From contig CAIKHZ010000155.1 of assembly GCA_903827375.1 (NCBI GenBank), positions 1 to 64,000 of the forward strand: 64,000 nucleotides of DNA, in the 5' to 3' direction. The stretch is from Akkermansiaceae bacterium. GTDB taxonomy: Bacteria > Verrucomicrobiota > Verrucomicrobiia > Verrucomicrobiales > Akkermansiaceae. This document shows positions 1-64,000 of the stretch, piece after piece. The notes beneath the pieces are model-generated. The model ran no database searches. It saw only the letters and a list, made by a program, of their open reading frames with translations, and was not told where the DNA came from. How positions within the stretch are numbered: the stretch's first letter is position 1; each line of letters starts with the position of its first letter. The position numbers were made by a program, and so were the translations under genes.

Positions 1-1377
1 GGCGGTGGTTCTAACATGGAGGCTGCGGATCACCACAGTCCCTCGAGACTCAAGGCCCAGTGTGCGTCCGGCCGGACGAATGAAAAAGGTGGCGGCATAT
101 TGAGAATTCACAAAAACTTCTGCGATGCCGCCCAGAATGAACGCCTGAATCGAGACCGGACGGGTGAAATCAATTGGCAGCGGCCGTGATTCCAACGACT
201 GCCCACCAAGGGTCATGAGCGACCTTTTTTCGGCGGACAAGACGATGCGACAGGCATCCGCGATTCCATCCCCTCGGACGCTCAAGCCAAACTCGCGCCC
301 CTTGGACATATCGACGGTTGCTTCAAGCAGGTATTCCTGCGGCACCTCTTTGGTCACAGCAATGCCCGGCTCTAGCAGTATGTTAGAAATCGAAAGGGCT
401 GATTCACTGAAAATGCTCACCACTTCCGGCACGGGTTTCATGAACAGCAAACCATCGGGTCCCTCGTAAACTTCACGTGGAATGCTCATGGGGCCGTTGA
501 GCCAGCCGCCGAACCAGACATGGCGTTTGCCATCGAACACGCGTTTCGCTGCCATGCGTCGGTCCACCCTGTTATATGACGGGAATTTCCAGGGTCCACT
601 TGCGTTTTTTGCGAAGGCATACACATTGCAGCCATGCATGTAGTAGGTCTCGCCGGACTGAAAAAAGTCTGGGCATTCATCGCCCGGGATGTTTTCCAGA
701 GCGGGATGTTGTTGCCACTGCTTGAGGTCCGGTGACGTTAGGTGTCCGAAAACAAATCCACCTTTGCCGGGTTGGTTCGCGTTGACATACATCACAAACT
801 GTTTTTGTTCCGGATCCCACACCACGCACGGATCGCGAAAATCCCGCTCGCGGTGATTCGCATAGTGAGTTCCGTCAGGTCCGAACATGTCTTTGGGTTG
901 TTTGGTCCAACTGATGAGATCCTTGCTGGTGGCATGACAGACAAACTCACGCCCGGCAGAATTCTCGGGATTCCAACTGGTATAAAACGCATGAAATGTT
1001 CCGTTGTGTTCGATGATGGACCCCGTGAACATGCAACCGCCCTCGGGGCCGGTCTTGTCAGCGGGATCGTGAAGGATGGCCGCAGGCAGGTTGCGCCAGT
1101 GGACCAAGTCTTTAGAGACGGCATGTTCCCAGTCGATATCGGCGTTGCCTGAGTTATTGAGCAAATAGAACACATGATACTCGCCCTTCCAATAGAACGG
1201 CATCACATCACCCACCGAACGTTTTTCCGGACAAAACCGCACCGAGGAAGACGACATTGTGCCGACATCGGGCGGCGCGGGCGGCGCGGGCGGCGCGGGC
1301 GGCGCGGGCGGCACGGCAAGCATGCGCTGCGAACACAGCAGCAGGGCGGCAAGGAGGAGAATTGAGGGTTTGTTCAT
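1..1377 (-). CDS. GH32-like exported glycosidase, 3' end cut by window edge
   Basis: The reading frame is open from ATG at 1377 to base 1, giving 459 codons without a stop, so the C-terminus lies outside the window. An N-terminal signal peptide (hydrophobic run at residues 5-14) is followed by a Pro-Pro-Ala repeat linker at about residues 22-35. A five-bladed propeller of GH32 type follows: VGDVMPFYWKGEYHVFY holds the nucleophile-position Asp, DWEHAVSKDLVHW is the usual second block, FRDPCVVWD carries the RDP motif, and GDECPDFF carries the acid/base Glu next to Cys. The VGDxMPFY form, rather than WxNDPNG, marks a divergent GH32 branch. A beta-sandwich with a FVNSQYA-type block begins after about residue 320. 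It probably cleaves fructosyl or related furanosyl bonds outside the cytoplasm; the substrate is inferred from the family and neighbours. Confidence 0.8.
   Translation of the reverse strand, partial: MNKPSILLLAALLLCSQRMLAVPPAPPAPPAPPAPPDVGTMSSSSVRFCPEKRSVGDVMPFYWKGEYHVFYLLNNSGNADIDWEHAVSKDLVHWRNLPAAILHDPADKTGPEGGCMFTGSIIEHNGTFHAFYTSWNPENSAGREFVCHATSKDLISWTKQPKDMFGPDGTHYANHRERDFRDPCVVWDPEQKQFVMYVNANQPGKGGFVFGHLTSPDLKQWQQHPALENIPGDECPDFFQSGETYYMHGCNVYAFAKNASGPWKFPSYNRVDRRMAAKRVFDGKRHVWFGGWLNGPMSIPREVYEGPDGLLFMKPVPEVVSIFSESALSISNILLEPGIAVTKEVPQEYLLEATVDMSKGREFGLSVRGDGIADACRIVLSAEKRSLMTLGGQSLESRPLPIDFTRPVSIQAFILGGIAEVFVNSQYAATFFIRPAGRTLGLESRGTVVIRSLHVRTTA
1271..1315. repeat. 9-bp tandem repeat coding for a Pro-Pro-Ala linker
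   Basis: Five consecutive units of ggcggcgcg (the last with one changed base) lie in the 5' part of the GH32-like gene. On the coding strand each unit reads CCG-CCC-GCG-type codons, giving a short Pro-rich spacer between the signal peptide and the catalytic domain. Copy number could change by slippage without shifting the frame. Confidence 0.85.
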
Positions 1378-1413
1378 ATTGGTTGCCATGGGTTCTTGAG
1401 ATTGAATTTCATA

Positions 1414-3180
1414 TCACCAGTCATCTGTTCTGAACGGCGAGGCGGGCAGGCCTTCCTTGTTATACAAATTGCAGCCTTCCGGGTTCATCGAGAAGGCATA
1501 TCTAACAGCAACAGGCTTCGGCACTTCCGGGCTGGAGACGACCACGGTCTTGCCGTCGATCACGGCGTCAGCCCAGACCCACTTCTTATCCTCGCCTGCG
1601 ATGGCAAATCGCTGTAGTTTAGCACCCATGTCCTGGACCGTGGGTTGGCGCCCGTCTTTCTTCCCGACCATCAGACCGGTGCCGGTGTTATCGAAGGATA
1701 GGATGATCTTGCCGTTAGCGATTCTATTGGTTTGATAGAGTGGACCGGAATAAGCGATTTTCTTTCCGTAATCCTTCGCGAGCGACCAGAGTGCCAGGCG
1801 TTCGCCCATATCGCCTTTGTTCGGGGGATGCAGATCAACGGGATCGCCGACGTCGATTGTCACGGCCAGGCCCACATTAGGCATTTGCAGGCATTTGAGT
1901 TGTTGCTCGCGGGTGGTGGGCCACTTGTCAGGTTCTCCCTGAGGATCATCGCTGGCCTTGTCGAAATTCGGCAGTTGCACGATATAAACGGGGAACGGGT
2001 TGTTGCGTGCCTTGCGCATGGTTTCCACCATGCTGCGCATCCGCCAGTAGTAGGACTTTCCGCTGCCGTTTTCTCCCTGATACCACAGCATCCCTTTCAT
2101 GGTGTAGGGAGTGAGCGGATGAATCATGCCGTTGTAGAGAGTTTGCCAGCGAAACCACCCGTGGCCACCCACTCCATAGCGGTCGGCTGGATGTGGCAGC
2201 AACGGAATGCGCTTGAGGTTGTCCGGCAGGGACGTCGCTAACAACCACTTGCCCACGGCTTCAAACTCCGGTTGTGTCGGAACCGGCTTGTGTTGCGCCA
2301 ATGCATCCCGTGCCGCCGCAACCCAGGATTCCAACTCCATGAAACTTGGATCCAACGGGGTGGCGGAAATCTTTAACTTCGACCGCACATCGGCCAGCCA
2401 CGCGGATGCGAGATCCAGTCCGATGGGTTGCTCCACCGGAAGGTATGCCGGGCGGTTGCCGCCAGTCGCTTTCGATGATGGCAGTTCGCGCTCCCATTCT
2501 TGAATCGATTCCTTGCACCGCTTCGCCATATCTGCATTTTCCGGGTAGTTATAGATCGCCTCAGGCGACATCCAGCACTCGATTTCAGTGCCACCCACCG
2601 CGCAGCTCAGAATGCCGATGGGCACCCCGGTTTCATGTTGCACCTTCCGTGCAAAATAAAAGGCGATCGCGCTGCAGCCACCCGCCGACCCTGGTTGCAC
2701 AACATTCCAGCTAGATCCGCCGTCGATCTGTGGCGCACCGACGAAATGCTCCCAGCCACCCGTGAAACGAATCAGCGGGAAGTTGGCGCTGCTGATATCC
2801 TCGGGGGTCTTGCATCCCCCGAGGCCGAATGCGGCGTTCGATTGTCCGCTGACCATCCACACGTCACCCACCAACACATCGGTGAGCTTCATGGTGTTCT
2901 TGCCGGTTACCGTGAGTTCCTGTGCGATGGCATTGGCCTTCATCGGCGAAAGCGCCACCGACCACGCGCCGGTTTTGTCGGCTTTGCAGGCCAGATTCTG
3001 GCCGTCAAACTGCACCGTTATCGACTCACCCGGGGCGGCCCAACCCCAGACGTTGGTTTTCATATCTCGCTGCAAAACCATGTGGTCACTGAAGCTTCGT
3101 GGCAGACGGACATTCGCATGTGCCGCCGCCGCGCCCAGCACGGCCAAAAATATCATCCCAAGTGGCATTCTCGTATTCAT
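1414..3180 (-). CDS. SASA-type carbohydrate acetylesterase (annotated family: sialate O-acetylesterase)
   Basis: A 588-residue exported protein of the sialate O-acetylesterase (SASA/SGNH) family. The signal peptide ends near AAAAHA (about residue 22) and is followed by the family N-terminal block VRLPRSFSDHMVLQRDM. The nucleophile Ser is in VSGQSNAAF. The catalytic Asp/His pair is in GDPVDLHPPNKGDMGERLA, and the C-terminal sandwich ends in NKEGLPASPFRTDDW. It should remove O-acetyl groups from a glycan outside the cytoplasm. No sialidase is seen in the window, so the substrate is probably an acetylated plant- or algal-type glycan rather than sialic acid (inference). It is a close paralogue of 9804-11441 and 45524-47089 and follows 3227-5359 after 46 bases. 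Confidence 0.88.
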   Translation of the reverse strand: MNTRMPLGMIFLAVLGAAAAHANVRLPRSFSDHMVLQRDMKTNVWGWAAPGESITVQFDGQNLACKADKTGAWSVALSPMKANAIAQELTVTGKNTMKLTDVLVGDVWMVSGQSNAAFGLGGCKTPEDISSANFPLIRFTGGWEHFVGAPQIDGGSSWNVVQPGSAGGCSAIAFYFARKVQHETGVPIGILSCAVGGTEIECWMSPEAIYNYPENADMAKRCKESIQEWERELPSSKATGGNRPAYLPVEQPIGLDLASAWLADVRSKLKISATPLDPSFMELESWVAAARDALAQHKPVPTQPEFEAVGKWLLATSLPDNLKRIPLLPHPADRYGVGGHGWFRWQTLYNGMIHPLTPYTMKGMLWYQGENGSGKSYYWRMRSMVETMRKARNNPFPVYIVQLPNFDKASDDPQGEPDKWPTTREQQLKCLQMPNVGLAVTIDVGDPVDLHPPNKGDMGERLALWSLAKDYGKKIAYSGPLYQTNRIANGKIILSFDNTGTGLMVGKKDGRQPTVQDMGAKLQRFAIAGEDKKWVWADAVIDGKTVVVSSPEVPKPVAVRYAFSMNPEGCNLYNKEGLPASPFRTDDW

Positions 3181-3226
3181 TAGTTTATATATTTTTTGAG
3201 TGTGTCAGCAGCAGTCGTGTGAGGCA

Positions 3227-5359
3227 TCAATTCTTCTGGAGATCACGCATGGCGTGTGCGAATCGTTGGCCGAGAGATATCATGCCGGCGGTATCGTAGT
3301 GCCACGGGTCGCCGAGTTTGTAATCCTCCGTTCCGAAAGTGGCGGTGTGAGGGACTGACTTGGTTACCTCCAACTGCGCTGCGCGAAGGCCATCGCCAAG
3401 GTCTGGCCCCCAAGCCGGTGTTCTGGATATCTGCGCTAGGACAAATGGCATTTCCGGCTGTTTCACCTCAGCCCGAACATCCTTGATCAATGATGCTAGA
3501 TTCTTCGCGTAGTCGGCAGTCATTTTCTTATCAGAGGCGTCAGACTCGCCCTGCATCCAAAGCATGCCTGCGAATTCCGGCACAAACGCCGGATCGAGCT
3601 TCACCATGGCTTCCTTCAAAAACCTTACCCAGTCGGTGTAGAGATTGCCGGTGGCTCCCCCTGCGCTTGGCGAGCGCCATTGCACACCGAGATTGGTTGC
3701 CCCCCAGGCAATCTTGATAATCGCCATCACCTGGGCGGGGTCCTGGGGTGCCATCGTATAACCAAACAGAAGTTCAGGGCCAAAGGTGCCTTTCCCATCT
3801 CTGTCTCCAAAACCGGAACCAAGCCCATCTCTCAAATACGCCCAACCATATTCGCCGAGACGGCACTCACCGCGCACAAAAACAATGACGTTCGGATTGA
3901 GGCCCTTGTATTTTTCAGGCATGGGAGAGACCATGCTACAGCCGACCGCGTTGGACTGCCCCGAAGATATATATACCTTTAGATTTTTTTTGACTGTCCG
4001 GAATTTCCAGCATTCACCTGCAGAAGTTGCCAAGGAACCCCTGTTGATCGATTCCACCCGCCAGAAATAGGACTTCCCAGGAACAGGAGCCTTGATTGGC
4101 AACTCGACGGATGTGACCGTCGGTGCCAGTCCGGCGAAATCTGGAATCTTCTTGGCGAGCACTTCAGCGGCGGTCTCACCGATATAGACATTCTGTTTGG
4201 TGGCATATTGGCCTGGTATCCAGGACAATTCGTGCTTGCCGCCCTCAACCATGATATAGCTATCTGCCGGAATCGGCTTGGCGGCGTTGCCAGTCATGGT
4301 CTTGAACTCCGAGACAAGGCCCTTCTGAGTGATTTTCCCGGAGGCATCGAGTTGATCAACCCGCCAATAGTAAGTCGTGCCGAGTGCCAGCTTCAGCGGC
4401 CCGTAATGTGACTCCGCCAGTCTGTCGATCGCAAGCGGAAAGGACTCGCCAATTGCAGGTGCGCCACTCGCTGCCAACTCCAACTGTCCCTTCTCAGTGG
4501 AAACGTGTAGAGCAAAGCCAGCCACATCCTGAGAACCTTTCTCCCACTCAAGCGTGGTGGTGACGCCATCCAGGGTCGAGCCGCTCCGGGGTGCTATTAA
4601 GTGAGCTGACTTGAAACCACTCACATTCCAACATTCAAGCGTCGTAAAGCCCCGGTCAAAAATTGACATGGCCGCTATCGATCCGTCGATGTGATGGGTA
4701 TATCCAACGTTCGCTGCTGGATCACCTGCCATGCAGGCACCAATCACAAATGGTCTGTCCGCTTTGATAGCTAACGAGAATTTTTGACTCACGCGAAGAT
4801 TGCCGTCGCACCACACATTGAATTCCCCTTCCCTGCCGCCTGCGTATGTATAGATCAGCGTGTGCCATGCGTTTTTTTCGGGGAGATTGCCTTGCCAGCC
4901 AGACACATTGCCGCTCCATGTTCCGAGTGCGCCATACTGGGAGGAATCGCCGTATTGCAGTTGAAGACAATTGTCCGGCCGGTTAGCCCATGACACAAGC
5001 GTCCGCTCATCGCTCAGATTCCTGCAATGAGTTTTAACAATAACGGTCCACGGGTGGTCGCCGACAATTCCCGCCGGGGCCTTAAAATCCGCCAGCATGT
5101 GGTCTTTTCCGCTGAAATCCACCGCCTTCACGCCATCGATCACTTTAACCTGTGGATTGGTACCATCGTTCTTAAAGACACCCTTCAAGCTGCCGGTGTT
5201 ATCCCACGATGCCAACGGTCCTTCCGGCAAATTGGCAGCCTGCAGCGCCACCAGCGGCGCGGATGCCCCGTGGCTGATGTCTGCAGAAAATGCCACTGCC
5301 AAGGCGAGCGCCAGTATCCATGAGGAGGGAGGGGATTGTGGTTTCATTGATTTCGTCAT
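3227..5359 (-). CDS. LamG / fibronectin-like / SASA multidomain esterase
   Basis: A 710-residue exported protein. After a signal peptide (to about residue 32) there is a LamG-like jelly roll at roughly residues 35-230. Two fibronectin-III-like segments follow, recognisable by TTYYWRVDQLDASG and KSYFWRVESINRGS. The C-terminal esterase starts near residue 455 with KVYISSGQSNAVGC, which carries the nucleophile Ser, and ends with a GDPWHYDTAGMISLG block supplying Asp and His. This belongs to the short SASA/CE6-like branch, different from the longer sialate-esterase paralogues in the window. It should deacetylate a polysaccharide, with the LamG part as a candidate glycan-binding module. Confidence 0.82.
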   Translation of the reverse strand: MTKSMKPQSPPSSWILALALAVAFSADISHGASAPLVALQAANLPEGPLASWDNTGSLKGVFKNDGTNPQVKVIDGVKAVDFSGKDHMLADFKAPAGIVGDHPWTVIVKTHCRNLSDERTLVSWANRPDNCLQLQYGDSSQYGALGTWSGNVSGWQGNLPEKNAWHTLIYTYAGGREGEFNVWCDGNLRVSQKFSLAIKADRPFVIGACMAGDPAANVGYTHHIDGSIAAMSIFDRGFTTLECWNVSGFKSAHLIAPRSGSTLDGVTTTLEWEKGSQDVAGFALHVSTEKGQLELAASGAPAIGESFPLAIDRLAESHYGPLKLALGTTYYWRVDQLDASGKITQKGLVSEFKTMTGNAAKPIPADSYIMVEGGKHELSWIPGQYATKQNVYIGETAAEVLAKKIPDFAGLAPTVTSVELPIKAPVPGKSYFWRVESINRGSLATSAGECWKFRTVKKNLKVYISSGQSNAVGCSMVSPMPEKYKGLNPNVIVFVRGECRLGEYGWAYLRDGLGSGFGDRDGKGTFGPELLFGYTMAPQDPAQVMAIIKIAWGATNLGVQWRSPSAGGATGNLYTDWVRFLKEAMVKLDPAFVPEFAGMLWMQGESDASDKKMTADYAKNLASLIKDVRAEVKQPEMPFVLAQISRTPAWGPDLGDGLRAAQLEVTKSVPHTATFGTEDYKLGDPWHYDTAGMISLGQRFAHAMRDLQKN

Positions 5360-5421
5360 TATGTGTTTTTTTGTGATTGATGTGATTGCTGGATAAATCT
5401 GCTGGCAGCAGAGGATTCGTG

Positions 5422-6141
5422 CTATTTGGCAGAGGCCGCCCTCGGCATCAGGTCGATGAGTGTCGTTAGTTCCGGAGCATTGCTTCCGGGTCTCATATAG
5501 GCAATAAAAATCTGCCGGTACGCATCAAGGTATTTCATCTTGCACTCGCTGAAGACGATCCAGGAATCATTCTTCTTGAAGTAGAAATTGGTTTGCGCCA
5601 TGTTGTACGGATCGAGCGTTTTGACAGCCGCCACATTGGTAACTTTGCCCGGAGCGCAGAGAACCTTATGCTCTCCCGCCTCAAGCGCGGTATCAAACGA
5701 GACCAGCGTCAGCACCTTGGATGCCCCTGGTGGAAAGGCTTCGGCTGAATCATCTATCAAAACCATGCGGTACGCTGGCGATGAGTTTGCGGGACCGGGA
5801 ATGATAATAACGATGGCGCGTTGCATGTTTTTCGGCACCGCAACCTGTGCGGCGACGATCGATTCCGGGTTCTTTGGATCAACGCCTGCCGTGTTGAAGA
5901 GTATCAATGAACCATCAACAGGAATCGTTCGCTGCGGCTTGCCAAGCTCGTCTGGCGTTAGGTTCAATTTGACCATCGTCCCTTTTTCATCCTTCAGATA
6001 CATCTGCGCAGCAGTGCTTGACGGGTCATGCATGAAGGCACGAATCGATAGCGACGCCTTGGATGGCTTGGCTTCCTGGGAATGGGCTAACGCAGTCAGC
6101 AGGAAAATGGCAATCAGCGTTGTATAATTTTGAGCGAGCAC
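5422..6141 (-). CDS. Exported protein of unknown function, partner of the Verru_Chthon A gene
   Basis: A 239-residue protein if translation starts at GTG 6141. The frame stays open upstream to 6363, but that part overlaps the neighbouring gene and has no secretory signal. From GTG the protein begins with the hydrophobic run LIAIFLLTALAHSQ, a good signal peptide. The mature part is about 215 residues with no catalytic motif I recognise. It is Pro-rich with beta-type segments such as QVAVPKNMQRAIVIII. The start lies 7 bases after the stop of the 1,205-aa gene, so the two are probably cotranscribed. The function is unknown. Confidence 0.6.
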   Translation of the reverse strand: MLAQNYTTLIAIFLLTALAHSQEAKPSKASLSIRAFMHDPSSTAAQMYLKDEKGTMVKLNLTPDELGKPQRTIPVDGSLILFNTAGVDPKNPESIVAAQVAVPKNMQRAIVIIIPGPANSSPAYRMVLIDDSAEAFPPGASKVLTLVSFDTALEAGEHKVLCAPGKVTNVAAVKTLDPYNMAQTNFYFKKNDSWIVFSECKMKYLDAYRQIFIAYMRPGSNAPELTTLIDLMPRAASAK

Positions 6142-6148
6142 GGCAAAT

Positions 6149-9100
6149 TTAAATTTCAGTGAGTGAGAGCCAACGGAACGATACAAGTTGCATGCGCCGG
6201 CCGAATCTTGTGTTAGCCAGCGGGAATGAGGGGCCGCCCAGATCCACGGAGGCGGGAGAGCTTGCCGGATCCACATACTCGGGGATCCGCTGACAGACCG
6301 CCTCGGCGTAGGCACGGACCACCTTGTCGCCGTCCTTCGCTTCACCACACACGCGGATGACAAAGGTATCCGAGCGGACGGTTGCGGCAGGCTCCAGGAT
6401 GCGCATCAGGTCGCCCTGGCAGATCCATCCTGGCGCTCCAGCTGCTGGATTGCCAGTGACGACCGTGGGGGTTTGGAAGCCGTAGATAGCGGGATCGGAT
6501 ATATCGGCAGCTTGGATGGGGATTTGATTGGTGAACCTGCCGTTGTTGATACCGGAAGCCTCGATCGCGGCTTCCAGCGCACCTCGGCGGGTCAAATCGC
6601 TGTCAGATCCGATGCGGCGATTCACGAATTCCGACAAGGAGAGGAACGGGCCGCGGGATTTCACCTGATCGACGACGCACTTGGCAAGAGTATCGAGTTC
6701 GGTAGCACTGAGTTGGCGGAATCCGTTCCAGCGGTTCTCCTTGCCCGTATCCGTGGCCACACCCAGACTGAGATCATTAGCCGCGGCGTTCAACAAGGAC
6801 ATTGGGAAGATGGGATTATCCGTCGCGGGCTGGAGGATTTTCGTGCCAGTAAGCAACGACAGGTAGGGGACGTTGCTGCCTCTCATGGATGCGAGCTTCG
6901 CCTTCCAAGCATTCACATTGGTGGAGTTCACGTTGAAAGGTCCCTGAACCATCTGATATTGGGCCACTGATTTATAGGCGTCGTTTTTCGGCTTGCCTCC
7001 CGCAAACAACGCTGTCGCCGCGTCCTGCGCCGTCATTCCCCCAGGCAAATAGGGCAGAAACGCTTGCGAAGCCAGTGTCCGGGTTCCAGCCATGAATCCA
7101 GTGAACACCGCGTCAGGCGCTCCGCCGTCGGTCGCGAAAGTCGAGAAGTAAAACCCATCATAGAGCGCGTGGTTGGCCAGCACCGAGTGATCGAGCAGAT
7201 TGTATCCATCCGGGCCGGGTTCCGAAACCTTGCCGGTCTTCATCAGCGGAGAAGCCGTGGAATTTCCAACCGGCTGGACGAAACTCGGTGCAAAAGGCGA
7301 AGCCAGGGCGTTGGAGCGGCGGAAATCCGCGATGGTTTGCATTGGCCCTAACGGAAGTTCCAGATAACTGCCGGATTTGGTGCCAAGGGTGTTCGTGTTG
7401 CCGGTGAGGTAGCGTGTGCGGTTGGTGGCGTCGCTCTGTAAAAGCTTAATGAGACTGCTCGTCGTCACGGGCTCGAGGCTCAACTCATACGCCAGGTCTC
7501 CCAATTTGCTATTCTTCAAATTCGCCATGGAAATGGGCAGCGCGGGATTATTGAACAGGAACGGCTTGCCAGCAAACCGGCCATTGAGCAAGGCGTTGCC
7601 GGGCACGCTGACTTTCGATCGGACAGCCGATTCATTGACCCCTCCGCTGGTCGTCCGGGCACAGGCGGAAAACAGTGCGAAGGGCTTGGCGTTGGGGTGA
7701 CTCTTGATCGGATCATTCCAGTCAACGAATGCATCCAAGGCAGTCGTATTATATGTCACTGTCTTGAGCGTGCCATTTAAATTCGATAGGGCCGGGTATT
7801 CAAAGCGAATGCCTCCGTAGTCGCGCACGGCGGTGCCGACGCCGATTTTCACTTTCACATCGAACGTGGCGCTGCCCCCCTGGGTGGGCATCGTCGGGCC
7901 GCAGACCACCTGAATGGAGGAAGTGGCCGGTTCATTCCTCTTGCATTCGAACGTCGGTCCGCCGCCATGCGATTGATACGGGTCGAGCCAATCGAGATCA
8001 AGCCCGATGGATGAACCGGTGTATCCCGGCTTTCCCTTGAGCGATCGGCTCAAGGAATTCGCATAGTCGAAAAAGGTGGTGCCGCCGTAATTAAGAGCAG
8101 GGTTCCCTTCCCCATTGGTGTTGAAGAATTCGGCTGGATTCAAATACGGCGCGCAGAGGAGGGTTTGGCCCGGCTTCATGATAACCGGGCCGCTCTTGGG
8201 CTGGCTGTTTTCGGCATCCGCTTCAGACTCGATTTGAGCAGGCGAGAGGGTTCTGCTGGTGGTTTTGTCATAGTCACTCCAATTCGCGATTTTCATCACG
8301 ATCGACTTCTTGATATAGCCGCCCGTCCGGCCGCTGCCGTCGTAGAGTTCGTTAAAGGGAACAAGTTTCCCATTCGTGCCAGTGCCGACCGTGAATTGGA
8401 ATCCGATCGGCATGCTGTCGAAACCCACCTCCATGAAATCGAATGAAAGATTGATATTGTACGGATTGTGCAGGGTAACGAGAGGGGTGAACATCAGGTG
8501 GATTTTGGTGTCATTGGCACCGCCCCAGTGGTTATTGCGCGCCACCATGCTGAAAAGGACCTGCATTTTGGCAATCACCGGGACGGGCACGAAGCCGACC
8601 GGCTGTGTCGGCTGGCTGCCGATGGCCGGCATGGTGATGCTTGCCGGAGGTGGCTGGGAAAAGGTCGGCGAGGAATTGATGTTGGTGATTTTCCGGAATA
8701 TGTTATAGTATGCGGACAGCGTGTTCCATTGGGGGTCGGATTTCCCGGAGATGCCGTGTGTGGATACGTACAAGCCCCTGTTCTTATATTCCGGGGGCAG
8801 ATCGACCACGCCAGACGCGGAGTACATCTCAAAGATGGATGAGAGATCCCGCTTGAGGCCGCCCTTGCGGACATCCACCAACACGCCCAGCGAGTATGGA
8901 GTGACGTCGTTGCGGAATTCCCTGATGGTCTCCTTCGGCGATGCTTGGCCACCGAGCAATTCAACCTGAGCGAGACTCGTGATTTTTGGCGCGCCGTCTT
9001 TGGCTTGTTTGTATTCCTGCTGAGTCGAGTCTTTCGGGAGAAAACTCAAAGCTTTATCCATGACTGTAACATCGGGCCGGTGGCCCGCGAGCAGGGCGCA

Positions 9101-9766
9101 CTGTTGGGCGAGGGTCGGCTGGGCACGAGGATCCCGATAGAGATTGATGCGTGCCTTGACGGACTCATCGGAGACGTGCCAGGCGTAGGCCCCCAGCTCT
9201 TTGCCATTCTTGGAAATGGGCACCCTGCCCGCGACGATGGGACGCCCGTCAGGCAATACCCCGCCGAAGGTCGCCTTGTCAGCCAGTGTGATCCGTTCCC
9301 CGGACCACGGGGAAGTGCCGAAATCACGCTGGGTCGCAGCGCTTGGGTCAGGACAGGAAACAAGCCAGCGCCTGAAACCCACGGCATTGGTGCCGGTTGC
9401 CATCTGGGTTTTGGGGCCGATATAATCCAAGCTGGCGGAGGATGGGTTATAGTCCCACGAACTCCAAACCCCTGTGAGGCCGGATTTGCCCGGACTCTTA
9501 AGGATCTCGGAGGTGGCGGTAACGGCTTTATCTGGCCCCAGCGATTTTTGCAAATCGCCAAGCGCCAGCATGAGCGCCATGCGCGCATTCGCCCTTGCAG
9601 TGGCCATCGCCTCGCCTGCGCCGCTGGTGCGCAGCGAGACCGCCGAGAGACTTAACAATCCGACCAGAATAACGGTCAGAAGAACCATCAAGGCGAGCGT
9701 AACGACCAAGGCAAATCCGGGATGACGTACCGGAGTTGTTTTGGGCAATGTGACGATTTTCTTCAT
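6149..9766 (-). CDS. Verru_Chthon cassette protein A-like giant pseudopilin-type protein
   Basis: A 1,205-residue protein with a prepilin-like N-terminus. A short basic leader is followed by HPGFALVVTLALMVLLTVIL, a Gly-Phe cleavage-site pattern before a 20-residue hydrophobic helix. Next come a small-residue stretch and the block ANARMALMLALGDLQKSLGP, which I recognise as typical of Verru_Chthon cassette protein A (TIGR02600). The remaining ~1,100 residues carry no enzymatic motif I can name. Known Verru_Chthon cassettes place A beside smaller pilin-like proteins B, C and D; here none of those is adjacent, only the small protein at 5422. It sits inside a carbohydrate-enzyme array, which is unexpected. 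Confidence 0.8.
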   Translation of the reverse strand: MKKIVTLPKTTPVRHPGFALVVTLALMVLLTVILVGLLSLSAVSLRTSGAGEAMATARANARMALMLALGDLQKSLGPDKAVTATSEILKSPGKSGLTGVWSSWDYNPSSASLDYIGPKTQMATGTNAVGFRRWLVSCPDPSAATQRDFGTSPWSGERITLADKATFGGVLPDGRPIVAGRVPISKNGKELGAYAWHVSDESVKARINLYRDPRAQPTLAQQCALLAGHRPDVTVMDKALSFLPKDSTQQEYKQAKDGAPKITSLAQVELLGGQASPKETIREFRNDVTPYSLGVLVDVRKGGLKRDLSSIFEMYSASGVVDLPPEYKNRGLYVSTHGISGKSDPQWNTLSAYYNIFRKITNINSSPTFSQPPPASITMPAIGSQPTQPVGFVPVPVIAKMQVLFSMVARNNHWGGANDTKIHLMFTPLVTLHNPYNINLSFDFMEVGFDSMPIGFQFTVGTGTNGKLVPFNELYDGSGRTGGYIKKSIVMKIANWSDYDKTTSRTLSPAQIESEADAENSQPKSGPVIMKPGQTLLCAPYLNPAEFFNTNGEGNPALNYGGTTFFDYANSLSRSLKGKPGYTGSSIGLDLDWLDPYQSHGGGPTFECKRNEPATSSIQVVCGPTMPTQGGSATFDVKVKIGVGTAVRDYGGIRFEYPALSNLNGTLKTVTYNTTALDAFVDWNDPIKSHPNAKPFALFSACARTTSGGVNESAVRSKVSVPGNALLNGRFAGKPFLFNNPALPISMANLKNSKLGDLAYELSLEPVTTSSLIKLLQSDATNRTRYLTGNTNTLGTKSGSYLELPLGPMQTIADFRRSNALASPFAPSFVQPVGNSTASPLMKTGKVSEPGPDGYNLLDHSVLANHALYDGFYFSTFATDGGAPDAVFTGFMAGTRTLASQAFLPYLPGGMTAQDAATALFAGGKPKNDAYKSVAQYQMVQGPFNVNSTNVNAWKAKLASMRGSNVPYLSLLTGTKILQPATDNPIFPMSLLNAAANDLSLGVATDTGKENRWNGFRQLSATELDTLAKCVVDQVKSRGPFLSLSEFVNRRIGSDSDLTRRGALEAAIEASGINNGRFTNQIPIQAADISDPAIYGFQTPTVVTGNPAAGAPGWICQGDLMRILEPAATVRSDTFVIRVCGEAKDGDKVVRAYAEAVCQRIPEYVDPASSPASVDLGGPSFPLANTRFGRRMQLVSFRWLSLTEI

Positions 9767-9803
9767 GGCGGTTTACGTCCTCCTGACAATTGTTTTTGTT
9801 GTT

Positions 9804-11441
9804 TTAACGGCGTGTGTCTTCCCAGTTGTCGGTGCGGAACGGCGAGGCGGGCAAGCCTTCCTTGTTGTAGAGATTGGCACCTTGCGGATTCATGCTATAG
9901 GCATATCTCACGGCCACGGGCTTCGGCACCGAGGGGCTGGATACGAGCACCGTCTTGCCGTCGATCACGGCATCCGCCCAAACCCATTGCTTATCCTCAC
10001 CGGCGATGGCAAAACGCTGGAGCTTGGCACCCGCATCGGCCTGCACCGGATCGAGGCCGTCTTTCTTGCCGGCCATCAGGCCGCTGCCGGTGCCGTCGAA
10101 CGTCAGCCGGATTTTGCCGCCTTCGCTCCGCATGCCGGTATAGAGTGGGCTGCTAAACACCAGGCCGGTCTTGCCGTAATCCTTGGCCAATGCCCACAGC
10201 GCCAGTCTCTCGCCGACATCGCGCTTGTTCCTGGGATGGATGTCCTTGGGATCGCCGACATCGATGGTCACCGCCATGCCGCTCTTGGGGATTACTTTAA
10301 GCGCCTGGAGCATTCCCATACGGATCATCTGCCATCCGGGTTTGCCGCCAGATGGGTCGTCCACAGCTTGTTCGAAGTTGGGGAGCTGGACATAATAGAA
10401 AGGAAACTCATATCCCCAAAGCTTGCGCCAACTGCCAGCCAAGGCGCTGAGTTTGTCGATATAGGTTTGCTGTTCCGAGCCGTTGTTCTCCCCTTGATAC
10501 CAAAGCACGCCTTTGATGGGAAATTGAATCAACGGGTGGATCATGCCATTGTAGAGGGAGCTGACTTCGCAGCGGCCTCTGAAGTCTTCGTTGGGATGCG
10601 GAGCAACGGCCGGAGGATTGGAAACTTCTTTCCCATCCGCCATGTTCCTTTTTGCCTCGTCAACCCATTTCTCCATGTCTTCAATGGTCTTCTTGTGCCA
10701 GTTATCGAGTGCCTGCTGTCGTTGCTTCGCCAGATATGCCACAGCCGAATAGTCGGTGAAGGCGGTCGGCGGCAGCCAGGCCTCGATGGACGACCCACCG
10801 ATGGCACATTCCAGAATGCCGATGGGAACGCCAGTCTCCTTTTGCACCTTGCGGGCAAAATAGAAGCCAACACCTGGGCAATCGTCGATGGCTTTCACAT
10901 CAGGTACGATGCGTTTCCACGGCTTGAGGCGGTTGAGGTCTTCGTCGATAGCGACGCGGAACCACGGCTTTTCCACCAAATCCTCCATGAGCGAGCCCGA
11001 CCAGCATCCCCAACCACCGCGATAGCGCATCAACGGGTAATCGGCGGTCTTGATGTCCTCCGGGGTGTTGATGCCACCCACACCGAAAGCCATGTTGGAT
11101 TGACCGCTGCAAAGCCAGATGTCCCCAACCAGAATGTCCGTCAACTCGATCTTATTCTTGCCGGAGACAGTTAGATTCTGAGGCGTTGGGTTGGCCTTCA
11201 ACGGGGCAAGCTTGACGGACCACTTCCCCTTATCGTCAGTTAGTGCCGACATGTTCTGGCCGCCAAACTGCACGATCACCTTTTCGCCCGGAGCCGCCAG
11301 GCCCCAAACGTTCACGTTGATATCCCGCTGGAGAACCATGTGGTCGGTGAACACCCGGTGAAGTTTCACGTCTGCATGCGCCGCCGGTGCCGCACCCAGC
11401 ACGGCCGCAAAGACCACGGGTGATATCAATTTCATGTTCAT
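9804..11441 (-). CDS. SASA-type carbohydrate acetylesterase
   Basis: A 545-residue exported enzyme of the sialate O-acetylesterase family. The signal peptide ends around APAAHA (about residue 23). The N-terminal block is VKLHRVFTDHMVLQRDI, the nucleophile Ser is in LCSGQSNMAFGVGG, and Asp/His lie in GDPKDIHPRNKRDVGERLA. The tail extends ten residues past the usual LPASPFRTDNW ending. It resembles 1414-3180 throughout, including the central GGWGCWSG-type loop region, and is shorter by a loop around residues 240-290. It lies 50 bases after the GH31 gene and 37 bases before the Verru_Chthon A gene. Confidence 0.88.
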   Translation of the reverse strand: MNMKLISPVVFAAVLGAAPAAHADVKLHRVFTDHMVLQRDINVNVWGLAAPGEKVIVQFGGQNMSALTDDKGKWSVKLAPLKANPTPQNLTVSGKNKIELTDILVGDIWLCSGQSNMAFGVGGINTPEDIKTADYPLMRYRGGWGCWSGSLMEDLVEKPWFRVAIDEDLNRLKPWKRIVPDVKAIDDCPGVGFYFARKVQKETGVPIGILECAIGGSSIEAWLPPTAFTDYSAVAYLAKQRQQALDNWHKKTIEDMEKWVDEAKRNMADGKEVSNPPAVAPHPNEDFRGRCEVSSLYNGMIHPLIQFPIKGVLWYQGENNGSEQQTYIDKLSALAGSWRKLWGYEFPFYYVQLPNFEQAVDDPSGGKPGWQMIRMGMLQALKVIPKSGMAVTIDVGDPKDIHPRNKRDVGERLALWALAKDYGKTGLVFSSPLYTGMRSEGGKIRLTFDGTGSGLMAGKKDGLDPVQADAGAKLQRFAIAGEDKQWVWADAVIDGKTVLVSSPSVPKPVAVRYAYSMNPQGANLYNKEGLPASPFRTDNWEDTRR

Positions 11442-11491
11442 AAATTCCTGTTTTGTTTGTTGTTATTAAATTCAATGATGTAGCTGCCAGA

Positions 11492-13624
11492 TTACTTCAA
11501 GGATTCGGCGTCTGGCCCGCCGGGAGTTGTCGTGGGTTGCTCATCCAGGTCATGAAAGAGTGCCAGCAGCGCGGGTTTGTCGCCGCGGATGAATACGGGA
11601 AGATGCGCCAGCGGAGCGGCGGCGGTGATCGTCTGGCCGCCGGGGATTTTCTTGCCGGTCCAGGCATCGGTCCAGGCAGTTCCCGCCGGAAGATAGACCT
11701 CGCGGCTGCGCATCTCGTACTTGGTTATTGGAACAACCAGCAGATCCGATCCGAACATATATTCATCTTCCACGGCCGCAGCCTTGGGGTCGTTCATGAA
11801 GTCGAAGAACAACGGGCGCATCGGCGGCAATCCACGCTTGGTGGCCAGTTTCATCTGGTCCATCACATACGGACGCAGCCGTTCCCGGAGCAGCAGAGAG
11901 GCCCGGATATGGCTATAAGTCGTCTCGTCGCCGAGATTCCACGGCTCGTTGTTAGGGCGACTGGAATGGGTGCGGAAGACGGGCAGGAAGACCCCATATT
12001 GATACCAGCGCGTTATCAATTCCTGGAAGTGGGGACTTTTATTATCCGGACTTATAAAGCCGGTATCGCAACTCCACCAGGGCATGCCGCTCATCATCAC
12101 GTTGAGGCCAACCTTAAGGTAGATTTCCAGATCCTCAAAGGTGCATTGGATATCATGCGGCGCGAGGCAGGCCCCGTAGCGCTGGCTGCCGGCCCAGGCA
12201 TTGCGGCAGATGGTCACCACCTCCTTTTCGCCGGCGGACAACAATCCCTCATAGATGTTTTTCTGATGGGCTATCGGGAACCACGCATGGCATTCCTTGC
12301 CCGTACCAATGTGAAAGCGCACCTGGTCGTAATCCTGAATCTGATGAAATTCATCGCACGGATCGAGCCAAAACGTCCGGATGCCGAGGTCCACGTAATT
12401 CTGCTTCCATTTGCTCCAGAGGAATTTGGCGGCTTCCGGGTTGGTCGGATCATATTGGTATAAGTGCGGGCCAAAGTCATTCACGGTGTCCTTCTTCCCG
12501 TCAATGGAACCGGTAAACAGTCCGTGCTCTTTCATGTACGAGAAGTTCTCGCTCTTCTCGTTTACCAGGGTCCAGGGCGAGATCATGATCCGGCAGCCAA
12601 TCTCATCCATTTCCTTGACCATGGCCTTGGGGTCGGGCCAACACTTGGGGTCGAGCCTCCAGTTGCCGAAAACGTCCCAGTGGAAGAAATCAATGACCAA
12701 CACCGACAAGGGCAGGTTGCGCCGCTTGAACTCGCGCGCCACGTTGAGTAGCTTCTCCTGGTCCTTGTAGCGATTCTTGCACTGCCAGAATCCCGACGCC
12801 CAGTAAGGAAACTCCGGCGCGTGCCCGGTGGCATCCGCATAGTTAGACATGATGTCGGCATAGGAATCGCCGGCGGTGATGAAATAGTCGAGTTGTTTGC
12901 AGCCCTTGGACATCCAGCTGGTTTTGCTATTACCGAACTCGACCTTGCCCAGCGACGGGTTGTTCCAGAGAAACCCATAGCCCTCGCTGGAGACCACAAA
13001 AGGCACAACTGCTTTCATGTGGCGCTGGAAGAGGTCGATCGTGCAGCCTTTCAGGTTAACCTTGTTAGGGACGTTCACCGCGTTCTCACCCATGCCGTAG
13101 AGGCATTCTCCTGCAGGCGGAGCAAACTGCAGTTCGGAGGAAAACAGGCCGTCGCCCACTGGTTTGAACGTGCGTGCGCCGGGATTGTTGGCATCAGTGG
13201 CATCATCTGACTCGCTCAGGATCGGAACCGGTTTGTCACCGGCATGCCTGAAGAACTGCATATGGCCGTTCCGGTTGGGTGTGTCATGGATACTAACGGA
13301 GATCTTCCCGTTGCGGAGTGTGGCTTCCTTGGGAGTGATCTCAATCTTCGCTGGCTTTTCAAGCGGGATATCCAGCGCCCAGTCCGAGGTTTGCCCGCCG
13401 CCCTCAGGAGTGACCCGCACGCGGAGGCTATCCCGACCCCACGCCTGGATGACAATCGTTTGCCCGCCATCCTTGTAGATCAGCTTGTTGCCTTCATGGG
13501 TGGCACGCGTCGCAAAACCAGCGACCTTCTTGCTCAGTTCCTTCACCGGTTCCTCTGCCGCGCAGACCGTCAGTCCGCCCGCCAATAACCCCAATACCGC
13601 CCACCTTTTCACTATTTGGTTCAT
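11492..13624 (-). CDS. GH31 alpha-glycosidase (alpha-glucosidase or alpha-xylosidase)
   Basis: A 710-residue exported enzyme with a signal peptide to about residue 23. The GH31 N-terminal sandwich spans about residues 30-250 and the (beta/alpha)8 barrel about 255-600. Barrel markers are YWASGFWQCKNRYKDQEK, LVIDFFHWDVFGNWRLDP and the nucleophile block TFWLDPCDEF. The acid/base region, normally WSGD, reads LAPHDIQCTFEDL with the Asp retained; it is followed by GMPWWSCDTGF. The residues before the acid/base Asp are unusual for the family, so specificity may differ. It should release alpha-linked glucose or xylose. It sits between a truncated sulfatase and an acetylesterase. Confidence 0.87.
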   Translation of the reverse strand: MNQIVKRWAVLGLLAGGLTVCAAEEPVKELSKKVAGFATRATHEGNKLIYKDGGQTIVIQAWGRDSLRVRVTPEGGGQTSDWALDIPLEKPAKIEITPKEATLRNGKISVSIHDTPNRNGHMQFFRHAGDKPVPILSESDDATDANNPGARTFKPVGDGLFSSELQFAPPAGECLYGMGENAVNVPNKVNLKGCTIDLFQRHMKAVVPFVVSSEGYGFLWNNPSLGKVEFGNSKTSWMSKGCKQLDYFITAGDSYADIMSNYADATGHAPEFPYWASGFWQCKNRYKDQEKLLNVAREFKRRNLPLSVLVIDFFHWDVFGNWRLDPKCWPDPKAMVKEMDEIGCRIMISPWTLVNEKSENFSYMKEHGLFTGSIDGKKDTVNDFGPHLYQYDPTNPEAAKFLWSKWKQNYVDLGIRTFWLDPCDEFHQIQDYDQVRFHIGTGKECHAWFPIAHQKNIYEGLLSAGEKEVVTICRNAWAGSQRYGACLAPHDIQCTFEDLEIYLKVGLNVMMSGMPWWSCDTGFISPDNKSPHFQELITRWYQYGVFLPVFRTHSSRPNNEPWNLGDETTYSHIRASLLLRERLRPYVMDQMKLATKRGLPPMRPLFFDFMNDPKAAAVEDEYMFGSDLLVVPITKYEMRSREVYLPAGTAWTDAWTGKKIPGGQTITAAAPLAHLPVFIRGDKPALLALFHDLDEQPTTTPGGPDAESLK

Positions 13625-13648
13625 GCCAATCGCTATTTGTTAGGTTGC

Positions 13649-14566
13649 TCAATCAGGTTTGGTTGGCATGGTTGCATTCACGGTTTTCCGCCAGTCGTGG
13701 AGCATCGTCCGCAAGGCGGCGGCCTTATCCGGCATTTTGGCGGCCAGATCGTTGTTTTCGCCAAGGTCGTTCTTGAGGTTATACAACTCAACCCGGTCAT
13801 CCTCATACCACTCGATGAGCTTCATGTCACCCAACCGCACGGCTCCACAAGGCCCGCCGCCCTGGTTGCTGTAGTGGGGATAATGCCAGAACAAGGGACG
13901 CTGCGGCAACGCTGCACCCTTCAGCAATGGCAGCAGGCCCACTCCGTCAAGGTGCTGCTTGGGCTTCAAAGGCAACCCGGCAAGCTCGAGAATCGTTGGA
14001 TAGAAATCCGTGCTGATGACCGGCGTGTTGCACAGAGCGCCCGCTTTCGTCACACCCGGCGCCTTGATGAGCATTGGCTCGCGGATACCTCCCTCATAAA
14101 GCCAGCCTTTCCCCGCCAACAGAGGCAAATTCGAGGTGGGCGATCCTTCCGAGGTGGACAGACCGCCGTTGTCGGACATGAACATCACAATGGTGTTCTG
14201 AGTCACTTCCTCCAACACCAAACGGCCGACAAACGGAGCCGGCTTCAGCTTGCCCGCCTTGCCGCCACCAATGTAGTTTGTTAGATTCAGCCGCGCGGGA
14301 TATTTTCCGGTTAGAATACTGGCACGCGTTGGCGAACAAACCGGGCAGGCGGCATAACCCTCGGTAAAGCGCATCCCCTGCGCCGCCAGCCGATTGATGT
14401 TAGGAGTCTCATAAAACGTCTGCGGATAGTTCGCGCCGATATCCATATAGCCGAGATCGTCGGCAAGGATGAACACCACGTTCGGCCGCCGCGTTTCCGC
14501 TTGGGCGGGCATTGCCATGCATCCCAGCACGGTGCCTGCAAAAGCGAACCATTGAATGTTTGTCAT
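13649..14566 (-). pseudogene. Type I sulfatase with an in-frame internal deletion
   Basis: The 305-residue product has a normal sulfatase start: a signal peptide, then NVVFILADDLGYMDIG with the metal-binding Asp pair and VCSPTRASILTGK with the Cys converted to formylglycine. After LEEVT (about residue 122) it jumps to QNTIVMFMSDNGGLS, a block normally found well over 100 residues further on. The missing part normally contains the GKWHLG motif and other active-site Lys/His residues; family members are about 450-490 residues. The rest, including DGVGLLPLLKG and the C-terminal domain, looks normal. The frame is kept across the junction near 14200, so a stable shortened protein may be made, but it is unlikely to be active. 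An assembly artefact cannot be excluded. Confidence 0.75.
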
Positions 14567-14592
14567 AGTGCTTTGAATAATGCGTTATTGGT

Positions 14593-16080
14593 TTATGGCT
14601 TTGGCCAGATCGACTTCATTGGCCAGACGTCCGCCGTTGATTTGCCGTCAGAGAAGACCTCGATGCCCTTGTCTTCGAGGGGCGGATAGAGCACCCGGGC
14701 CACGGTCTTCTTGCCGTCGTTGATGAAGACTTCCATGACCGACTTGTCGAGGAGGACCTGCAGGGAAAGCGTTTTGCCTGCACCTAACGGAGCGATCGCC
14801 ACCTTGGTGCCAAACACATCGAGCGTGCCTCCTTCATAGGTGATTGTTAGAGTCCGTGTGCCATCTTCGGAGCGGCGCACGCGCAGTCCACACTTGCCCT
14901 TATCCGCCTGTTGGAAGAGCGCGCGGATCTCGAGCGTGTCGCCCGTGGTCTTGAGCACCTTGGCTCCGGCGGTGGTTGTGACGCTTTCCTGTTCCCCGTG
15001 GAGTTTGCTTAATTCAGGCACCGGTTTTTGCACGGGATGGCCGTCATCGCCCAGGGTCACCACCCTCGGCAGAGCGAAACAGCAGTTCCAGCCTTTCGCC
15101 TGCCGGGTATCTTGAATCCAGGAGTAGGTGATGTGACGTCCGTTAGAGTCGGTGGCGTGGCTGATATGGGCGTAGTGGTCGCCCAGATCAAGTTTGCCCT
15201 CGGTTTCCTTGGTAAACTTTGCCGTCTCCGGGTCGAAGGTGCCGACGCAGTATTCGCCGCGATTCAAGGCGTAGAGCCACTTGGTTCCAAACGGGATCAT
15301 TTGCGGGCAATCAAAGCCCATATCGCACATGCTCCCGCGGTGTTTCCATTGCGTGAGCTCCTTGTTCAGCGCCTCATAAATGGGCGCACCTGCGCCCGAG
15401 GCACCCAGAACCATGAACGTGCGTCCGCCCGCGCTGAAGAACGACGGATCCCGGAGGTACTTTTTCCAGACGTAGCCGTCGATCGTGCTCGGCAGCGTTG
15501 GCTTGTTGACCGGATCCTCCGTGGTCTTACCCCACTTGATGAAATCCTTGTCCATCGGCTTGAGCATGACCTGTCCGTTGAACACCATATCCAGCGGGCC
15601 CTTGTCCTTGTCCTTTTCCCGGACCTGCGACACGGAGGCATACCAGAGTTGCCAGTTGCCGTAACCGTCCTTGACCGTGCTCCCGGAATAACAGTGATCC
15701 TCGCCCTTTTCGGTCGTAGGCCACACGGCCACCGGAAGACGCTCCCAGATGACGTTGTCCCGGCTGCGCGCGTGACCCCAGTGCATGTGGCCCCAACCCG
15801 TGTCATAGGGATTGGACTGATAGAACACGTGGAACCAGCCGTCGGCAAAGAATGCCCCGTTCGGGTCATTCATCCATTGGGCTTCAGGCATCATATGATA
15901 AACCGGCCTGCTGGGATCGGCTTTGGTGATGGGGACCGACTTTTGGATCCCCTCCATGGCCTTGCTAATGGCCGCCGCATCATGAAGCAGCACGCCTTCA
16001 GCCCGCAACTCCATCTGACATACTGTCAATGCGATCGCGGACAATGTGATGGATCCAATGGCTTTATAGTCTTTTTTCAT
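14593..16080 (-). CDS. GH32 fructan hydrolase (levanase/inulinase-like)
   Basis: A 495-residue exported GH32 enzyme with a signal peptide to about residue 27. The nucleophile block is AQWMNDPNGAFFADGWFHVFY, followed by WGHMHWGHARSRDNVIW and the LRDPSFF motif. The acid/base block reads GFDCPQM, with Asp where nearly all GH32 enzymes have Glu directly before Cys-Pro. The C-terminal beta-sandwich ends with VLLDKSVMEVFINDGKKTVA, a conserved GH32 feature. It should hydrolyse beta-fructofuranosyl linkages, but the Glu-to-Asp change may lower or alter activity. It lies 26 bases upstream of the shortened sulfatase gene. Confidence 0.87.
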   Translation of the reverse strand: MKKDYKAIGSITLSAIALTVCQMELRAEGVLLHDAAAISKAMEGIQKSVPITKADPSRPVYHMMPEAQWMNDPNGAFFADGWFHVFYQSNPYDTGWGHMHWGHARSRDNVIWERLPVAVWPTTEKGEDHCYSGSTVKDGYGNWQLWYASVSQVREKDKDKGPLDMVFNGQVMLKPMDKDFIKWGKTTEDPVNKPTLPSTIDGYVWKKYLRDPSFFSAGGRTFMVLGASGAGAPIYEALNKELTQWKHRGSMCDMGFDCPQMIPFGTKWLYALNRGEYCVGTFDPETAKFTKETEGKLDLGDHYAHISHATDSNGRHITYSWIQDTRQAKGWNCCFALPRVVTLGDDGHPVQKPVPELSKLHGEQESVTTTAGAKVLKTTGDTLEIRALFQQADKGKCGLRVRRSEDGTRTLTITYEGGTLDVFGTKVAIAPLGAGKTLSLQVLLDKSVMEVFINDGKKTVARVLYPPLEDKGIEVFSDGKSTADVWPMKSIWPKP

Positions 16081-16216
16081 GGTGTTGAATTCTTGGTTTG
16101 TTGATCTTTTTCTTGGTGGGTGTTAGCTGTGCGTCATCTCCGGCATTTTAGTTAGAACCGCACGGACCAGTCGATGATGGTTGTTGCTGTCGGCGTATAG
16201 TGATGTACAAACAGAT

Positions 16217-18439
16217 TTATTGATCTTTGATCCAGACAATGGACGGAGTGCCAACCTTGCGGTTGTTACGGGCATAGTTAGGGATTGCCAGCAGCGGGCT
16301 GCCCGTGGCGAACGAACCCTTGATGACGATCACACCCTCGGGCGCGCCATTCACGGCCTTCAGGAGGTCGGGCTTCCATTCCGTGGTCAGAGGTGAGTTA
16401 GATTTCAAAATGCCGGCGAGATCCTGGTCCACGCTTTCGAAGTTGTAAATCAGCGGGCCATAGCGCAGGGCCACACGACCTCGATTGGCGGCGATCTTTT
16501 CGCTGGCTTGAACGCGCTGGACCTTCAGCGGGAGGACCAACTCGATTTTGTCACCGGCCTTCCAGGCGCGGTGAAACACGACGTAGCCCTTGTCGATGAC
16601 CGGAGCGGCCACGGCCACACCATTGAGCGCGATGGAGGTGACGCCGTTGGCATCCGGGGTACTGGTATAGAGTTCACTGACATTGCGTTTGGGGATGCGG
16701 ACCTTGACGGTGAAGGTTTTGGGTGTGGCGGGGTTCACGGTGATGGCGACTTTGCCGTCCCAGGGATAATCGGTGGCTTGCACCATCTGAACGTCGGTGC
16801 CGGCGATGCTTTCCACCGTCGCGGTGCTGCCGATGAACAAATTCACATAAATGCTATCGGCACTGCGGGCGTACATCCACGTCGGCAACATGAGCAGGGT
16901 GCGCGGGATGTTGCCCACGCAGCAGGGGCAGGCGTGCCAGGGCGTGCGCGGGCCGTCCACGTCGAGCGGGTTGGTATAACAAAAGTTTTTGCCTTCCAGG
17001 TCGATGGATCCGAGCAGGGCGTTGTAGAGTGTCTCCTCATAAAGGTCGGCGAATTTTGCATCCTGATAGGCGAGGTTCAATTTGTATTGGAAGAAGATCA
17101 TGCCGCAGCTCGAGCAGGCTTCGCAGTAGGCATTGTTGCGCAGTGAGTAGTTAGGGCCGAAGCCTTCGGCAGTCTCGCCGCTGCCCACGCCGCCGGTGAG
17201 ATAGTATTTCTTGTTGACCAGGTTGTCCCACAGGGACATGACGGCGCTTTGATAGTCGATATCGTGGGTTTCGGTGGCGACATCGGCCATCCCGGAATAG
17301 GTATAGACGGCGCGCACGGCATGCCCGACAGCCTCGTATTGCTGCGTGACGGGCAAGAGGCTTTGATCGTATTCGCGGCCATTCTTGCGGCTGTCGAGGA
17401 GGAACTTGGCCAGATCGATGTAGTTCTGGCCCTTGCCCGGGCCTTCCATGGCATTGACGAAACGGCCGAAGCGCACCAGCGCCTGTTCCATTTCCTGGTG
17501 GCCGTCGAACCATTCCTTCTTGGGGGCTGGGCCGATGTTGGTGAACCAGCAGTCGGCGAGTTTCTTGGCCGCATTGTACATGCGGGCGTCCTTGCGGTCC
17601 GTCATGAGGTAATGGTTGATGGCGGACTCGAGGAAATAGCCAGCGACATAACCTTCATGCGCGCCCCGTGTGGCGGGGTCCCAGTGCCGGACGTTGAGAT
17701 TGAGCGTAAAGCGGGTCTGCATATAGCCATCGGGTTCCTGGGCGGCAAGGATCTTGGGAATCCAATCCTCCAGGGTGGCTTTCATTTTCTTCTGCGCCTC
17801 GAGGATGTCCGCGTCTCCTTGAGGATCGATCATGAGGGCGATGCACATGGCCTCGACGGTTTGATGGACCCACGCGTTGGAGAAAGGCGCGCCTTTATGC
17901 CGGACATGTGGCTGGCCGGCCAGTGCCTTGGCGGCTTCTTCGAAATTGTCGATGCCGCCCTGGGGCAGTTGATGATTGTTAATCTCGCTGACGCAATGGG
18001 GAATCCAGTTTACGACGAGCGCCTTGATCCGGCTGTTCCACAGCGGGCTGTTGATCTTGAAAGTCTTGGTGTTGACCGCGTCGAGTTGCACCGTCGGCGG
18101 CGGGGCCATGACTTTGACATTGAGGGTATCGGAAGAGCTTGCAGCGCCGTCGCTGACGGTCAACTTGAGGACATACGCGCCCACCTCGGAAAATTTGGCA
18201 GTGGTAAGCGGGGCCGCCGGGTTGTCGAACGCGACCTCGCCCGGTCCGGAGGCTTTACTCCATGCGAAGGTGGTGGAGTTGCCCTGCGGACCATTGGCTC
18301 TGCCACTGAGATAAGTCTTGCCAGCCAGCATCACAACTCGGTCCACGCCCGCGACTGCGGCCGGCGTGGCGGACAGTGGTTGGGCAAGTGTGGCGAGCAT
18401 ACAAACGGCAATTAGACCCTGGGGGATGCTTGATTTCAT
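16217..18439 (-). CDS. GH127 (DUF1680) beta-L-arabinofuranosidase with N-terminal PKD-like domain
   Basis: The protein is 740 residues from ATG 18439; an ATG at 18478 overlaps the previous stop as ATGA, but the downstream start gives a clean signal peptide (MKSSIPQGLIAVCMLATLAQ). A PKD/Ig-like domain (about residues 30-125) precedes the helical DUF1680 barrel. The zinc/catalytic residues of GH127 are visible: Glu-x-Cys in AYCEACSSCG and the Cys-Cys pair in WHACPCCVGN. A C-terminal beta domain ends near residue 740. GH127 enzymes release beta-L-arabinofuranose. The ATGA junction suggests coupling to the 1,076-aa enzyme upstream. Confidence 0.87.
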   Translation of the reverse strand: MKSSIPQGLIAVCMLATLAQPLSATPAAVAGVDRVVMLAGKTYLSGRANGPQGNSTTFAWSKASGPGEVAFDNPAAPLTTAKFSEVGAYVLKLTVSDGAASSSDTLNVKVMAPPPTVQLDAVNTKTFKINSPLWNSRIKALVVNWIPHCVSEINNHQLPQGGIDNFEEAAKALAGQPHVRHKGAPFSNAWVHQTVEAMCIALMIDPQGDADILEAQKKMKATLEDWIPKILAAQEPDGYMQTRFTLNLNVRHWDPATRGAHEGYVAGYFLESAINHYLMTDRKDARMYNAAKKLADCWFTNIGPAPKKEWFDGHQEMEQALVRFGRFVNAMEGPGKGQNYIDLAKFLLDSRKNGREYDQSLLPVTQQYEAVGHAVRAVYTYSGMADVATETHDIDYQSAVMSLWDNLVNKKYYLTGGVGSGETAEGFGPNYSLRNNAYCEACSSCGMIFFQYKLNLAYQDAKFADLYEETLYNALLGSIDLEGKNFCYTNPLDVDGPRTPWHACPCCVGNIPRTLLMLPTWMYARSADSIYVNLFIGSTATVESIAGTDVQMVQATDYPWDGKVAITVNPATPKTFTVKVRIPKRNVSELYTSTPDANGVTSIALNGVAVAAPVIDKGYVVFHRAWKAGDKIELVLPLKVQRVQASEKIAANRGRVALRYGPLIYNFESVDQDLAGILKSNSPLTTEWKPDLLKAVNGAPEGVIVIKGSFATGSPLLAIPNYARNNRKVGTPSIVWIKDQ

Positions 18440-18474
18440 GATCATAGAGGAGTTTTTATCATTGTGGATCCAGG

Positions 18475-21400
18475 TCATGGTTTAAAATCCCAGCCGACCT
18501 TGACCGGATAGTAATCGCTGCGCAAGCCATCGGAGCCTTCGGCCCAGACATAAATGAATTCGTTCTCCTGGATGGCGGCGCGGTTGCCGGGCACCACCTT
18601 GGCGGTCCAGCACCCGGCTGCTTTGTCATAGCGGAGGTTTTCCTGGCCCATCCAGCCGAAGCCAGATTGGAAAAACGCAACCTGGCGGATTTTTTCCGGC
18701 ACTTGGTCGATCTTAACGCGCAATTCGGCGGGGTCTTTCAGGGTGACATTGCCGATCATTTTCGCTTCGATCACCTTCGGACCCTCACCCTTTCGATACC
18801 GAGGTTGAAGCGCGGGCACCAGGGATCGCGTGTAAACGACCGCTTGATCCGCCAAGCCGGGCGTCGGCAACACGCTGTCTGTGGCGGCTTCCTCCGGATA
18901 CAGGAGGAACGGCCCCATGAACCGGTTGGAATCCATGCCTTTGATGAATAGGGTGATGCGGTTTTCGCCGCCATACTTGACCCGGTCGGTGACATCGGCA
19001 AACGCGCTGCTGGAAGGGTCGTCCCAAGCCAGTGGTTCCAGCTTATCGCCGTTGAGCATCACCTCAACATCGGTATGTGTCAGGAACGGAAGGATCAACC
19101 ACAGCCGTGACGGGCGCTCGCAGATGAAGTTGTGATAAGCGTAGGAACCATTCCTTTTTCCTTCCGGCGTCTGCCATCCGGCAATTTTTGCGTCCATTGC
19201 GGCGAAGTTCTTCGGCTTCGCCATTTCCAACAATCGCTTCACGTCTGCATTGAGCGCGAACATCGATGTGAGTTGGCATGCCTGCACCGCCGCATGATAG
19301 GGGAAATCAAAACGCTTTCCATCGGCCAGAAACCAGGTGTCCAGTTCACGCACATATCTCCCGCCGGCAAACTGCGGCTCTAGGCAGATCTCACGCTCCG
19401 TTCGGGTGAACTTCTGAGCGATGCCATTGACGGTTACACTCTGCACCGCATTGGGATCGGTGACACGAACGCGGATCGCAGCGGTCTGGCCCGGCTTGCC
19501 TGCAATACCCGTGACCGCCAGCTGGCCGTTAGCAAGCACGGCCTCCCCTGCCACGCCTAGAAGGATCGGCTCGCTTTGCTTAATAGCTTTCTTCAGTTCG
19601 AGCAGGTAACAACAGTTAGATGGAATGGTGATGGTCATCTTCTCACCCAGGGCGAAGACCGACCTGCCGTTGTCATCCAAGACCCTCCGCAATTTTTCCG
19701 AGGGATAGAGTTCGGTGAACTCGTAGTTGCCCGTGGTTTGCAGGTTGATCTCATCACCGACTTCAAAGGTGATGCGGGACGGCCGCGGATTGCCATTGAA
19801 CAGGAAAACAAACCCGTGATCCCCTTTGATGCGCGCATAACCATCAACCGCACCAGGCTGGACTTGTTCGCCGAATGGCTCGGTGGCGTTCACCAACGCA
19901 AAGTTGTCCTTGGCCCAGCGCGTCCACTTCTGATAGAACTCGGCAAACCCAGGCGTAAGATCCGCTTCATAGGGCAGAATCGTTGGCATGATAGAACCCG
20001 ACACTGCCAGAGCGGACATGACTCCGTATTGCCAGCCATAGTAATCCCAGGCCTTGATCAATTCGGGATCGAATCCGCCCTCGCTGACCCGATGAGTGAG
20101 CGCGTGGCCCATGACGGCGGGGGTAAAGCGGAAGCGCATGCTCCAGTTGTTCTGGAAGCGGAGGCCGTCGGCATTCTGGCGATCATCGCTGATCTGGTTG
20201 TGGCGGGTACTCACAATGATGGATTGCTCGTTGAGCACCTCGTGCTGGTCCACGTTCTTGAGGCCCCAGAGGCCGAAGTTCTTGGTGCCATAAAACCCCT
20301 GGATGAACAAGCCCGGCTTAGCCGCCTTCAAGCGGGCCATCAACTCAATGCAGCGCCGCCAACCTTTGTAGCCGCCCTGGTTGGCGAAATGCCCATGGCT
20401 TTCATCATAACAGTTCATGCCTGAACCGAGGCTCGGATCCCAACTCCAGTTGCTTAGGTTGTACTTTTGAATCGTGTTATTCTGCACAGTGAACCACCAC
20501 TCGTAAAAGTCATCGCAGGCCAGACAGTTGTCCGGAGCGCGTCGTCCTTCGGCATCACTCTTCTTCCAATTGGGTCTATCGGGTCGGAAGTTAAGTCCAG
20601 CGGCATTGCCCTCGCCGCCATGCGCGGCGCAACCCATGTAGAACCCATACGAAATCCCCTTGCTCCTAGCGTAGTCGCATATCTGCCGGGCCACCGCATT
20701 TGAGTCGTCCGGCACCACATCCCAATAGGACCGGTCCACAGTCGGCTTCTGATAGGGATGCAGTGGTTTAAAGATAATCATGTCGCCGCCAATCGCGGCA
20801 AACGTGTCGATCGTTTTGGTGAAGTAGTCCTTGTCCTTTTCAGTTCGCGGCATTTGCGGCAACGGGTGGAAGAACTGATAGTTGATATTGAGGAATTCTT
20901 GCTGGGCGGGTGCGAGGTAATCGAGGGCGAACGCCCGCATGGCGCGGGTTTCATTGCGGTCGAGGGGTTTGTAGCCGGAGCCGTTGGCGTTGTAGCGGAA
21001 GCCGCGGCCGCTGTCCTCGGTCATCACCCCGGACTTGGTGTAAACCCCCATGAACTGCGACTCGCTCGTGTAGCCCTCGCCAGCTTTCAGGATCAACGCC
21101 GGCTCGAAGCTCAGCGCAACACCTTGTTCTGACAAGTCCGCCTTGAAATACGGGTTCTCGATGCCAGTGAAAAGTCCGCCCTTGTCAAAGCGGATGAACT
21201 CCACCGTGGGCGCGGCGATGAAGGTGACGTAATGGACGGTTTCACTGGCAGGCGCGGCAAATGCCGTATTCGCGAGCACCAGGTTCTTCAAGCGCAACGG
21301 GGTGGGGTTGGTGATCTTGAGGCAACGGCGGAAGAACGCGCTCTCCGGCCCCAGCATATAGATCAAACTGACGCCCACATGATCCGCTCCTTCGGGCGAA

Positions 21401-21705
21401 TGAAAGTCGTAACAAAACTCGATCCGCTGCCCATGTTCGGTCACAACGGTTGGCTTGACAGAACGGCTAGAAAACACCCCAAGATCCGTGTCCAATGTGA
21501 ACACATCGGCATTGAAAGTGTAGGTCTCCGCAGCGGGAATGTTCTCGACCGACTCAAGGCTGCCGCCGCCCGAGACTATCAGCTTGATCTTGGCATTGCC
21601 CAGCACTCGTGAGCCTGCGACCACCGATGGCGGGCGCTCATCAGCGCCGTGAAGGGCGGCCACTGGCGCAAGCAACAGCAGTGTGATAATGGGTCGGGGG
21701 TTCAT
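18475..21705 (-). CDS. Large exported enzyme, probable TIM-barrel glycosidase of uncertain family (GH-D-like)
   Basis: A 1,076-residue protein with a signal peptide (MNPRPIITLLLLAPVAALHG). About residues 30-270 look like the N-terminal beta-sandwich of GH36-type enzymes. A barrel-like region follows, with FAAIGGDMIIFKPLHP, ARSKGISYGFYMGCAAHG and NLSNWSWDPSLGSG; the Asp in the last block is a candidate nucleophile by position, which is inference. A beta domain with FLFNGNPRPSRITFEVG comes next, then a jelly-roll-like part near residues 850-960 and a short C-terminal module ending VKVGWDFKP. I cannot assign a family. It lies between two DUF1680 enzymes, so action on an arabinose- or galactose-containing side chain is plausible. 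Confidence 0.6.
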   Translation of the reverse strand: MNPRPIITLLLLAPVAALHGADERPPSVVAGSRVLGNAKIKLIVSGGGSLESVENIPAAETYTFNADVFTLDTDLGVFSSRSVKPTVVTEHGQRIEFCYDFHSPEGADHVGVSLIYMLGPESAFFRRCLKITNPTPLRLKNLVLANTAFAAPASETVHYVTFIAAPTVEFIRFDKGGLFTGIENPYFKADLSEQGVALSFEPALILKAGEGYTSESQFMGVYTKSGVMTEDSGRGFRYNANGSGYKPLDRNETRAMRAFALDYLAPAQQEFLNINYQFFHPLPQMPRTEKDKDYFTKTIDTFAAIGGDMIIFKPLHPYQKPTVDRSYWDVVPDDSNAVARQICDYARSKGISYGFYMGCAAHGGEGNAAGLNFRPDRPNWKKSDAEGRRAPDNCLACDDFYEWWFTVQNNTIQKYNLSNWSWDPSLGSGMNCYDESHGHFANQGGYKGWRRCIELMARLKAAKPGLFIQGFYGTKNFGLWGLKNVDQHEVLNEQSIIVSTRHNQISDDRQNADGLRFQNNWSMRFRFTPAVMGHALTHRVSEGGFDPELIKAWDYYGWQYGVMSALAVSGSIMPTILPYEADLTPGFAEFYQKWTRWAKDNFALVNATEPFGEQVQPGAVDGYARIKGDHGFVFLFNGNPRPSRITFEVGDEINLQTTGNYEFTELYPSEKLRRVLDDNGRSVFALGEKMTITIPSNCCYLLELKKAIKQSEPILLGVAGEAVLANGQLAVTGIAGKPGQTAAIRVRVTDPNAVQSVTVNGIAQKFTRTEREICLEPQFAGGRYVRELDTWFLADGKRFDFPYHAAVQACQLTSMFALNADVKRLLEMAKPKNFAAMDAKIAGWQTPEGKRNGSYAYHNFICERPSRLWLILPFLTHTDVEVMLNGDKLEPLAWDDPSSSAFADVTDRVKYGGENRITLFIKGMDSNRFMGPFLLYPEEAATDSVLPTPGLADQAVVYTRSLVPALQPRYRKGEGPKVIEAKMIGNVTLKDPAELRVKIDQVPEKIRQVAFFQSGFGWMGQENLRYDKAAGCWTAKVVPGNRAAIQENEFIYVWAEGSDGLRSDYYPVKVGWDFKP

Positions 21706-21734
21706 TGGGTATCTTTCTATGGCTTCCCCGCCAG

Positions 21735-23837
21735 CTATGGAAGATGCGCCGCTTGTTCCGTCACCGGGAACATCGAGACCCGGAACTTGGTGCAGCCGTA
21801 GGGAATCAAGGTGAGTTTCACCGCTTCACCGGTGGCGGGCACCGGTGATGTTGGCAGGGCCGCTTGGTTTGTGGGCTTCCAGTCGAAACTCACCGCCTTG
21901 GCATGCAGTTTCAAGGGCGACTCCAGAGGCCAATCCCACTTGGCGGGCATGCTGTTGCGCTCCACTGTGATGTCTTTCCCCGCGAGCTCTCCGACAACAC
22001 TCAAGGCATAATTCCAGCGGGATGTCGAGGCTGGCGTATTCGGGTCGCCCGTGTCGGGCATGCCGAGCGCAAACAGCAGCGGTCCATAGCTAACGGTGGC
22101 GTAAGGGGCCGCTGGCTTGAGGTTCTTGTCGCTCCCGTTAGCTACCTGAACCGTCATTGGAAAATGCAGGTGAACCGTATCGCCCGTATTCCATTTGCGA
22201 TGAATCCGGACGAACCCCTTGGCGTCAGCAACCGCGTCGATCGCGCTGCCGTTGACTGAAACCACCGGCCGCTTGCACCACGCGGGAATCCGGAGCAGGA
22301 GCGGGAAGGTGCTCGGCTTCGCGGGCTTGATGATCATCTCAATGGACTCGTTGAAGGGATAATCCGTCTGACAATCGATCTGGACCCGACCGCCATCACC
22401 CGCCAGGGCCGATACCTGACACGGGCCATACTGCACTGCCGCCAGACCGTTGTCATAGGTTGCCATCCACATGTGCATCACGTAATTGGGCGTGATGCGA
22501 TTCAGGGCGGCGGTACAACACAGCGGTTGGTGCTTCACCTGGAAAGTATTCTGGCCGGCAGCGGGCAGTGATTTGTCGGCCATGCGGTTGGGGGTCTGGA
22601 AATAGACATGCTGCTTGAAATCGCGCGACACCGTCGCCGGGCCGGCATTGAAAAATGCCCGCTCGATCCGGTCGCCCATGGCTCCCTCACCCGAAATGCT
22701 TAGCAGCAGGCTCTGGCTCCACATATAGGCCGCCACATCACAGGTCTCCGTTGCCCGGAATGCACCGGTGGGTCCATAAGCCTCGTCGAAAACGGGCACG
22801 CCATGCGGTTGCATGCAGTCACGTTCAACTATCCGGTACCATCCGAGAGTCGCGTCGAGAAATTCGCGCCGACCCGTCCAAAGGTAACCCAATGACCAGG
22901 CCGCCGTGCTCTCGCAAAAATGCACGCCATGGTCTGCCCCCTCGTGATCGTTGGGCATCTGCCGATAGCGCTGGCTCGACTGGCGCTTGTGTTCGTCGCC
23001 TATGATATTAAAAAAGTTGGTGAGGGCTTGAGCGATCTTCTGGTTTCCAGTCCACAGATATGTCTGATAGGCTGGCCAAATGTTCGAGATGCCCCAGCCC
23101 TCCATCGTGGGCCAACCGGTGCCATTGCTATAGGCGGTTTCCAAAGCGCGAAGCGCCTGCGGGTCACCGGAACCTGCATAGTATCCCGCCAACGCCCGGC
23201 CGAGAAGCCCGCTGGACCAGATTGGCCATTCAGGTTCGCCGTAGTTTGCCCCCGCAGTTGCCTTGAGGTCCTCGGGGTTGTCCTTGTTCAGCCACCATTG
23301 GAACAAGATGCTATTGGCGTTCATGTTGCCGCTGATGCAATCGAACCGAGATTTAGCCTGGGTGATGAGCGAGTCGTCATGCAGGACAAAACCCAGCCGC
23401 GCCAGTCCGTCAAACCAGTAACCGCCGCCTTCATATGGCCAGCCGCCGTTGGGCCAATACAGCTTGTCTCCAGTCATCTTATAGTCTGCGGCCCACGCCT
23501 GTTTGAAAGCCGGATCAACCTCATCCATGTGGCCCGTATATCCATTCTTGGCGGTCAAACACCAGTCGCGGAGCCAGCCAGCGGGTTGGACCGCGCCGGG
23601 CGGCAACGGAATGAGCGCAGGTTGCGCCTGCGCCTCAAACGGCCGTGCATAGTTCGCATGTGCCGGCTGTGGCGCAAGGGCTTCGGCGGCAGCGAGCAAT
23701 GAGCTGGATGCCGCGGCGAGCGCGAACACGGATAATCCGGGGAAGATCCGGGAATGGTGGTTCCTAAACGTGATGAATCCAATCGTATTCTTGGTGATTT
23801 TCACATATACCGTTGTCAGGATCGCTCGCAGATGCAT
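21735..23837 (-). CDS. DUF1680 (GH127-like) putative beta-L-arabinofuranosidase
   Basis: A 700-residue exported protein. The ATG at 23837, 4 bases after the sulfatase stop, is the only good start. The N-terminus is long, with the hydrophobic signal at about residues 33-52. Helical barrel markers include PPGAVQPAGWLRDW, WPYEGGGYWFDGLARLG and DHEGADHGVHFCE. The GH127-type metal/catalytic residues appear as Glu-x-Cys in ATETCDVAAYMW and Cys-Cys in HQPLCCTAALNR. The C-terminal beta domain includes PLLLRIPAWCKRP. It differs strongly from both other DUF1680 proteins in the window, so it is probably from another branch with its own specificity. Confidence 0.8.
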   Translation of the reverse strand: MHLRAILTTVYVKITKNTIGFITFRNHHSRIFPGLSVFALAAASSSLLAAAEALAPQPAHANYARPFEAQAQPALIPLPPGAVQPAGWLRDWCLTAKNGYTGHMDEVDPAFKQAWAADYKMTGDKLYWPNGGWPYEGGGYWFDGLARLGFVLHDDSLITQAKSRFDCISGNMNANSILFQWWLNKDNPEDLKATAGANYGEPEWPIWSSGLLGRALAGYYAGSGDPQALRALETAYSNGTGWPTMEGWGISNIWPAYQTYLWTGNQKIAQALTNFFNIIGDEHKRQSSQRYRQMPNDHEGADHGVHFCESTAAWSLGYLWTGRREFLDATLGWYRIVERDCMQPHGVPVFDEAYGPTGAFRATETCDVAAYMWSQSLLLSISGEGAMGDRIERAFFNAGPATVSRDFKQHVYFQTPNRMADKSLPAAGQNTFQVKHQPLCCTAALNRITPNYVMHMWMATYDNGLAAVQYGPCQVSALAGDGGRVQIDCQTDYPFNESIEMIIKPAKPSTFPLLLRIPAWCKRPVVSVNGSAIDAVADAKGFVRIHRKWNTGDTVHLHFPMTVQVANGSDKNLKPAAPYATVSYGPLLFALGMPDTGDPNTPASTSRWNYALSVVGELAGKDITVERNSMPAKWDWPLESPLKLHAKAVSFDWKPTNQAALPTSPVPATGEAVKLTLIPYGCTKFRVSMFPVTEQAAHLP

Positions 23838-23841
23838 ATAG

Positions 23842-25305
23842 CTATTTGGGGGTGGGATCCAAGACCGATGGCTGACTAACGAGCGGGTCGCCCGTGGCTT
23901 TCAACTCGGCCATGAGTGTGGCATCAAGTTCCTTTACAATGGCTGCACACACAGGATCTTCAGCCATGTTCTTCATCTCGAACGGATCGTTGCGGAGATC
24001 GAAAAGCTCGCATGAGGGCCGCTTGCCAAATGCGCGATGGAAGGCAGCGTCATCGGGATGCGTCACCAACCATGCCTTCGTCGGTCCGGCGTCAACATCC
24101 ATATAGGCCACATGGGTGTTCCGGGCAATCTCATCGAAGGTCGGCATCGAGCCCAATGGCGGGTCACCGGCCGGCCAGCGATTGGGGTGGAAATTTCGGA
24201 TATAGTGGAACTTCGCAGTGATGATGGAACGCATCGGATAGCCGACGCCGCGCTGCACGCCGTCGCTGCGACCGCCGCGCACATGGCATTCCATGCCGGT
24301 AAGAACATGGTCTCGTGTCGGGTCTATCTGGCCGGACTTATCCGACAGCAGAACGTTTAGGAAACTGCGTGCCGTCATCGCCGATGGCACTGGCACCCCG
24401 GCCGCTTCAAGGAAAGTTGGTGCGAGGTCGGCAAGGCTAACGAAATCCTCCACGCTGCGACCGCCCTTGACGCGGGCACCCCAACGCACTGCCATCGGCT
24501 GGTGTGTGCCCGTGTCATAGCAAGTGGCTTTGCAGCGCGGGAACGGCCAACCGTTATCGCCGGTCATCACCACGAGTGTATTTTCGAGTTCACCGGCTTT
24601 CTCAAGCGCGGCGATTGCCTCAGCGCACTGATGATCAAACGACTGTGAGGCATCGTAGTAGTCGCAGATATCACTGCGGACTGTTTCGTTGTCGGGAAGG
24701 TAGGGCGGGACAACGACCTTGGCGGGGTCGATGCCGTGTTTCACGCCGCTGCCTTTCTGATAGGCCCGGTGCGGGAAGTGGCTGCCAAACCAGAAGCAGA
24801 AGGGCTTGCCCTTGGGGCGCGCGGCAAGAAATGCATCGAAGGTTTTGAAATCAGGTCCGGCGGCGTTATGCGACCTTCCTTCGTTGGTGCCGGGGCCATA
24901 TCCTTTGCCAGTGAGGCCAATGAAGTAACCGGCGGACTCAAGGACATCGGGATACACGGCGAACTTTTCGGGAATGAAGGCGTTCAAGTTGACTGCATCT
25001 TCGAGTCGCCAGTGCCATTGGCCGGTGAGAATGGCAGCGCGCGACGGCGAGCACGATGGCGCGGCGACATGCGCATTGCGGAAAAGCACCCCTTCGCGCG
25101 CCAACCGGTCAAACGTCGGCGTCTGGATCCCCGGTGCCCCGAGACACGAGGCATGCGGCCACGCCCAATCATCGGCTAGCAGAAACAAGATGTTCGGCTT
25201 CTTAGCCTGATGCTCTGCGGCGTCCAATGACGACCGATCGCCCGCACCGTGCAGTGCGGCCAGCGGCGCTAGCACCAACCATGTGATGATAAGTTTGGAA
25301 TTCAT
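23842..25305 (-). CDS. Type I sulfatase (N-sulfoglucosamine sulfohydrolase-like)
   Basis: The protein is 487 residues from ATG 25305; the frame runs on to 25350 but would overlap the previous gene, and only the later start gives a signal peptide (MNSKLIITWLVLAPLAALHG). The metal-binding block is ILFLLADDWAW, and the formylglycine motif is APSCSPSRAAILTGQWHW. TGKGYGPGTNEG lies at the usual Lys position, GSHFPHRAYQKGSG follows, and the second metal site is VVMTGDNGWPFPRC. Length and motif order are normal, in contrast to the shortened sulfatase at 13649. It should remove sulfate esters or amides from a glycan. Formylglycine maturation would need an FGE or anSME enzyme, not seen here. Confidence 0.88.
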   Translation of the reverse strand: MNSKLIITWLVLAPLAALHGAGDRSSLDAAEHQAKKPNILFLLADDWAWPHASCLGAPGIQTPTFDRLAREGVLFRNAHVAAPSCSPSRAAILTGQWHWRLEDAVNLNAFIPEKFAVYPDVLESAGYFIGLTGKGYGPGTNEGRSHNAAGPDFKTFDAFLAARPKGKPFCFWFGSHFPHRAYQKGSGVKHGIDPAKVVVPPYLPDNETVRSDICDYYDASQSFDHQCAEAIAALEKAGELENTLVVMTGDNGWPFPRCKATCYDTGTHQPMAVRWGARVKGGRSVEDFVSLADLAPTFLEAAGVPVPSAMTARSFLNVLLSDKSGQIDPTRDHVLTGMECHVRGGRSDGVQRGVGYPMRSIITAKFHYIRNFHPNRWPAGDPPLGSMPTFDEIARNTHVAYMDVDAGPTKAWLVTHPDDAAFHRAFGKRPSCELFDLRNDPFEMKNMAEDPVCAAIVKELDATLMAELKATGDPLVSQPSVLDPTPK

Positions 25306-25319
25306 AGGACTCCGGATCC

Positions 25320-27683
25320 TCAGTAAGGGTTGGACGGCATCATTTCCCAAGCCTTCACGCCTTTGATTATCGCCTGTCCTCCTTCAGCGAAAAGGACGAT
25401 GCCAAGTGCATCTTTTCGGCTGGGATAAACACGCCTGCTGAGAACCTGCCGATCATTGGCAAATATCTCGATGATCGACTTATCGATAAACACCCGCAAC
25501 TGGAGCGGTTCGTTTGGTGCCAGGACAAAGGGCGCGGCTTCGACCACCATGCGTCCGTCCTTGCCACTCTTGGTGGAATCGAAGACGAGTTCCTTTTTCT
25601 CCGCATCGTAATAGAGCAGCGTTTCTTCTTCGCCAGCGGGAGATGTGCGGACTTTCACGCCATAATGTTTCGCTGTTGCACTGGAGATATTGATTTCCAG
25701 CTCGCAGGAATCACCGATGACATTTTGCAGCGGCTTTGTTTGGCCAGCATCGAGCTTGATGTCGTTCCATGATTGCTCATCACCGCGGAGCATGTTAAGT
25801 TCGGGGACGGGCTTCATGCGGAGCGTGTTGTCGGCACCCAGCCAGAGAAGCCGTGGCAGGCACATGGCACCGGACCAGCCTCGTTCCTTTTCATCGCGAG
25901 GATTGTCGTGCAACCATGCCCACATGATCTGGCGGCCCTTACCATCAATCATGGCTTCAGGAGCAAAAGTGGTGGTGTCTTTCCACGTCATGCGTCCGTG
26001 GTTTTCGGGGATGAATTTATCGTTCTTTGTGTCGTAATTTCCGACATAATACTGGCAGCCCCTGTTGTGTGCGATGAAGAGCAGCAGATGCTTCCCGCTC
26101 GGTTTGCCGCCATCGGGGCTCGATGGAAGCGGAAGGAAACTCGGGCACATATCATCCTCGCTCACATCCGTCCACGCGGGGTTACGTTCATAGAACTCGC
26201 CTTTGTATTTCCAGCTTTCCAAGTTTGCCGACTCATACAAATAGAGATGATCCCCTTTGAATTGTGCAGGGGAATCCGGTTTGCGTCCGTACTTGTCGAG
26301 CACCGGGCAATTTCCACCAAGCACATAATACTTCCCGTCTTTCTTCCAAATATTTGATGGATCCGCCGAACCGGTCACAGTCATGGACCCATCCGAATTC
26401 TTGGTTTCGGTGATGCCGAAGGCGGTGGATTTCACTGCAGGTTCTTTGAATAGCTCCCAAAGTTCATATTTGGCATCCGAGCTTTTCGCCACGCCAATCC
26501 CTTCGCTTCCACCGCCGAGTTTCCAATAGGTGAGATAGGCCGTACCATCATCATCAAGGAAACCGCCACCGCTCCAAGCCCCATTTGCAATGGCGTCGGG
26601 ATGGTGCCGCCAATGAATGAGGTCATTGCTAGATATGTGGCTCCACGTCTGCCAGCGCAAGTACATTAAATGGTATCGACCCTTCGCGTAAAACGCCCCG
26701 TTAGGATCGCCCGGCCATGAGAACCCGTCCACGCAGGCGAAGTGGTAACCGGGACGCGTGGAATCGGCCAAGTACTTTTCGCGAAGCTGCCTAGCCGATT
26801 GCAATACCAGTTCCGGAACCTCACCCGGGTCTGACTTCGACCAGTGCCCCGTGATGGTGGGTGCAGGCGGTGCTTTCTTCTCCGCGGTGGCAATTGGCAT
26901 AGCCTGGGTGGCTTTTGTGCCAACGAGCGTCGGTGCAATCTCCGCAAATCGGGTAGATAGCGCCCCAGTAGGCAGAGCGACAAGTGAAGATCCATCGCTG
27001 GGGAGAATCAGCTTTCCATCCTTCACATGTGTGTTGCCGGTAACGTAGAGATCGGTGAAACGACCGGTCTTGTCGGAAAGTTTTCCATCCTCAAAATCAA
27101 ACCAAATCACCGGCTTGATGGCAGATGGCTTGTTAGGGACCAGTGTCTTGATTTCGGCTTGCGTCAGGGCGCGGTCATAAACCCGCGCGTCATCGATAGC
27201 TCCGACAAAGGTATTCTTGTTGTCCGGTTTGATGTGCCGCACTCCGAACACAATCGCAAGCTCATCGGAGAATGAGCATGTCCTCTCAACCTTGTAATCG
27301 CAGGTTTTTTCGCCATTCCGATAAATCGTGACTGCCTTATCCTGATAGGTGATCGCGAGCTGGATAAACTGGCCGGGCAGGGCGGCTTCCAACGGCAAAG
27401 TGTCCTTGGTTTTAGGGGCCCGGTTGAAACTATCACTTCCGGGTGCCCAGGCCTTTGGCTTAATCTCCGCGAAGACAATTCCATCGAACCCCCCGTTGAG
27501 ATTGTCCATCGTTAGGGCACTCCCACCGCCCTGATCGAGGGTGGCGGGGCTCGACCAAACGACGAGTGTCTTGTCTGTAAGCGTCTTGCCCTTACCCGCT
27601 GGATTGTCCGCCTGCACAGCCGTCAAGCTGCAAAGCACGAGCGTTGCGTAACCGGTCATCATTCTTGTGGTCATTGTCTTCAT
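25320..27683 (-). CDS. LamG-GH32 exported fructosidase-like enzyme
   Basis: A 787-residue protein with a signal peptide to about residue 26. A LamG-type jelly roll (about residues 38-210, with VFGVRHIKPDNKNTFVGAID and DDARVYDRALTQAEI) precedes the GH32 propeller from about residue 315. The nucleophile block is SWPGDPNGAFYAKGRYHLMY. The RDP-equivalent reads SADPSNIW, and the acid/base region is VSEDDMCPSF, where Glu lies four residues before Cys instead of directly before it. The GH32 C-terminal sandwich ends with VFIDKSIIEIFANDRQVLS. It shares the shifted-Glu pattern with 35687 and 55130. It probably attacks fructosyl linkages. Confidence 0.85.
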   Translation of the reverse strand: MKTMTTRMMTGYATLVLCSLTAVQADNPAGKGKTLTDKTLVVWSSPATLDQGGGSALTMDNLNGGFDGIVFAEIKPKAWAPGSDSFNRAPKTKDTLPLEAALPGQFIQLAITYQDKAVTIYRNGEKTCDYKVERTCSFSDELAIVFGVRHIKPDNKNTFVGAIDDARVYDRALTQAEIKTLVPNKPSAIKPVIWFDFEDGKLSDKTGRFTDLYVTGNTHVKDGKLILPSDGSSLVALPTGALSTRFAEIAPTLVGTKATQAMPIATAEKKAPPAPTITGHWSKSDPGEVPELVLQSARQLREKYLADSTRPGYHFACVDGFSWPGDPNGAFYAKGRYHLMYLRWQTWSHISSNDLIHWRHHPDAIANGAWSGGGFLDDDGTAYLTYWKLGGGSEGIGVAKSSDAKYELWELFKEPAVKSTAFGITETKNSDGSMTVTGSADPSNIWKKDGKYYVLGGNCPVLDKYGRKPDSPAQFKGDHLYLYESANLESWKYKGEFYERNPAWTDVSEDDMCPSFLPLPSSPDGGKPSGKHLLLFIAHNRGCQYYVGNYDTKNDKFIPENHGRMTWKDTTTFAPEAMIDGKGRQIMWAWLHDNPRDEKERGWSGAMCLPRLLWLGADNTLRMKPVPELNMLRGDEQSWNDIKLDAGQTKPLQNVIGDSCELEINISSATAKHYGVKVRTSPAGEEETLLYYDAEKKELVFDSTKSGKDGRMVVEAAPFVLAPNEPLQLRVFIDKSIIEIFANDRQVLSRRVYPSRKDALGIVLFAEGGQAIIKGVKAWEMMPSNPY

Positions 27684-27710
27684 GGTGGATTTGTTAGTAT
27701 CTATTTTTGC

Positions 27711-30700
27711 TTATCGAGCGAACTTGCTCTTCAGGTCTGCTTCCAATGTTTGTCTATCGGCATCGCTCAGGGCGAGCCTATACACAAACACATCGCCGAT
27801 GTTGCCGTTGAAGGTGGACCAACCGCCGGAACCCCCGCCAAGTGTCAATTCCCTCTGGTGGCCGCCGTTGAAATTCGGATTGATCGAAGTCATGTCGCTG
27901 AGGCGTCCGGTATTGTCCATGACCTCGGTGCCGTTGGCATAGACCTTGTATTTTGCGTCGGGCTGGACCACCAGGCTCAGGATGGTGACCTGTCCGTCGG
28001 GAATGGTCTTTTCGCTGTTGTTGCGAAAGCCGTTGCAAAACACAAAAACCTGCCCGCTATCGTTCTTGAGGCCTAGCACCAGCCGGTCGCCGAAGTAATC
28101 CACTATGCATGTCCAATCCGCCCCGATCCCATTGCGCTTCGGTTTGACCGCCATCACAATGGTGGCCCCATTCGCCGGTATCGGCTCTGAAAACTTTTTA
28201 TCCAGCCGGTATCCGTCGGTGGTGGCAACGGAATTTTTCTGCCATTTCACGTCGCCGAGTTTTTCGACGGTGGGTTTGCCGATGGTGGTGAGCGATTGAC
28301 CACTTGGCAGATAGGACGTCCGGTTACCGGTCTCACCGCTGTCTGGCAAGCTGTCAGTGACCATCGAGAACAGCAGATCCGCAGTCCGCGGCACATTCCG
28401 GCCGCTGGCCGCCAGCGCAATGTGGCTATCCAATATCGGCGCATTTTTCACCGTCACGCTTTTGGCTGCCGATGGCATGTAACCCGTCGCCGAGGCACTC
28501 GTATGCCAAGTGCCGGCAATCGCGCTGATGCTATACTTGCCGGAGGCATCCGTGATCGCACTATAGAGCGGGCTACCCGTGAGGTCCGCTGCGGCGTAAA
28601 TGCCCACGGTGGCCCCGGCAATGCCCGATCCCCCACCCTGCTTGGTGACTTTTCCGGAAATCGGATAGGTTGGCAGCGCCGCGAAAGTGGCGGTAATGGT
28701 GTGGTTGGCCGTGATATTGGCCACCGTGAAGGTGCTGGCGTCGCCTTTGGAAACCTCGTCCACCTTGACCTCCTTGATGCGATAGCCAAAGGCGGGCAGC
28801 ACTCTGTATGTCTGACTGCCACCGGGATTTGCCAACACGGTTCCGGCGGGACTGAGTGATCCGTTCTCAACCGGTGCCATGCTGAGCGTGTAAACGGGCG
28901 GGCCTGTCTCATATAACTGGCTCTGCGGGACCACCTCCCACGGCTGGCTCGCACTCAACCATTCAAGATTGAAAAAACCCCCGCCATTGTTCGTGATTTC
29001 CGCGTTATAGTAATATTCGATTTTGACAGGGACTTTCTTCCCGGCGCTCAGGGCGATGCTGCCGCTGCCGGTTTCGGGGGCCTTGGTATCCCAGTTATCA
29101 ACGAGCAACTTGTCGTTGACCCACAGCCGCGCCCGATAGGTTTGCGTCATGCGGAACGTATAAGTTTCGCTAAACTGCGGTTCGATTTCTCCGGTCCACC
29201 GGACCGAGTAAGCGGCCGCCGGCACCTCGGGCGTGGGGGCGAAGATCCACCAACCGTGTGTGATCGAGGGGTCCGCGCGGCTCACTCGGAACGTGTCGAA
29301 CTTATCGCCCGCATAGTAGTCGCTGCGAAGTCCCTTGCCCGTGCCAGGCTCAGGGATGGGCGCGAACAGCGCTGAAATCGTGTGATTCGTCCTGACGTCG
29401 GTGAAGGTGAAACGATTCCGGTTACCCACCGGCGCGCCGTCCGCCGTCACCGAGAGGATGCGGTAATTGGCGTTGGGCATCACGCTGAAGGATTGCGAGG
29501 CGCCCTGGGTGACCTTGAGGGCTGCGCTGGGGACGATGGTGCCGCCAGTATTGCTGGAAACCGCAATGGTATAACTTGGGGCGCTTGAAGCAAACGTCGC
29601 CGAGATCGTGTGATTGGCGCTGAGCGGATCGAATGTATATGCCTTCACTGAGCCAACCGATACCCCGTCCACTTTGACGTCCTGAATGAAGCGGCCTTTC
29701 TCGGGCGTGATCGTATAGAGAGCGGTTCTGCGCTTCAGATAGGCCTTGGCTCCAACCGGGCCGATGCTGCCGCCAGATCCCGCTGCTGCCGTCACGGTGA
29801 ATTTCGCGCTGACATCGTCCACAAAAAACGGCGAGGCCGGCAGGCCGTCCTTGTTATATAGATTGGCGCCGGCCGGGTTCTGCCAATAGGCATAGGCGAC
29901 TTGCGTCGGCTCCGCCACGGTGGCCGAAGAAACCTCCACGGTGCTGCCTTTGATGACTGCATCCGCCACCGACCAAACACCGTCCGCCCCGGCTATCACA
30001 AACTTTTGCAGAGTGCCGCTTGCGTCCTGCTTGGCGGCCACGTAGGGCTCCTTGCTTCCCACCATGAGCCCCGCGCCGACAAAGTCAAAACCGCACACAA
30101 TCGATTTGCGGGTCGGATAGGCCGTGGTCGATTTCACCACCACCGTGTCATTGAGAATCGGGCCGCTAGTCACTAAATTCGTGCGGCCATAATCATTTTT
30201 GAGCGCCCACAACGCCAAGCGCTCGCCTACCGCCAGCTTGTCCTTGGGATGAATATCTCGGTTATCCCCTATATCGATGGCCGAGGCCATTCCTCCATGG
30301 GGCAGGTTGACAACCATTTCCTGCATCTGACGCACATCCGCCCATGAGCCGGGTTTGTCCGGGGTAGGGCCGTTAGATTGGCCATCGAGGTTGGCCAATT
30401 GAACCACGTACATGGCAAAATCATCCAACCCGAAGGCGCGCTGCCATCCCTGCTGCAGGGTCTTTTCCTTGAGGTAGTAGCCGTCGGGGACCTCGTGGCT
30501 AAGCTCACCGCTCTCGCCTTGATACCAAATCATGCCTTTCGCCCGGCACGGCACCAACGGATATAGCATGCTGTTGAACGCGGAAAATGTGAGTCCTGGG
30601 TTGAAGGGATTGGGCCGCGCCGGCATGATGTCGAGCTTGTAGATCGGCTTGAGCGCGGGAATGTCGGCGGCACCTTCCGGGGCCATCCAAATGTCAATGA

Positions 30701-31325
30701 CCGTGCCGCCGCTCGCTGCGGTGATCAAGCCAATAGGAATTTTGGCGGATTGATCCTGATAGATTTTCTTGCCGAAATAGTAGGCAACCGCCGAGAACGG
30801 GGCCACGCTGGCGGGACTGCAAACATTCCAACTGGCTTTCAGGGTTTTTTGGGGGGCGATCGTCCTGTCTCCGGGAACCGTTAGAAAACGGATCCCGGGA
30901 AAATTCGCGCTGTCAACATCGGCCTGCCGGTTGCAGCCCCAGCCACCGTCAAATCCCAGGGGAAAGGCCATGTTGGACTGGCCGCCGCAGATCCAGACAT
31001 CGCCGACCACCACGTCGCTGAACGTCAGGGTGTTGGCGCCATCTTCGGCAATCGTCAGGCTGCTGCCCGTCGTCTTGGCTGGGATGGCATCCAAATTGAG
31101 CTGCCAGTTGCCTGCGGCATCGGATGTGGCGGTCTTGGTCTGGCCGTTGAAGGCCACCGTGATGGTCTTGCTGGCCGCCGCTGTGCCCCAGATTGGGCAC
31201 GGCATGTCGCGCTGCAGCACCATGTGGTCGCTGAACAGACCGTTGACGGCCACAGTCGCGCTGGCCATCGGGGCGGCCAGGCAGCATGCGGCAATTGGCA
31301 GAACTAGGATGGAATTAATAGTCAT
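27711..31325 (-). CDS. Multidomain SASA-type acetylesterase with B-repeat, PA14 and LamG modules
   Basis: A 1,204-residue exported protein. The esterase domain (about 1-500) has VNGLFSDHMVLQRDM, nucleophile ICGGQSNMAFPLG and GDNRDIHPKDKLAVGERLA. It is followed by InlB-type B-repeats (about 505-575 and 580-650; PVGAKAYLKRRTALYTITPE is typical). Next come a PA14 module (about 655-800; GLRSDYYAGDKFDTF), a third repeat, a carboxypeptidase-regulatory-like domain (about 880-960; GKVTKQGGGSGIAGATVGIY) and a C-terminal LamG (about 970-1204). The tail modules suggest glycan or surface binding. Its esterase and repeats match 39346-42345; PA14 and LamG are extra. Confidence 0.85.
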   Translation of the reverse strand: MTINSILVLPIAACCLAAPMASATVAVNGLFSDHMVLQRDMPCPIWGTAAASKTITVAFNGQTKTATSDAAGNWQLNLDAIPAKTTGSSLTIAEDGANTLTFSDVVVGDVWICGGQSNMAFPLGFDGGWGCNRQADVDSANFPGIRFLTVPGDRTIAPQKTLKASWNVCSPASVAPFSAVAYYFGKKIYQDQSAKIPIGLITAASGGTVIDIWMAPEGAADIPALKPIYKLDIMPARPNPFNPGLTFSAFNSMLYPLVPCRAKGMIWYQGESGELSHEVPDGYYLKEKTLQQGWQRAFGLDDFAMYVVQLANLDGQSNGPTPDKPGSWADVRQMQEMVVNLPHGGMASAIDIGDNRDIHPKDKLAVGERLALWALKNDYGRTNLVTSGPILNDTVVVKSTTAYPTRKSIVCGFDFVGAGLMVGSKEPYVAAKQDASGTLQKFVIAGADGVWSVADAVIKGSTVEVSSATVAEPTQVAYAYWQNPAGANLYNKDGLPASPFFVDDVSAKFTVTAAAGSGGSIGPVGAKAYLKRRTALYTITPEKGRFIQDVKVDGVSVGSVKAYTFDPLSANHTISATFASSAPSYTIAVSSNTGGTIVPSAALKVTQGASQSFSVMPNANYRILSVTADGAPVGNRNRFTFTDVRTNHTISALFAPIPEPGTGKGLRSDYYAGDKFDTFRVSRADPSITHGWWIFAPTPEVPAAAYSVRWTGEIEPQFSETYTFRMTQTYRARLWVNDKLLVDNWDTKAPETGSGSIALSAGKKVPVKIEYYYNAEITNNGGGFFNLEWLSASQPWEVVPQSQLYETGPPVYTLSMAPVENGSLSPAGTVLANPGGSQTYRVLPAFGYRIKEVKVDEVSKGDASTFTVANITANHTITATFAALPTYPISGKVTKQGGGSGIAGATVGIYAAADLTGSPLYSAITDASGKYSISAIAGTWHTSASATGYMPSAAKSVTVKNAPILDSHIALAASGRNVPRTADLLFSMVTDSLPDSGETGNRTSYLPSGQSLTTIGKPTVEKLGDVKWQKNSVATTDGYRLDKKFSEPIPANGATIVMAVKPKRNGIGADWTCIVDYFGDRLVLGLKNDSGQVFVFCNGFRNNSEKTIPDGQVTILSLVVQPDAKYKVYANGTEVMDNTGRLSDMTSINPNFNGGHQRELTLGGGSGGWSTFNGNIGDVFVYRLALSDADRQTLEADLKSKFAR

Positions 31326-31484
31326 GGTTGATGGATGTGATTTGTGTAGGTCTGTGTCACCAAGTTTGTCAAGGGATTAGAGGGCAGGGATTAGAGTGCA
31401 GCGCAGGCACGTTTGCGAATGTGTCATTAGCCTAAAGAGGCAGTTGATTTACCTTTCGCGTTGGGTTCGGCAACATCGATCATG

Positions 31485-33437
31485 TTAGGGATTTCCGGTT
31501 GAGCGATTCCAATAAACGGAATAGCGCTGATGATGCAGGTCGTAGAGCGGACGGAAGATGATTCCATCGGCCGGGCCCACTCCGTGAGCTTTGAAAACCA
31601 ATGAAGCACCCGTCAACGGCTCCAGCCAGTCGGCGGGATTCTCGGAGGCGGATTTGATCTGCGGAACCGCCACCGGCGGCATGTTCAAATAAGCAGGCTT
31701 GTCGGCCAGGTCATTGGGCATGTTTTCGCGGCCCAGTTCCCCCGCTAACAGCACCGGTCCAAAAAACACCGACACCTTCGAGGGCGCATCTTTCGCCTGT
31801 TCCAGCCGCAACGCGGCGGGGAGTGTTAGGGTAATAACGTCACCCGCTTGCCACTTCCGTTTCAGCGAGACGTAGGTGGACGGTTTGCCTCCGCGCTCCA
31901 TCACCTTGCCGTTCAGCGTCACAACCACCGGTTTGGAAATCCAGCGGGGAATTCGGAAATTCAGGTTGCTCGGGTGTTTTCCCGCTTTAATGACTGCGAA
32001 TCGCAATGGTTCGCCGCGCATGATGTCACCTTCCTGACGAACGACCAATCCCGCCTCCCGCCAGTCGAGTTCGGACGGAATGTAGAGGTTCACCCACAGC
32101 GAATCGCCCTGCTGAAAATAAATCCCCTCGTTGTAGCGCGGCGTGTTCTCGATGCCGGAACCGACGCAACAAAACGTGCCGGTGAGGTAGGTGCGGAAAT
32201 TCCCGCTCAATGGCATAAAGTAGGTCACCGCTCCATTGTCCGGCGCGACCGTGGCCAGCAGGTGGTTGTAAAGCGCGCGTTCAAAATAGTCGACGTATGC
32301 GGCGTCCGGCTTCCGCTCGAACAGGTGCGTCGTGAGCTTGAGCATGTTGTGCGTGTTGCAGCTTTCGGCGGTTGTCGCCGGCAGTGTCTTGTTACCGTCA
32401 ATGCAGGGGCCGGTTTCCACGCCGGGCTTGTCAAACCATTCGCGGAAGCTATTGCCGCCGATGACGAACGAATGCTCCCGGGTGAGAATTTTCCAGAAAT
32501 TCTCCGACGCCTGCGTCTCGTCGGCATCTCCGGAAAGATTGGCACAATGGGCGATGCCGATCGCTTGGGCGATGTGCGTGTTGCCGTGCAATCCCGCCAG
32601 CTGATCCTCGCCTTTGGCCAGCGGGCCGACGAACCAGGAGCGGTTGAACAGCCGCGCTGCATCCAGATGCCTTCGATCTCCGGTGACCGCGTAGAGTTCG
32701 GCCAGCACATTGCTCATCGCTCCGAATTCATTCTGCGGATTCCGGCCTCCGTCGGTGCGAAAAATTCTTTCGAGCTGCTCCCCGCTGAGCGCGGCCAGAC
32801 GCTTTGCAAAATAGTCAGCCATCTTCACCGCGATCGGGAGCGCCTGCGGATTGCCGAGGTAGTGATGCGCGTCCACAAGACCCGCCATGATTTTGTGCAC
32901 CGTATAATAAGGCACCACCACGCCGCCGCCGTTGCCGGGTTTGCCTTCAAGAATGTCGAAGGCCCCGGAAGGAAACGCCGCGAGGTAGCCGCCTTGATTC
33001 AGGGCGGTTTGGCATTTCGCGAGTTCCGCGACCATGTAATCCGCCTTCTGCTTAAACGACGCGTCACCCGTCGCCGCCGCCATGCGGGACGCGGCGGATA
33101 GATAATGTCCCGCCATGTGGCCGCGAATGAATCCGCTGTCCCAACCGTTGTATCCACCGCTCACGCCTGCGGGCTGGGGCAAGCCAGCCAGAGTCCGGTA
33201 GTGGAACAGCAGCTTGTCGCAATTGAACGACGCCAAATAACCCTTACGATGCAACTCCTGTCGTTCATAGAACGCACTACCCGGCAGCAGCCGCACCCGC
33301 GTGGCATCCATTGCCTGAACGCCGTTGGGAACACCGCTGGCAACCGCTGCTAGTGGCAGCGAACCGGTTTGCGCCGGCACCGCCGCTAGGGAACCTCCGA
33401 GCGTCAACAAGATCAATTTGATTGGGTTCAATTGCAT
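31485..33437 (-). CDS. DUF1680 beta-L-arabinofuranosidase, GH146-like
   Basis: A 650-residue exported protein with a signal peptide to about residue 22. It starts with the typical block DATRVRLLPGSAFYERQELH and GGYNGWDSGFIRGHMAGHYLS. Zinc/catalytic residues are in TAESCNTHNMLKLT (Glu-x-Cys) and TGTFCCVGSGIEN (Cys-Cys), in the form seen in GH146. The C-terminal part has FRIPRWISKPVVVTLNGK. It should release beta-L-arabinofuranose. Of the three DUF1680 proteins here this is the most canonical. A 198-bp gap with a large inverted repeat separates it from the GH27 gene upstream. Confidence 0.87.
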   Translation of the reverse strand: MQLNPIKLILLTLGGSLAAVPAQTGSLPLAAVASGVPNGVQAMDATRVRLLPGSAFYERQELHRKGYLASFNCDKLLFHYRTLAGLPQPAGVSGGYNGWDSGFIRGHMAGHYLSAASRMAAATGDASFKQKADYMVAELAKCQTALNQGGYLAAFPSGAFDILEGKPGNGGGVVVPYYTVHKIMAGLVDAHHYLGNPQALPIAVKMADYFAKRLAALSGEQLERIFRTDGGRNPQNEFGAMSNVLAELYAVTGDRRHLDAARLFNRSWFVGPLAKGEDQLAGLHGNTHIAQAIGIAHCANLSGDADETQASENFWKILTREHSFVIGGNSFREWFDKPGVETGPCIDGNKTLPATTAESCNTHNMLKLTTHLFERKPDAAYVDYFERALYNHLLATVAPDNGAVTYFMPLSGNFRTYLTGTFCCVGSGIENTPRYNEGIYFQQGDSLWVNLYIPSELDWREAGLVVRQEGDIMRGEPLRFAVIKAGKHPSNLNFRIPRWISKPVVVTLNGKVMERGGKPSTYVSLKRKWQAGDVITLTLPAALRLEQAKDAPSKVSVFFGPVLLAGELGRENMPNDLADKPAYLNMPPVAVPQIKSASENPADWLEPLTGASLVFKAHGVGPADGIIFRPLYDLHHQRYSVYWNRSTGNP

Positions 33438-33635
33438 GGATTCTCAGGGAGAGATGAGTGAAGCCTTGATTGATGATTGATGAGTGACGATTGTTGATTT
33501 TTGAAGTGACCGAAGGGCGGACGCAGAGGGAACCATAGAAAACCCAGGCAGGTAGATTGAAGGCAGGGAAATTAAAACGGAAAATACCTCTGCAAAAATT
33601 TTCCTGCCCTGAATTTTCCTACCTTAATCCAAGGC
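33438..33635. other. 198-bp intergenic region with a long imperfect inverted repeat
   Basis: No gene is seen here. Near 33460-33500 the sequence is a run of ttgat/gatga-type near-repeats. From about 33550 to 33624 two arms, one starting aggtagattgaaggcagg and the other the reverse complement of cctgccctgaattttcctacct, can pair over about 24 bases with a few mismatches around a loop of about 25 bases. It resembles a REP-like or transcription-attenuating hairpin lying after the GH27 gene and before the GH146 gene. Confidence 0.55.
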
Positions 33636-35660
33636 TCACCGGTCAGGACGGATGCGGATGAGCATGCAACCGTGGCGCGGGATGACCGCCTCAAACTTGT
33701 CTTTGGAAATCCCCAGATCTTTTTGCCGCCACAGGTCGCGGACCTTTTGCGGGCCGGTCAAGCCGAGGTCGGACCATTTGGCGCTGACCTTGGCCGGCCA
33801 GTAGGTCCGGTTGAAAAGACCGACCGCTTTTGAGCCGTCCTCCATGTCCTTGGCCCAGACTTCAAGCCCATCCTCGTGGGATATTCTGCTGGCCGCGCTG
33901 CCGAGCGGATCCTGGTCGACTTCCAGGACCTCATCATTGGTCAGCAAATTGATCGTGAATTCATCGGCCTGGCTCAGGTCGCAGCCCAGCAGCAATGGAG
34001 CCGCATGCAGGCACCACAGGCTGATGTGGGTATACTGCTCGTTAGGTGTCAGTTGGGTAGGTTTGGGGGCGTTTCCCCATCCCACGTAACCCACAACCAG
34101 CATGTCCGGATCGTTCCAATGACCCGGCCCCGCGAATTTCCTCCAAGGTTCCTGACTGAAGCCGATGCGATCCATGCACCACCAACGGTCAAAGATATCG
34201 CCAGTGGTGCGCCAGAACTGCGAAAGCTCCGCCCACTTGTCGGCCTGGTTGATATCCGCGGTGTTGGACAGAGTGAAAAGGATGTCGCGGCCGCAGTTGC
34301 GCAGGGCCTCGGACATGCGTTTGGTGTTGGGCACGTCAATCGCGTTCCAATCGTATTTCATGGAATCAATTCCCCAGGCGGCCCACTGTTTGGCATCCTG
34401 CACCTCGAAGGTGACTTTACCGACGGCGTGACCTTCCTTATCGATGGTGCCTTTGGCGTCATTGCCCGAGCCGCCGGTGTAACCGCCATAAGAAATCATC
34501 CATGGCGTTGAATAAGTGCCGATCTTGAGACCCAGGCCGTGCACGTAGTCGCAGAGGCCTTTCATGTCGGGAAACCTATCGTTAGGCTCGAGGGAGAAGT
34601 TAGGGGCTTTGCGGGCCTCGCCGGCAAGGCCCTTATCGGTGCAGGCCTGCCAGCCGTCATCGATGTTCATATAAGTCCAGCCGTGGTTGATCAGGTCGGT
34701 TTTGACAAACGCATCCGCAATCGCTCTCATCCGCGCATCTGTAATTTCACATCTCCAGCAGTTATAGCTGGCCCAGCCCATCGGCGGGGTCAACGCCAGC
34801 TTCTCGCCGACCACGATTTTCAACGGTTTGGTCGTTTTGCCTTTGGCGTTGGTGGCGGTCAACGTCACCGGATAGTCGCCGGCCTTGCGGATCGACCCGG
34901 TGATGAGGCCGGTCTTGGGATCCACCTTGAGACCGTCCGGCAGGCCTTTGGCGCCAAAGGTGAGCGGAGCGGTTCCGGTGGCGGGGATTTTGAAGAAGAA
35001 CGGGTTGCCGGGCCGCACGCCAAACACCCTGGCACCGGTGATTTTGGGGGCCGGGCCGGGCTTGGGAGTTAGAATCTCGGCCGGCTCGGGCCCTGCCACA
35101 CTGACCAGATCGCCGGATGTGTTGCTATCGAGCGAAATCCGCGCATCCGCCCAGTCGACATTGCAACCATTGTTGTCAGCGCTCTTGGCTATCAAGAGCA
35201 GACGTTTTTTTCCCGCCACGGGCACGTCAACGGGTTTGGCGGCATCCTTGTATTGCATTCTACCGCTGGACCAAAGGAGTTCTTGATCGCCATAAACCAA
35301 GACCTCAACTGCGCCTAACTGGTCGCCATTGTCATCGACGCCGACCGACGCCATGAACCTCTGCACACCGGGCTTGAGTTCAAGTTCGAACGTGCCGCTG
35401 ACATCATTGCCAAAAACAGCCTGAAAGCCTCGCTCATATATCTTGCCGGCTATCGTCAATGGCTTGCCATAGTAGCTCTTGTCTTTTTGCAAGCCAAAGC
35501 CTCCACTCTGCTCCACCTTGGTTAGATCCAAATCCGAAAGCCAGCAGACGCGGGCTTTTTCCGCGGCCCCTGCGGGCTCGGCGCCTGCGGCCAGCGCACT
35601 TTGAGGCAGCACGGATGCGCCAGCCAGTGTTATAATTGCGTTGAGTAGATGTGTTTTCAT
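33636..35660 (-). CDS. GH27 alpha-galactosidase with NPCBM and Ig-like domains
   Basis: A 674-residue exported enzyme. After a signal peptide (MKTHLLNAIITLAGASVLPQ) comes an NPCBM domain at about residues 35-185 (ARVCWLSDLDLTKV, ASVGVDDNGDQLG). A putative Ig (He_PIG) domain follows at about 200-280 (ATGTAPLTFGAKGLPDGL), then a GH27 barrel from about 288. Barrel markers are TPPMGWASYNCW, MNIDDGWQ, nucleophile block SMKYDWNA and acid/base block WRTTGDIFDRWW. The C-terminal sandwich ends RHGCMLIRIRPDR. It should release terminal alpha-galactose. It is very similar to 48146-50143 except in the signal peptide, which instead matches the GH43-like gene at 42380. Confidence 0.9.
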   Translation of the reverse strand: MKTHLLNAIITLAGASVLPQSALAAGAEPAGAAEKARVCWLSDLDLTKVEQSGGFGLQKDKSYYGKPLTIAGKIYERGFQAVFGNDVSGTFELELKPGVQRFMASVGVDDNGDQLGAVEVLVYGDQELLWSSGRMQYKDAAKPVDVPVAGKKRLLLIAKSADNNGCNVDWADARISLDSNTSGDLVSVAGPEPAEILTPKPGPAPKITGARVFGVRPGNPFFFKIPATGTAPLTFGAKGLPDGLKVDPKTGLITGSIRKAGDYPVTLTATNAKGKTTKPLKIVVGEKLALTPPMGWASYNCWRCEITDARMRAIADAFVKTDLINHGWTYMNIDDGWQACTDKGLAGEARKAPNFSLEPNDRFPDMKGLCDYVHGLGLKIGTYSTPWMISYGGYTGGSGNDAKGTIDKEGHAVGKVTFEVQDAKQWAAWGIDSMKYDWNAIDVPNTKRMSEALRNCGRDILFTLSNTADINQADKWAELSQFWRTTGDIFDRWWCMDRIGFSQEPWRKFAGPGHWNDPDMLVVGYVGWGNAPKPTQLTPNEQYTHISLWCLHAAPLLLGCDLSQADEFTINLLTNDEVLEVDQDPLGSAASRISHEDGLEVWAKDMEDGSKAVGLFNRTYWPAKVSAKWSDLGLTGPQKVRDLWRQKDLGISKDKFEAVIPRHGCMLIRIRPDR

Positions 35661-35686
35661 TGTGTGTGTGATGTAAAATATGGCGG

Positions 35687-37111
35687 TTATTTATCGGTGT
35701 AGCTGGAATGCATTTTCCAGCCTTTGACCTGCTTGACCATGACATCCGCGCCGCTGCTGAACAGGCTGATGCCGAGATTCTCCGGGACATAGCTGCGAGC
35801 GGTGACGGCGGCCTGGCGGTCGTTGGCAAAGACTTCCACGAGGTTTTTATCGATGAACACGCGCAAGGTGAGGTCTTCGCCCGGCTTGAGTTCAAACAGC
35901 GCGTCAACTTTTCCAACCATCAACGTCTTGGTTGCGGGAATATAGGCGATCCTCACGCCGTTGGCTCCATCCTTGTCGCTCAGAACATCCAGACCGCACT
36001 CCTTGGCTTTCGGGTTTTTGATAGTGACTTCCAGCTCCAGCGTGTTGCCACTGAATTCCGTGAGCTTGTATGGGGCGCTGCTTTTCACGGCGATGTTTTG
36101 TTGCTGTTTTTCATCGTAGCGCAGCGATTCGAGTTCCTTCAACGGCTTGATGCGCAACACGCCGTCTTTTGGCAGCGACAACTCACGCGGCAGCGACTGC
36201 ACACCCGACGGCTCAATGGGCATGTTCAGCAGCCACGCCCACATCACGCGGCGGCCGTCCTTGGTCAGCAGCGATTCGGGCGCAAAGAAATTCCCGCCAT
36301 GCCACGTCATGCGGGCATGGAAGTCGGGCGAAAACTTCTCGTTTTTCCATTCGCCGAGGTAGTAGCGGCAGCCTAACTTATGGCTGATGCACAGGAGCAT
36401 CCACTTGTTGCCGATTTTGAAGAAGTTTGGACACGAGACGTCTTCGCATTGCATCACGTCGGGCATTTCGTGGTCGAGAAACAAGCCGAGATAATCCCAG
36501 TTTTTGAGGTCCTTCGACTTGAACAGTGTTGGCGGCTTGCCATTCCACGGATTGCCACCGGACACCGCGTAGTAAGAGTCCCCATCGAGCCAGGCGTCCG
36601 GGTCCCAGTTGGCGATCTTGTCGCCATCCTGGCCCGGCTTGATCTTCGGCTCGAGCGGATAGGACTTGCTCCACGTCTCCAGATTATCGTCCAGCGCGAC
36701 GGCCAGTTGATTGCGGCCAGTACCGTTCCCGTGATAGATGATGGCCGGTTGGCCTTCCTTGGTGAAAAATCCCGTGCCGCTGTACATGCCGTGGCCGATG
36801 GCTTTCTCGGTGAGCGTCGTCGGCTGCCACTTCCAGTGCACCATGTCGTCGCTGGACACATGGGCGAAATTGACGCCGTCGCATTTGTAAATATAGTGCA
36901 AGTGATACTTGCCCTTCCAGTAGAAGGCGCAATTCGGATCGCCCGGGTTGGCGTATTCCGGGCCGGGATGGACCAGGTGATAGGTCATCCAGTTGGGTGG
37001 CGGATTGGCCGGCATGGCCGGAATCACCTGGGTAGGCACCCCTTGTGCGCAGGGCATCATGGCGCTTGCCAGCAACCAGGCCGCCCTCATCACTTTTGTA
37101 ATGGGTTTCAT
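35687..37111 (-). CDS. GH32 exported enzyme, short form with shifted acid/base motif
   Basis: The protein is 474 residues from ATG 37111; a TTG at 37126 would add five residues. The signal peptide is followed by the linker VIPAMPANPPPNW shared with 47156 and 55130. The nucleophile block is GDPNCAFYWKGKYHLHY. The RDP-equivalent reads NWDPDAWLDGD, so Arg is replaced by Trp. The acid/base region reads CEDVSCPNFFKIG, with Glu four residues before Cys. The C-terminal sandwich has RVFIDKNLVEVFANDRQAAV. All parts of this subfamily are present, so it is the intact counterpart of the deleted gene at 47156. It likely hydrolyses fructosyl bonds. Confidence 0.86.
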   Translation of the reverse strand: MKPITKVMRAAWLLASAMMPCAQGVPTQVIPAMPANPPPNWMTYHLVHPGPEYANPGDPNCAFYWKGKYHLHYIYKCDGVNFAHVSSDDMVHWKWQPTTLTEKAIGHGMYSGTGFFTKEGQPAIIYHGNGTGRNQLAVALDDNLETWSKSYPLEPKIKPGQDGDKIANWDPDAWLDGDSYYAVSGGNPWNGKPPTLFKSKDLKNWDYLGLFLDHEMPDVMQCEDVSCPNFFKIGNKWMLLCISHKLGCRYYLGEWKNEKFSPDFHARMTWHGGNFFAPESLLTKDGRRVMWAWLLNMPIEPSGVQSLPRELSLPKDGVLRIKPLKELESLRYDEKQQQNIAVKSSAPYKLTEFSGNTLELEVTIKNPKAKECGLDVLSDKDGANGVRIAYIPATKTLMVGKVDALFELKPGEDLTLRVFIDKNLVEVFANDRQAAVTARSYVPENLGISLFSSGADVMVKQVKGWKMHSSYTDK

Positions 37112-37147
37112 ATCAATGGTTGTCAAGTTATGAACGGGATTGGGTGG

Positions 37148-39304
37148 TTATTTGTCGGTCCAGATGGATTTCAGTTCATGCACTTCGAGTTTCTCGAAGG
37201 TGACATTGCCGCCGGTCACGGCGACCTCGGCACCCAGCGCGGCCGGTTCGGGCATGCAGCGCAGCGGCACGTAGCACAGGCCGCCGCCGGCGTACACTTC
37301 GAAGACCGTCCGGTCGATGAAAACCGTCAGGTCGAGCTTGCCATCGCGCAGTGGCACCGTCACGCGGACACCACTCACGACGAGCTCCTGCAGCTCCGTG
37401 TTGTAAATGATCGGGATGCCGCGCAGGGTGAACCTCACCTCACCTTTGGCGGGTGGCGTGAAGGTGGCACGCAGTTCTAACATCTCGGCGGAGGCTTGCG
37501 CGAGCGGGTTGGGCGCGCCGGGTGCGAGGGTGAGCGCTCCCACAGTGATGGATTTGGCGCGCAGGGATTTCAATTCCTCCACCGGGGTCCACGCGAGGCG
37601 TGGGCCAGCAGGCGTGGAGCGCAGGGTGAGTTGGTTAGGCAGGCTGATTGGCTGGCTGAACGACAGAACTCTCTCATCGAGTTGCGGCCAGGCGAGTTGG
37701 ATGGTGCGGCCTTTGGGGTCATTTGAGAACGTCTGTGCCGCGACGTAAGCCATCCCGGGATGACCTTTGAGCATCGCGGTTTCGGGCGTGAAGGCCTTGC
37801 CGTCGAACGTGCCAACCCTATAGTCACCGCTAGCCGAAGTGAGCACCCATTTCTTGTTGCTGGCCACCCCGTCCACTGCGAGTTCAAAGATATCCGGGCA
37901 TTGATTAAACCCATCGCTGCGGCTTTGATACGTCCACTTCTTCAAATCCGGTGATGTGTGGAAGGCAATCCCCTGATCGGCTTGCACGGCCATCACCCAC
38001 TGCTTGCTCGGCGCGTGCCACAGCAGGCGCGGGTCGCGCCCGGGGTGCTTCTTCACCGGGTTGCCGTCGCATTCCTTGAACGTTCGCCCCGCGTCGTTGG
38101 AATAGACGATGCAGACGCCGCGGATGTAGCTGGTGAAGGCGGCCGCGATCAAATCGGCCGTGCCGTTTTTCCAACCGGCGGTGTTGGCGGTATCGAGCAC
38201 GGCACTGCCGGAAAAAAAGCTATCGCCCGGGGTGTGCGGTTCGACAAGAACCTGCGATTCCTTCCAATGAACCATGTCGCTGCTCACGGCGTGGCCCCAC
38301 TGCATGTTGAGCCCGTCAACATTGTAAGGGTTGCATTGATAGAAAAGATGATACTCGCCATGGGAAAACACCATGCCGTAGGGATTGGTATTCCAACCGC
38401 TGCGCGGGGAGAAATGCAGCTGAGCGCGCAATGGCTCATGGTAGAGGGTTGCCGCATCCACGATGGAATCGCTCTGCTCGATCGAATCCAGCACCATGGA
38501 ACCCGGGATCATTTTCTCCACCTGGAGCGTGAGGGTCTTGCCTTTCCACGCGCCCACATCCATGCACGCCCACCAGTCGGGCGGGGCATCCGCCAGCCCA
38601 ATCGTGTTTTTCGCCACCACTTTGCCATCGACGATGGTGTTGACGAGAAGGAGCGGGAACACGCCGTTCTTGATAGGAATGCGGAGATAACGCTTGTCGA
38701 TTTTGAAGTCGCGCTTGACGTCGGCAAACAATTGCAGTTTGGGAGATTTGGGGGCGCCTGGGGGTGGCTTGACGTCGGTTTGAACGATCTGGTCCACGTT
38801 GATATGCCCTTGCCAGGCCTGGTCATCAATCTGAATGACGGCGGACTGGCCGGCGAATTCAGCCACATTCCACGAACCCGGCACGGCGGTTTCGCTGTCA
38901 TCAGGCAAATCCTTAGAGGTGCCGGCCACCCGCACGACCTTGCCAGCGATGAGCAGGTTCATGCAGGATTCCAAGGTCTTGGTCCCGCCTATCAGGAAGG
39001 TGAGATACTTGCGCTCGATCTTGAACTCCGGCGAGGTGAGCGAACCGATGCCGCATTCCCCCGAACAGAATGAGCTGGCGAAGCCCTTGCCCTTGTACCC
39101 GTCCACAGGCGTGAGCAACTCAGGGCGCCACGGATTGGGCAGGCCGCCATGCGCCGGACCGGTAGCGAAGGCATCGCCGGTCACTTTCCAGTTGCCGAAA
39201 TTGGCGCCCTCGAAATCCGCGATGAGAATGTCATCTGCGGCCAAGCAGGTTGCCAACCCGGTCGCTAGCATGGCTGCCGTGATGCATGGCAAGTGGTAGT
39301 TCAT
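37148..39304 (-). CDS. GH32 pseudoenzyme: nucleophile and acid/base both replaced
   Basis: A full-length GH32 protein of 718 residues from ATG 39304 (an earlier in-frame ATG at 39343 lacks a signal peptide). The N-terminal beta domain spans about residues 25-290, the propeller about 295-560, and the C-terminal sandwich contains VFIDRTVFEVYAGGG. Against its paralogue at 50166, the nucleophile motif WNNDPNG has become WNTNPYG, with Asn at position 307. The acid/base motif FYECPDFF has become FNQCPDIF, with Gln at about 468. The third motif GRDPRLLW is intact. I read both substitutions directly in the DNA. The frame is undamaged, so the protein is probably made but should not hydrolyse; binding or regulation is possible. 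Confidence 0.88.
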   Translation of the reverse strand: MNYHLPCITAAMLATGLATCLAADDILIADFEGANFGNWKVTGDAFATGPAHGGLPNPWRPELLTPVDGYKGKGFASSFCSGECGIGSLTSPEFKIERKYLTFLIGGTKTLESCMNLLIAGKVVRVAGTSKDLPDDSETAVPGSWNVAEFAGQSAVIQIDDQAWQGHINVDQIVQTDVKPPPGAPKSPKLQLFADVKRDFKIDKRYLRIPIKNGVFPLLLVNTIVDGKVVAKNTIGLADAPPDWWACMDVGAWKGKTLTLQVEKMIPGSMVLDSIEQSDSIVDAATLYHEPLRAQLHFSPRSGWNTNPYGMVFSHGEYHLFYQCNPYNVDGLNMQWGHAVSSDMVHWKESQVLVEPHTPGDSFFSGSAVLDTANTAGWKNGTADLIAAAFTSYIRGVCIVYSNDAGRTFKECDGNPVKKHPGRDPRLLWHAPSKQWVMAVQADQGIAFHTSPDLKKWTYQSRSDGFNQCPDIFELAVDGVASNKKWVLTSASGDYRVGTFDGKAFTPETAMLKGHPGMAYVAAQTFSNDPKGRTIQLAWPQLDERVLSFSQPISLPNQLTLRSTPAGPRLAWTPVEELKSLRAKSITVGALTLAPGAPNPLAQASAEMLELRATFTPPAKGEVRFTLRGIPIIYNTELQELVVSGVRVTVPLRDGKLDLTVFIDRTVFEVYAGGGLCYVPLRCMPEPAALGAEVAVTGGNVTFEKLEVHELKSIWTDK

Positions 39305-39345
39305 ATCATATTTATGTGGATATCCAAACTTCATGGCTGCCAAAT

Positions 39346-42345
39346 TTATCTTGGTTTGCCTTTCGCGACGTTATCCGCAGCACCGATGCTGACGTCATCG
39401 AACGCGACGTCGCGGTTTTCGCCTGGCAGCACAACGGTCGGGGTGCACAGTGAAAGCCGGTAGGTGCCCGCGGCGGCCACCGTGAAATATTGCCGGTGTT
39501 GCTTCCACCAAACCGGAGACTTGATGGTTCTCGCGTCATTGATGAACTGGGGATCCGCTCCGACGGTTAGATCGAGCAGGCTGCCGTCGTTCTGGCTGAG
39601 AGCGTCCAGCTTGGATTTATCCGGCGGAACGCTCAGCGGCTTGCCAAGTCTAACCACTGCTTTGGACTTGGCAACCCGTTCACCGCCCGACACCCAGAAG
39701 GTGATCCGATAAGTGCCGGGCGCGAGCGTCACGTCCTGATAGGCGACACCATCGCCCGTGGGCATGCCCCATCTTCCGGGGTAGCCGTTCGGGTTGTCAT
39801 TGTGCGCATGGTAGCGGTTCACCTTGCATGGCTCCAACAGCATCCAGTCGTCGCAGAGGTTGGTTTCTTCGGGCCATTTCTTGTTCCACTGGTTGTTCTC
39901 GAACCCGCCGTTCTTGACCATTTCGGGCGGGAGTTTGACCTCGCCGAGATCGGCCTGGCCGCGCGTCACATCGGCCGGGATGGATTTTCCGGCATATGCG
40001 GGGTTGCAGGACAGGACGTCGACCTCATAGTTGCCGACGCTCGCGGTAAATGAAAACATGCCGTCCTCCTTGGTGATGAATTGTTGGGGAATGCTCGTCT
40101 GGAGGGTGACATAGGCCCCGGCCAGCGGCTTGCCGCCAGCCATCACCTTGCCAGATACGGCATAGACCGGGGTGCTCTCAAACGCGACGGCGATGGTCAT
40201 GTTGGCGGTGGCCGGCGCGAAAGTATAACTGGTGGCGGCACCTTTTTCAGACCCATTCACCAGCACGCTTTTGACTTTGTAGCCGGTCTGGGTCCGGATC
40301 GAGCAAGTTGGCGGAGCGCTCCCGGAGGCGACCACGGTCACGCCGGGCGGGGTGATATCCCCGCCGGTGGCGGCGGTGGCGGTGAGTGAGAAATTCTGTT
40401 TGAAACTGGCTGCGATGGTGTGATCGGTTCTCACATCAGTGAACGTGAAGCTGTGCCGCTCGCCCATCGGCTGGCCGTCGACGAGCACCACGGCATTGTT
40501 CACTCCATCCGGCGTGATGCGGAATGTCCTGGACTCACCCTGTTTGACTTGGGCTTTGCCGACCGGGCTAATCGCGCCACCTTTGCCATCGACGGATGCC
40601 GTGATGGTGTAAACCGGAGGGGATTGGCCGAAAGTCGCCGCGATGGTGTGGTTGGCAGTCAACGGATCAAATGTATAATACTTGACGGATTCGACCGACA
40701 CGCCGTCCACCTTGACGTCCTGGATGTAAAACCCTTTCCCGGGTGTGATGGCATACAGCGCCGTTTTGCGTTTGAGATAGGTGGTCTTTCCCACCGGGCT
40801 GATCGTTCCGCCGGATCCGGCTGAGGCGGTGATGGTGAATTTCGCCGCGACGTCATCCACAAAGAACGGGGATGCGGGCAGGCCATCGGGTTTGCCATCC
40901 ACGGTCACCTTGTTATAGAGATTGGCACCCAGGGGGTTGGTCCAGTTGGCGTATGCCAGTTTCTTGGGAGCGGCCACTGAAGGTGAGGACATTTCTATGG
41001 TGTTGCCAGCTATCTTGGTATCGGCCCAATACCACACACCATCCGCACCGGCGATGGAAAACAGGGCCAGCTTGGTGCCGCTTGCCTCCTTGGTTGGCTG
41101 ATAGGGAGTCTTGGCTCCGACCATCAGGCCGCTGCCGGCGTGCTCAAACGTGCAGACCGCCTTGTTGCCAGTGACTGTCACATCCCTGAGGATCGGACCG
41201 CTGGTCTCGGCTATATCCCGCCCATAGTCGTTCTTAAGCGCCCATAGCGCCAGGCGTTCGCCCACATCCAGCTTGTCTTTGGGGTGCCAGTCGTTAGACT
41301 CGCCAATATCGAGGGCTGAGGCCATTCCCGAGTGTGGCAGAGCCATGGCATTCGCCTGCTGCAGGCGGGTATCGGCGGCCCACCCACCCTGGTTCAGCAC
41401 CGGAGTCGGGCCTTTGGGCTGGAGCTCCGCGGTGTCTCCCCAGTTGGCTATTTGCACGAAATAGAACGCGAAATCATCCAATCCAAAGAGCCGCTTATAC
41501 CCTTGATAGAGGCCTTTCATTTTAAGATAATAACTATCTTCCGACTGCACGTTGTTTTCGCTGTTCTCGCCCTGATACCAGATCATGCCCTTGAGGCCAA
41601 ACGGCGCTAGCGGATGGATCAGGGTGTTGGCAAGGCAAAACGGCCCGGTCATCACCTCCATCTTGAAAAGCGGCGCGAGCACCGGAATATCGACGCACCC
41701 GTCCTGGATCAACCATGGGTCAATGCGCGTGCCACCCACCGAATTGCCGATCAGGCCAATGGGAATGTCCCCCTTCTGATCCAGATAGATTTTTCTGGCA
41801 AAATAGAATGCCACGGCCGAGAACCCGCCGATGTTGTCCGGGGCGCAAACTTTCCACGTGCTTTTGATAGAGCGAAGCGGGTCGGGAGCGACGAATGTTC
41901 CGCCGTTATCCACCCACATCCAGCGGATGCCGGGATAGTTGGCGGCGGCGACATCGCCATCGTGGCCGCCGCCAAGGTTATGAGCCATGTTCGATTGCCC
42001 GCTGCAGATCCAGACGTCGCCCACCACCACGTCGGTGACGCTCAGCGTGTTGGATCCAGCCTCGGTGATGGTCATGGCGGCCCCGGCGGCCTTGGCTGTC
42101 ATCGCATCGAGCGCCAAGCGCCAGTTGCCCTGGGCGTCGGCGGTCGTGGTCTTCGTCTGACCGTTGAAAACCACCGTAATTTCCTTGCTAGGCGTGGCGG
42201 TGCCCCAGACTGGGCACGGTTTGCCGCGCTGTAATACCGTGTGGTCGCTGAACAGTCCGTTGGCTGCCACAGTCGCATGCGCTGTCGATGCCAAAGTCAT
42301 CAAACCCGTCGCGCATAGCAACGCTGTCTTGGCTAGTGATTTCAT
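39346..42345 (-). CDS. Multidomain SASA-type acetylesterase with three B-repeats and a C-terminal binding module
   Basis: A 999-residue exported protein. The esterase domain (about 1-497) carries VAANGLFSDHTVLQRGK, nucleophile ICSGQSNMAHNLGG and GESNDWHPKDKLDVGERLA. Three InlB-type B-repeats follow at about 498-573, 578-645 and 647-720 (PVGKTTYLKRKTALYAITPG). A carboxypeptidase-regulatory-like domain lies at about 725-795, and a C-terminal carbohydrate-binding-like jelly roll from about 800 (EMVKNGGFENNQWNKKWPEE and DVTLAPGTYRITFWVSGG). It shares the esterase and first repeats with 27711-31325 but carries a different tail. Confidence 0.85.
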   Translation of the reverse strand: MKSLAKTALLCATGLMTLASTAHATVAANGLFSDHTVLQRGKPCPVWGTATPSKEITVVFNGQTKTTTADAQGNWRLALDAMTAKAAGAAMTITEAGSNTLSVTDVVVGDVWICSGQSNMAHNLGGGHDGDVAAANYPGIRWMWVDNGGTFVAPDPLRSIKSTWKVCAPDNIGGFSAVAFYFARKIYLDQKGDIPIGLIGNSVGGTRIDPWLIQDGCVDIPVLAPLFKMEVMTGPFCLANTLIHPLAPFGLKGMIWYQGENSENNVQSEDSYYLKMKGLYQGYKRLFGLDDFAFYFVQIANWGDTAELQPKGPTPVLNQGGWAADTRLQQANAMALPHSGMASALDIGESNDWHPKDKLDVGERLALWALKNDYGRDIAETSGPILRDVTVTGNKAVCTFEHAGSGLMVGAKTPYQPTKEASGTKLALFSIAGADGVWYWADTKIAGNTIEMSSPSVAAPKKLAYANWTNPLGANLYNKVTVDGKPDGLPASPFFVDDVAAKFTITASAGSGGTISPVGKTTYLKRKTALYAITPGKGFYIQDVKVDGVSVESVKYYTFDPLTANHTIAATFGQSPPVYTITASVDGKGGAISPVGKAQVKQGESRTFRITPDGVNNAVVLVDGQPMGERHSFTFTDVRTDHTIAASFKQNFSLTATAATGGDITPPGVTVVASGSAPPTCSIRTQTGYKVKSVLVNGSEKGAATSYTFAPATANMTIAVAFESTPVYAVSGKVMAGGKPLAGAYVTLQTSIPQQFITKEDGMFSFTASVGNYEVDVLSCNPAYAGKSIPADVTRGQADLGEVKLPPEMVKNGGFENNQWNKKWPEETNLCDDWMLLEPCKVNRYHAHNDNPNGYPGRWGMPTGDGVAYQDVTLAPGTYRITFWVSGGERVAKSKAVVRLGKPLSVPPDKSKLDALSQNDGSLLDLTVGADPQFINDARTIKSPVWWKQHRQYFTVAAAGTYRLSLCTPTVVLPGENRDVAFDDVSIGAADNVAKGKPR

Positions 42346-42379
42346 AAACTAGAATTTGCTTTGGGAGATACCTGTGAAT

Positions 42380-43351
42380 TCACGGTTTGACATCGTGGGC
42401 GAGCAGCTTCTCGATGACTTTGCCGGGGACGGCGAGGGCCGAGCCGTGCTTGGTACCAGGCGGCACCACCAGTTTGGTGCTCTGCTCTTCCCATTTGATA
42501 AAGTCCTTGGTTTTCATCGCGCCATAGCCACCGCCGGCGAATCCATCAAAGTAAACCACATACTCATCGCCCATTTTCAGCACGGAAGGTCCCTCAACGC
42601 CTTTTCTGGAGAAGGCGTCGGAGATATCGCGCCAGGGTCCGGTAGCGGAATCACCCACCGCAGAGCGCAAATCCTTGCGCGAGACCGGCTTGGAGCGCTC
42701 GTCCTTGAAGATGAGATGGTATTTGCCGCCCGCCTTGATCATGGTCGTGTCGATGCAGTTGAAGCCCGGATCCAAAAACAGCTTCGTTGGAGTATAGGTT
42801 TTGAAATCCGTGGTCGAGGTATAGTAGGTGCGGTGATTGCCATCACCGCCATCGATCGTCTCGGGAAACCTGCCGCCGATGGTGGACGACCAGAAGATGA
42901 GATATCTCTTCGTGGCATCATCGTAAAACAGCTCAGGCGCCCAGCAGTTGCCGGTCTGGTCGGCTTCACCCACCGGAATCGCCTGCTGCTCCGACCAGGT
43001 GATCAGATCCTTGGACGAGGCATAGCCGATGGTTTTACCACCCCACGAGGTGGTCCATACCATGCGGAAAATTCCATCTGGACCATACACGACGCATGGG
43101 TCGCGCATCAGCTTGGATTCACCGACGACGGGTTGAATATAACTTTTTTCGCCATTGAGGGCTTTCCAATTGAGGCCGTCCGTGCTCCAAGCCAGGTGCA
43201 GGCCATCTTCACCGTTATTGATGAAGTACGAGAACAGATAGGCGGTCTTGGGCAGGGCACCCGCTGGCTCGCCGCCAGCGGCCATCGCACTGTGAGGCAG
43301 CACAGATGCGCCAGCCAGTATTAGAATTGCGTTGAGCATGTGTGTTTTCAT
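42380..43351 (-). CDS. GH43-like five-bladed propeller glycosidase (arabinanase/arabinofuranosidase type)
   Basis: The protein is 323 residues from ATG 43351; the open frame continues to 43468, but that part overlaps the next gene. The signal peptide MKTHMLNAILILAGASVLPH is almost the same as that of the GH27 gene at 33636. Propeller blocks typical of GH43 are LMRDPCVVYGPDG (catalytic Asp candidate), GNCWAPELFYDDATKRY (pKa-modulating position) and KGVEGPSVLKMG (acid Glu candidate). It is a compact single-domain enzyme that probably cleaves arabinofuranosyl or related bonds. It lies 46 bases downstream of the GH172 gene. Confidence 0.75.
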   Translation of the reverse strand: MKTHMLNAILILAGASVLPHSAMAAGGEPAGALPKTAYLFSYFINNGEDGLHLAWSTDGLNWKALNGEKSYIQPVVGESKLMRDPCVVYGPDGIFRMVWTTSWGGKTIGYASSKDLITWSEQQAIPVGEADQTGNCWAPELFYDDATKRYLIFWSSTIGGRFPETIDGGDGNHRTYYTSTTDFKTYTPTKLFLDPGFNCIDTTMIKAGGKYHLIFKDERSKPVSRKDLRSAVGDSATGPWRDISDAFSRKGVEGPSVLKMGDEYVVYFDGFAGGGYGAMKTKDFIKWEEQSTKLVVPPGTKHGSALAVPGKVIEKLLAHDVKP

Positions 43352-43397
43352 GGTGTGTATGCTTGTTCCAGACTTGTGAGAATGTTTATTTATGACT

Positions 43398-45515
43398 TCA
43401 GGGTGTGCCGCTGGCGGCCGCGGGTTTTTCCATGACCACGCCATCCAGGCCGAAGAAATACTTGGCATTCTTCGAGGCTGGGTTGGCGCCCACCACTTCC
43501 ACGCGCAACTTGTATTTGCCTTCGCCCGGCTTAATCACACCCAAGTCAATCGCCGCCGCGGGCTGCACCGAGTCTGCATAACCGTCGAATTTAGTGCTTA
43601 CCGCCTTACCGTTGACGGTGAAACGCAACTCGCCATAGTCCGGGGCCTGCGTGGCGTAGAGGAGCAGCTTGCGCGGCTGATCATCGGGTGCCGGCCATTC
43701 GATTTCCACGAAATCGCCGATAGCGCTGGCGGCGACTAGCAATTGTGCGCCGCCGCTCCAGCGCTCGGCACCAAAAGGTTGCATGGCTTGTGGGGTTGCA
43801 GATAAGCCGGCAGACTTCGCCACCACGGTCATGCCTTCGCATTCGATCACGCCGGGTTTGCGCGGCACTGGTGCCGCGACGACTGCGGGCCGCACGGCTC
43901 CGGGCACCACGGCAATGGGCAGGGCGGCTGCATGGGGTTGCGGCGGCACGTTAGATACAATTCCGGGGAACGCATACCAATAAGTCGTGGCAGCGTAGAT
44001 GAGCGTTGTCGGTACCCACGAAATCAATTCCATGTCGAACTGCAATGAATGCTGAAACGGAATGCCGTCCAAATTTCGAGTGCGGGTGGAGGTGTTGTGG
44101 CCCTGGGTCATCTGCTGATCTATTCTCGGTTCGCCGCAAAACGGTGTGTTATGAGCCGGCTTGGGTGCGTAGGAATAGCCATAGTAATCCTCGGTGCCGG
44201 TGCCGATATGCGAGGGGAACGCTTCGCCGTCCACAAAGATCTTCTCGTCGCCTTCGCCATACCAGGTGGCTACGGGATTGAAGAGCGCCAGAGTGTCACC
44301 CACATAGACGCCGCGGCCGGTGAGTGTCACAAAGTTCCAGTCACGTAAGGGCGGCGTCTTGAGATCCGCCTCATGGTGCCACACCGCGTGAAAGTGCATC
44401 GAGCGCTCATCCCATGCCCACGGACTCACCGTCACGTTCAGCGAGAACTTGAGCGGCTGGGCGGCCAGGTTGACCAGCGTGAGCTGCGCGTTTTTCTTAT
44501 ATGGCATCACCCAGCGGCAGACCATCGTGCCATCCAGATCCACCGAGCGATACCAATTGGCGACCTTGTTGAGGCCGACGCCGCTGCCGAAGAAGTCGCT
44601 CGCCGGACACCAGACGGTGTCTTCGCCGTCGCAGGTCATTTGCAGGACCAATGAGCGCAACGCGAGTTGCGCAGAAGCCAGTGGGTCGGCAGGCACACGG
44701 AGTTCCAAGCGCCGCACTGCCGCAGGACCAGGCGGAAGTTTTAGCAGATATTTGCCGCCTGCGGTGAGTTCTATCTCCTTCGCAAGGATCCGTCCTTGCG
44801 GCTTGTCCGGACGCGCCGGCAACGCGCTATTCACCCGTTCGACCGTGGGCCGAGCCGCATCCAGAGCAGCGCCTGTATATGTTTCCACCCGGGCCCCCTC
44901 AGCATAGGTGCGATAATTAATCTGATAGTAACGCGCGCCATCGCTGCCTTCGTCCCACGTGACCTTGCAATGCTTGGCATAGGGAATGGGGAGGTAGAAG
45001 TTGTTTCCGCCATTGCCATTGGCATGATAGCCCGGATGGGGTTGAGCCAGCGGTGGACCGATCTTCAAATCTCCGCTGAGCAGGTCATAGGCGGGAAAGG
45101 CCAGTGCCGGCTCCGTCGCGCCATCAAAGTAGAACCGCAGCGAGCCCTTCTTGTTGCCGCCGGTAGTCAACCAGAAACGCACAATGCAGCCCGGACCATC
45201 GGCATCCATCATCACTTTCTCGGTGCGGCCCTGGTTCGTCTCGGTGCGGATGAATTGGTTTTGATCGCTGTTGGCGAACCAGCCTGGTTTGTCCGGAGCG
45301 ACCGTCGCGCGATCATAACTGCTGGCCTGCTTGCAGGTATAGGCGGGATCAGGCCAGCGGGCTACGGAATCATAACTCACCATCTCCTCCAGCAGGGATT
45401 GAATACTCACCACTGGCGGCTTGGCCAACGCCGGGGTGAAGCCGCAAAGCGACAGCACCACGACACCGGACGCCATGCTTGCAGCACGAAGAGTGCCATC
45501 AGTAACAATTTTCAT
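43398..45515 (-). CDS. GH172 (DUF2961) enzyme, candidate alpha-D-fructofuranosidase / difructose dianhydride I enzyme
   Basis: The protein is 705 residues from ATG 45515; a GTG at 45527 overlaps the preceding stop. A signal peptide ends near TPALA. The DUF2961 domain (about residues 40-400) has FWLTTGGNKKGSLRFYFDG and the signature GTGTEDYYGYSYAPKP with its key Glu; FDMELISW holds a second acidic candidate. A beta-sandwich tail (about 560-690) resembles a binding domain. Characterised GH172 enzymes include alpha-fructofuranosidases that make or open difructose dianhydride I, and alpha-D-arabinofuranosidases. Beside this many GH32 genes the fructose-type activity is the better guess, but this is inference. 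Confidence 0.8.
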   Translation of the reverse strand: MKIVTDGTLRAASMASGVVVLSLCGFTPALAKPPVVSIQSLLEEMVSYDSVARWPDPAYTCKQASSYDRATVAPDKPGWFANSDQNQFIRTETNQGRTEKVMMDADGPGCIVRFWLTTGGNKKGSLRFYFDGATEPALAFPAYDLLSGDLKIGPPLAQPHPGYHANGNGGNNFYLPIPYAKHCKVTWDEGSDGARYYQINYRTYAEGARVETYTGAALDAARPTVERVNSALPARPDKPQGRILAKEIELTAGGKYLLKLPPGPAAVRRLELRVPADPLASAQLALRSLVLQMTCDGEDTVWCPASDFFGSGVGLNKVANWYRSVDLDGTMVCRWVMPYKKNAQLTLVNLAAQPLKFSLNVTVSPWAWDERSMHFHAVWHHEADLKTPPLRDWNFVTLTGRGVYVGDTLALFNPVATWYGEGDEKIFVDGEAFPSHIGTGTEDYYGYSYAPKPAHNTPFCGEPRIDQQMTQGHNTSTRTRNLDGIPFQHSLQFDMELISWVPTTLIYAATTYWYAFPGIVSNVPPQPHAAALPIAVVPGAVRPAVVAAPVPRKPGVIECEGMTVVAKSAGLSATPQAMQPFGAERWSGGAQLLVAASAIGDFVEIEWPAPDDQPRKLLLYATQAPDYGELRFTVNGKAVSTKFDGYADSVQPAAAIDLGVIKPGEGKYKLRVEVVGANPASKNAKYFFGLDGVVMEKPAAASGTP

Positions 45516-45523
45516 ATTGGCAA

Positions 45524-47089
45524 TCACCAGGCATCCGTTCGGAACGGCGAGGCAGGCAAACCGTCCTTGTTATACAAATTGCAGCCATCGGGGTTCATGG
45601 TGAAGGCATATCTCACAGCCACCGGCTGCGGCACCGCAGCGCTGGATACCACCACCGTCTTGCCGTCAATCACCGCATCCGCCCACACCCATTTCTTGTC
45701 CTCGCCGGCAATGGCGAAACGCGCAAGTTTGCCGCCCTTGTCCTCAAGCGTCGGGTTGCGGCCCTCCTTCTTGCCCACCATCAGACCGGTTCCGATGTGG
45801 TCGAATGCCAGCAGCGCCTTGCCGCCCTGAATCTTGAGCGCCTTGAACAAGGGTCCCGAAACCTCCAACTGCTTCTGGCCATAGTCGCGATTGAGCGCCC
45901 AACGGGCGAGGCGCATGCCGACATCGAATTTGTTTTTCGGGTGGATGTCGTCCTTTTCGGCGAGCGGCACGGTATCGATGATGACGGCCATGCCTGTGTT
46001 AGGAATGGTGAGCGACTTGGTTTGCGCCTCGCGCAGTTTGGCCCAGCCATCGCCGCCGGCGGGGTCTTGCGACGCGGCGGTGAAATTGGCAAGCTGGACG
46101 AAATAGAACGGAAAATCCCCCTGCTTCCATTGGTTGCGCCAGCCGCCGATCAAGGCGCGCATCTTATGGTAATAGGTTTCACCTTCGCCGCCGTTGCCTT
46201 CGCCCTGATACCACAGCGCTCCTTTGATAGGTGTACGCACGATGGGATGGATCATGGCGTTATACATTCCGCTCCAGCGCTCCGTGGCAGGATTGCCCGG
46301 GATGACCGGTGGCTGGGTCGGCGGGGTGCCGCTGGCCAATTGCTTTTTGGTCAGTGCAACCCATGCCTCCATGTCAGCAAGTGCCTTGGGCATTTGGGTG
46401 CTTTGAAAGAGCTTGATCGCGTCCTTCTGGCCGGTCAGATCCGCCTTTAACTCATCCACCATAGCGAGGCCCTCGGCGGGCGTCCACGGCTCAATCTGGG
46501 TACCGCCCCAGTTATCATCGACAATGCCGATGGGCACGCCGGATTTGGCGAGAATTTCCCGGGCGAAATAGAAACCCACCGCTGAGAATCTGCGGGCCGA
46601 GTCAGGCGTACACACCTGCCATGGGGTTTCGGTCGTGGGTTCAACTTGCGGCTCTGCTGCCCGTTCATGATTGAACTTGATGCGGCGAATTTTCGGCAAG
46701 TCGGCCGTCTTGAGGTCGTCCTGCAGACCGATGCAGCCACCCAGTTCCATCTCCATGTTGGATTGGCCACCGCACACCCAAATATCCCCTACGATGACAT
46801 TCTTCAGCGTCAGGCTGTTGTTGCCCTTGACTAATAGCTCAAGATTTTCACCGGTTTTGATCGTCGGCAAGCTGAGCGCCCACTGGCCCTTGGCGTCGGC
46901 CTTGGTCGCGCCGGTTTTACCTGATAGAGTGAGGCTCACCGCCTCCCCTGCGTCGGCCCAACCCCAGACGTGCACCGGCAGGTCGCGCTGCAGCATCATG
47001 TTGTCGGTGAAGATTTTCGGCAGGCGCACGTCCGCGGAGGCGGGCATGGTGGCGAGCGCGCTGGCGAGCAGAATCAGGCGGTGACGCAT
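45524..47089 (-). CDS. SASA-type carbohydrate acetylesterase
   Basis: A 521-residue exported enzyme with a short signal peptide (about 19 residues, ending MPASA). The family blocks are VRLPKIFTDNMMLQRDL, nucleophile VCGGQSNMEMELGG, AEKDDIHPKNKFDVGMRLA with the Asp/His pair, and the C-terminal NKDGLPASPFRTDAW. It is the third member of the plain esterase group with 1414 and 9804. The stop overlaps a GTG that could start the GH172 gene, so the two are probably translated together, with the esterase removing acetyl groups before the glycosidases act. Confidence 0.88.
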   Translation of the reverse strand: MRHRLILLASALATMPASADVRLPKIFTDNMMLQRDLPVHVWGWADAGEAVSLTLSGKTGATKADAKGQWALSLPTIKTGENLELLVKGNNSLTLKNVIVGDIWVCGGQSNMEMELGGCIGLQDDLKTADLPKIRRIKFNHERAAEPQVEPTTETPWQVCTPDSARRFSAVGFYFAREILAKSGVPIGIVDDNWGGTQIEPWTPAEGLAMVDELKADLTGQKDAIKLFQSTQMPKALADMEAWVALTKKQLASGTPPTQPPVIPGNPATERWSGMYNAMIHPIVRTPIKGALWYQGEGNGGEGETYYHKMRALIGGWRNQWKQGDFPFYFVQLANFTAASQDPAGGDGWAKLREAQTKSLTIPNTGMAVIIDTVPLAEKDDIHPKNKFDVGMRLARWALNRDYGQKQLEVSGPLFKALKIQGGKALLAFDHIGTGLMVGKKEGRNPTLEDKGGKLARFAIAGEDKKWVWADAVIDGKTVVVSSAAVPQPVAVRYAFTMNPDGCNLYNKDGLPASPFRTDAW

Positions 47090-47155
47090 TGTGGGTGTGC
47101 TAGTTTTTATGAGCGAACAGACCAGAGGGAGACGCTGGTGAGATGGGGGCGCGGC

Positions 47156-48028
47156 TTATTTATCGGTGTAACTGGACTTCATTTTCCAGCCTTTGACCTG
47201 CTTAACCGTGGCATCGGCGCCGGTACTGAACAGGTTGATGCCGAGATTTTCCGGGGCAAAACCGCCGCGTGCGGCGAGGGCCGCCTGGCGGTCATTGGCA
47301 AAGACTTCGACGAGGTTTTTGTCGATAAACACGCGCAAGGTGAGGTCTTCGCCCGGCTTGAGTTCAAACAGCGCGTCAACTTTACCAACCATCAAGGTCT
47401 TGGTCGCGGGAATATAGGCAATCCAGTTTTTGAGGTCCGTGGATTTGAAGAGAGTGGGCGGTTTACCACTGCCCGGACTGCCGCCGGAGAGCGCATAGTA
47501 ATTGTCCCCATCGAGCCACGCGTCCGGATCCCAGTTGGCAATTAAGCCGCCGTCCTGGCCAGGCTTGATCTTGGGCTCGAGCGGATAGGACTTGCTCCAG
47601 GTCTCCAGCTTGTCGTCCTGCGCGATGGCCAGTTGATTTTTTCCCGACCCCCAGCCGTGATAGATGATGGCGGGTTTGCCTTCCTTGGTGAAAAAGCCGG
47701 TGCCGCTGAACATCCCGTGGCCAATGGCTTTCTGGGTGAGCGTCGTCGGTTGCCACTTCCAGTGCACCATGTCGTCGCTGGAAACGTGGGCAAAGTTGAC
47801 GCCATCGTTGTTGTAGATATAGTGCAGGTGATACTTGCCCTTCCAGTAGAAGGCACAATTCGGATCGCCCGGGAACGCATTGCCCGGGCCGGGGTGGATC
47901 AGATGATAGGACAGCCAGTGCGGCGGCGGCGTGGCCGGCATGGCCGGGATTGCCACCTCTTGCGCGCTGGCCATCAGGCCGCCTCCCAACAACCCTGCCA
48001 GCACCGTCAATTTTGTTATCTGTTGCAT
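47156..48028 (-). pseudogene. GH32 short-form gene with an in-frame deletion of about 182 codons
   Basis: The 290-residue product starts normally: a signal peptide, the linker AIPAMPATPPPHW, nucleophile block GDPNCAFYWKGKYHLHY and RDP-equivalent NWDPDAWLDGD. At about residue 202 STDLKNW is joined directly to IAYIPATKTLMVGK. In the intact paralogue at 35687 these two points are separated by 546 bases, so about 182 codons are missing, including the EDVSCP acid/base block and two or more propeller blades. The C-terminal sandwich (VFIDKNLVEVFANDRQAAL) is intact. At most two or three bases of homology are shared at the junction near 47423. The product should lack hydrolase activity. Confidence 0.82.
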
Positions 48029-48145
48029 GTCAATTTTTTGTTTTGTGTTTGTGTAATTGGATTCTCACTTCTTTGCTAGGCCACTTCATGGTTGAAGTGA
48101 TGAATGGCAAATAATAGTTCAGTGATTTAGGAGATAAAGAAATGC

Positions 48146-50143
48146 TCAATTGGCAGGACGGATGCGGATCAGCATGCAGCCGTGGCGCGGAATAACCGCC
48201 TCGAACTGGTCTTTGGAAATCCCGAGATCTTTTTGGCGCCACAGGTCGCGGACCTTTTGCGGGCCGGTCAACCCGAGGTCGGACCATTTGACGCTGACCT
48301 TGGCCGGGAAGAGGGTCCTGTTGAACAACCCGACCGCCTTCGAGCCGTCCTCCATGTCCTTGGCCCAGACTTCCATACCGTCCTTGCTTGAGATGCGACC
48401 CGCCGCGCTGCCGAGCGGATCTTGGTCAACTTCTAGCACCTCATCGTTGTTGAGCAGATTGAGGGTGAATTCATCGGCCTGGCTCAGGTCGCAGCCGAGC
48501 AGCAATGGAGCCGAAAGCAGGCACCACAGGCTGATGTGGGTGTATTGCTCGTTGGGTGTTAGATAAGTGGGCCGCGGTTTCCCCCAGCCGACGTGGCCAA
48601 CCACGAGCATGTCCGGGTCGTTCCAGTGGCCCGGCCCGGCGAATTTTTTCCACGGATCCTGGGCGAAGCCGATGCCAGACATGCTCCACCAGGTGTCGGT
48701 GATGTCGCCGGTGGTGCGCCAGAACTGGGCGAGCTCCGCCCACTTGTCGGCCTGGCCGAGGTCGGCGCTGTTAGACAGGGTGAGGAGGATGTCGCGTCCG
48801 CATTTGCGCAGGGCCTCGGACATGCGCTTGGTGTTAGGCACGTCATTCGGGCGCCAGTCATATTTCATGCTATCAAATCCCCACGCGGCCCATTGCTTGG
48901 CATCCTGCTCCTCGAAGGTGACTTTGCCGTTTTGCCCTTCGTTATCGATAGTACCCTTTGCATCATTGCCCGAGCCGCCGGTGTAACCGCCGTAGGAGAT
49001 TTTCCAGGGTGTCGAGTAAATGCCGATTTTCAGGCCGAGGCCGTGGACGTAGTCGCAAAGGCCTTTCATGTCGGGAAACCTATCGTTAGGTTCGAGCGAG
49101 AAGTTAGGGGCTTTGCGGGCCTCGCCAGCACGTCCCTTGTCGACGCGGGCCTGCCAGCCGTCATCGATGTTCATATAGGTCCAGCCGTGATTGATGAGGT
49201 CGGTTTTGACAAACGCCTCGGCAATCGCCCGCATCCTCTGTTCGGTGACTTCACAGTTCCAACAATTATAACTGGCCCAGCCCATCGGCGGGGTCAGCGC
49301 CAGCTTCTCGCCGACGACGATCTTCAACGGTTTGGTCGTTTTGCCCTTGGCGTTGGTGGCGGTCAGGGTCACTGGATAGTCGCCGGCCTTGCTGATAGAA
49401 CCGGTGATGACGCCGGTCTTGGCATCGACCTTGAGTCCGTCAGGCAGGCCCTTGGCACCAAAGGTGAGTGGGGCGGTTCCGGTGGCGGGGATTTTGAAGA
49501 AGAACGGGTTACCGGGGCGCACGCCAAACACCCTGGCACCGGTGATTTTGGGTTCGGGACCGGGCTTGGGGGTGAGAATCTCAGCCGGCTCGGGGGGGGG
49601 GAAGCTGACCAGATCGCCGGTTTTGCCGCCGTCTAGCGCAATCCTAGCATCCGCCCAGTCGCCGTTGCCGCCACCCCCGGGATTGATGGTTTTAACCAGC
49701 AAAAGCAGGTGTTTTTTGCCCACTAAGGAGACATCCACGGGTTTGGCGGCGTCCTTAAGTTGCATCTTACCGCTGGACCAAAGGAGGTCATTATCGCCAT
49801 AGACAAAGAACTCGACCGGGTCAATGAAATCCCCTTGGTCATTCACGCCAACCGATGCCAAAAACTTCTGCACCCCGGGTTTGAGGTCGAGTTCAAAAGC
49901 GCTGTAACCCTCACCAAAAAAAGTCGTCTGAAAACCCCGTTCAAAGGTTTTGTCGGCGATGGTCAATGGCTTGTCATTACAGGTCTTGTCTTTGACAGCG
50001 GGTTTCCAAGTCCCACAAGACTGCTGCACCTTGGTGAGATCCAAGTCTGAAAGCCAGCAGACGCGCGCCGTTTCCGCAGCCCGCACTGGAGCGGCCATGA
50101 CCATAGTCAGGGAAACTGTTAGTGATAAGGGTAAGTGTGTCAT
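48146..50143 (-). CDS. GH27 alpha-galactosidase with NPCBM and Ig-like domains
   Basis: The protein is 665 residues from ATG 50143; the frame continues to 50224, overlapping the previous gene, but only this start gives a signal peptide (MTHLPLSLTVSLTMVMAAPV). Domain order is as in 33636: NPCBM (ARVCWLSDLDLTKV, ASVGVNDQGDFID), Ig-like He_PIG domain, then the GH27 barrel with TPPMGWASYNCW, nucleophile SMKYDWRP and acid/base WRTTGDITDTWW. A run of ten G bases in the linker encodes a Pro triplet. The mature sequence is close to the 33636 paralogue, pointing to a fairly recent duplication. Confidence 0.9.
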   Translation of the reverse strand: MTHLPLSLTVSLTMVMAAPVRAAETARVCWLSDLDLTKVQQSCGTWKPAVKDKTCNDKPLTIADKTFERGFQTTFFGEGYSAFELDLKPGVQKFLASVGVNDQGDFIDPVEFFVYGDNDLLWSSGKMQLKDAAKPVDVSLVGKKHLLLLVKTINPGGGGNGDWADARIALDGGKTGDLVSFPPPEPAEILTPKPGPEPKITGARVFGVRPGNPFFFKIPATGTAPLTFGAKGLPDGLKVDAKTGVITGSISKAGDYPVTLTATNAKGKTTKPLKIVVGEKLALTPPMGWASYNCWNCEVTEQRMRAIAEAFVKTDLINHGWTYMNIDDGWQARVDKGRAGEARKAPNFSLEPNDRFPDMKGLCDYVHGLGLKIGIYSTPWKISYGGYTGGSGNDAKGTIDNEGQNGKVTFEEQDAKQWAAWGFDSMKYDWRPNDVPNTKRMSEALRKCGRDILLTLSNSADLGQADKWAELAQFWRTTGDITDTWWSMSGIGFAQDPWKKFAGPGHWNDPDMLVVGHVGWGKPRPTYLTPNEQYTHISLWCLLSAPLLLGCDLSQADEFTLNLLNNDEVLEVDQDPLGSAAGRISSKDGMEVWAKDMEDGSKAVGLFNRTLFPAKVSVKWSDLGLTGPQKVRDLWRQKDLGISKDQFEAVIPRHGCMLIRIRPAN
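49592..49601. repeat. G10 homopolymer inside the GH27 gene
   Basis: Ten consecutive G on the plus strand (C on the coding strand) fall in the linker between the NPCBM and Ig-like domains and encode part of PPPEPAEIL. The paralogue has AGPEPAEIL and no such tract. Slippage here would shift the frame before the catalytic barrel. Confidence 0.8.
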
Positions 50144-50165
50144 AAAATGTAAGAGTTCTGGTGGA

Positions 50166-52334
50166 TCAATGCTTCGACCAGATGGACTTGAGTTCGTGCA
50201 CTTCGAGTTGCTGGAAGGTGACATTGCCGCCGGTTACGGCAACCTCGGCACCCAATGCCGTCGGATTGGGAGTGATCGGCAGCGGCACGTAGGCCAGGCC
50301 ACCGGCGGTGAACACTTCATAGGTGTTCCGGTCGGTGAAAACCGTTAGGTCGATCTTGCCGTCACGCAGCGGCGCCGCAACGTTGTGGCCACCCACGGCG
50401 AGCGTATGCTGCTCCGTGTTGTAAGTGATAGGAATGCCGCGCAAGGTGAATTTCACCTCACCCTTGGCCGGTGGCGTGAAGGTGGCGCGAAGCTCTAACA
50501 ACTCAGCCGAGGCCTTGGCGAGCGGGTTGGGCGCATCGGGGGCGAGGTCCAGTGCTCCACAATCGATGGATTTGGCGCGCAAGGATTTCAATTCATCGAC
50601 CGGGGTCCAGGCCAGGCGCGGGCCCTCGGGGGTGGAGCGCAGGGTGAGTTGGTTAGGCAGGCTCATGGCCTGGTTGAAGGGCATGCCGAACGTTGCATGT
50701 TGGAGCCAGCCGATTTGGATGGTGCGGCCCTTGGGGTCATGCGAAAATGTCTGTGCCGCGTAGAATCCACCGCCCTGATGGCCTTTCAATTTTGGAGTTT
50801 CGGGCGTGAATGTTTTGCCGTCGAAGGTGCCGATCATATAATCACTGCTCGCTGCGGTGAGCACCCATTTCTTGTTGGTGGCGACGCCATCGACCGGGAG
50901 TTCGAAGAAATCCGGGCATTCATAAAACCCCTCGATGCGGCTTTGGAAGGTCCAGGTTTTCAGATCCGGCGAGGTATAGAAAGCGACGCACTGTTTGCCG
51001 GTGCCTTCGTCATACACGGCCATCACCCACTGCTTGCTCGGTGCGTGCCACAGCAGGCGCGGGTCGCGGCCGCCGTGTTTCACCACCGGGTTGCCTTCGA
51101 AATCGGTAAAGGTGCGGCCCTTGTCGTTGGAATAGACGATGCACTCGCCGCGGCCGGTGCTGGTGAAGGCGGCCACTAGCAAATCGTCGGCACCTGTTTT
51201 CCAACCGGAGGTGTTCGCCTTGTCCACTATGGCGCTGCCGGAGAATACCGCGTCGCCCGGGGCGTGCGGATAGATGCCGATGGGCAGTTCCTTCCAGTGA
51301 ACCATGTCGCTGCTCACGGCGTGGCCCCAGTGCATGTTACCCCAACCCCAGCCGTAAGGATTGAGTTGATAGTAAAGATGATACTCGCCCTGGGAGAACA
51401 CCATGCCGTTGGGATCGTTGTTCCAACCGCGCCGCGAGGAAAAGTGCAACTGGGCACGCAATGGCTCGCTGTACAGGTTGGCCGAGTCCTTGATGGTATC
51501 GCTCTGCTCGATCGAATCCAGAAACTTGGAACCCGCTACCATCTTTTCCACCTCGAGCGTGACGGTTTTGCCGTTCCAGTCGCTCACGTCCATGAAGGCC
51601 CACCAGTCAGGCGTGTCGTCGGCCAGTCCGATATCATTGCGCACCGCGAGCTTGCCATCAACGAGTGTGGTGACGGGACGGGCGGGCACGCCGTTTTTGA
51701 TCGGGATGTTGAGGTAGCGCTTCTCGATTTTGAAGTCCCGTTTGGCATTGACGAACAATTGCAGTTGCGGGGATTTGGGGTCGGCCGGGGCAGGCTTGAC
51801 GTCGGTTAGGACAATCTGGTCCACGTTGATATGCCCCTTGCCTTGATCTCCTGAATTGTCAGTGATTTGGATGATCGCGGACTTGCCGGCGAATTCCTCC
51901 ACATCCCACGAACCCGGAGCAAGCGTCTCGGTGCCCTCGGGCAAGTCCTTGGATGCACCAGCCACACGGACCACCTTGCCACCGACGAGAAGGTTCAGGC
52001 AAACTCGTTCCACGTCCTGGCTTCCTCCTATCAGGAATGTGATGTACTTGCGTTCGATCTTAAACTCCGGCGAGGTGAGCGAACCGGTTCCCCCGTCGCC
52101 CAGATAGTATGAGCTGGCGAAGCCCTTGCCCATGAAGCCGGTCACGGGCTTCGTCAGGTCGGAGCGCCATGGGTTGATCAGTCCGCCATGGGCCGGTCCG
52201 GCACCGAAGGCGTCGCCGTTAGGTTTCCAGTCGCCGTAGGTGTCACCTTCAAAGTTGGCGATGACGATGGGTTCGGCGGCGTGGGCGGAGAGAGCCACAA
52301 AGGCTGATAGGATTGCGGGTATCAGTGGTTTCAT
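50166..52334 (-). CDS. GH32 fructan hydrolase with complete catalytic triad
   Basis: A 722-residue exported GH32 enzyme with a signal peptide ending near SAHA. An N-terminal beta domain (about residues 22-290; IVIANFEGDTYGDWKPNG, a block common in levanase-type proteins) precedes the propeller. Catalytic motifs are complete: RRGWNNDPNGMVFSQG with Asp307, GRDPRLLW, and GFYECPDFFEL with Glu472. The C-terminal sandwich includes VFTDRNTYEVFTAGG. This is the only GH32 protein in the window with all three canonical motifs, so it is the best candidate for the main exported beta-fructofuranosidase. It is the active counterpart of the pseudoenzyme at 37148. A repeated intergenic element lies upstream of its start. 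Confidence 0.9.
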   Translation of the reverse strand: MKPLIPAILSAFVALSAHAAEPIVIANFEGDTYGDWKPNGDAFGAGPAHGGLINPWRSDLTKPVTGFMGKGFASSYYLGDGGTGSLTSPEFKIERKYITFLIGGSQDVERVCLNLLVGGKVVRVAGASKDLPEGTETLAPGSWDVEEFAGKSAIIQITDNSGDQGKGHINVDQIVLTDVKPAPADPKSPQLQLFVNAKRDFKIEKRYLNIPIKNGVPARPVTTLVDGKLAVRNDIGLADDTPDWWAFMDVSDWNGKTVTLEVEKMVAGSKFLDSIEQSDTIKDSANLYSEPLRAQLHFSSRRGWNNDPNGMVFSQGEYHLYYQLNPYGWGWGNMHWGHAVSSDMVHWKELPIGIYPHAPGDAVFSGSAIVDKANTSGWKTGADDLLVAAFTSTGRGECIVYSNDKGRTFTDFEGNPVVKHGGRDPRLLWHAPSKQWVMAVYDEGTGKQCVAFYTSPDLKTWTFQSRIEGFYECPDFFELPVDGVATNKKWVLTAASSDYMIGTFDGKTFTPETPKLKGHQGGGFYAAQTFSHDPKGRTIQIGWLQHATFGMPFNQAMSLPNQLTLRSTPEGPRLAWTPVDELKSLRAKSIDCGALDLAPDAPNPLAKASAELLELRATFTPPAKGEVKFTLRGIPITYNTEQHTLAVGGHNVAAPLRDGKIDLTVFTDRNTYEVFTAGGLAYVPLPITPNPTALGAEVAVTGGNVTFQQLEVHELKSIWSKH

Positions 52335-52520
52335 AATTTGAGGAGATAACTGATCATCATTCTTGTGATCACTGTCATCATACTAGGTTAATGTAAACGC
52401 TAGCGAGGCTGCGCCTCAGACACAAGACGCAAGACTTGAAGACGGCTCGGCTGAACTCGCCAAACGCACAAGAGAAGAAAACTTGACCTAACGACATTAA
52501 CTTTGGCTTTTTCAAGGACT
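52335..52520 (-). promoter_or_regulatory. Intergenic region upstream of the GH32 gene, probable regulatory leader
   Basis: No gene is seen in these 186 bases between the GH36 stop and the GH32 start at 52334. The part nearest the GH36 gene is one copy of an intergenic element also present at 60404-60500. A perfect 5-bp stem (gaggc/gcctc) lies at 52405-52417. The remaining ~70 bases before the ATG contain tgatca-type sequences but no promoter I would assert. Confidence 0.45.
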
Positions 52521-52525
52521 CTAGG
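52405..52525 (-). repeat. Intergenic element, copy A
   Basis: Read on the minus strand, this begins cctagagtccttgaaaa, continues through ttaggtcaag and agtcttgcgtcttg, and ends gtctgaggcgcagcctc. The same blocks in the same order occur on the plus strand at 60404-60500. Copy A has about 25 extra bases in the middle. The TAG stop of the GH36 gene is part of its first block. The final block folds into a small hairpin in both copies, with the stem conserved and the loop different. Confidence 0.8.
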
Positions 52526-55082
52526 GAGAGGGAATTGTCACCGGCTTGTACCGGACCAACAGGCTGCCGCCTTTCGAGGCAATGCGCAGGTTAGTTCCCT
52601 CGGCAAGCTCCTTGCCGGTCCCGTTGAGTTGGGTTTTGCGGCGCAAGTTGTCGATGAATTCGACCGAGTAGGTGGCTTCAGGATTAAGCCCGTGGAGACC
52701 GACGATCAACCCCAGCAACTCGCATTCCGAATGGCGGAATGCCAGCACCATTCCCTCATCAAGGTCGGCGCGGTGAAATTGATAGGCCATAAACTGGTCA
52801 GGAGCGATCGACACATTCGACAGAGGGTAGAAGTCTCCGTACCAGTACTTCCGGTTCTCAGATGCCTCTGCCACCGACGCTTTTGCCACATCCATCGGAA
52901 AACCCGGAGCTAAGTAATCGAACTGCGCGATCAACCCGATGGTCGCGGCGCTGCGGAAGTCATACGTATCCGGCGTCCATGCACAAGCTGTGTGGTAGGG
53001 AATATACTGGCTCAGACCGACTGTCTGAAGTTGATTCAACTCAGGATGGCCCGGGGAACAACTTGTATCACTTCTCCAGAGCGGCACGGAGCGCATGCAT
53101 GTTTCGATGTCGATCCTGCGTCCACCTGATGCGCAGTTGTCTATCATCAAGCCTGGATGTTGCGCCAGAAGACTGTCCCACATCTGGTAATGACCCTCAA
53201 CATAGCGAATCTCGGTCATTCCCTGCCTATCCGGCGTGTCATTGCCCCTCCAAAAGTCAAGAGGATCCATATTAAAATCATTTCTGTAGATATCGATTCC
53301 GTATTCGGTGATTCTCTTTGACAGGAGATCGGTCAAAAACTGCCGGGCTGCCGGGTCATTTAACTTGTAGAGACCGCCGTCTTTGCCCCCGAAGACAAAT
53401 TCTGGGTGCTCTGCTGCAATTTGCGTCCCGGCACAGACTCGTTCCGGTTCGAACCATAACAGAAACTTCATCTGGTTGCTGTGGCACCAGTCCGAGACGG
53501 GCTTCAGCCCATGGGGAAACTCATTCGGCTTGGCATACCAATTGCCGACGCCATTGGGAAAACCTCCTGGAAACCATGCGGCATCTAGCCACATCGTGTC
53601 CATTCCGATCTCACAGGCCGCTTTGGACGCAGCAATCTGCCCGGCTTCCGTGGCCCAGTCCGCGCGAGTTTGCGAGTAACGGTCGAAGCACTGCAAGGCG
53701 CTGGGCAGCCTCGCCGGCTTGCCATCGTGCTTCGGCACATACTCATAGAGCAGCAATCTGCGCCAGCGGTTGTGGGCGTCCGTACGATCCCCTTTCCAAG
53801 GCATGATGACGATACGTGGCGTACGGATTTTTTCACCTGGATGGAGCAACAGATGAGTGAGTTGCATGCCCGCTGCAACCCTCATGGAGCCTGTGGCACT
53901 GCGCTCAAAGGCCGCCGCCCATTGCCCGGACCAACCAATTGCGGCAATCATTCCCGAACCGGCGTATTCGAGATTGAAAAACGGGAATGCGCTTGTGTTA
54001 GAAGGTCGACCACCGGATGGGGCCATGCGGACGCTCTTGCCGGTCTCGATCACAGTATCTATCGGCTTGAATGACTGATCTCCGCAAGCATCGCCCTGCA
54101 GCTGGTGGAGCGTCATCGGCCCCTTGCCATTCGTAGGAGCGACCGTCATGTCGAGAGCCTGAACATTCTCGATGACGGGTGTATCCCGGTCGCCCATATT
54201 CTCGAAGAACAACACCCAATCGACTGCGGGATACGACTTGAAGACCTTTACATCAGCGGTGACGGCAAGACCGGTGAGCGGATCGGTCCACTTCACCAGA
54301 TACTGGACGAAGTCCTGGTGATCGATCTTCTCGACAGTTTGCTTCCAGTTATTCAGGAACCCGGACGATGGTTTGCCATCCATGGTGAATGAGAATGGCA
54401 GTGTCTCCGCAAACAGTGACTGATCGCGATTTTCATCAAGCCAGCGCACGCTGCCATCGTCCATGACGAAGCGGGCATCGGCCCAATCCGCCTGGTCGTA
54501 GGAGGGACCATCCGGGGTGGTGTCCACTTTCAGAACGATGAGTTTTGCCGCATCAGGAATATTTATAGTAACTGGAAGCGGGGCTTCACCGCCCTTCAAT
54601 GTCGGCGTATGAAGAACTTCCTTGTTAGCGATTTCGACGATGAATTGGACACTGCCATGAATTCCCTGAGTATCATAATTATTGTCTATACCCGTGCTGG
54701 CTTTGAACAGCTTTGCGCCCGCTGGCACGTCAACCGCTATCTCGCTGTTAGCATGGGTGCCGAGACCATGTTCGAAGTGGCTTTTGCCGATGGTTATGGG
54801 GGTATCCATGCACGATTGGCCAAAGTGGAGAGAGCTATAATCTTGGCGGCGGACATGAACCCCAATCCCTTGGCTGCTGGCGTCGGCCTCGATGCAGGCA
54901 AACGCCGTGCCTGCCCAACGGGTGACTTGCTGGATATCGCGGGAGCTGGCCATCACCGAATCCTTGCTGGCACCGGCAGGGATATCCTCCCCACGGGGGG
55001 CCTTGGCCGCACCTTGGGCGTTTGCATGACAGTGCAGGAGGGCCAGCCAAGCGGTCAACAGAAGCCATGAATATTTCCGCAT
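52521..55082 (-). CDS. GH36 alpha-galactosidase with NPCBM domain
   Basis: The protein is 853 residues from ATG 55082, which starts the signal peptide MRKYSWLLLTAWLALLHCHA; earlier in-frame ATGs at 55091 and 55133 are possible. An NPCBM-like domain (about 80-210; FEHGLGTHANSEIAVDVPAG) precedes the GH36 N-terminal sandwich and barrel. Barrel blocks are DTMWLDAAWFPGG, KFLLWFEPERVCAGT, nucleophile IYRNDFNMDPLDFW (Asp of RNDF, where KWDMN is more usual), MIDNCASGGRRIDIE and acid/base LWRSDTSCSPG. It should release alpha-galactose from oligosaccharides. Its stop codon lies in the repeated intergenic element. Confidence 0.85.
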   Translation of the reverse strand: MRKYSWLLLTAWLALLHCHANAQGAAKAPRGEDIPAGASKDSVMASSRDIQQVTRWAGTAFACIEADASSQGIGVHVRRQDYSSLHFGQSCMDTPITIGKSHFEHGLGTHANSEIAVDVPAGAKLFKASTGIDNNYDTQGIHGSVQFIVEIANKEVLHTPTLKGGEAPLPVTINIPDAAKLIVLKVDTTPDGPSYDQADWADARFVMDDGSVRWLDENRDQSLFAETLPFSFTMDGKPSSGFLNNWKQTVEKIDHQDFVQYLVKWTDPLTGLAVTADVKVFKSYPAVDWVLFFENMGDRDTPVIENVQALDMTVAPTNGKGPMTLHQLQGDACGDQSFKPIDTVIETGKSVRMAPSGGRPSNTSAFPFFNLEYAGSGMIAAIGWSGQWAAAFERSATGSMRVAAGMQLTHLLLHPGEKIRTPRIVIMPWKGDRTDAHNRWRRLLLYEYVPKHDGKPARLPSALQCFDRYSQTRADWATEAGQIAASKAACEIGMDTMWLDAAWFPGGFPNGVGNWYAKPNEFPHGLKPVSDWCHSNQMKFLLWFEPERVCAGTQIAAEHPEFVFGGKDGGLYKLNDPAARQFLTDLLSKRITEYGIDIYRNDFNMDPLDFWRGNDTPDRQGMTEIRYVEGHYQMWDSLLAQHPGLMIDNCASGGRRIDIETCMRSVPLWRSDTSCSPGHPELNQLQTVGLSQYIPYHTACAWTPDTYDFRSAATIGLIAQFDYLAPGFPMDVAKASVAEASENRKYWYGDFYPLSNVSIAPDQFMAYQFHRADLDEGMVLAFRHSECELLGLIVGLHGLNPEATYSVEFIDNLRRKTQLNGTGKELAEGTNLRIASKGGSLLVRYKPVTIPSP

Positions 55083-55129
55083 CTGATGCATTGATGTTGA
55101 AGGACCCCGGGAAGCTGGCTGGGGCACAA

Positions 55130-57235
55130 TCACTGCGCCCCATAGATTGACTTCATATTCCAGCTCTTAAGTTGCTTGACGGTGACGTCTGCTCCCTTGC
55201 TGAACAGACTGATGCCCGTGTTCTCAGGAGCATAGCCACGGCGGGCGCTGAGGGCGGCCTGACGGTCATTGGCGAAGACTTCGACGAGGTTTTTGTCGAT
55301 AAATATCCGCAGGGAGAGGTCTTCGCCGGGCTTGAGTTCAAAGGGAGCGTCAACGTTGCCGACCAGCAATGTCTTGGTTGCGGGGATATAGGAAATCCGG
55401 AGTCCGTTAGCCCCATCCTTGTCACAAAGGACGTCCAGGCCGCACTCTTGTGACGTCGGTGCCTTGATCGTTAATTCCAGTTCCAATGCATTGCCGCTGA
55501 TTTGGGTGAGCTTGGTCGTGGCATCGCTTTTGACGGCGATGTCTCGTTGCTGTTTTTCGTCGCAGCGGAGTGATTCAAGCTCCTTCAATGGCTTGATCCT
55601 GAGCACACCATCTTTGGGTAGGTACAACTCACGCGGCAGCGACTGGACACCCGACGGCTCAATGGGCAGATCAACCAGCCACGCCCACATCACCCGGCGA
55701 CCGTCCTTGGCAAGCACCGATTCGGGGGCGAAGAAGGATTTGCCATTCCAAGTCATGCGGGCATGAAAATCGGGCGAGAATTTTTCATTTTTCCATTCAC
55801 CGAGGTAGTAGCGGCAGCCTAAATTATGACTGATGCAGAGCAACATATACTTATCGCCGATCTTGAAGAAATTTGGGCAGGACACATCTTCGCCTTGATG
55901 GACGTCAGGCATGTCGTGGTCCAGGAACAAGCCGAGGTAGTCCCAGTTTTTCAAGTCAGTTGATTTGAAGAGAGTGGGCGGTTTGCCACTGCCCGGGTTG
56001 CCACCGGAAAGCGCGTAGTAATTGTCACCATCGAGCCACGCATCGGGATCCCAGTTGGCAATTTTCCCGCCATCCTGGCCGGGGTTAATTTTGGGTTCGA
56101 GCGGATAGGACTTGCCCCATGTCTCGAGTTTGTCGTCCTGCGCGATGGCAAGTTGATTGCGGCCGGATCCCCAACCATGATAGATGATGGCGGGTTGCCC
56201 TTCCTTGGTGAAGAAGCCTGTACCGCTGAACATGCCGTGGCCAATGATTCTCTGGGTGAGCGTGGTCGGCTGCCACTTCCAGTGCACCAAGTCATCGCTG
56301 GAAACATGGGCGAAATTGACGCCATCGTGGTTATAGATATAGTGCAGATGATACTTGCCTTTCCAGTAGAAGGCGCAATTCGGGTCGCCCGGGAAGGCCC
56401 CGCCGGGACCGGGATGGATCAAGTGATAGGTCAGCCAGTTAGGCGGCGGATTGGCAGGCATGGCTGGGATAGGGGCCGGGCCTGACGGGACGGGAGGCGC
56501 ACCTGACGCCGCGACATGATTTTCATCGATTTTGCTGGTGGAGGCAATGAGAGTGGCGCCATTGGATCCTAGGACCAATCGGCCGTTTTCGATGCGTGCG
56601 CCGCCGAAGAGGTTGTTGACCGGGAAGTGGCCCATCCGATCGGTTTCCTTGCCTTTTTCGAACGTCCACCATGCATACGGTTTGATCGTTGATTCTACTT
56701 TAGGTTGGAGCTTTTTGATATCATCTGCATTCAATGCGCTGTCATAGATTCTGGCATCCTCGATCGATCCCTGCAACGTTTGGCCGGTTGCCGCCCCTTG
56801 ATGCCGCAGGCCGAAGACCGCCAGGGTGTTCTTGGAGCCCAGCAGATCGATGTTATTGGCTTCGTAGGAGGCGTAGGGTTGGCCATTGCGCGAGATGACG
56901 ATCCGGTTTCCCTGATAGACAGCCGCCACCTTGACGAGTGTCTTCGCATCGGCGTTCTCGGCGGCATTGGCGTCCTGCTTCCCTTGGCTGCGTTTAAAAA
57001 AATCACTGCCGGCCATCCATTTGCCAGAGGATTGCTCGCCGAAGACAATTCCATCGAATTGATCCGCGGATTGAACCGTCAGCGCGCTTCCACCTTGTTG
57101 GCTGGTATTGGCAAGGCAAACCCACGATACTAGGGTTTTATCGCTGCCCGCCGTGAGTGCGCTGCTAGCCGCAAGCATGACCAGGCCACCTGCCAGCAAG
57201 CCATGAATTTTCATCGAGTTAATTGTCTGTTTCAT
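55130..57235 (-). CDS. LamG-GH32 exported enzyme
   Basis: A 701-residue protein, the first gene of the minus-strand array. A signal peptide (ending near SSALTA) is followed by LamG at about residues 35-215 (VVFGLRHQG-like strand AVFGLRHQGAATGQTL and EDARIYDSALNADDI). The linker PIPAMPANPPPNW leads into GH32. The nucleophile block is GDPNCAFYWKGKYHLHY, the RDP-equivalent NWDPDAWLDGD, and the acid/base region GEDVSCPNFFKIG with Glu four residues before Cys. The C-terminal sandwich has IFIDKNLVEVFANDRQAAL. From the linker onward it is very close to 35687 and 47156, so the LamG is an added or retained binding module. Confidence 0.87.
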   Translation of the reverse strand: MKQTINSMKIHGLLAGGLVMLAASSALTAGSDKTLVSWVCLANTSQQGGSALTVQSADQFDGIVFGEQSSGKWMAGSDFFKRSQGKQDANAAENADAKTLVKVAAVYQGNRIVISRNGQPYASYEANNIDLLGSKNTLAVFGLRHQGAATGQTLQGSIEDARIYDSALNADDIKKLQPKVESTIKPYAWWTFEKGKETDRMGHFPVNNLFGGARIENGRLVLGSNGATLIASTSKIDENHVAASGAPPVPSGPAPIPAMPANPPPNWLTYHLIHPGPGGAFPGDPNCAFYWKGKYHLHYIYNHDGVNFAHVSSDDLVHWKWQPTTLTQRIIGHGMFSGTGFFTKEGQPAIIYHGWGSGRNQLAIAQDDKLETWGKSYPLEPKINPGQDGGKIANWDPDAWLDGDNYYALSGGNPGSGKPPTLFKSTDLKNWDYLGLFLDHDMPDVHQGEDVSCPNFFKIGDKYMLLCISHNLGCRYYLGEWKNEKFSPDFHARMTWNGKSFFAPESVLAKDGRRVMWAWLVDLPIEPSGVQSLPRELYLPKDGVLRIKPLKELESLRCDEKQQRDIAVKSDATTKLTQISGNALELELTIKAPTSQECGLDVLCDKDGANGLRISYIPATKTLLVGNVDAPFELKPGEDLSLRIFIDKNLVEVFANDRQAALSARRGYAPENTGISLFSKGADVTVKQLKSWNMKSIYGAQ

Positions 57236-57533
57236 GTCAGTTGTCTCTGTTTTGTTGTCGTTTCCCAGTAAACTTCATTTCATTTCAACGTCATACATCG
57301 CATTTTCGAATCATCGCCGAGTGACCATTTGTCGGAATGGGTGCATGGCTTGCAGCTAGGTTGATTGAAATTGTGAAAATTGCAAGAATCCGTGAAGAGG
57401 CGACTAGCACGAACCATGGGAACAAGAAAATTGCTTGCCATGCAGTCCGGCACCAGCCTGAGGCATTCCCCCATATAGGGGATGGCAATGCGCGGCCCGG
57501 CGTGGTATAAACGGCGGCGTGGCCGGGTTGGCA
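57236..57533. promoter_or_regulatory. Divergent intergenic region between the enzyme array and the two-component system
   Basis: No gene is seen in these 298 bases, so promoters for both the minus-strand array and the plus-strand kinase operon should be here. The near-palindrome ccccatatagggg (about 57469-57481) is a candidate operator. A tataaa at 57506-57511 could be part of a promoter but lies only about 23 bases before the kinase ATG. Both assignments are from appearance only. Confidence 0.45.
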
Positions 57534-59741
57534 ATGAATTTCCTGTGTATGGTGACGGCGGTTCTAGTGGCCGACGGCGGGCTCGCGGCAGCAGTCGAGA
57601 CGGCTGCGCTGGCAGAGTTGCGCACGGCGGCCCAGGTTCGAGCGCTGACGAGCGAACAAGCGCAGTTGCGGCCGGCGGTGAGCCTGCGCGGGGTGATCAC
57701 GTACAGCCGACATGCAACGACGAGCGACTTCACAGTGCAAGACGGCAGTGGCGGAGTTTGGTTGCCAGAGATGGCGCTGCCGGTAGGATTTGCGCCTGGC
57801 ACCGAGGTGGAGGTCAGGGGGCACGCCGAGCCCGGGGTGTTCGGTCCCATCGTCCGCGCACAGACCGTTCGGGTGGTCGGCACTGGCGTTTTACCTGCGG
57901 CACTGGCTGTCAGCTACGAAGAATTGCTGGCGGTGCGGCTCAACAGCCAGCGGGTGAAGCTCACCGGAGTCATTCGCAGTCAACGCGTTGACCCGGAGTC
58001 CGGCCTTGCGTGGTTGGCGCTTGAATTGACGAGTGGCGGCGGCCGTGTAACCCTCAACGTGACCCATGAGATCACCGGCCACCCGGAGTTGGTAGGGGCG
58101 CGTGTCTGTGTGAGCGGCGTTTGTTTGCACAGCCCCAACCCCCGCGAACAGCAGGTGCTGCTGCCAACCCTCAACGTCCATACACTCGAGGACATTGCCG
58201 TCCTGAGCCCAGGCATGCTGCGCCCCTTCGACCTGCCAGTCGTTCCCATGAACCAACTCCTGCGGCCCACCAGCCAAACCGAACCGGACCGCCTCGTTCA
58301 CCTCCGCGGCATTGTGACACTTCTGCCACCCAAGGGACCTCTGGCGGTGCAGGACGAGACGCGAGGCTTGCGGGTGTGGCTGCGAGAGTCACCCCAACCG
58401 CATCTCGGCGAATGGATTGACGTGGTTGGATTTCCCGAGCCGGGTGCCTATTCGCCGGTGCTGCGCGATGCCGAGTGGCAACTTGCCGGGCCAGCCAGCA
58501 CCGCTGGTTTGAAGATTTCTGATCGGAAACCAGGCGTCGTGCCCAGGAGGGATGCCGGTGCGTCACGGCCGTCCGCCAATGAATCGACAGGCGGGATGCC
58601 CGCCGACCCCGATAGGCAACATGCCGGTCCTTCATCAGGCAAACCAACAGGATTAACCGGGCCTGCCGGGCTAGCTGTGCCGCTGGCCATTGATGCTCAA
58701 GAAGCCACCGCCCACGAAGGCCGCCTCGTGACGGTGCGCGGCATGCTGAGCAGCGCCGCACGTGGGGAAGATCGCTGGACCCTCACGCTGGAAAGCGGCC
58801 CGCTGCGATTTTTGGCAAGGATTCAAGGTACGGGCGAGTTACCGTGGCGTCTGGGCAGTGAACTGGCGATTACGGGCGTCTGCGAAGTGGAAGTGGGAAG
58901 CTGGGAGTCCTTCGTCACCCATCAGCGACCGCAAGGGTTCAGCCTGGTCGCCTCGGATTTTTTAGATGTGGCCTTACTCAGCGCCCCACCTTGGTGGTCG
59001 CCGATGCGCCAATTCGGTGCCTTGGGTGTCGCGCTGGCGGTCACGCCCGGTGTCCTCTGGGTGCGATCGAGGCGGCGCTTGGGCGAGGAGCGCCGGGCGC
59101 GGGAAAAGGCACGGGCGCTATTTGCGGCGGTATTTGGCGAGCGAAACCGCATGGCCGGCGAGATTCATGATACCCTTGCCCAAGGATTTGCCGGCATCAG
59201 CGTCCAACTCGAAGCCCTCGGCGAACGACTCGGCCCCCTGCCAGATGCCACCCGCCGCCACCTCGACCTCGCCCGCCAATTGGTGCGCCAAGGCCTCGCT
59301 GAGGCCCGCCGCACCGTCTGGGCGCTGCGAGCCCAAGCGCTTGAGGAGGGCAGCCTTGGCGATGCGCTTGCCCAAATCGGCCGCCAGCTCACTGAGGGCA
59401 GCCCGACCACCTTCGAGTTGCGCTCCTCGGGCACGCCCCGCCCATTGCCGGCCAAGATCGAGAACGACCTTTTGCGGGTTGGCCAGGAAGCCATGACCAA
59501 CGCGGTTCGCCATGCGGGTGCCCGCCACATCGCCCTTGCTCTGGACTTTCAAGAAACCGCCGTATGCCTGGCAGTGAGCGACGATGGCCGTGGGCTGAGC
59601 GGTGAGTCGGCGAGTCATCCCGACGGTGGCTTTGGTCTGGCGGGGATGCGGGAACGGGCGAGAGCCATAGGCGCGGCACTGTCGTTTCGCAGTGAGCCAG
59701 GAACCGGCACGACGATTGAACTCATTGTCCACCATGTCTGA
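57534..59741 (+). CDS. NarL-type sensor histidine kinase with exported OB-like sensor region
   Basis: The protein is 735 residues from ATG 57534; a GTG at 57519 is an alternative. A signal peptide or first membrane segment (MNFLCMVTAVLVADGG) is followed by about 450 exported residues with repeated OB-like segments (SLRGVITYSRHATTSDFTVQ, HLRGIVTLLPPKGPLAVQD, TVRGMLSSAA), as in other Verrucomicrobiota kinases. One membrane helix at about 492-509 precedes the HisKA_3 domain with His545 in GEIHDTLAQGFAG. The C-terminal ATPase has DDGRGLSG and GGFGLAGMRERA. It probably senses an extracellular sugar signal for the cluster. The stop overlaps the regulator start by 8 bases. Confidence 0.88.
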   Translation: MNFLCMVTAVLVADGGLAAAVETAALAELRTAAQVRALTSEQAQLRPAVSLRGVITYSRHATTSDFTVQDGSGGVWLPEMALPVGFAPGTEVEVRGHAEPGVFGPIVRAQTVRVVGTGVLPAALAVSYEELLAVRLNSQRVKLTGVIRSQRVDPESGLAWLALELTSGGGRVTLNVTHEITGHPELVGARVCVSGVCLHSPNPREQQVLLPTLNVHTLEDIAVLSPGMLRPFDLPVVPMNQLLRPTSQTEPDRLVHLRGIVTLLPPKGPLAVQDETRGLRVWLRESPQPHLGEWIDVVGFPEPGAYSPVLRDAEWQLAGPASTAGLKISDRKPGVVPRRDAGASRPSANESTGGMPADPDRQHAGPSSGKPTGLTGPAGLAVPLAIDAQEATAHEGRLVTVRGMLSSAARGEDRWTLTLESGPLRFLARIQGTGELPWRLGSELAITGVCEVEVGSWESFVTHQRPQGFSLVASDFLDVALLSAPPWWSPMRQFGALGVALAVTPGVLWVRSRRRLGEERRAREKARALFAAVFGERNRMAGEIHDTLAQGFAGISVQLEALGERLGPLPDATRRHLDLARQLVRQGLAEARRTVWALRAQALEEGSLGDALAQIGRQLTEGSPTTFELRSSGTPRPLPAKIENDLLRVGQEAMTNAVRHAGARHIALALDFQETAVCLAVSDDGRGLSGESASHPDGGFGLAGMRERARAIGAALSFRSEPGTGTTIELIVHHV

Positions 59742-60360
59742 ACCCATTCGCATTCTCATCGTGGACGACCATCCAGCGTTCCGCATCGGCTTGGCTGCCA
59801 TCCTCGGCACCCAAGCCGACCTGCGGGTCGTGGCCGAGGCCAGCGACGTCGCCGAGGCCCTGGAGTTGTGCGAACGCGAGCAACCGGATCTGGTGTTGAT
59901 GGACCTGCGCCTCCCCGGAGGGGGCGGGGCGCGTGCCACCCTGGCGATTCGAGAGCGCTTTCCCGCGACCCGCGTACTCATCGTGACCACTTATGATGGT
60001 GACGAAGATATTTACCGGGCCATGCAGGCGGGGGCCAGAGGCTGCGTCCTCAAGGACCTGACCAGTGCCGAACTCATCGCCGCGGTCCACTGCGTGCATC
60101 GCGGCGGCAAAGTGCTGCCGCCCGGAGTGGCCGACCGCCAGCGCGAGCGGCTTCACCGCAAGGATCTCTCCTCCCGCGAACTCCAAGTCCTCCGCCACCT
60201 CGTCAATGGCCTCAGCAACAAGGAAATTTCCCGCTCCCTCGCCATCGGCGAAGAAAGCGTCAAAACCCACATCTCAGGCATCTTCCTCAAACTCGCCGTG
60301 AACGATCGCACCCAGGCCGCCATCGAGGCCGTGCGCCAGGGCATCGTCCACCTTGACTAA
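59734..60360 (+). CDS. NarL/FixJ-family response regulator
   Basis: The protein is 208 residues from ATG 59734, which overlaps the last codons of the kinase gene; an upstream in-frame start at 59692 would add an unlikely extension. The receiver domain has IVDDHPAFR, the phospho-acceptor Asp57 in VLMDLRLPGG, and Lys in CVLKDLTSAEL. The C-terminal LuxR-type helix-turn-helix (about residues 143-205) reads SSRELQVLRHLVNGLSNKEI. It is the cognate partner of the kinase by overlap. Control of the ABC importer and the divergent enzyme array is inferred from position only. Confidence 0.92.
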   Translation: MSEPIRILIVDDHPAFRIGLAAILGTQADLRVVAEASDVAEALELCEREQPDLVLMDLRLPGGGGARATLAIRERFPATRVLIVTTYDGDEDIYRAMQAGARGCVLKDLTSAELIAAVHCVHRGGKVLPPGVADRQRERLHRKDLSSRELQVLRHLVNGLSNKEISRSLAIGEESVKTHISGIFLKLAVNDRTQAAIEAVRQGIVHLD

Positions 60361-60403
60361 TTCACCCCAACAACCCAGAAAATACGCCATGAAACACCCC
60401 GCC

Positions 60404-60500
60404 CCTAGAGTCCTTGAAAAGCTAAAATTGCTGTCCTTAGGTCAAGATTTCTGCTCTTCTGTCTTCCAGTCTTGCGTCTTGAGTCTGAGGCGAAGCCTCA
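60404..60500 (+). repeat. Intergenic element, copy B
   Basis: This starts cctagagtccttgaaaa, carries ttaggtcaag and agtcttgcgtcttg, and ends with the hairpin tgaggcgaagcctca (60486-60500, 6-bp stem and 3-base loop) only 8 bases before the lipoprotein ATG. It matches copy A at 52405-52525 in block order and orientation relative to the downstream gene. Confidence 0.8.
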
Positions 60501-60508
60501 CCAGAACC

Positions 60509-61441
60509 ATGCACCTTCGCCGTTGCAGCCTGCTTTTTTCCATCGCCGTGCTGGCAATCGCCGGATGCAAACGCCCAGCCCCGGCACAGGCCGGCGGCAA
60601 GCTCTTCGCCGTCTCCTTGCAGACGATGAACAACCCGTTTTTCATCGATCTGAACAAGGGCTTGAAAGCCATCATTGAGGCCAAAGGCGACCGGCTTGTC
60701 ACGTTAGACGCCCAGTTTAATTCGCTCAAACAAAAGAACGATGTTGCCGACCTGCTCCAACAACAGCCCGCCGCCATTTTCATCAACCCGGTCAACTGGG
60801 AAGGCATCAAGGGCACCCTCATCGCCGCCCAACGCGCCAAGGTTCCCGTCATCATCGTCGATGCCCCGGTCAATGACCCCGATCTGGTGCTTTGCCAAGT
60901 GGCAAGCGATAACCTCGAGGCCGGACGCCTCGCCTGTGAGGAATTGGCCAGGATCAAACCGGAGGCCAAAGTCGTCATCCTCCATCTAAGCCTCAACAAG
61001 GCCTGCATCGACCGCGTGGCAGGTTTCAAAACGGAGATGGCCAAACACCCCGGCATGAAACTGCTCGATACCCAGGAGGGCAAAGGTGCCGCAGAGGCAG
61101 CCCGCCCTGTCATGCGGGATTTGTTAGGAAGATTTCCCGAGCTGGATGCGGCCTTCCCCATCAATGACCCGAGTGCGGCGGGTGCCATCTCAGCGATTGA
61201 GGCGGCGGGCCGGGCGGGCCAGGTGACGGTGGTGACGGTGGACGGTTCGCGGGAAGGAGCAGCGGCCATTTTATCGGGCAAGCTGCACTCGACTTCAGCG
61301 CAATACCCGAACGAGATCGGACGCTTGGCGGCAGAAGCGGCGTATGATCATCTGGCGGCCAAGCCTGTGCCGAAGGACATTGTCGTGCCAGTGAAACTCA
61401 TCACCAAAGACAACGCAGCGAGCATCCTCGAGCCCAAATGA
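60509..61441 (+). CDS. Sugar-binding lipoprotein of a ribose/galactose-type ABC importer
   Basis: The protein is 310 residues from ATG 60509. The open frame runs back to 60353, but that stretch is intergenic element; the later ATG gives a lipoprotein signal with lipobox LAIAGC. The mature part is a type I periplasmic binding protein (Peripla_BP_4 type): VSLQTMNNPFF, QPAAIFINPVNWEGIK, VIIVDAPVNDPDL, VASDNLEAGRLACEEL, VTVVTVDGSREGA. It should capture a monosaccharide released by the exported enzymes; fructose, arabinose or galactose cannot be told apart from sequence alone. Its stop overlaps the ATPase start as ATGA. Confidence 0.88.
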   Translation: MHLRRCSLLFSIAVLAIAGCKRPAPAQAGGKLFAVSLQTMNNPFFIDLNKGLKAIIEAKGDRLVTLDAQFNSLKQKNDVADLLQQQPAAIFINPVNWEGIKGTLIAAQRAKVPVIIVDAPVNDPDLVLCQVASDNLEAGRLACEELARIKPEAKVVILHLSLNKACIDRVAGFKTEMAKHPGMKLLDTQEGKGAAEAARPVMRDLLGRFPELDAAFPINDPSAAGAISAIEAAGRAGQVTVVTVDGSREGAAAILSGKLHSTSAQYPNEIGRLAAEAAYDHLAAKPVPKDIVVPVKLITKDNAASILEPK

Positions 61442-62955
61442 GTGATACCCGCCAGCCACCCAAAAATCTGCTAGAGCTACGCGGAATTCACAAATGCTTC
61501 GGCGGAGTGATCGCCTTGGCCGATGTGAGTTTGGACCTGCGGGCCGGAGAGATTCATGCCTTGTTAGGTGAAAATGGGGCGGGCAAATCCACACTCATCA
61601 ATATTCTGGGAGGCATCCATCGCCCGGATGCAGGAATCATCCGCATGGCTGGCCGGGACGTGCGCATCGGCAGCGTGGCGGAAGCCGACCAGCTCGGCAT
61701 CCGGCTGATTCATCAGGAGTTAGCCCTCGCCCCAAACCTATCCATCGCCGAAAATCTCTTTCTCGGCCGTGAACCGACGCGCTTCGGCCTGCTGGACCGG
61801 CGCAAGCTTGTGGCCGATGCCCAGCGTCTGCGCGACGAACTGGGCCTGCCCGAACTCGGCGATGTGCAGGCACGGGTGGGCGGACTCAACGTCGCCCGCC
61901 GCCAAATCGTGGAAATTGCGCGGGCCTTGGCCCAACAAGTGCGCATCCTCATCCTCGACGAGCCGACGGCATCCCTCAGCGAAGCCGAAAGCGAGGCGCT
62001 CTTCGAAAAACTCCGCCAACTCCGCAGCCAAGGCGTCGGCATCATCTATATCTCCCACCGCCTGGAGGAAATCAGCCGCCTCGCCGACCGCATCACCGTG
62101 CTCCGCGACGGCCGAAGCATCGGTACCCAAAACGCCGCCGACCTCGATATGCGGCAACTCATCACCTGGATGGTCGGCCGCGAACTCAAGGAGCATTACC
62201 CGCGCCCACCCCACCAGCCCGGCGAAGTCGCTCTGAGCGTCCGTGGCTTGCATGCCCCGGGCGTCCATGGCGTGAGTTTCGACCTGCATTGTGGCGAGGT
62301 GTTAGGTCTGGCCGGCTTGGTCGGTGCCGGCCGCAGCGAGCTGGCCCGCGTTCTGGCCGGGGTGGTGGCGGCGAAATCTGGAGAGATTGCCGTCGCCGGG
62401 CACCCCGTCAAACTCGACTGTCCCGCCGCCGCCCGCGCTGCCGGCATCGCCTTGGTGCCAGAGGACCGCAAACGCGACGGCTTGGTCATGACCCAGACGG
62501 TGGGCTTCAATCTGGCCTTGCCTTGGACCCGCCTTTGGGCACCCGGATGGATGCCAGATTTCCCTCGGCGCGACGCCATCGTCGGACGGGCCATGACGGA
62601 TTTTTCCATCAAAGCGAGCGGACCTGATGTTGCCATCGGGACCCTTTCGGGCGGCAACCAGCAGAAGGTGGTTGTCGGGAAATGGATGGAAAAGCCGCCG
62701 CGCATCCTCATTCTGGACGAACCGACCCGTGGTGTGGACGTCGGAGCCCGCGAGGAAATATTCGAACTGATAGGCCGGCTTGTCACCCGCCGCATGGCCG
62801 TGTTGCTCATTTCCTCGGACCTGCCGGAAGTCATGAACCTCTCCCACCGCCTCGCACTCTATCGGGATGGACAAATCCTCCGCCTCGGCCAAGCCGACGA
62901 GTTCACTCCCGAACAGGTGATGAGCGAACTGACCCGCCAGCCAAAAATTTCCTAA
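61438..62955 (+). CDS. Double-domain ATPase of a monosaccharide ABC importer (RbsA/MglA type)
   Basis: A 505-residue protein with two ABC domains. The first has Walker A GENGAGKST (about residues 44-52), LIHQELALAPNLS as Q-loop, and ILILDEPTASLS as Walker B. The second has the degenerate Walker A GLVGAGRSE, the signature LSGGNQQKVVVGKW and Walker B ILILDEPTRGVD. This is the standard architecture of carbohydrate uptake transporter class 2 ATPases. It is translationally coupled to the binding protein by an ATGA overlap and lies 5 bases before the permease start. Confidence 0.93.
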   Translation: MSDTRQPPKNLLELRGIHKCFGGVIALADVSLDLRAGEIHALLGENGAGKSTLINILGGIHRPDAGIIRMAGRDVRIGSVAEADQLGIRLIHQELALAPNLSIAENLFLGREPTRFGLLDRRKLVADAQRLRDELGLPELGDVQARVGGLNVARRQIVEIARALAQQVRILILDEPTASLSEAESEALFEKLRQLRSQGVGIIYISHRLEEISRLADRITVLRDGRSIGTQNAADLDMRQLITWMVGRELKEHYPRPPHQPGEVALSVRGLHAPGVHGVSFDLHCGEVLGLAGLVGAGRSELARVLAGVVAAKSGEIAVAGHPVKLDCPAAARAAGIALVPEDRKRDGLVMTQTVGFNLALPWTRLWAPGWMPDFPRRDAIVGRAMTDFSIKASGPDVAIGTLSGGNQQKVVVGKWMEKPPRILILDEPTRGVDVGAREEIFELIGRLVTRRMAVLLISSDLPEVMNLSHRLALYRDGQILRLGQADEFTPEQVMSELTRQPKIS

Positions 62956-62960
62956 CATAC

Positions 62961-63896
62961 ATGAAACATCTCCGCAGTCTCCTGCCACTTTTGGTAGCCA
63001 TCGCCGCTCTGCTCTGCATCTTCACGTGGTGGGTGCCACAAGGCCGGTTTCTAACGCCTGCCAATCTCATGGATCTGGCGCAACAAATATCCGTCAACGC
63101 CATCCTCGCCTTTGGTCTCACTCTGGTCATTCTCATCGGTGGCATCGACCTGAGTGTGGGTGCCATGGTGGCGCTGGCCGGGGTCGTCTGCGTTTCGGTA
63201 CTCAATCTTGCCGGGCCGTTAGGCGGACTGACTGCGGGGCTGGCTGCCGCCTTGTTATTAGGATTGATCAACGGCTGCTGTGCGGCGCGGACGCGGATGC
63301 CGCCATTTATCATCACGCTCGCCACCATGTTGATCGCCCGAGGGATGGCGCTCGGTTTCAATGAAAGCCGTCCCTTGCCCATTGCGGAGGACCAGACGTG
63401 GCTGCTGGCCCTAGGCAACTCGCGGCTCGGCGGCTGGTTGCCGCTGCCGGTCATCGTGATGCTCTGGGTATTTGCCATCAGCACCGTGCTGCTCCACCGC
63501 ACCCGCTTCGGCCAACACTTGTATGCCATCGGTGGCAACCGCGAGGCCGCACGCTTCACCGGTATTGCCATTGCACGCCATGAGGTGGCCGTCTATGCAA
63601 TCTGCGGGCTGTGCGCCGGACTCGCCGGATTGATCCATGCCTCCCAACTCTACTCCGCCGAACCAGCCGCAGGGCAGGGCTTCGAGCTCAACGCCATCGC
63701 CGCTGTGGTCGTCGGGGGCACCAGCTTCTCCGGCGGCATCGGTGCCCTACCCGGAACATTGTTAGGTGCAATAATCATCGGCATCCTCGACAAGGGACTC
63801 AACCAGGCGGGGGTACATTTTTCGCTGCAATACATCGTCAAGGGCCTCGTCATTCTCGGAGCGGTGTATCTAGACGTGCGGCGGCGCAAGGAATGA
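62961..63896 (+). CDS. Permease of the monosaccharide ABC importer (RbsC type)
   Basis: The protein is 311 residues from ATG 62961; the frame is open further upstream but that part overlaps the ATPase gene in another frame. There are eight or more membrane segments, with the family blocks NAILAFGLTLVILIGGIDLSVG, here split around residues 45-66, TRMPPFIITLATMLIARG, and LNAIAAVVVGGTSFSGGIG. This is the BPD_transp_2 family. It completes a three-gene importer; a single permease gene is normal for this class. Confidence 0.92.
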   Translation: MKHLRSLLPLLVAIAALLCIFTWWVPQGRFLTPANLMDLAQQISVNAILAFGLTLVILIGGIDLSVGAMVALAGVVCVSVLNLAGPLGGLTAGLAAALLLGLINGCCAARTRMPPFIITLATMLIARGMALGFNESRPLPIAEDQTWLLALGNSRLGGWLPLPVIVMLWVFAISTVLLHRTRFGQHLYAIGGNREAARFTGIAIARHEVAVYAICGLCAGLAGLIHASQLYSAEPAAGQGFELNAIAAVVVGGTSFSGGIGALPGTLLGAIIIGILDKGLNQAGVHFSLQYIVKGLVILGAVYLDVRRRKE

Positions 63897-63910
63897 GCCT
63901 CCCTGAAATA

Positions 63911-64000
63911 TCAATGTTGCCCGTCGAGGATGTGAGCTAGCATCGCTGCCAGATCATTCATTCTGCAGGGTTTCGAGAGATAGTCATCCATGCCGGCGGC
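63911..64000 (-). CDS. C-terminal fragment of a receiver-domain protein (response regulator or hybrid kinase), cut by window edge
   Basis: On the minus strand the last 29 codons before a TGA at 63911-63913 read AAGMDDYLSKPCRMNDLAAM and then LAHILDGQH. This is the end of a CheY-like receiver: Gly-Met-Asp-Asp-Tyr with the conserved Lys-Pro, followed by the last helix. The domain is at the protein C-terminus, as in many hybrid kinases. It converges with the permease gene, with 14 bases between the stops. Confidence 0.75.
   Translation of the reverse strand, partial: AAGMDDYLSKPCRMNDLAAMLAHILDGQH

Follow-up and report, generated by a model that had tools for sequence, protein, structure and literature searches.

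A predicted GH32 pseudoenzyme beside triad-intact paralogues in a carbohydrate-degradation cluster of an Akkermansiaceae bacterium

Introduction

Hydrolysis by retaining glycoside hydrolases of family GH32 requires a nucleophile and an acid/base residue. Paralogues that lack the catalytic motifs are already known from plants, in which many GH32 proteins have no NDPN and defective invertases may, according to one proposal, regulate their active counterparts by competition (PMC11821009). One example is Nin88 of tobacco (PMC11821009), which is changed at Trp47 and Asp239. Catalytically dead variants have also been engineered. In BT1760, the exchange E221A led to an approximately 4,000-fold loss of activity with strong levan binding (PMC6560043), and levan binding of the D42A variant was measured by ITC, with the ligand located in the active site within the utilisome (PMC7618045). 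Titles of PDB entries further describe D54N of a levan fructotransferase with sucrose or levanbiose, E201Q of an FEH with 1-kestose and E203Q of cwINV1 with sucrose. In another glycosidase family, leaf beetles contain GH28 pseudoenzymes, which are inactive paralogues within the pathway of the active ones and for which a role is backed by RNAi (PMC6549527). Thus, GH32 pseudoenzymes of plants and pseudoenzymes of other glycosidase families are established, while no report of a bacterial GH32 pseudoenzyme was found in the literature searched, which leaves most subscription journals outside.

Here, we analysed a GH32 gene (P) in a stretch of 64,000 nucleotides from an Akkermansiaceae bacterium (contig CAIKHZ010000155.1 of assembly GCA_903827375.1; hereafter the window). 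Two long GH32 paralogues serve for comparison, namely A, which is encoded in the same window, and T, which is encoded in the sister species G059. An original prediction, made from the window alone, had described P as an intact GH32 protein in which nucleophile and acid/base are both replaced by amides, and had pointed to inactive GH32 relatives in plants, which the literature cited above confirms.

Results

The reading frame of P is uninterrupted over 718 codons from an ATG at position 39304 (ORF list), with an alternative TTG start 13 codons 5' of it. Profile scans detected the domains GH32N (Pfam PF00251, E 3.3e-45) and GH32C (PF08244, E 1.2e-7), so that the predicted open frame with intact domains was recovered. 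P and A can be aligned end to end with 68% identity over 720 columns (BLASTP), and both Pfam and NCBIfam scans class P with fructosidases. The nearest PDB entries are GH32 proteins, by sequence as well as in a Foldseek search with a predicted model of modest overall confidence that is better in the core. P therefore belongs to GH32 by sequence and by fold, with profiles for both propeller and sandwich. Its N-terminus shows a hydrophobic run after the ATG followed by an A-rich end, which is consistent with export of a secreted-type protein. The adjacent accessory domain recurs inside GH116-type proteins of the same genome. This suggests, short of proof, a carbohydrate-related role of the domain. 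A search of the PDB with its profile revealed no significant relative by sequence, and the pLDDT of the AlphaFold model is below 50 in this region, too low for a reading of the fold.

P is embedded in a cluster that extends from 57 kb to about 25 kb of the window, with the main ORFs on the minus strand and many of them overlapping or less than 50 bases apart (Table 1). The cluster comprises several GH32s, two NPCBM-melibiases, GH36-like and GH43-like genes, SASA esterases, a DUF2961 gene and GH127. From SASA2 via P to the second alpha-galactosidase, all genes are on one strand with gaps of −71 to 41 bp. Further GH127, GH31, GH32, esterase and sulfatase genes follow below 25 kb, and a histidine kinase, a response regulator and parts of a sugar ABC transporter are encoded on the opposite strand from 57.5 kb. 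This gene content fits a presumptive cluster for the degradation of fructans and galactosides. One of the GH32 genes (47156-48028) has an in-frame deletion of 546 bases (182 codons) compared to its intact orthologue in the sister species, with 98.5-100% protein identity in the flanks. Two large proteins of the carbohydrate cluster gave no Pfam match.

Table 1 Features of P and of the surrounding cluster. Positions refer to the window; the order of domains in P is given in amino acids.
Feature	Position	Strand	Description
P, GH32	37148..39304	(-)	718 aa: signal peptide-like N-terminus; accessory domain ~20-185; linker 186-286; five-bladed propeller 287-565; C-terminal beta-sandwich 566-718
N-terminal accessory domain of P	38750..39247	(-)	lowest stem-branch omega among the domains of P
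Nucleophile motif of P	38375..38395	(-)	TGG AAT ACC AAT CCC TAC GGC = W-N-T306-N307-P-Y309-G; active form W-N-N-D-P-N-G
Asp424 codon of P	38033..38035	(-)	RDP, transition-state stabiliser, kept
Gln468 codon of P	37901..37903	(-)	CAA; acid/base Glu (GAA) in A
A, GH32 paralogue	50166..52334	(-)	D/D/E triad intact; ~11 kb upstream of P, same strand
Short GH32	35687..37126	(-)	479 aa; 21 bp downstream of P
SASA-type carbohydrate esterase	39346..42345	(-)	41 bp upstream of P
DUF2961 protein	43398..45527	(-)	sequence kin of solved difructose dianhydride I synthase/hydrolase and exo-alpha-D-arabinofuranosidase
NPCBM + melibiase (GH27-type) alpha-galactosidase	48146..50224	(-)	overlaps the end of A
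Second NPCBM + melibiase alpha-galactosidase	33636..35660	(-)	26 bp downstream of the short GH32
GH32 of the Ser/Met subfamily	55130-57235		
GH32 of the Ser/Met subfamily	25320-27683		
Large protein	6149-9766		1205 aa
Large protein	18475-21705		1076 aa

Active GH32 enzymes possess a triad consisting of the Asp of WxNDPNG, the Asp of RDP and the Glu of EC. At these positions, P has Asn307, Asp424 and Gln468. Direct reading of the motifs thus corroborated the predicted exchanges relative to A, with G-R-D424-P common to both proteins and NQ468CPD in P instead of YECPD in A. The exchanges D307N, E468Q, N306T and N309Y each correspond to a single-base change from A to P (GAT>AAT, GAA>CAA, AAC>ACC and AAC>TAC, respectively), and no replacement carboxylate was seen near position 307.

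To place these changes among conserved sites, 47 propeller columns with at least 95% conservation among 54 triad-intact homologues were considered. P retains 43 of them, including RDP, and differs at four (N306T, D307N, N309Y and E468Q), while its nearest active paralogues show no or one departure. All four changed sites are within nine catalytic-motif columns (N306, D307, N309, G310, R423, D424, P425, E468 and C469; p = 7e-4), a p-value that is only a guide because the columns were chosen from general GH32 knowledge after the pattern was known. With a looser conservation threshold W331G, G538A, G546V and others appear as well, of which Trp331 is near the pocket, and Y521V and N550S are found in P and also in the triad-intact T. 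The change in P is consequently wider than the two catalytic carboxylates, and a change limited to two residues is ruled out by these additional motif and pocket departures. The original prediction of exchanges at exactly the two catalytic positions, with no decay elsewhere, was therefore too strong, all the more so as the propeller as a whole is accelerated (see below).

Asn and Gln at both sites, for which the original prediction had proposed a search, were encountered in one orthologue. It is encoded in a separate Verrucomicrobia MAG, G059 (contig WBXD01000028; C28:17537-19690, L046:17537-19693), is 98% identical to P and matches it codon for codon at the four changed motif sites, with 12 non-synonymous and 7 synonymous differences elsewhere in the gene. 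The genomes can be aligned collinearly along 11.4 kb, with 97% nucleotide identity. Sequence error and simple decay had been named in advance as findings that would speak against the prediction; the second MAG has neither Asp nor Glu at the motif sites and the orthologue no frameshift. The synonymous divergence of the pair is 0.014, the lowest value in a neighbourhood that otherwise shows 0.05-0.21, which suggests that the P segment was recently exchanged between the two species.

Across the genomes searched, 73 from the genus and 387 from the order, no other close homologue with the state of P was detected, so that orthologues are found in two closely related species only. The exact WNTNPYG motif at the DNA level was absent from the 383 other genomes of a class sample, the list of which excludes G059. 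A survey covered 139 GH32N domains, most of them from one verrucomicrobial genus, including three fragments that lack the nucleophile region. P and the G059 orthologue were the only readable ones without Asp at the nucleophile position. A D-to-N exchange as a common GH32 variant is ruled out by this survey. The acid/base column is variable in divergent GH32 subfamilies, and its loss alone is for this reason less telling than the loss of the nucleophile.

The close homologues that were retrieved keep Asp and Glu, save one divergent clade. Besides P, two groups with altered triads were observed. A separate GH32 clade of three genes in the genus (L033, G057:C131:7545-9191; L067, G105:C582:251-1897; L076, G032:C33:10723-12366; 57-95% identity, pairwise omega 0.14-0.20) keeps the nucleophile Asp, and in all three RIDTP replaces RDP and DELCGC replaces EC. 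The clade may be a conserved second pseudoenzyme lineage, or its catalytic residues may have shifted; since RIDTP and DELCGC may hold shifted acidic residues, it is not counted as such a lineage here. The second group is a subfamily that includes the short GH32 downstream of P, two further genes of the window (Table 1) and surveyed loci of the genus. At the canonical position of the acid/base its members carry Ser or Met, and an acidic residue is conserved three positions before this column (xEDVSCPNF, SEDDMCPSF), which gives the impression of a displaced acid/base.

In the phylogenetic tree, T is the sister of P with 100% support and keeps the triad. T was not found in the genome of the window. 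In G059 it sits just downstream of the short GH32 and is apparently split across two contig ends (L042, 11706-12071, and L045, 1-1797). As Y521V and N550S are common to P and T, the simplest reading would be that remodelling began first and that the catalytic loss followed the split of P and T.

Selection on P was analysed using a codon branch model of the GY94 type, which was written for this analysis and applied to nine sequences. The stem branch to P and its orthologue showed an omega of 0.37 compared to a background of 0.15, about the value at which triad-intact verrucomicrobial GH32s evolve. Equality of stem and background was rejected (LRT 23.35, p 1.4e-6), and so was a stem omega of 1 (LRT 22.4, p 2.2e-6). 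The stem branch of P was thus under purifying selection, and neutrality across the full branch is ruled out. Stem omega was 0.23 in the N-terminal domain, 0.38 in the linker, 0.46 in the propeller and 0.38 in the sandwich. The value of the N-terminal domain does not depart significantly from the background. Compared with the active copies (background 0.11), propeller evolution was accelerated about fourfold; the p-values of these domain-wise tests are optimistic because branch lengths were fixed from the full fit. Furthermore, at sites that are otherwise fixed P shows 26 changes of its own, 19 of them in the propeller; for two control paralogues, the count is 6 of 18 (Fisher p 0.014).

The present-day pair shows a different pattern. 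At the tips, omega between P and its orthologue was 0.43 and neutrality was not rejected (LRT 2.8, p 0.095), and the pairwise value of 0.53 is not distinguishable from 1. Five neighbouring genes and A gave 0.10-0.26 between the same two species (valid pairs only; the GH27 pair was left out). In the C-terminal domain, omega between the two orthologues is about 1. The dN/dS comparison proposed in the original prediction thus supported constraint along the stem, whereas the present-day pair is compatible with neutrality. No stop or frameshift was found in P across roughly 0.77 neutral-scale substitutions per codon. If a neutral final phase (about 26% of the stem) were the source of the raised stem omega, about 4.5 stops would be expected, of which none is seen (p 0.011). 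The stem spans time before and after the catalytic loss, and these results consequently favour retention without proving selection after the loss.

Discussion

P combines clear homology to GH32 enzymes with the loss of essential catalytic residues and can therefore be classed as a putative pseudoenzyme. Judged from the GH32 mechanism and from mutants made in other members of the family, the lack of nucleophile and acid/base should abolish double-displacement hydrolysis, and we consider P to be catalytically inactive with high confidence. The triad-intact verrucomicrobial GH32s (A and the G059 copy at C106/L045) share its domain order at 68-75% identity, but keep D/D/E. Nin88 and other defective invertases of plants are, like P, GH32-fold paralogues without catalysis. 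However, Nin88 is a eukaryotic cell-wall protein changed at Trp47 and Asp239, whereas P is bacterial, is changed at nucleophile and acid/base, carries an extra N-terminal domain and is part of a degradation operon. The engineered GH32 variants are changed at the same catalytic positions and partly by the same D-to-N and E-to-Q exchanges. They carry a single laboratory mutation in an otherwise intact pocket, while in P both exchanges are natural and accompanied by N306T, N309Y and W331G. The GH28 proteins of leaf beetles are likewise inactive glycosidase paralogues alongside active ones in one pathway; they differ from P in family, fold and kingdom, and their function was demonstrated, whereas that of P is putative.

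A GH32 gene was duplicated inside a putative fructan/alpha-galactoside operon, as the paralogues A, T and P show. Probably after its divergence from T, P lost its nucleophile (D307N), its acid/base (E468Q) and neighbouring active-site residues, and with them presumably GH32 hydrolysis. Along the stem branch it was retained at full length and under constraint, above all in the N-terminal domain, and we propose that, next to active paralogues, it would most likely bind carbohydrates or hold substrate without cleaving it. Engineered GH32 mutants of the nucleophile or acid/base hold sugar, which makes non-hydrolytic binding by P plausible. We lean towards the view that P is a dead, exported GH32-fold protein kept for a non-hydrolytic role, rather than a product of recent relaxation. 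It may further be speculated, with considerable doubt, that a duplicated fructanase acquired the D-to-N and E-to-Q exchanges that crystallographers use as traps and is now a dedicated fructan-holder, feeding or positioning chains for its active sisters. Without Asn306, Asn309 and Trp331, the −1 site of P may not hold fructose in the usual pose, and sugar binding at this site may have been changed or lost.

A credible, although less probable, explanation is that P became redundant after the duplication, given A, T and other GH32s, so that its propeller is no longer constrained and its open frame survives only as a leftover of a gene whose loss is pending. The acceleration of the propeller, the omega of the orthologue pair, the restriction to two close species and the deletion in the neighbouring GH32 gene are all in line with such decay, whereas a stem omega far under 1 in all domains, the absence of stops and frameshifts and the confinement of losses at near-invariant propeller sites to the catalytic motifs argue against it. 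We regard it as improbable that P is an altered enzyme with a remodelled pocket, which would use Asp424 and other groups, for example for slow transfer on an unusual substrate. The fold and Asp424 are retained, at least six changes in the pocket region resemble remodelling, and other GH32-type subfamilies of the genus also lack the canonical Glu, yet have in common an acidic residue three positions before it; but P has no carboxylate near position 307, no other readable GH32 domain of the survey is devoid of the nucleophile Asp, and an engineered acid/base mutant keeps only about 1/4,000 of its activity. An artefact at the motifs is very unlikely even for a fragmented draft of 370 contigs, since these four codons recur in a separate MAG that has 19 other base differences in the gene, which excludes sequencing error unless both assemblies go back to one set of wrongly called reads.

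Returning to the favoured non-hydrolytic role, a natural double D/N and E/Q GH32 protein next to active copies offers a test of the reuse of glycosidases as glycan-binding proteins in bacteria. Dead glycosidase paralogues are readily annotated as enzymes, which calls for caution when fructan degraders among the Verrucomicrobia are counted. If P binds fructan, it would be a bacterial addition to the defective invertases of plants and the GH28 pseudoenzymes of beetles.
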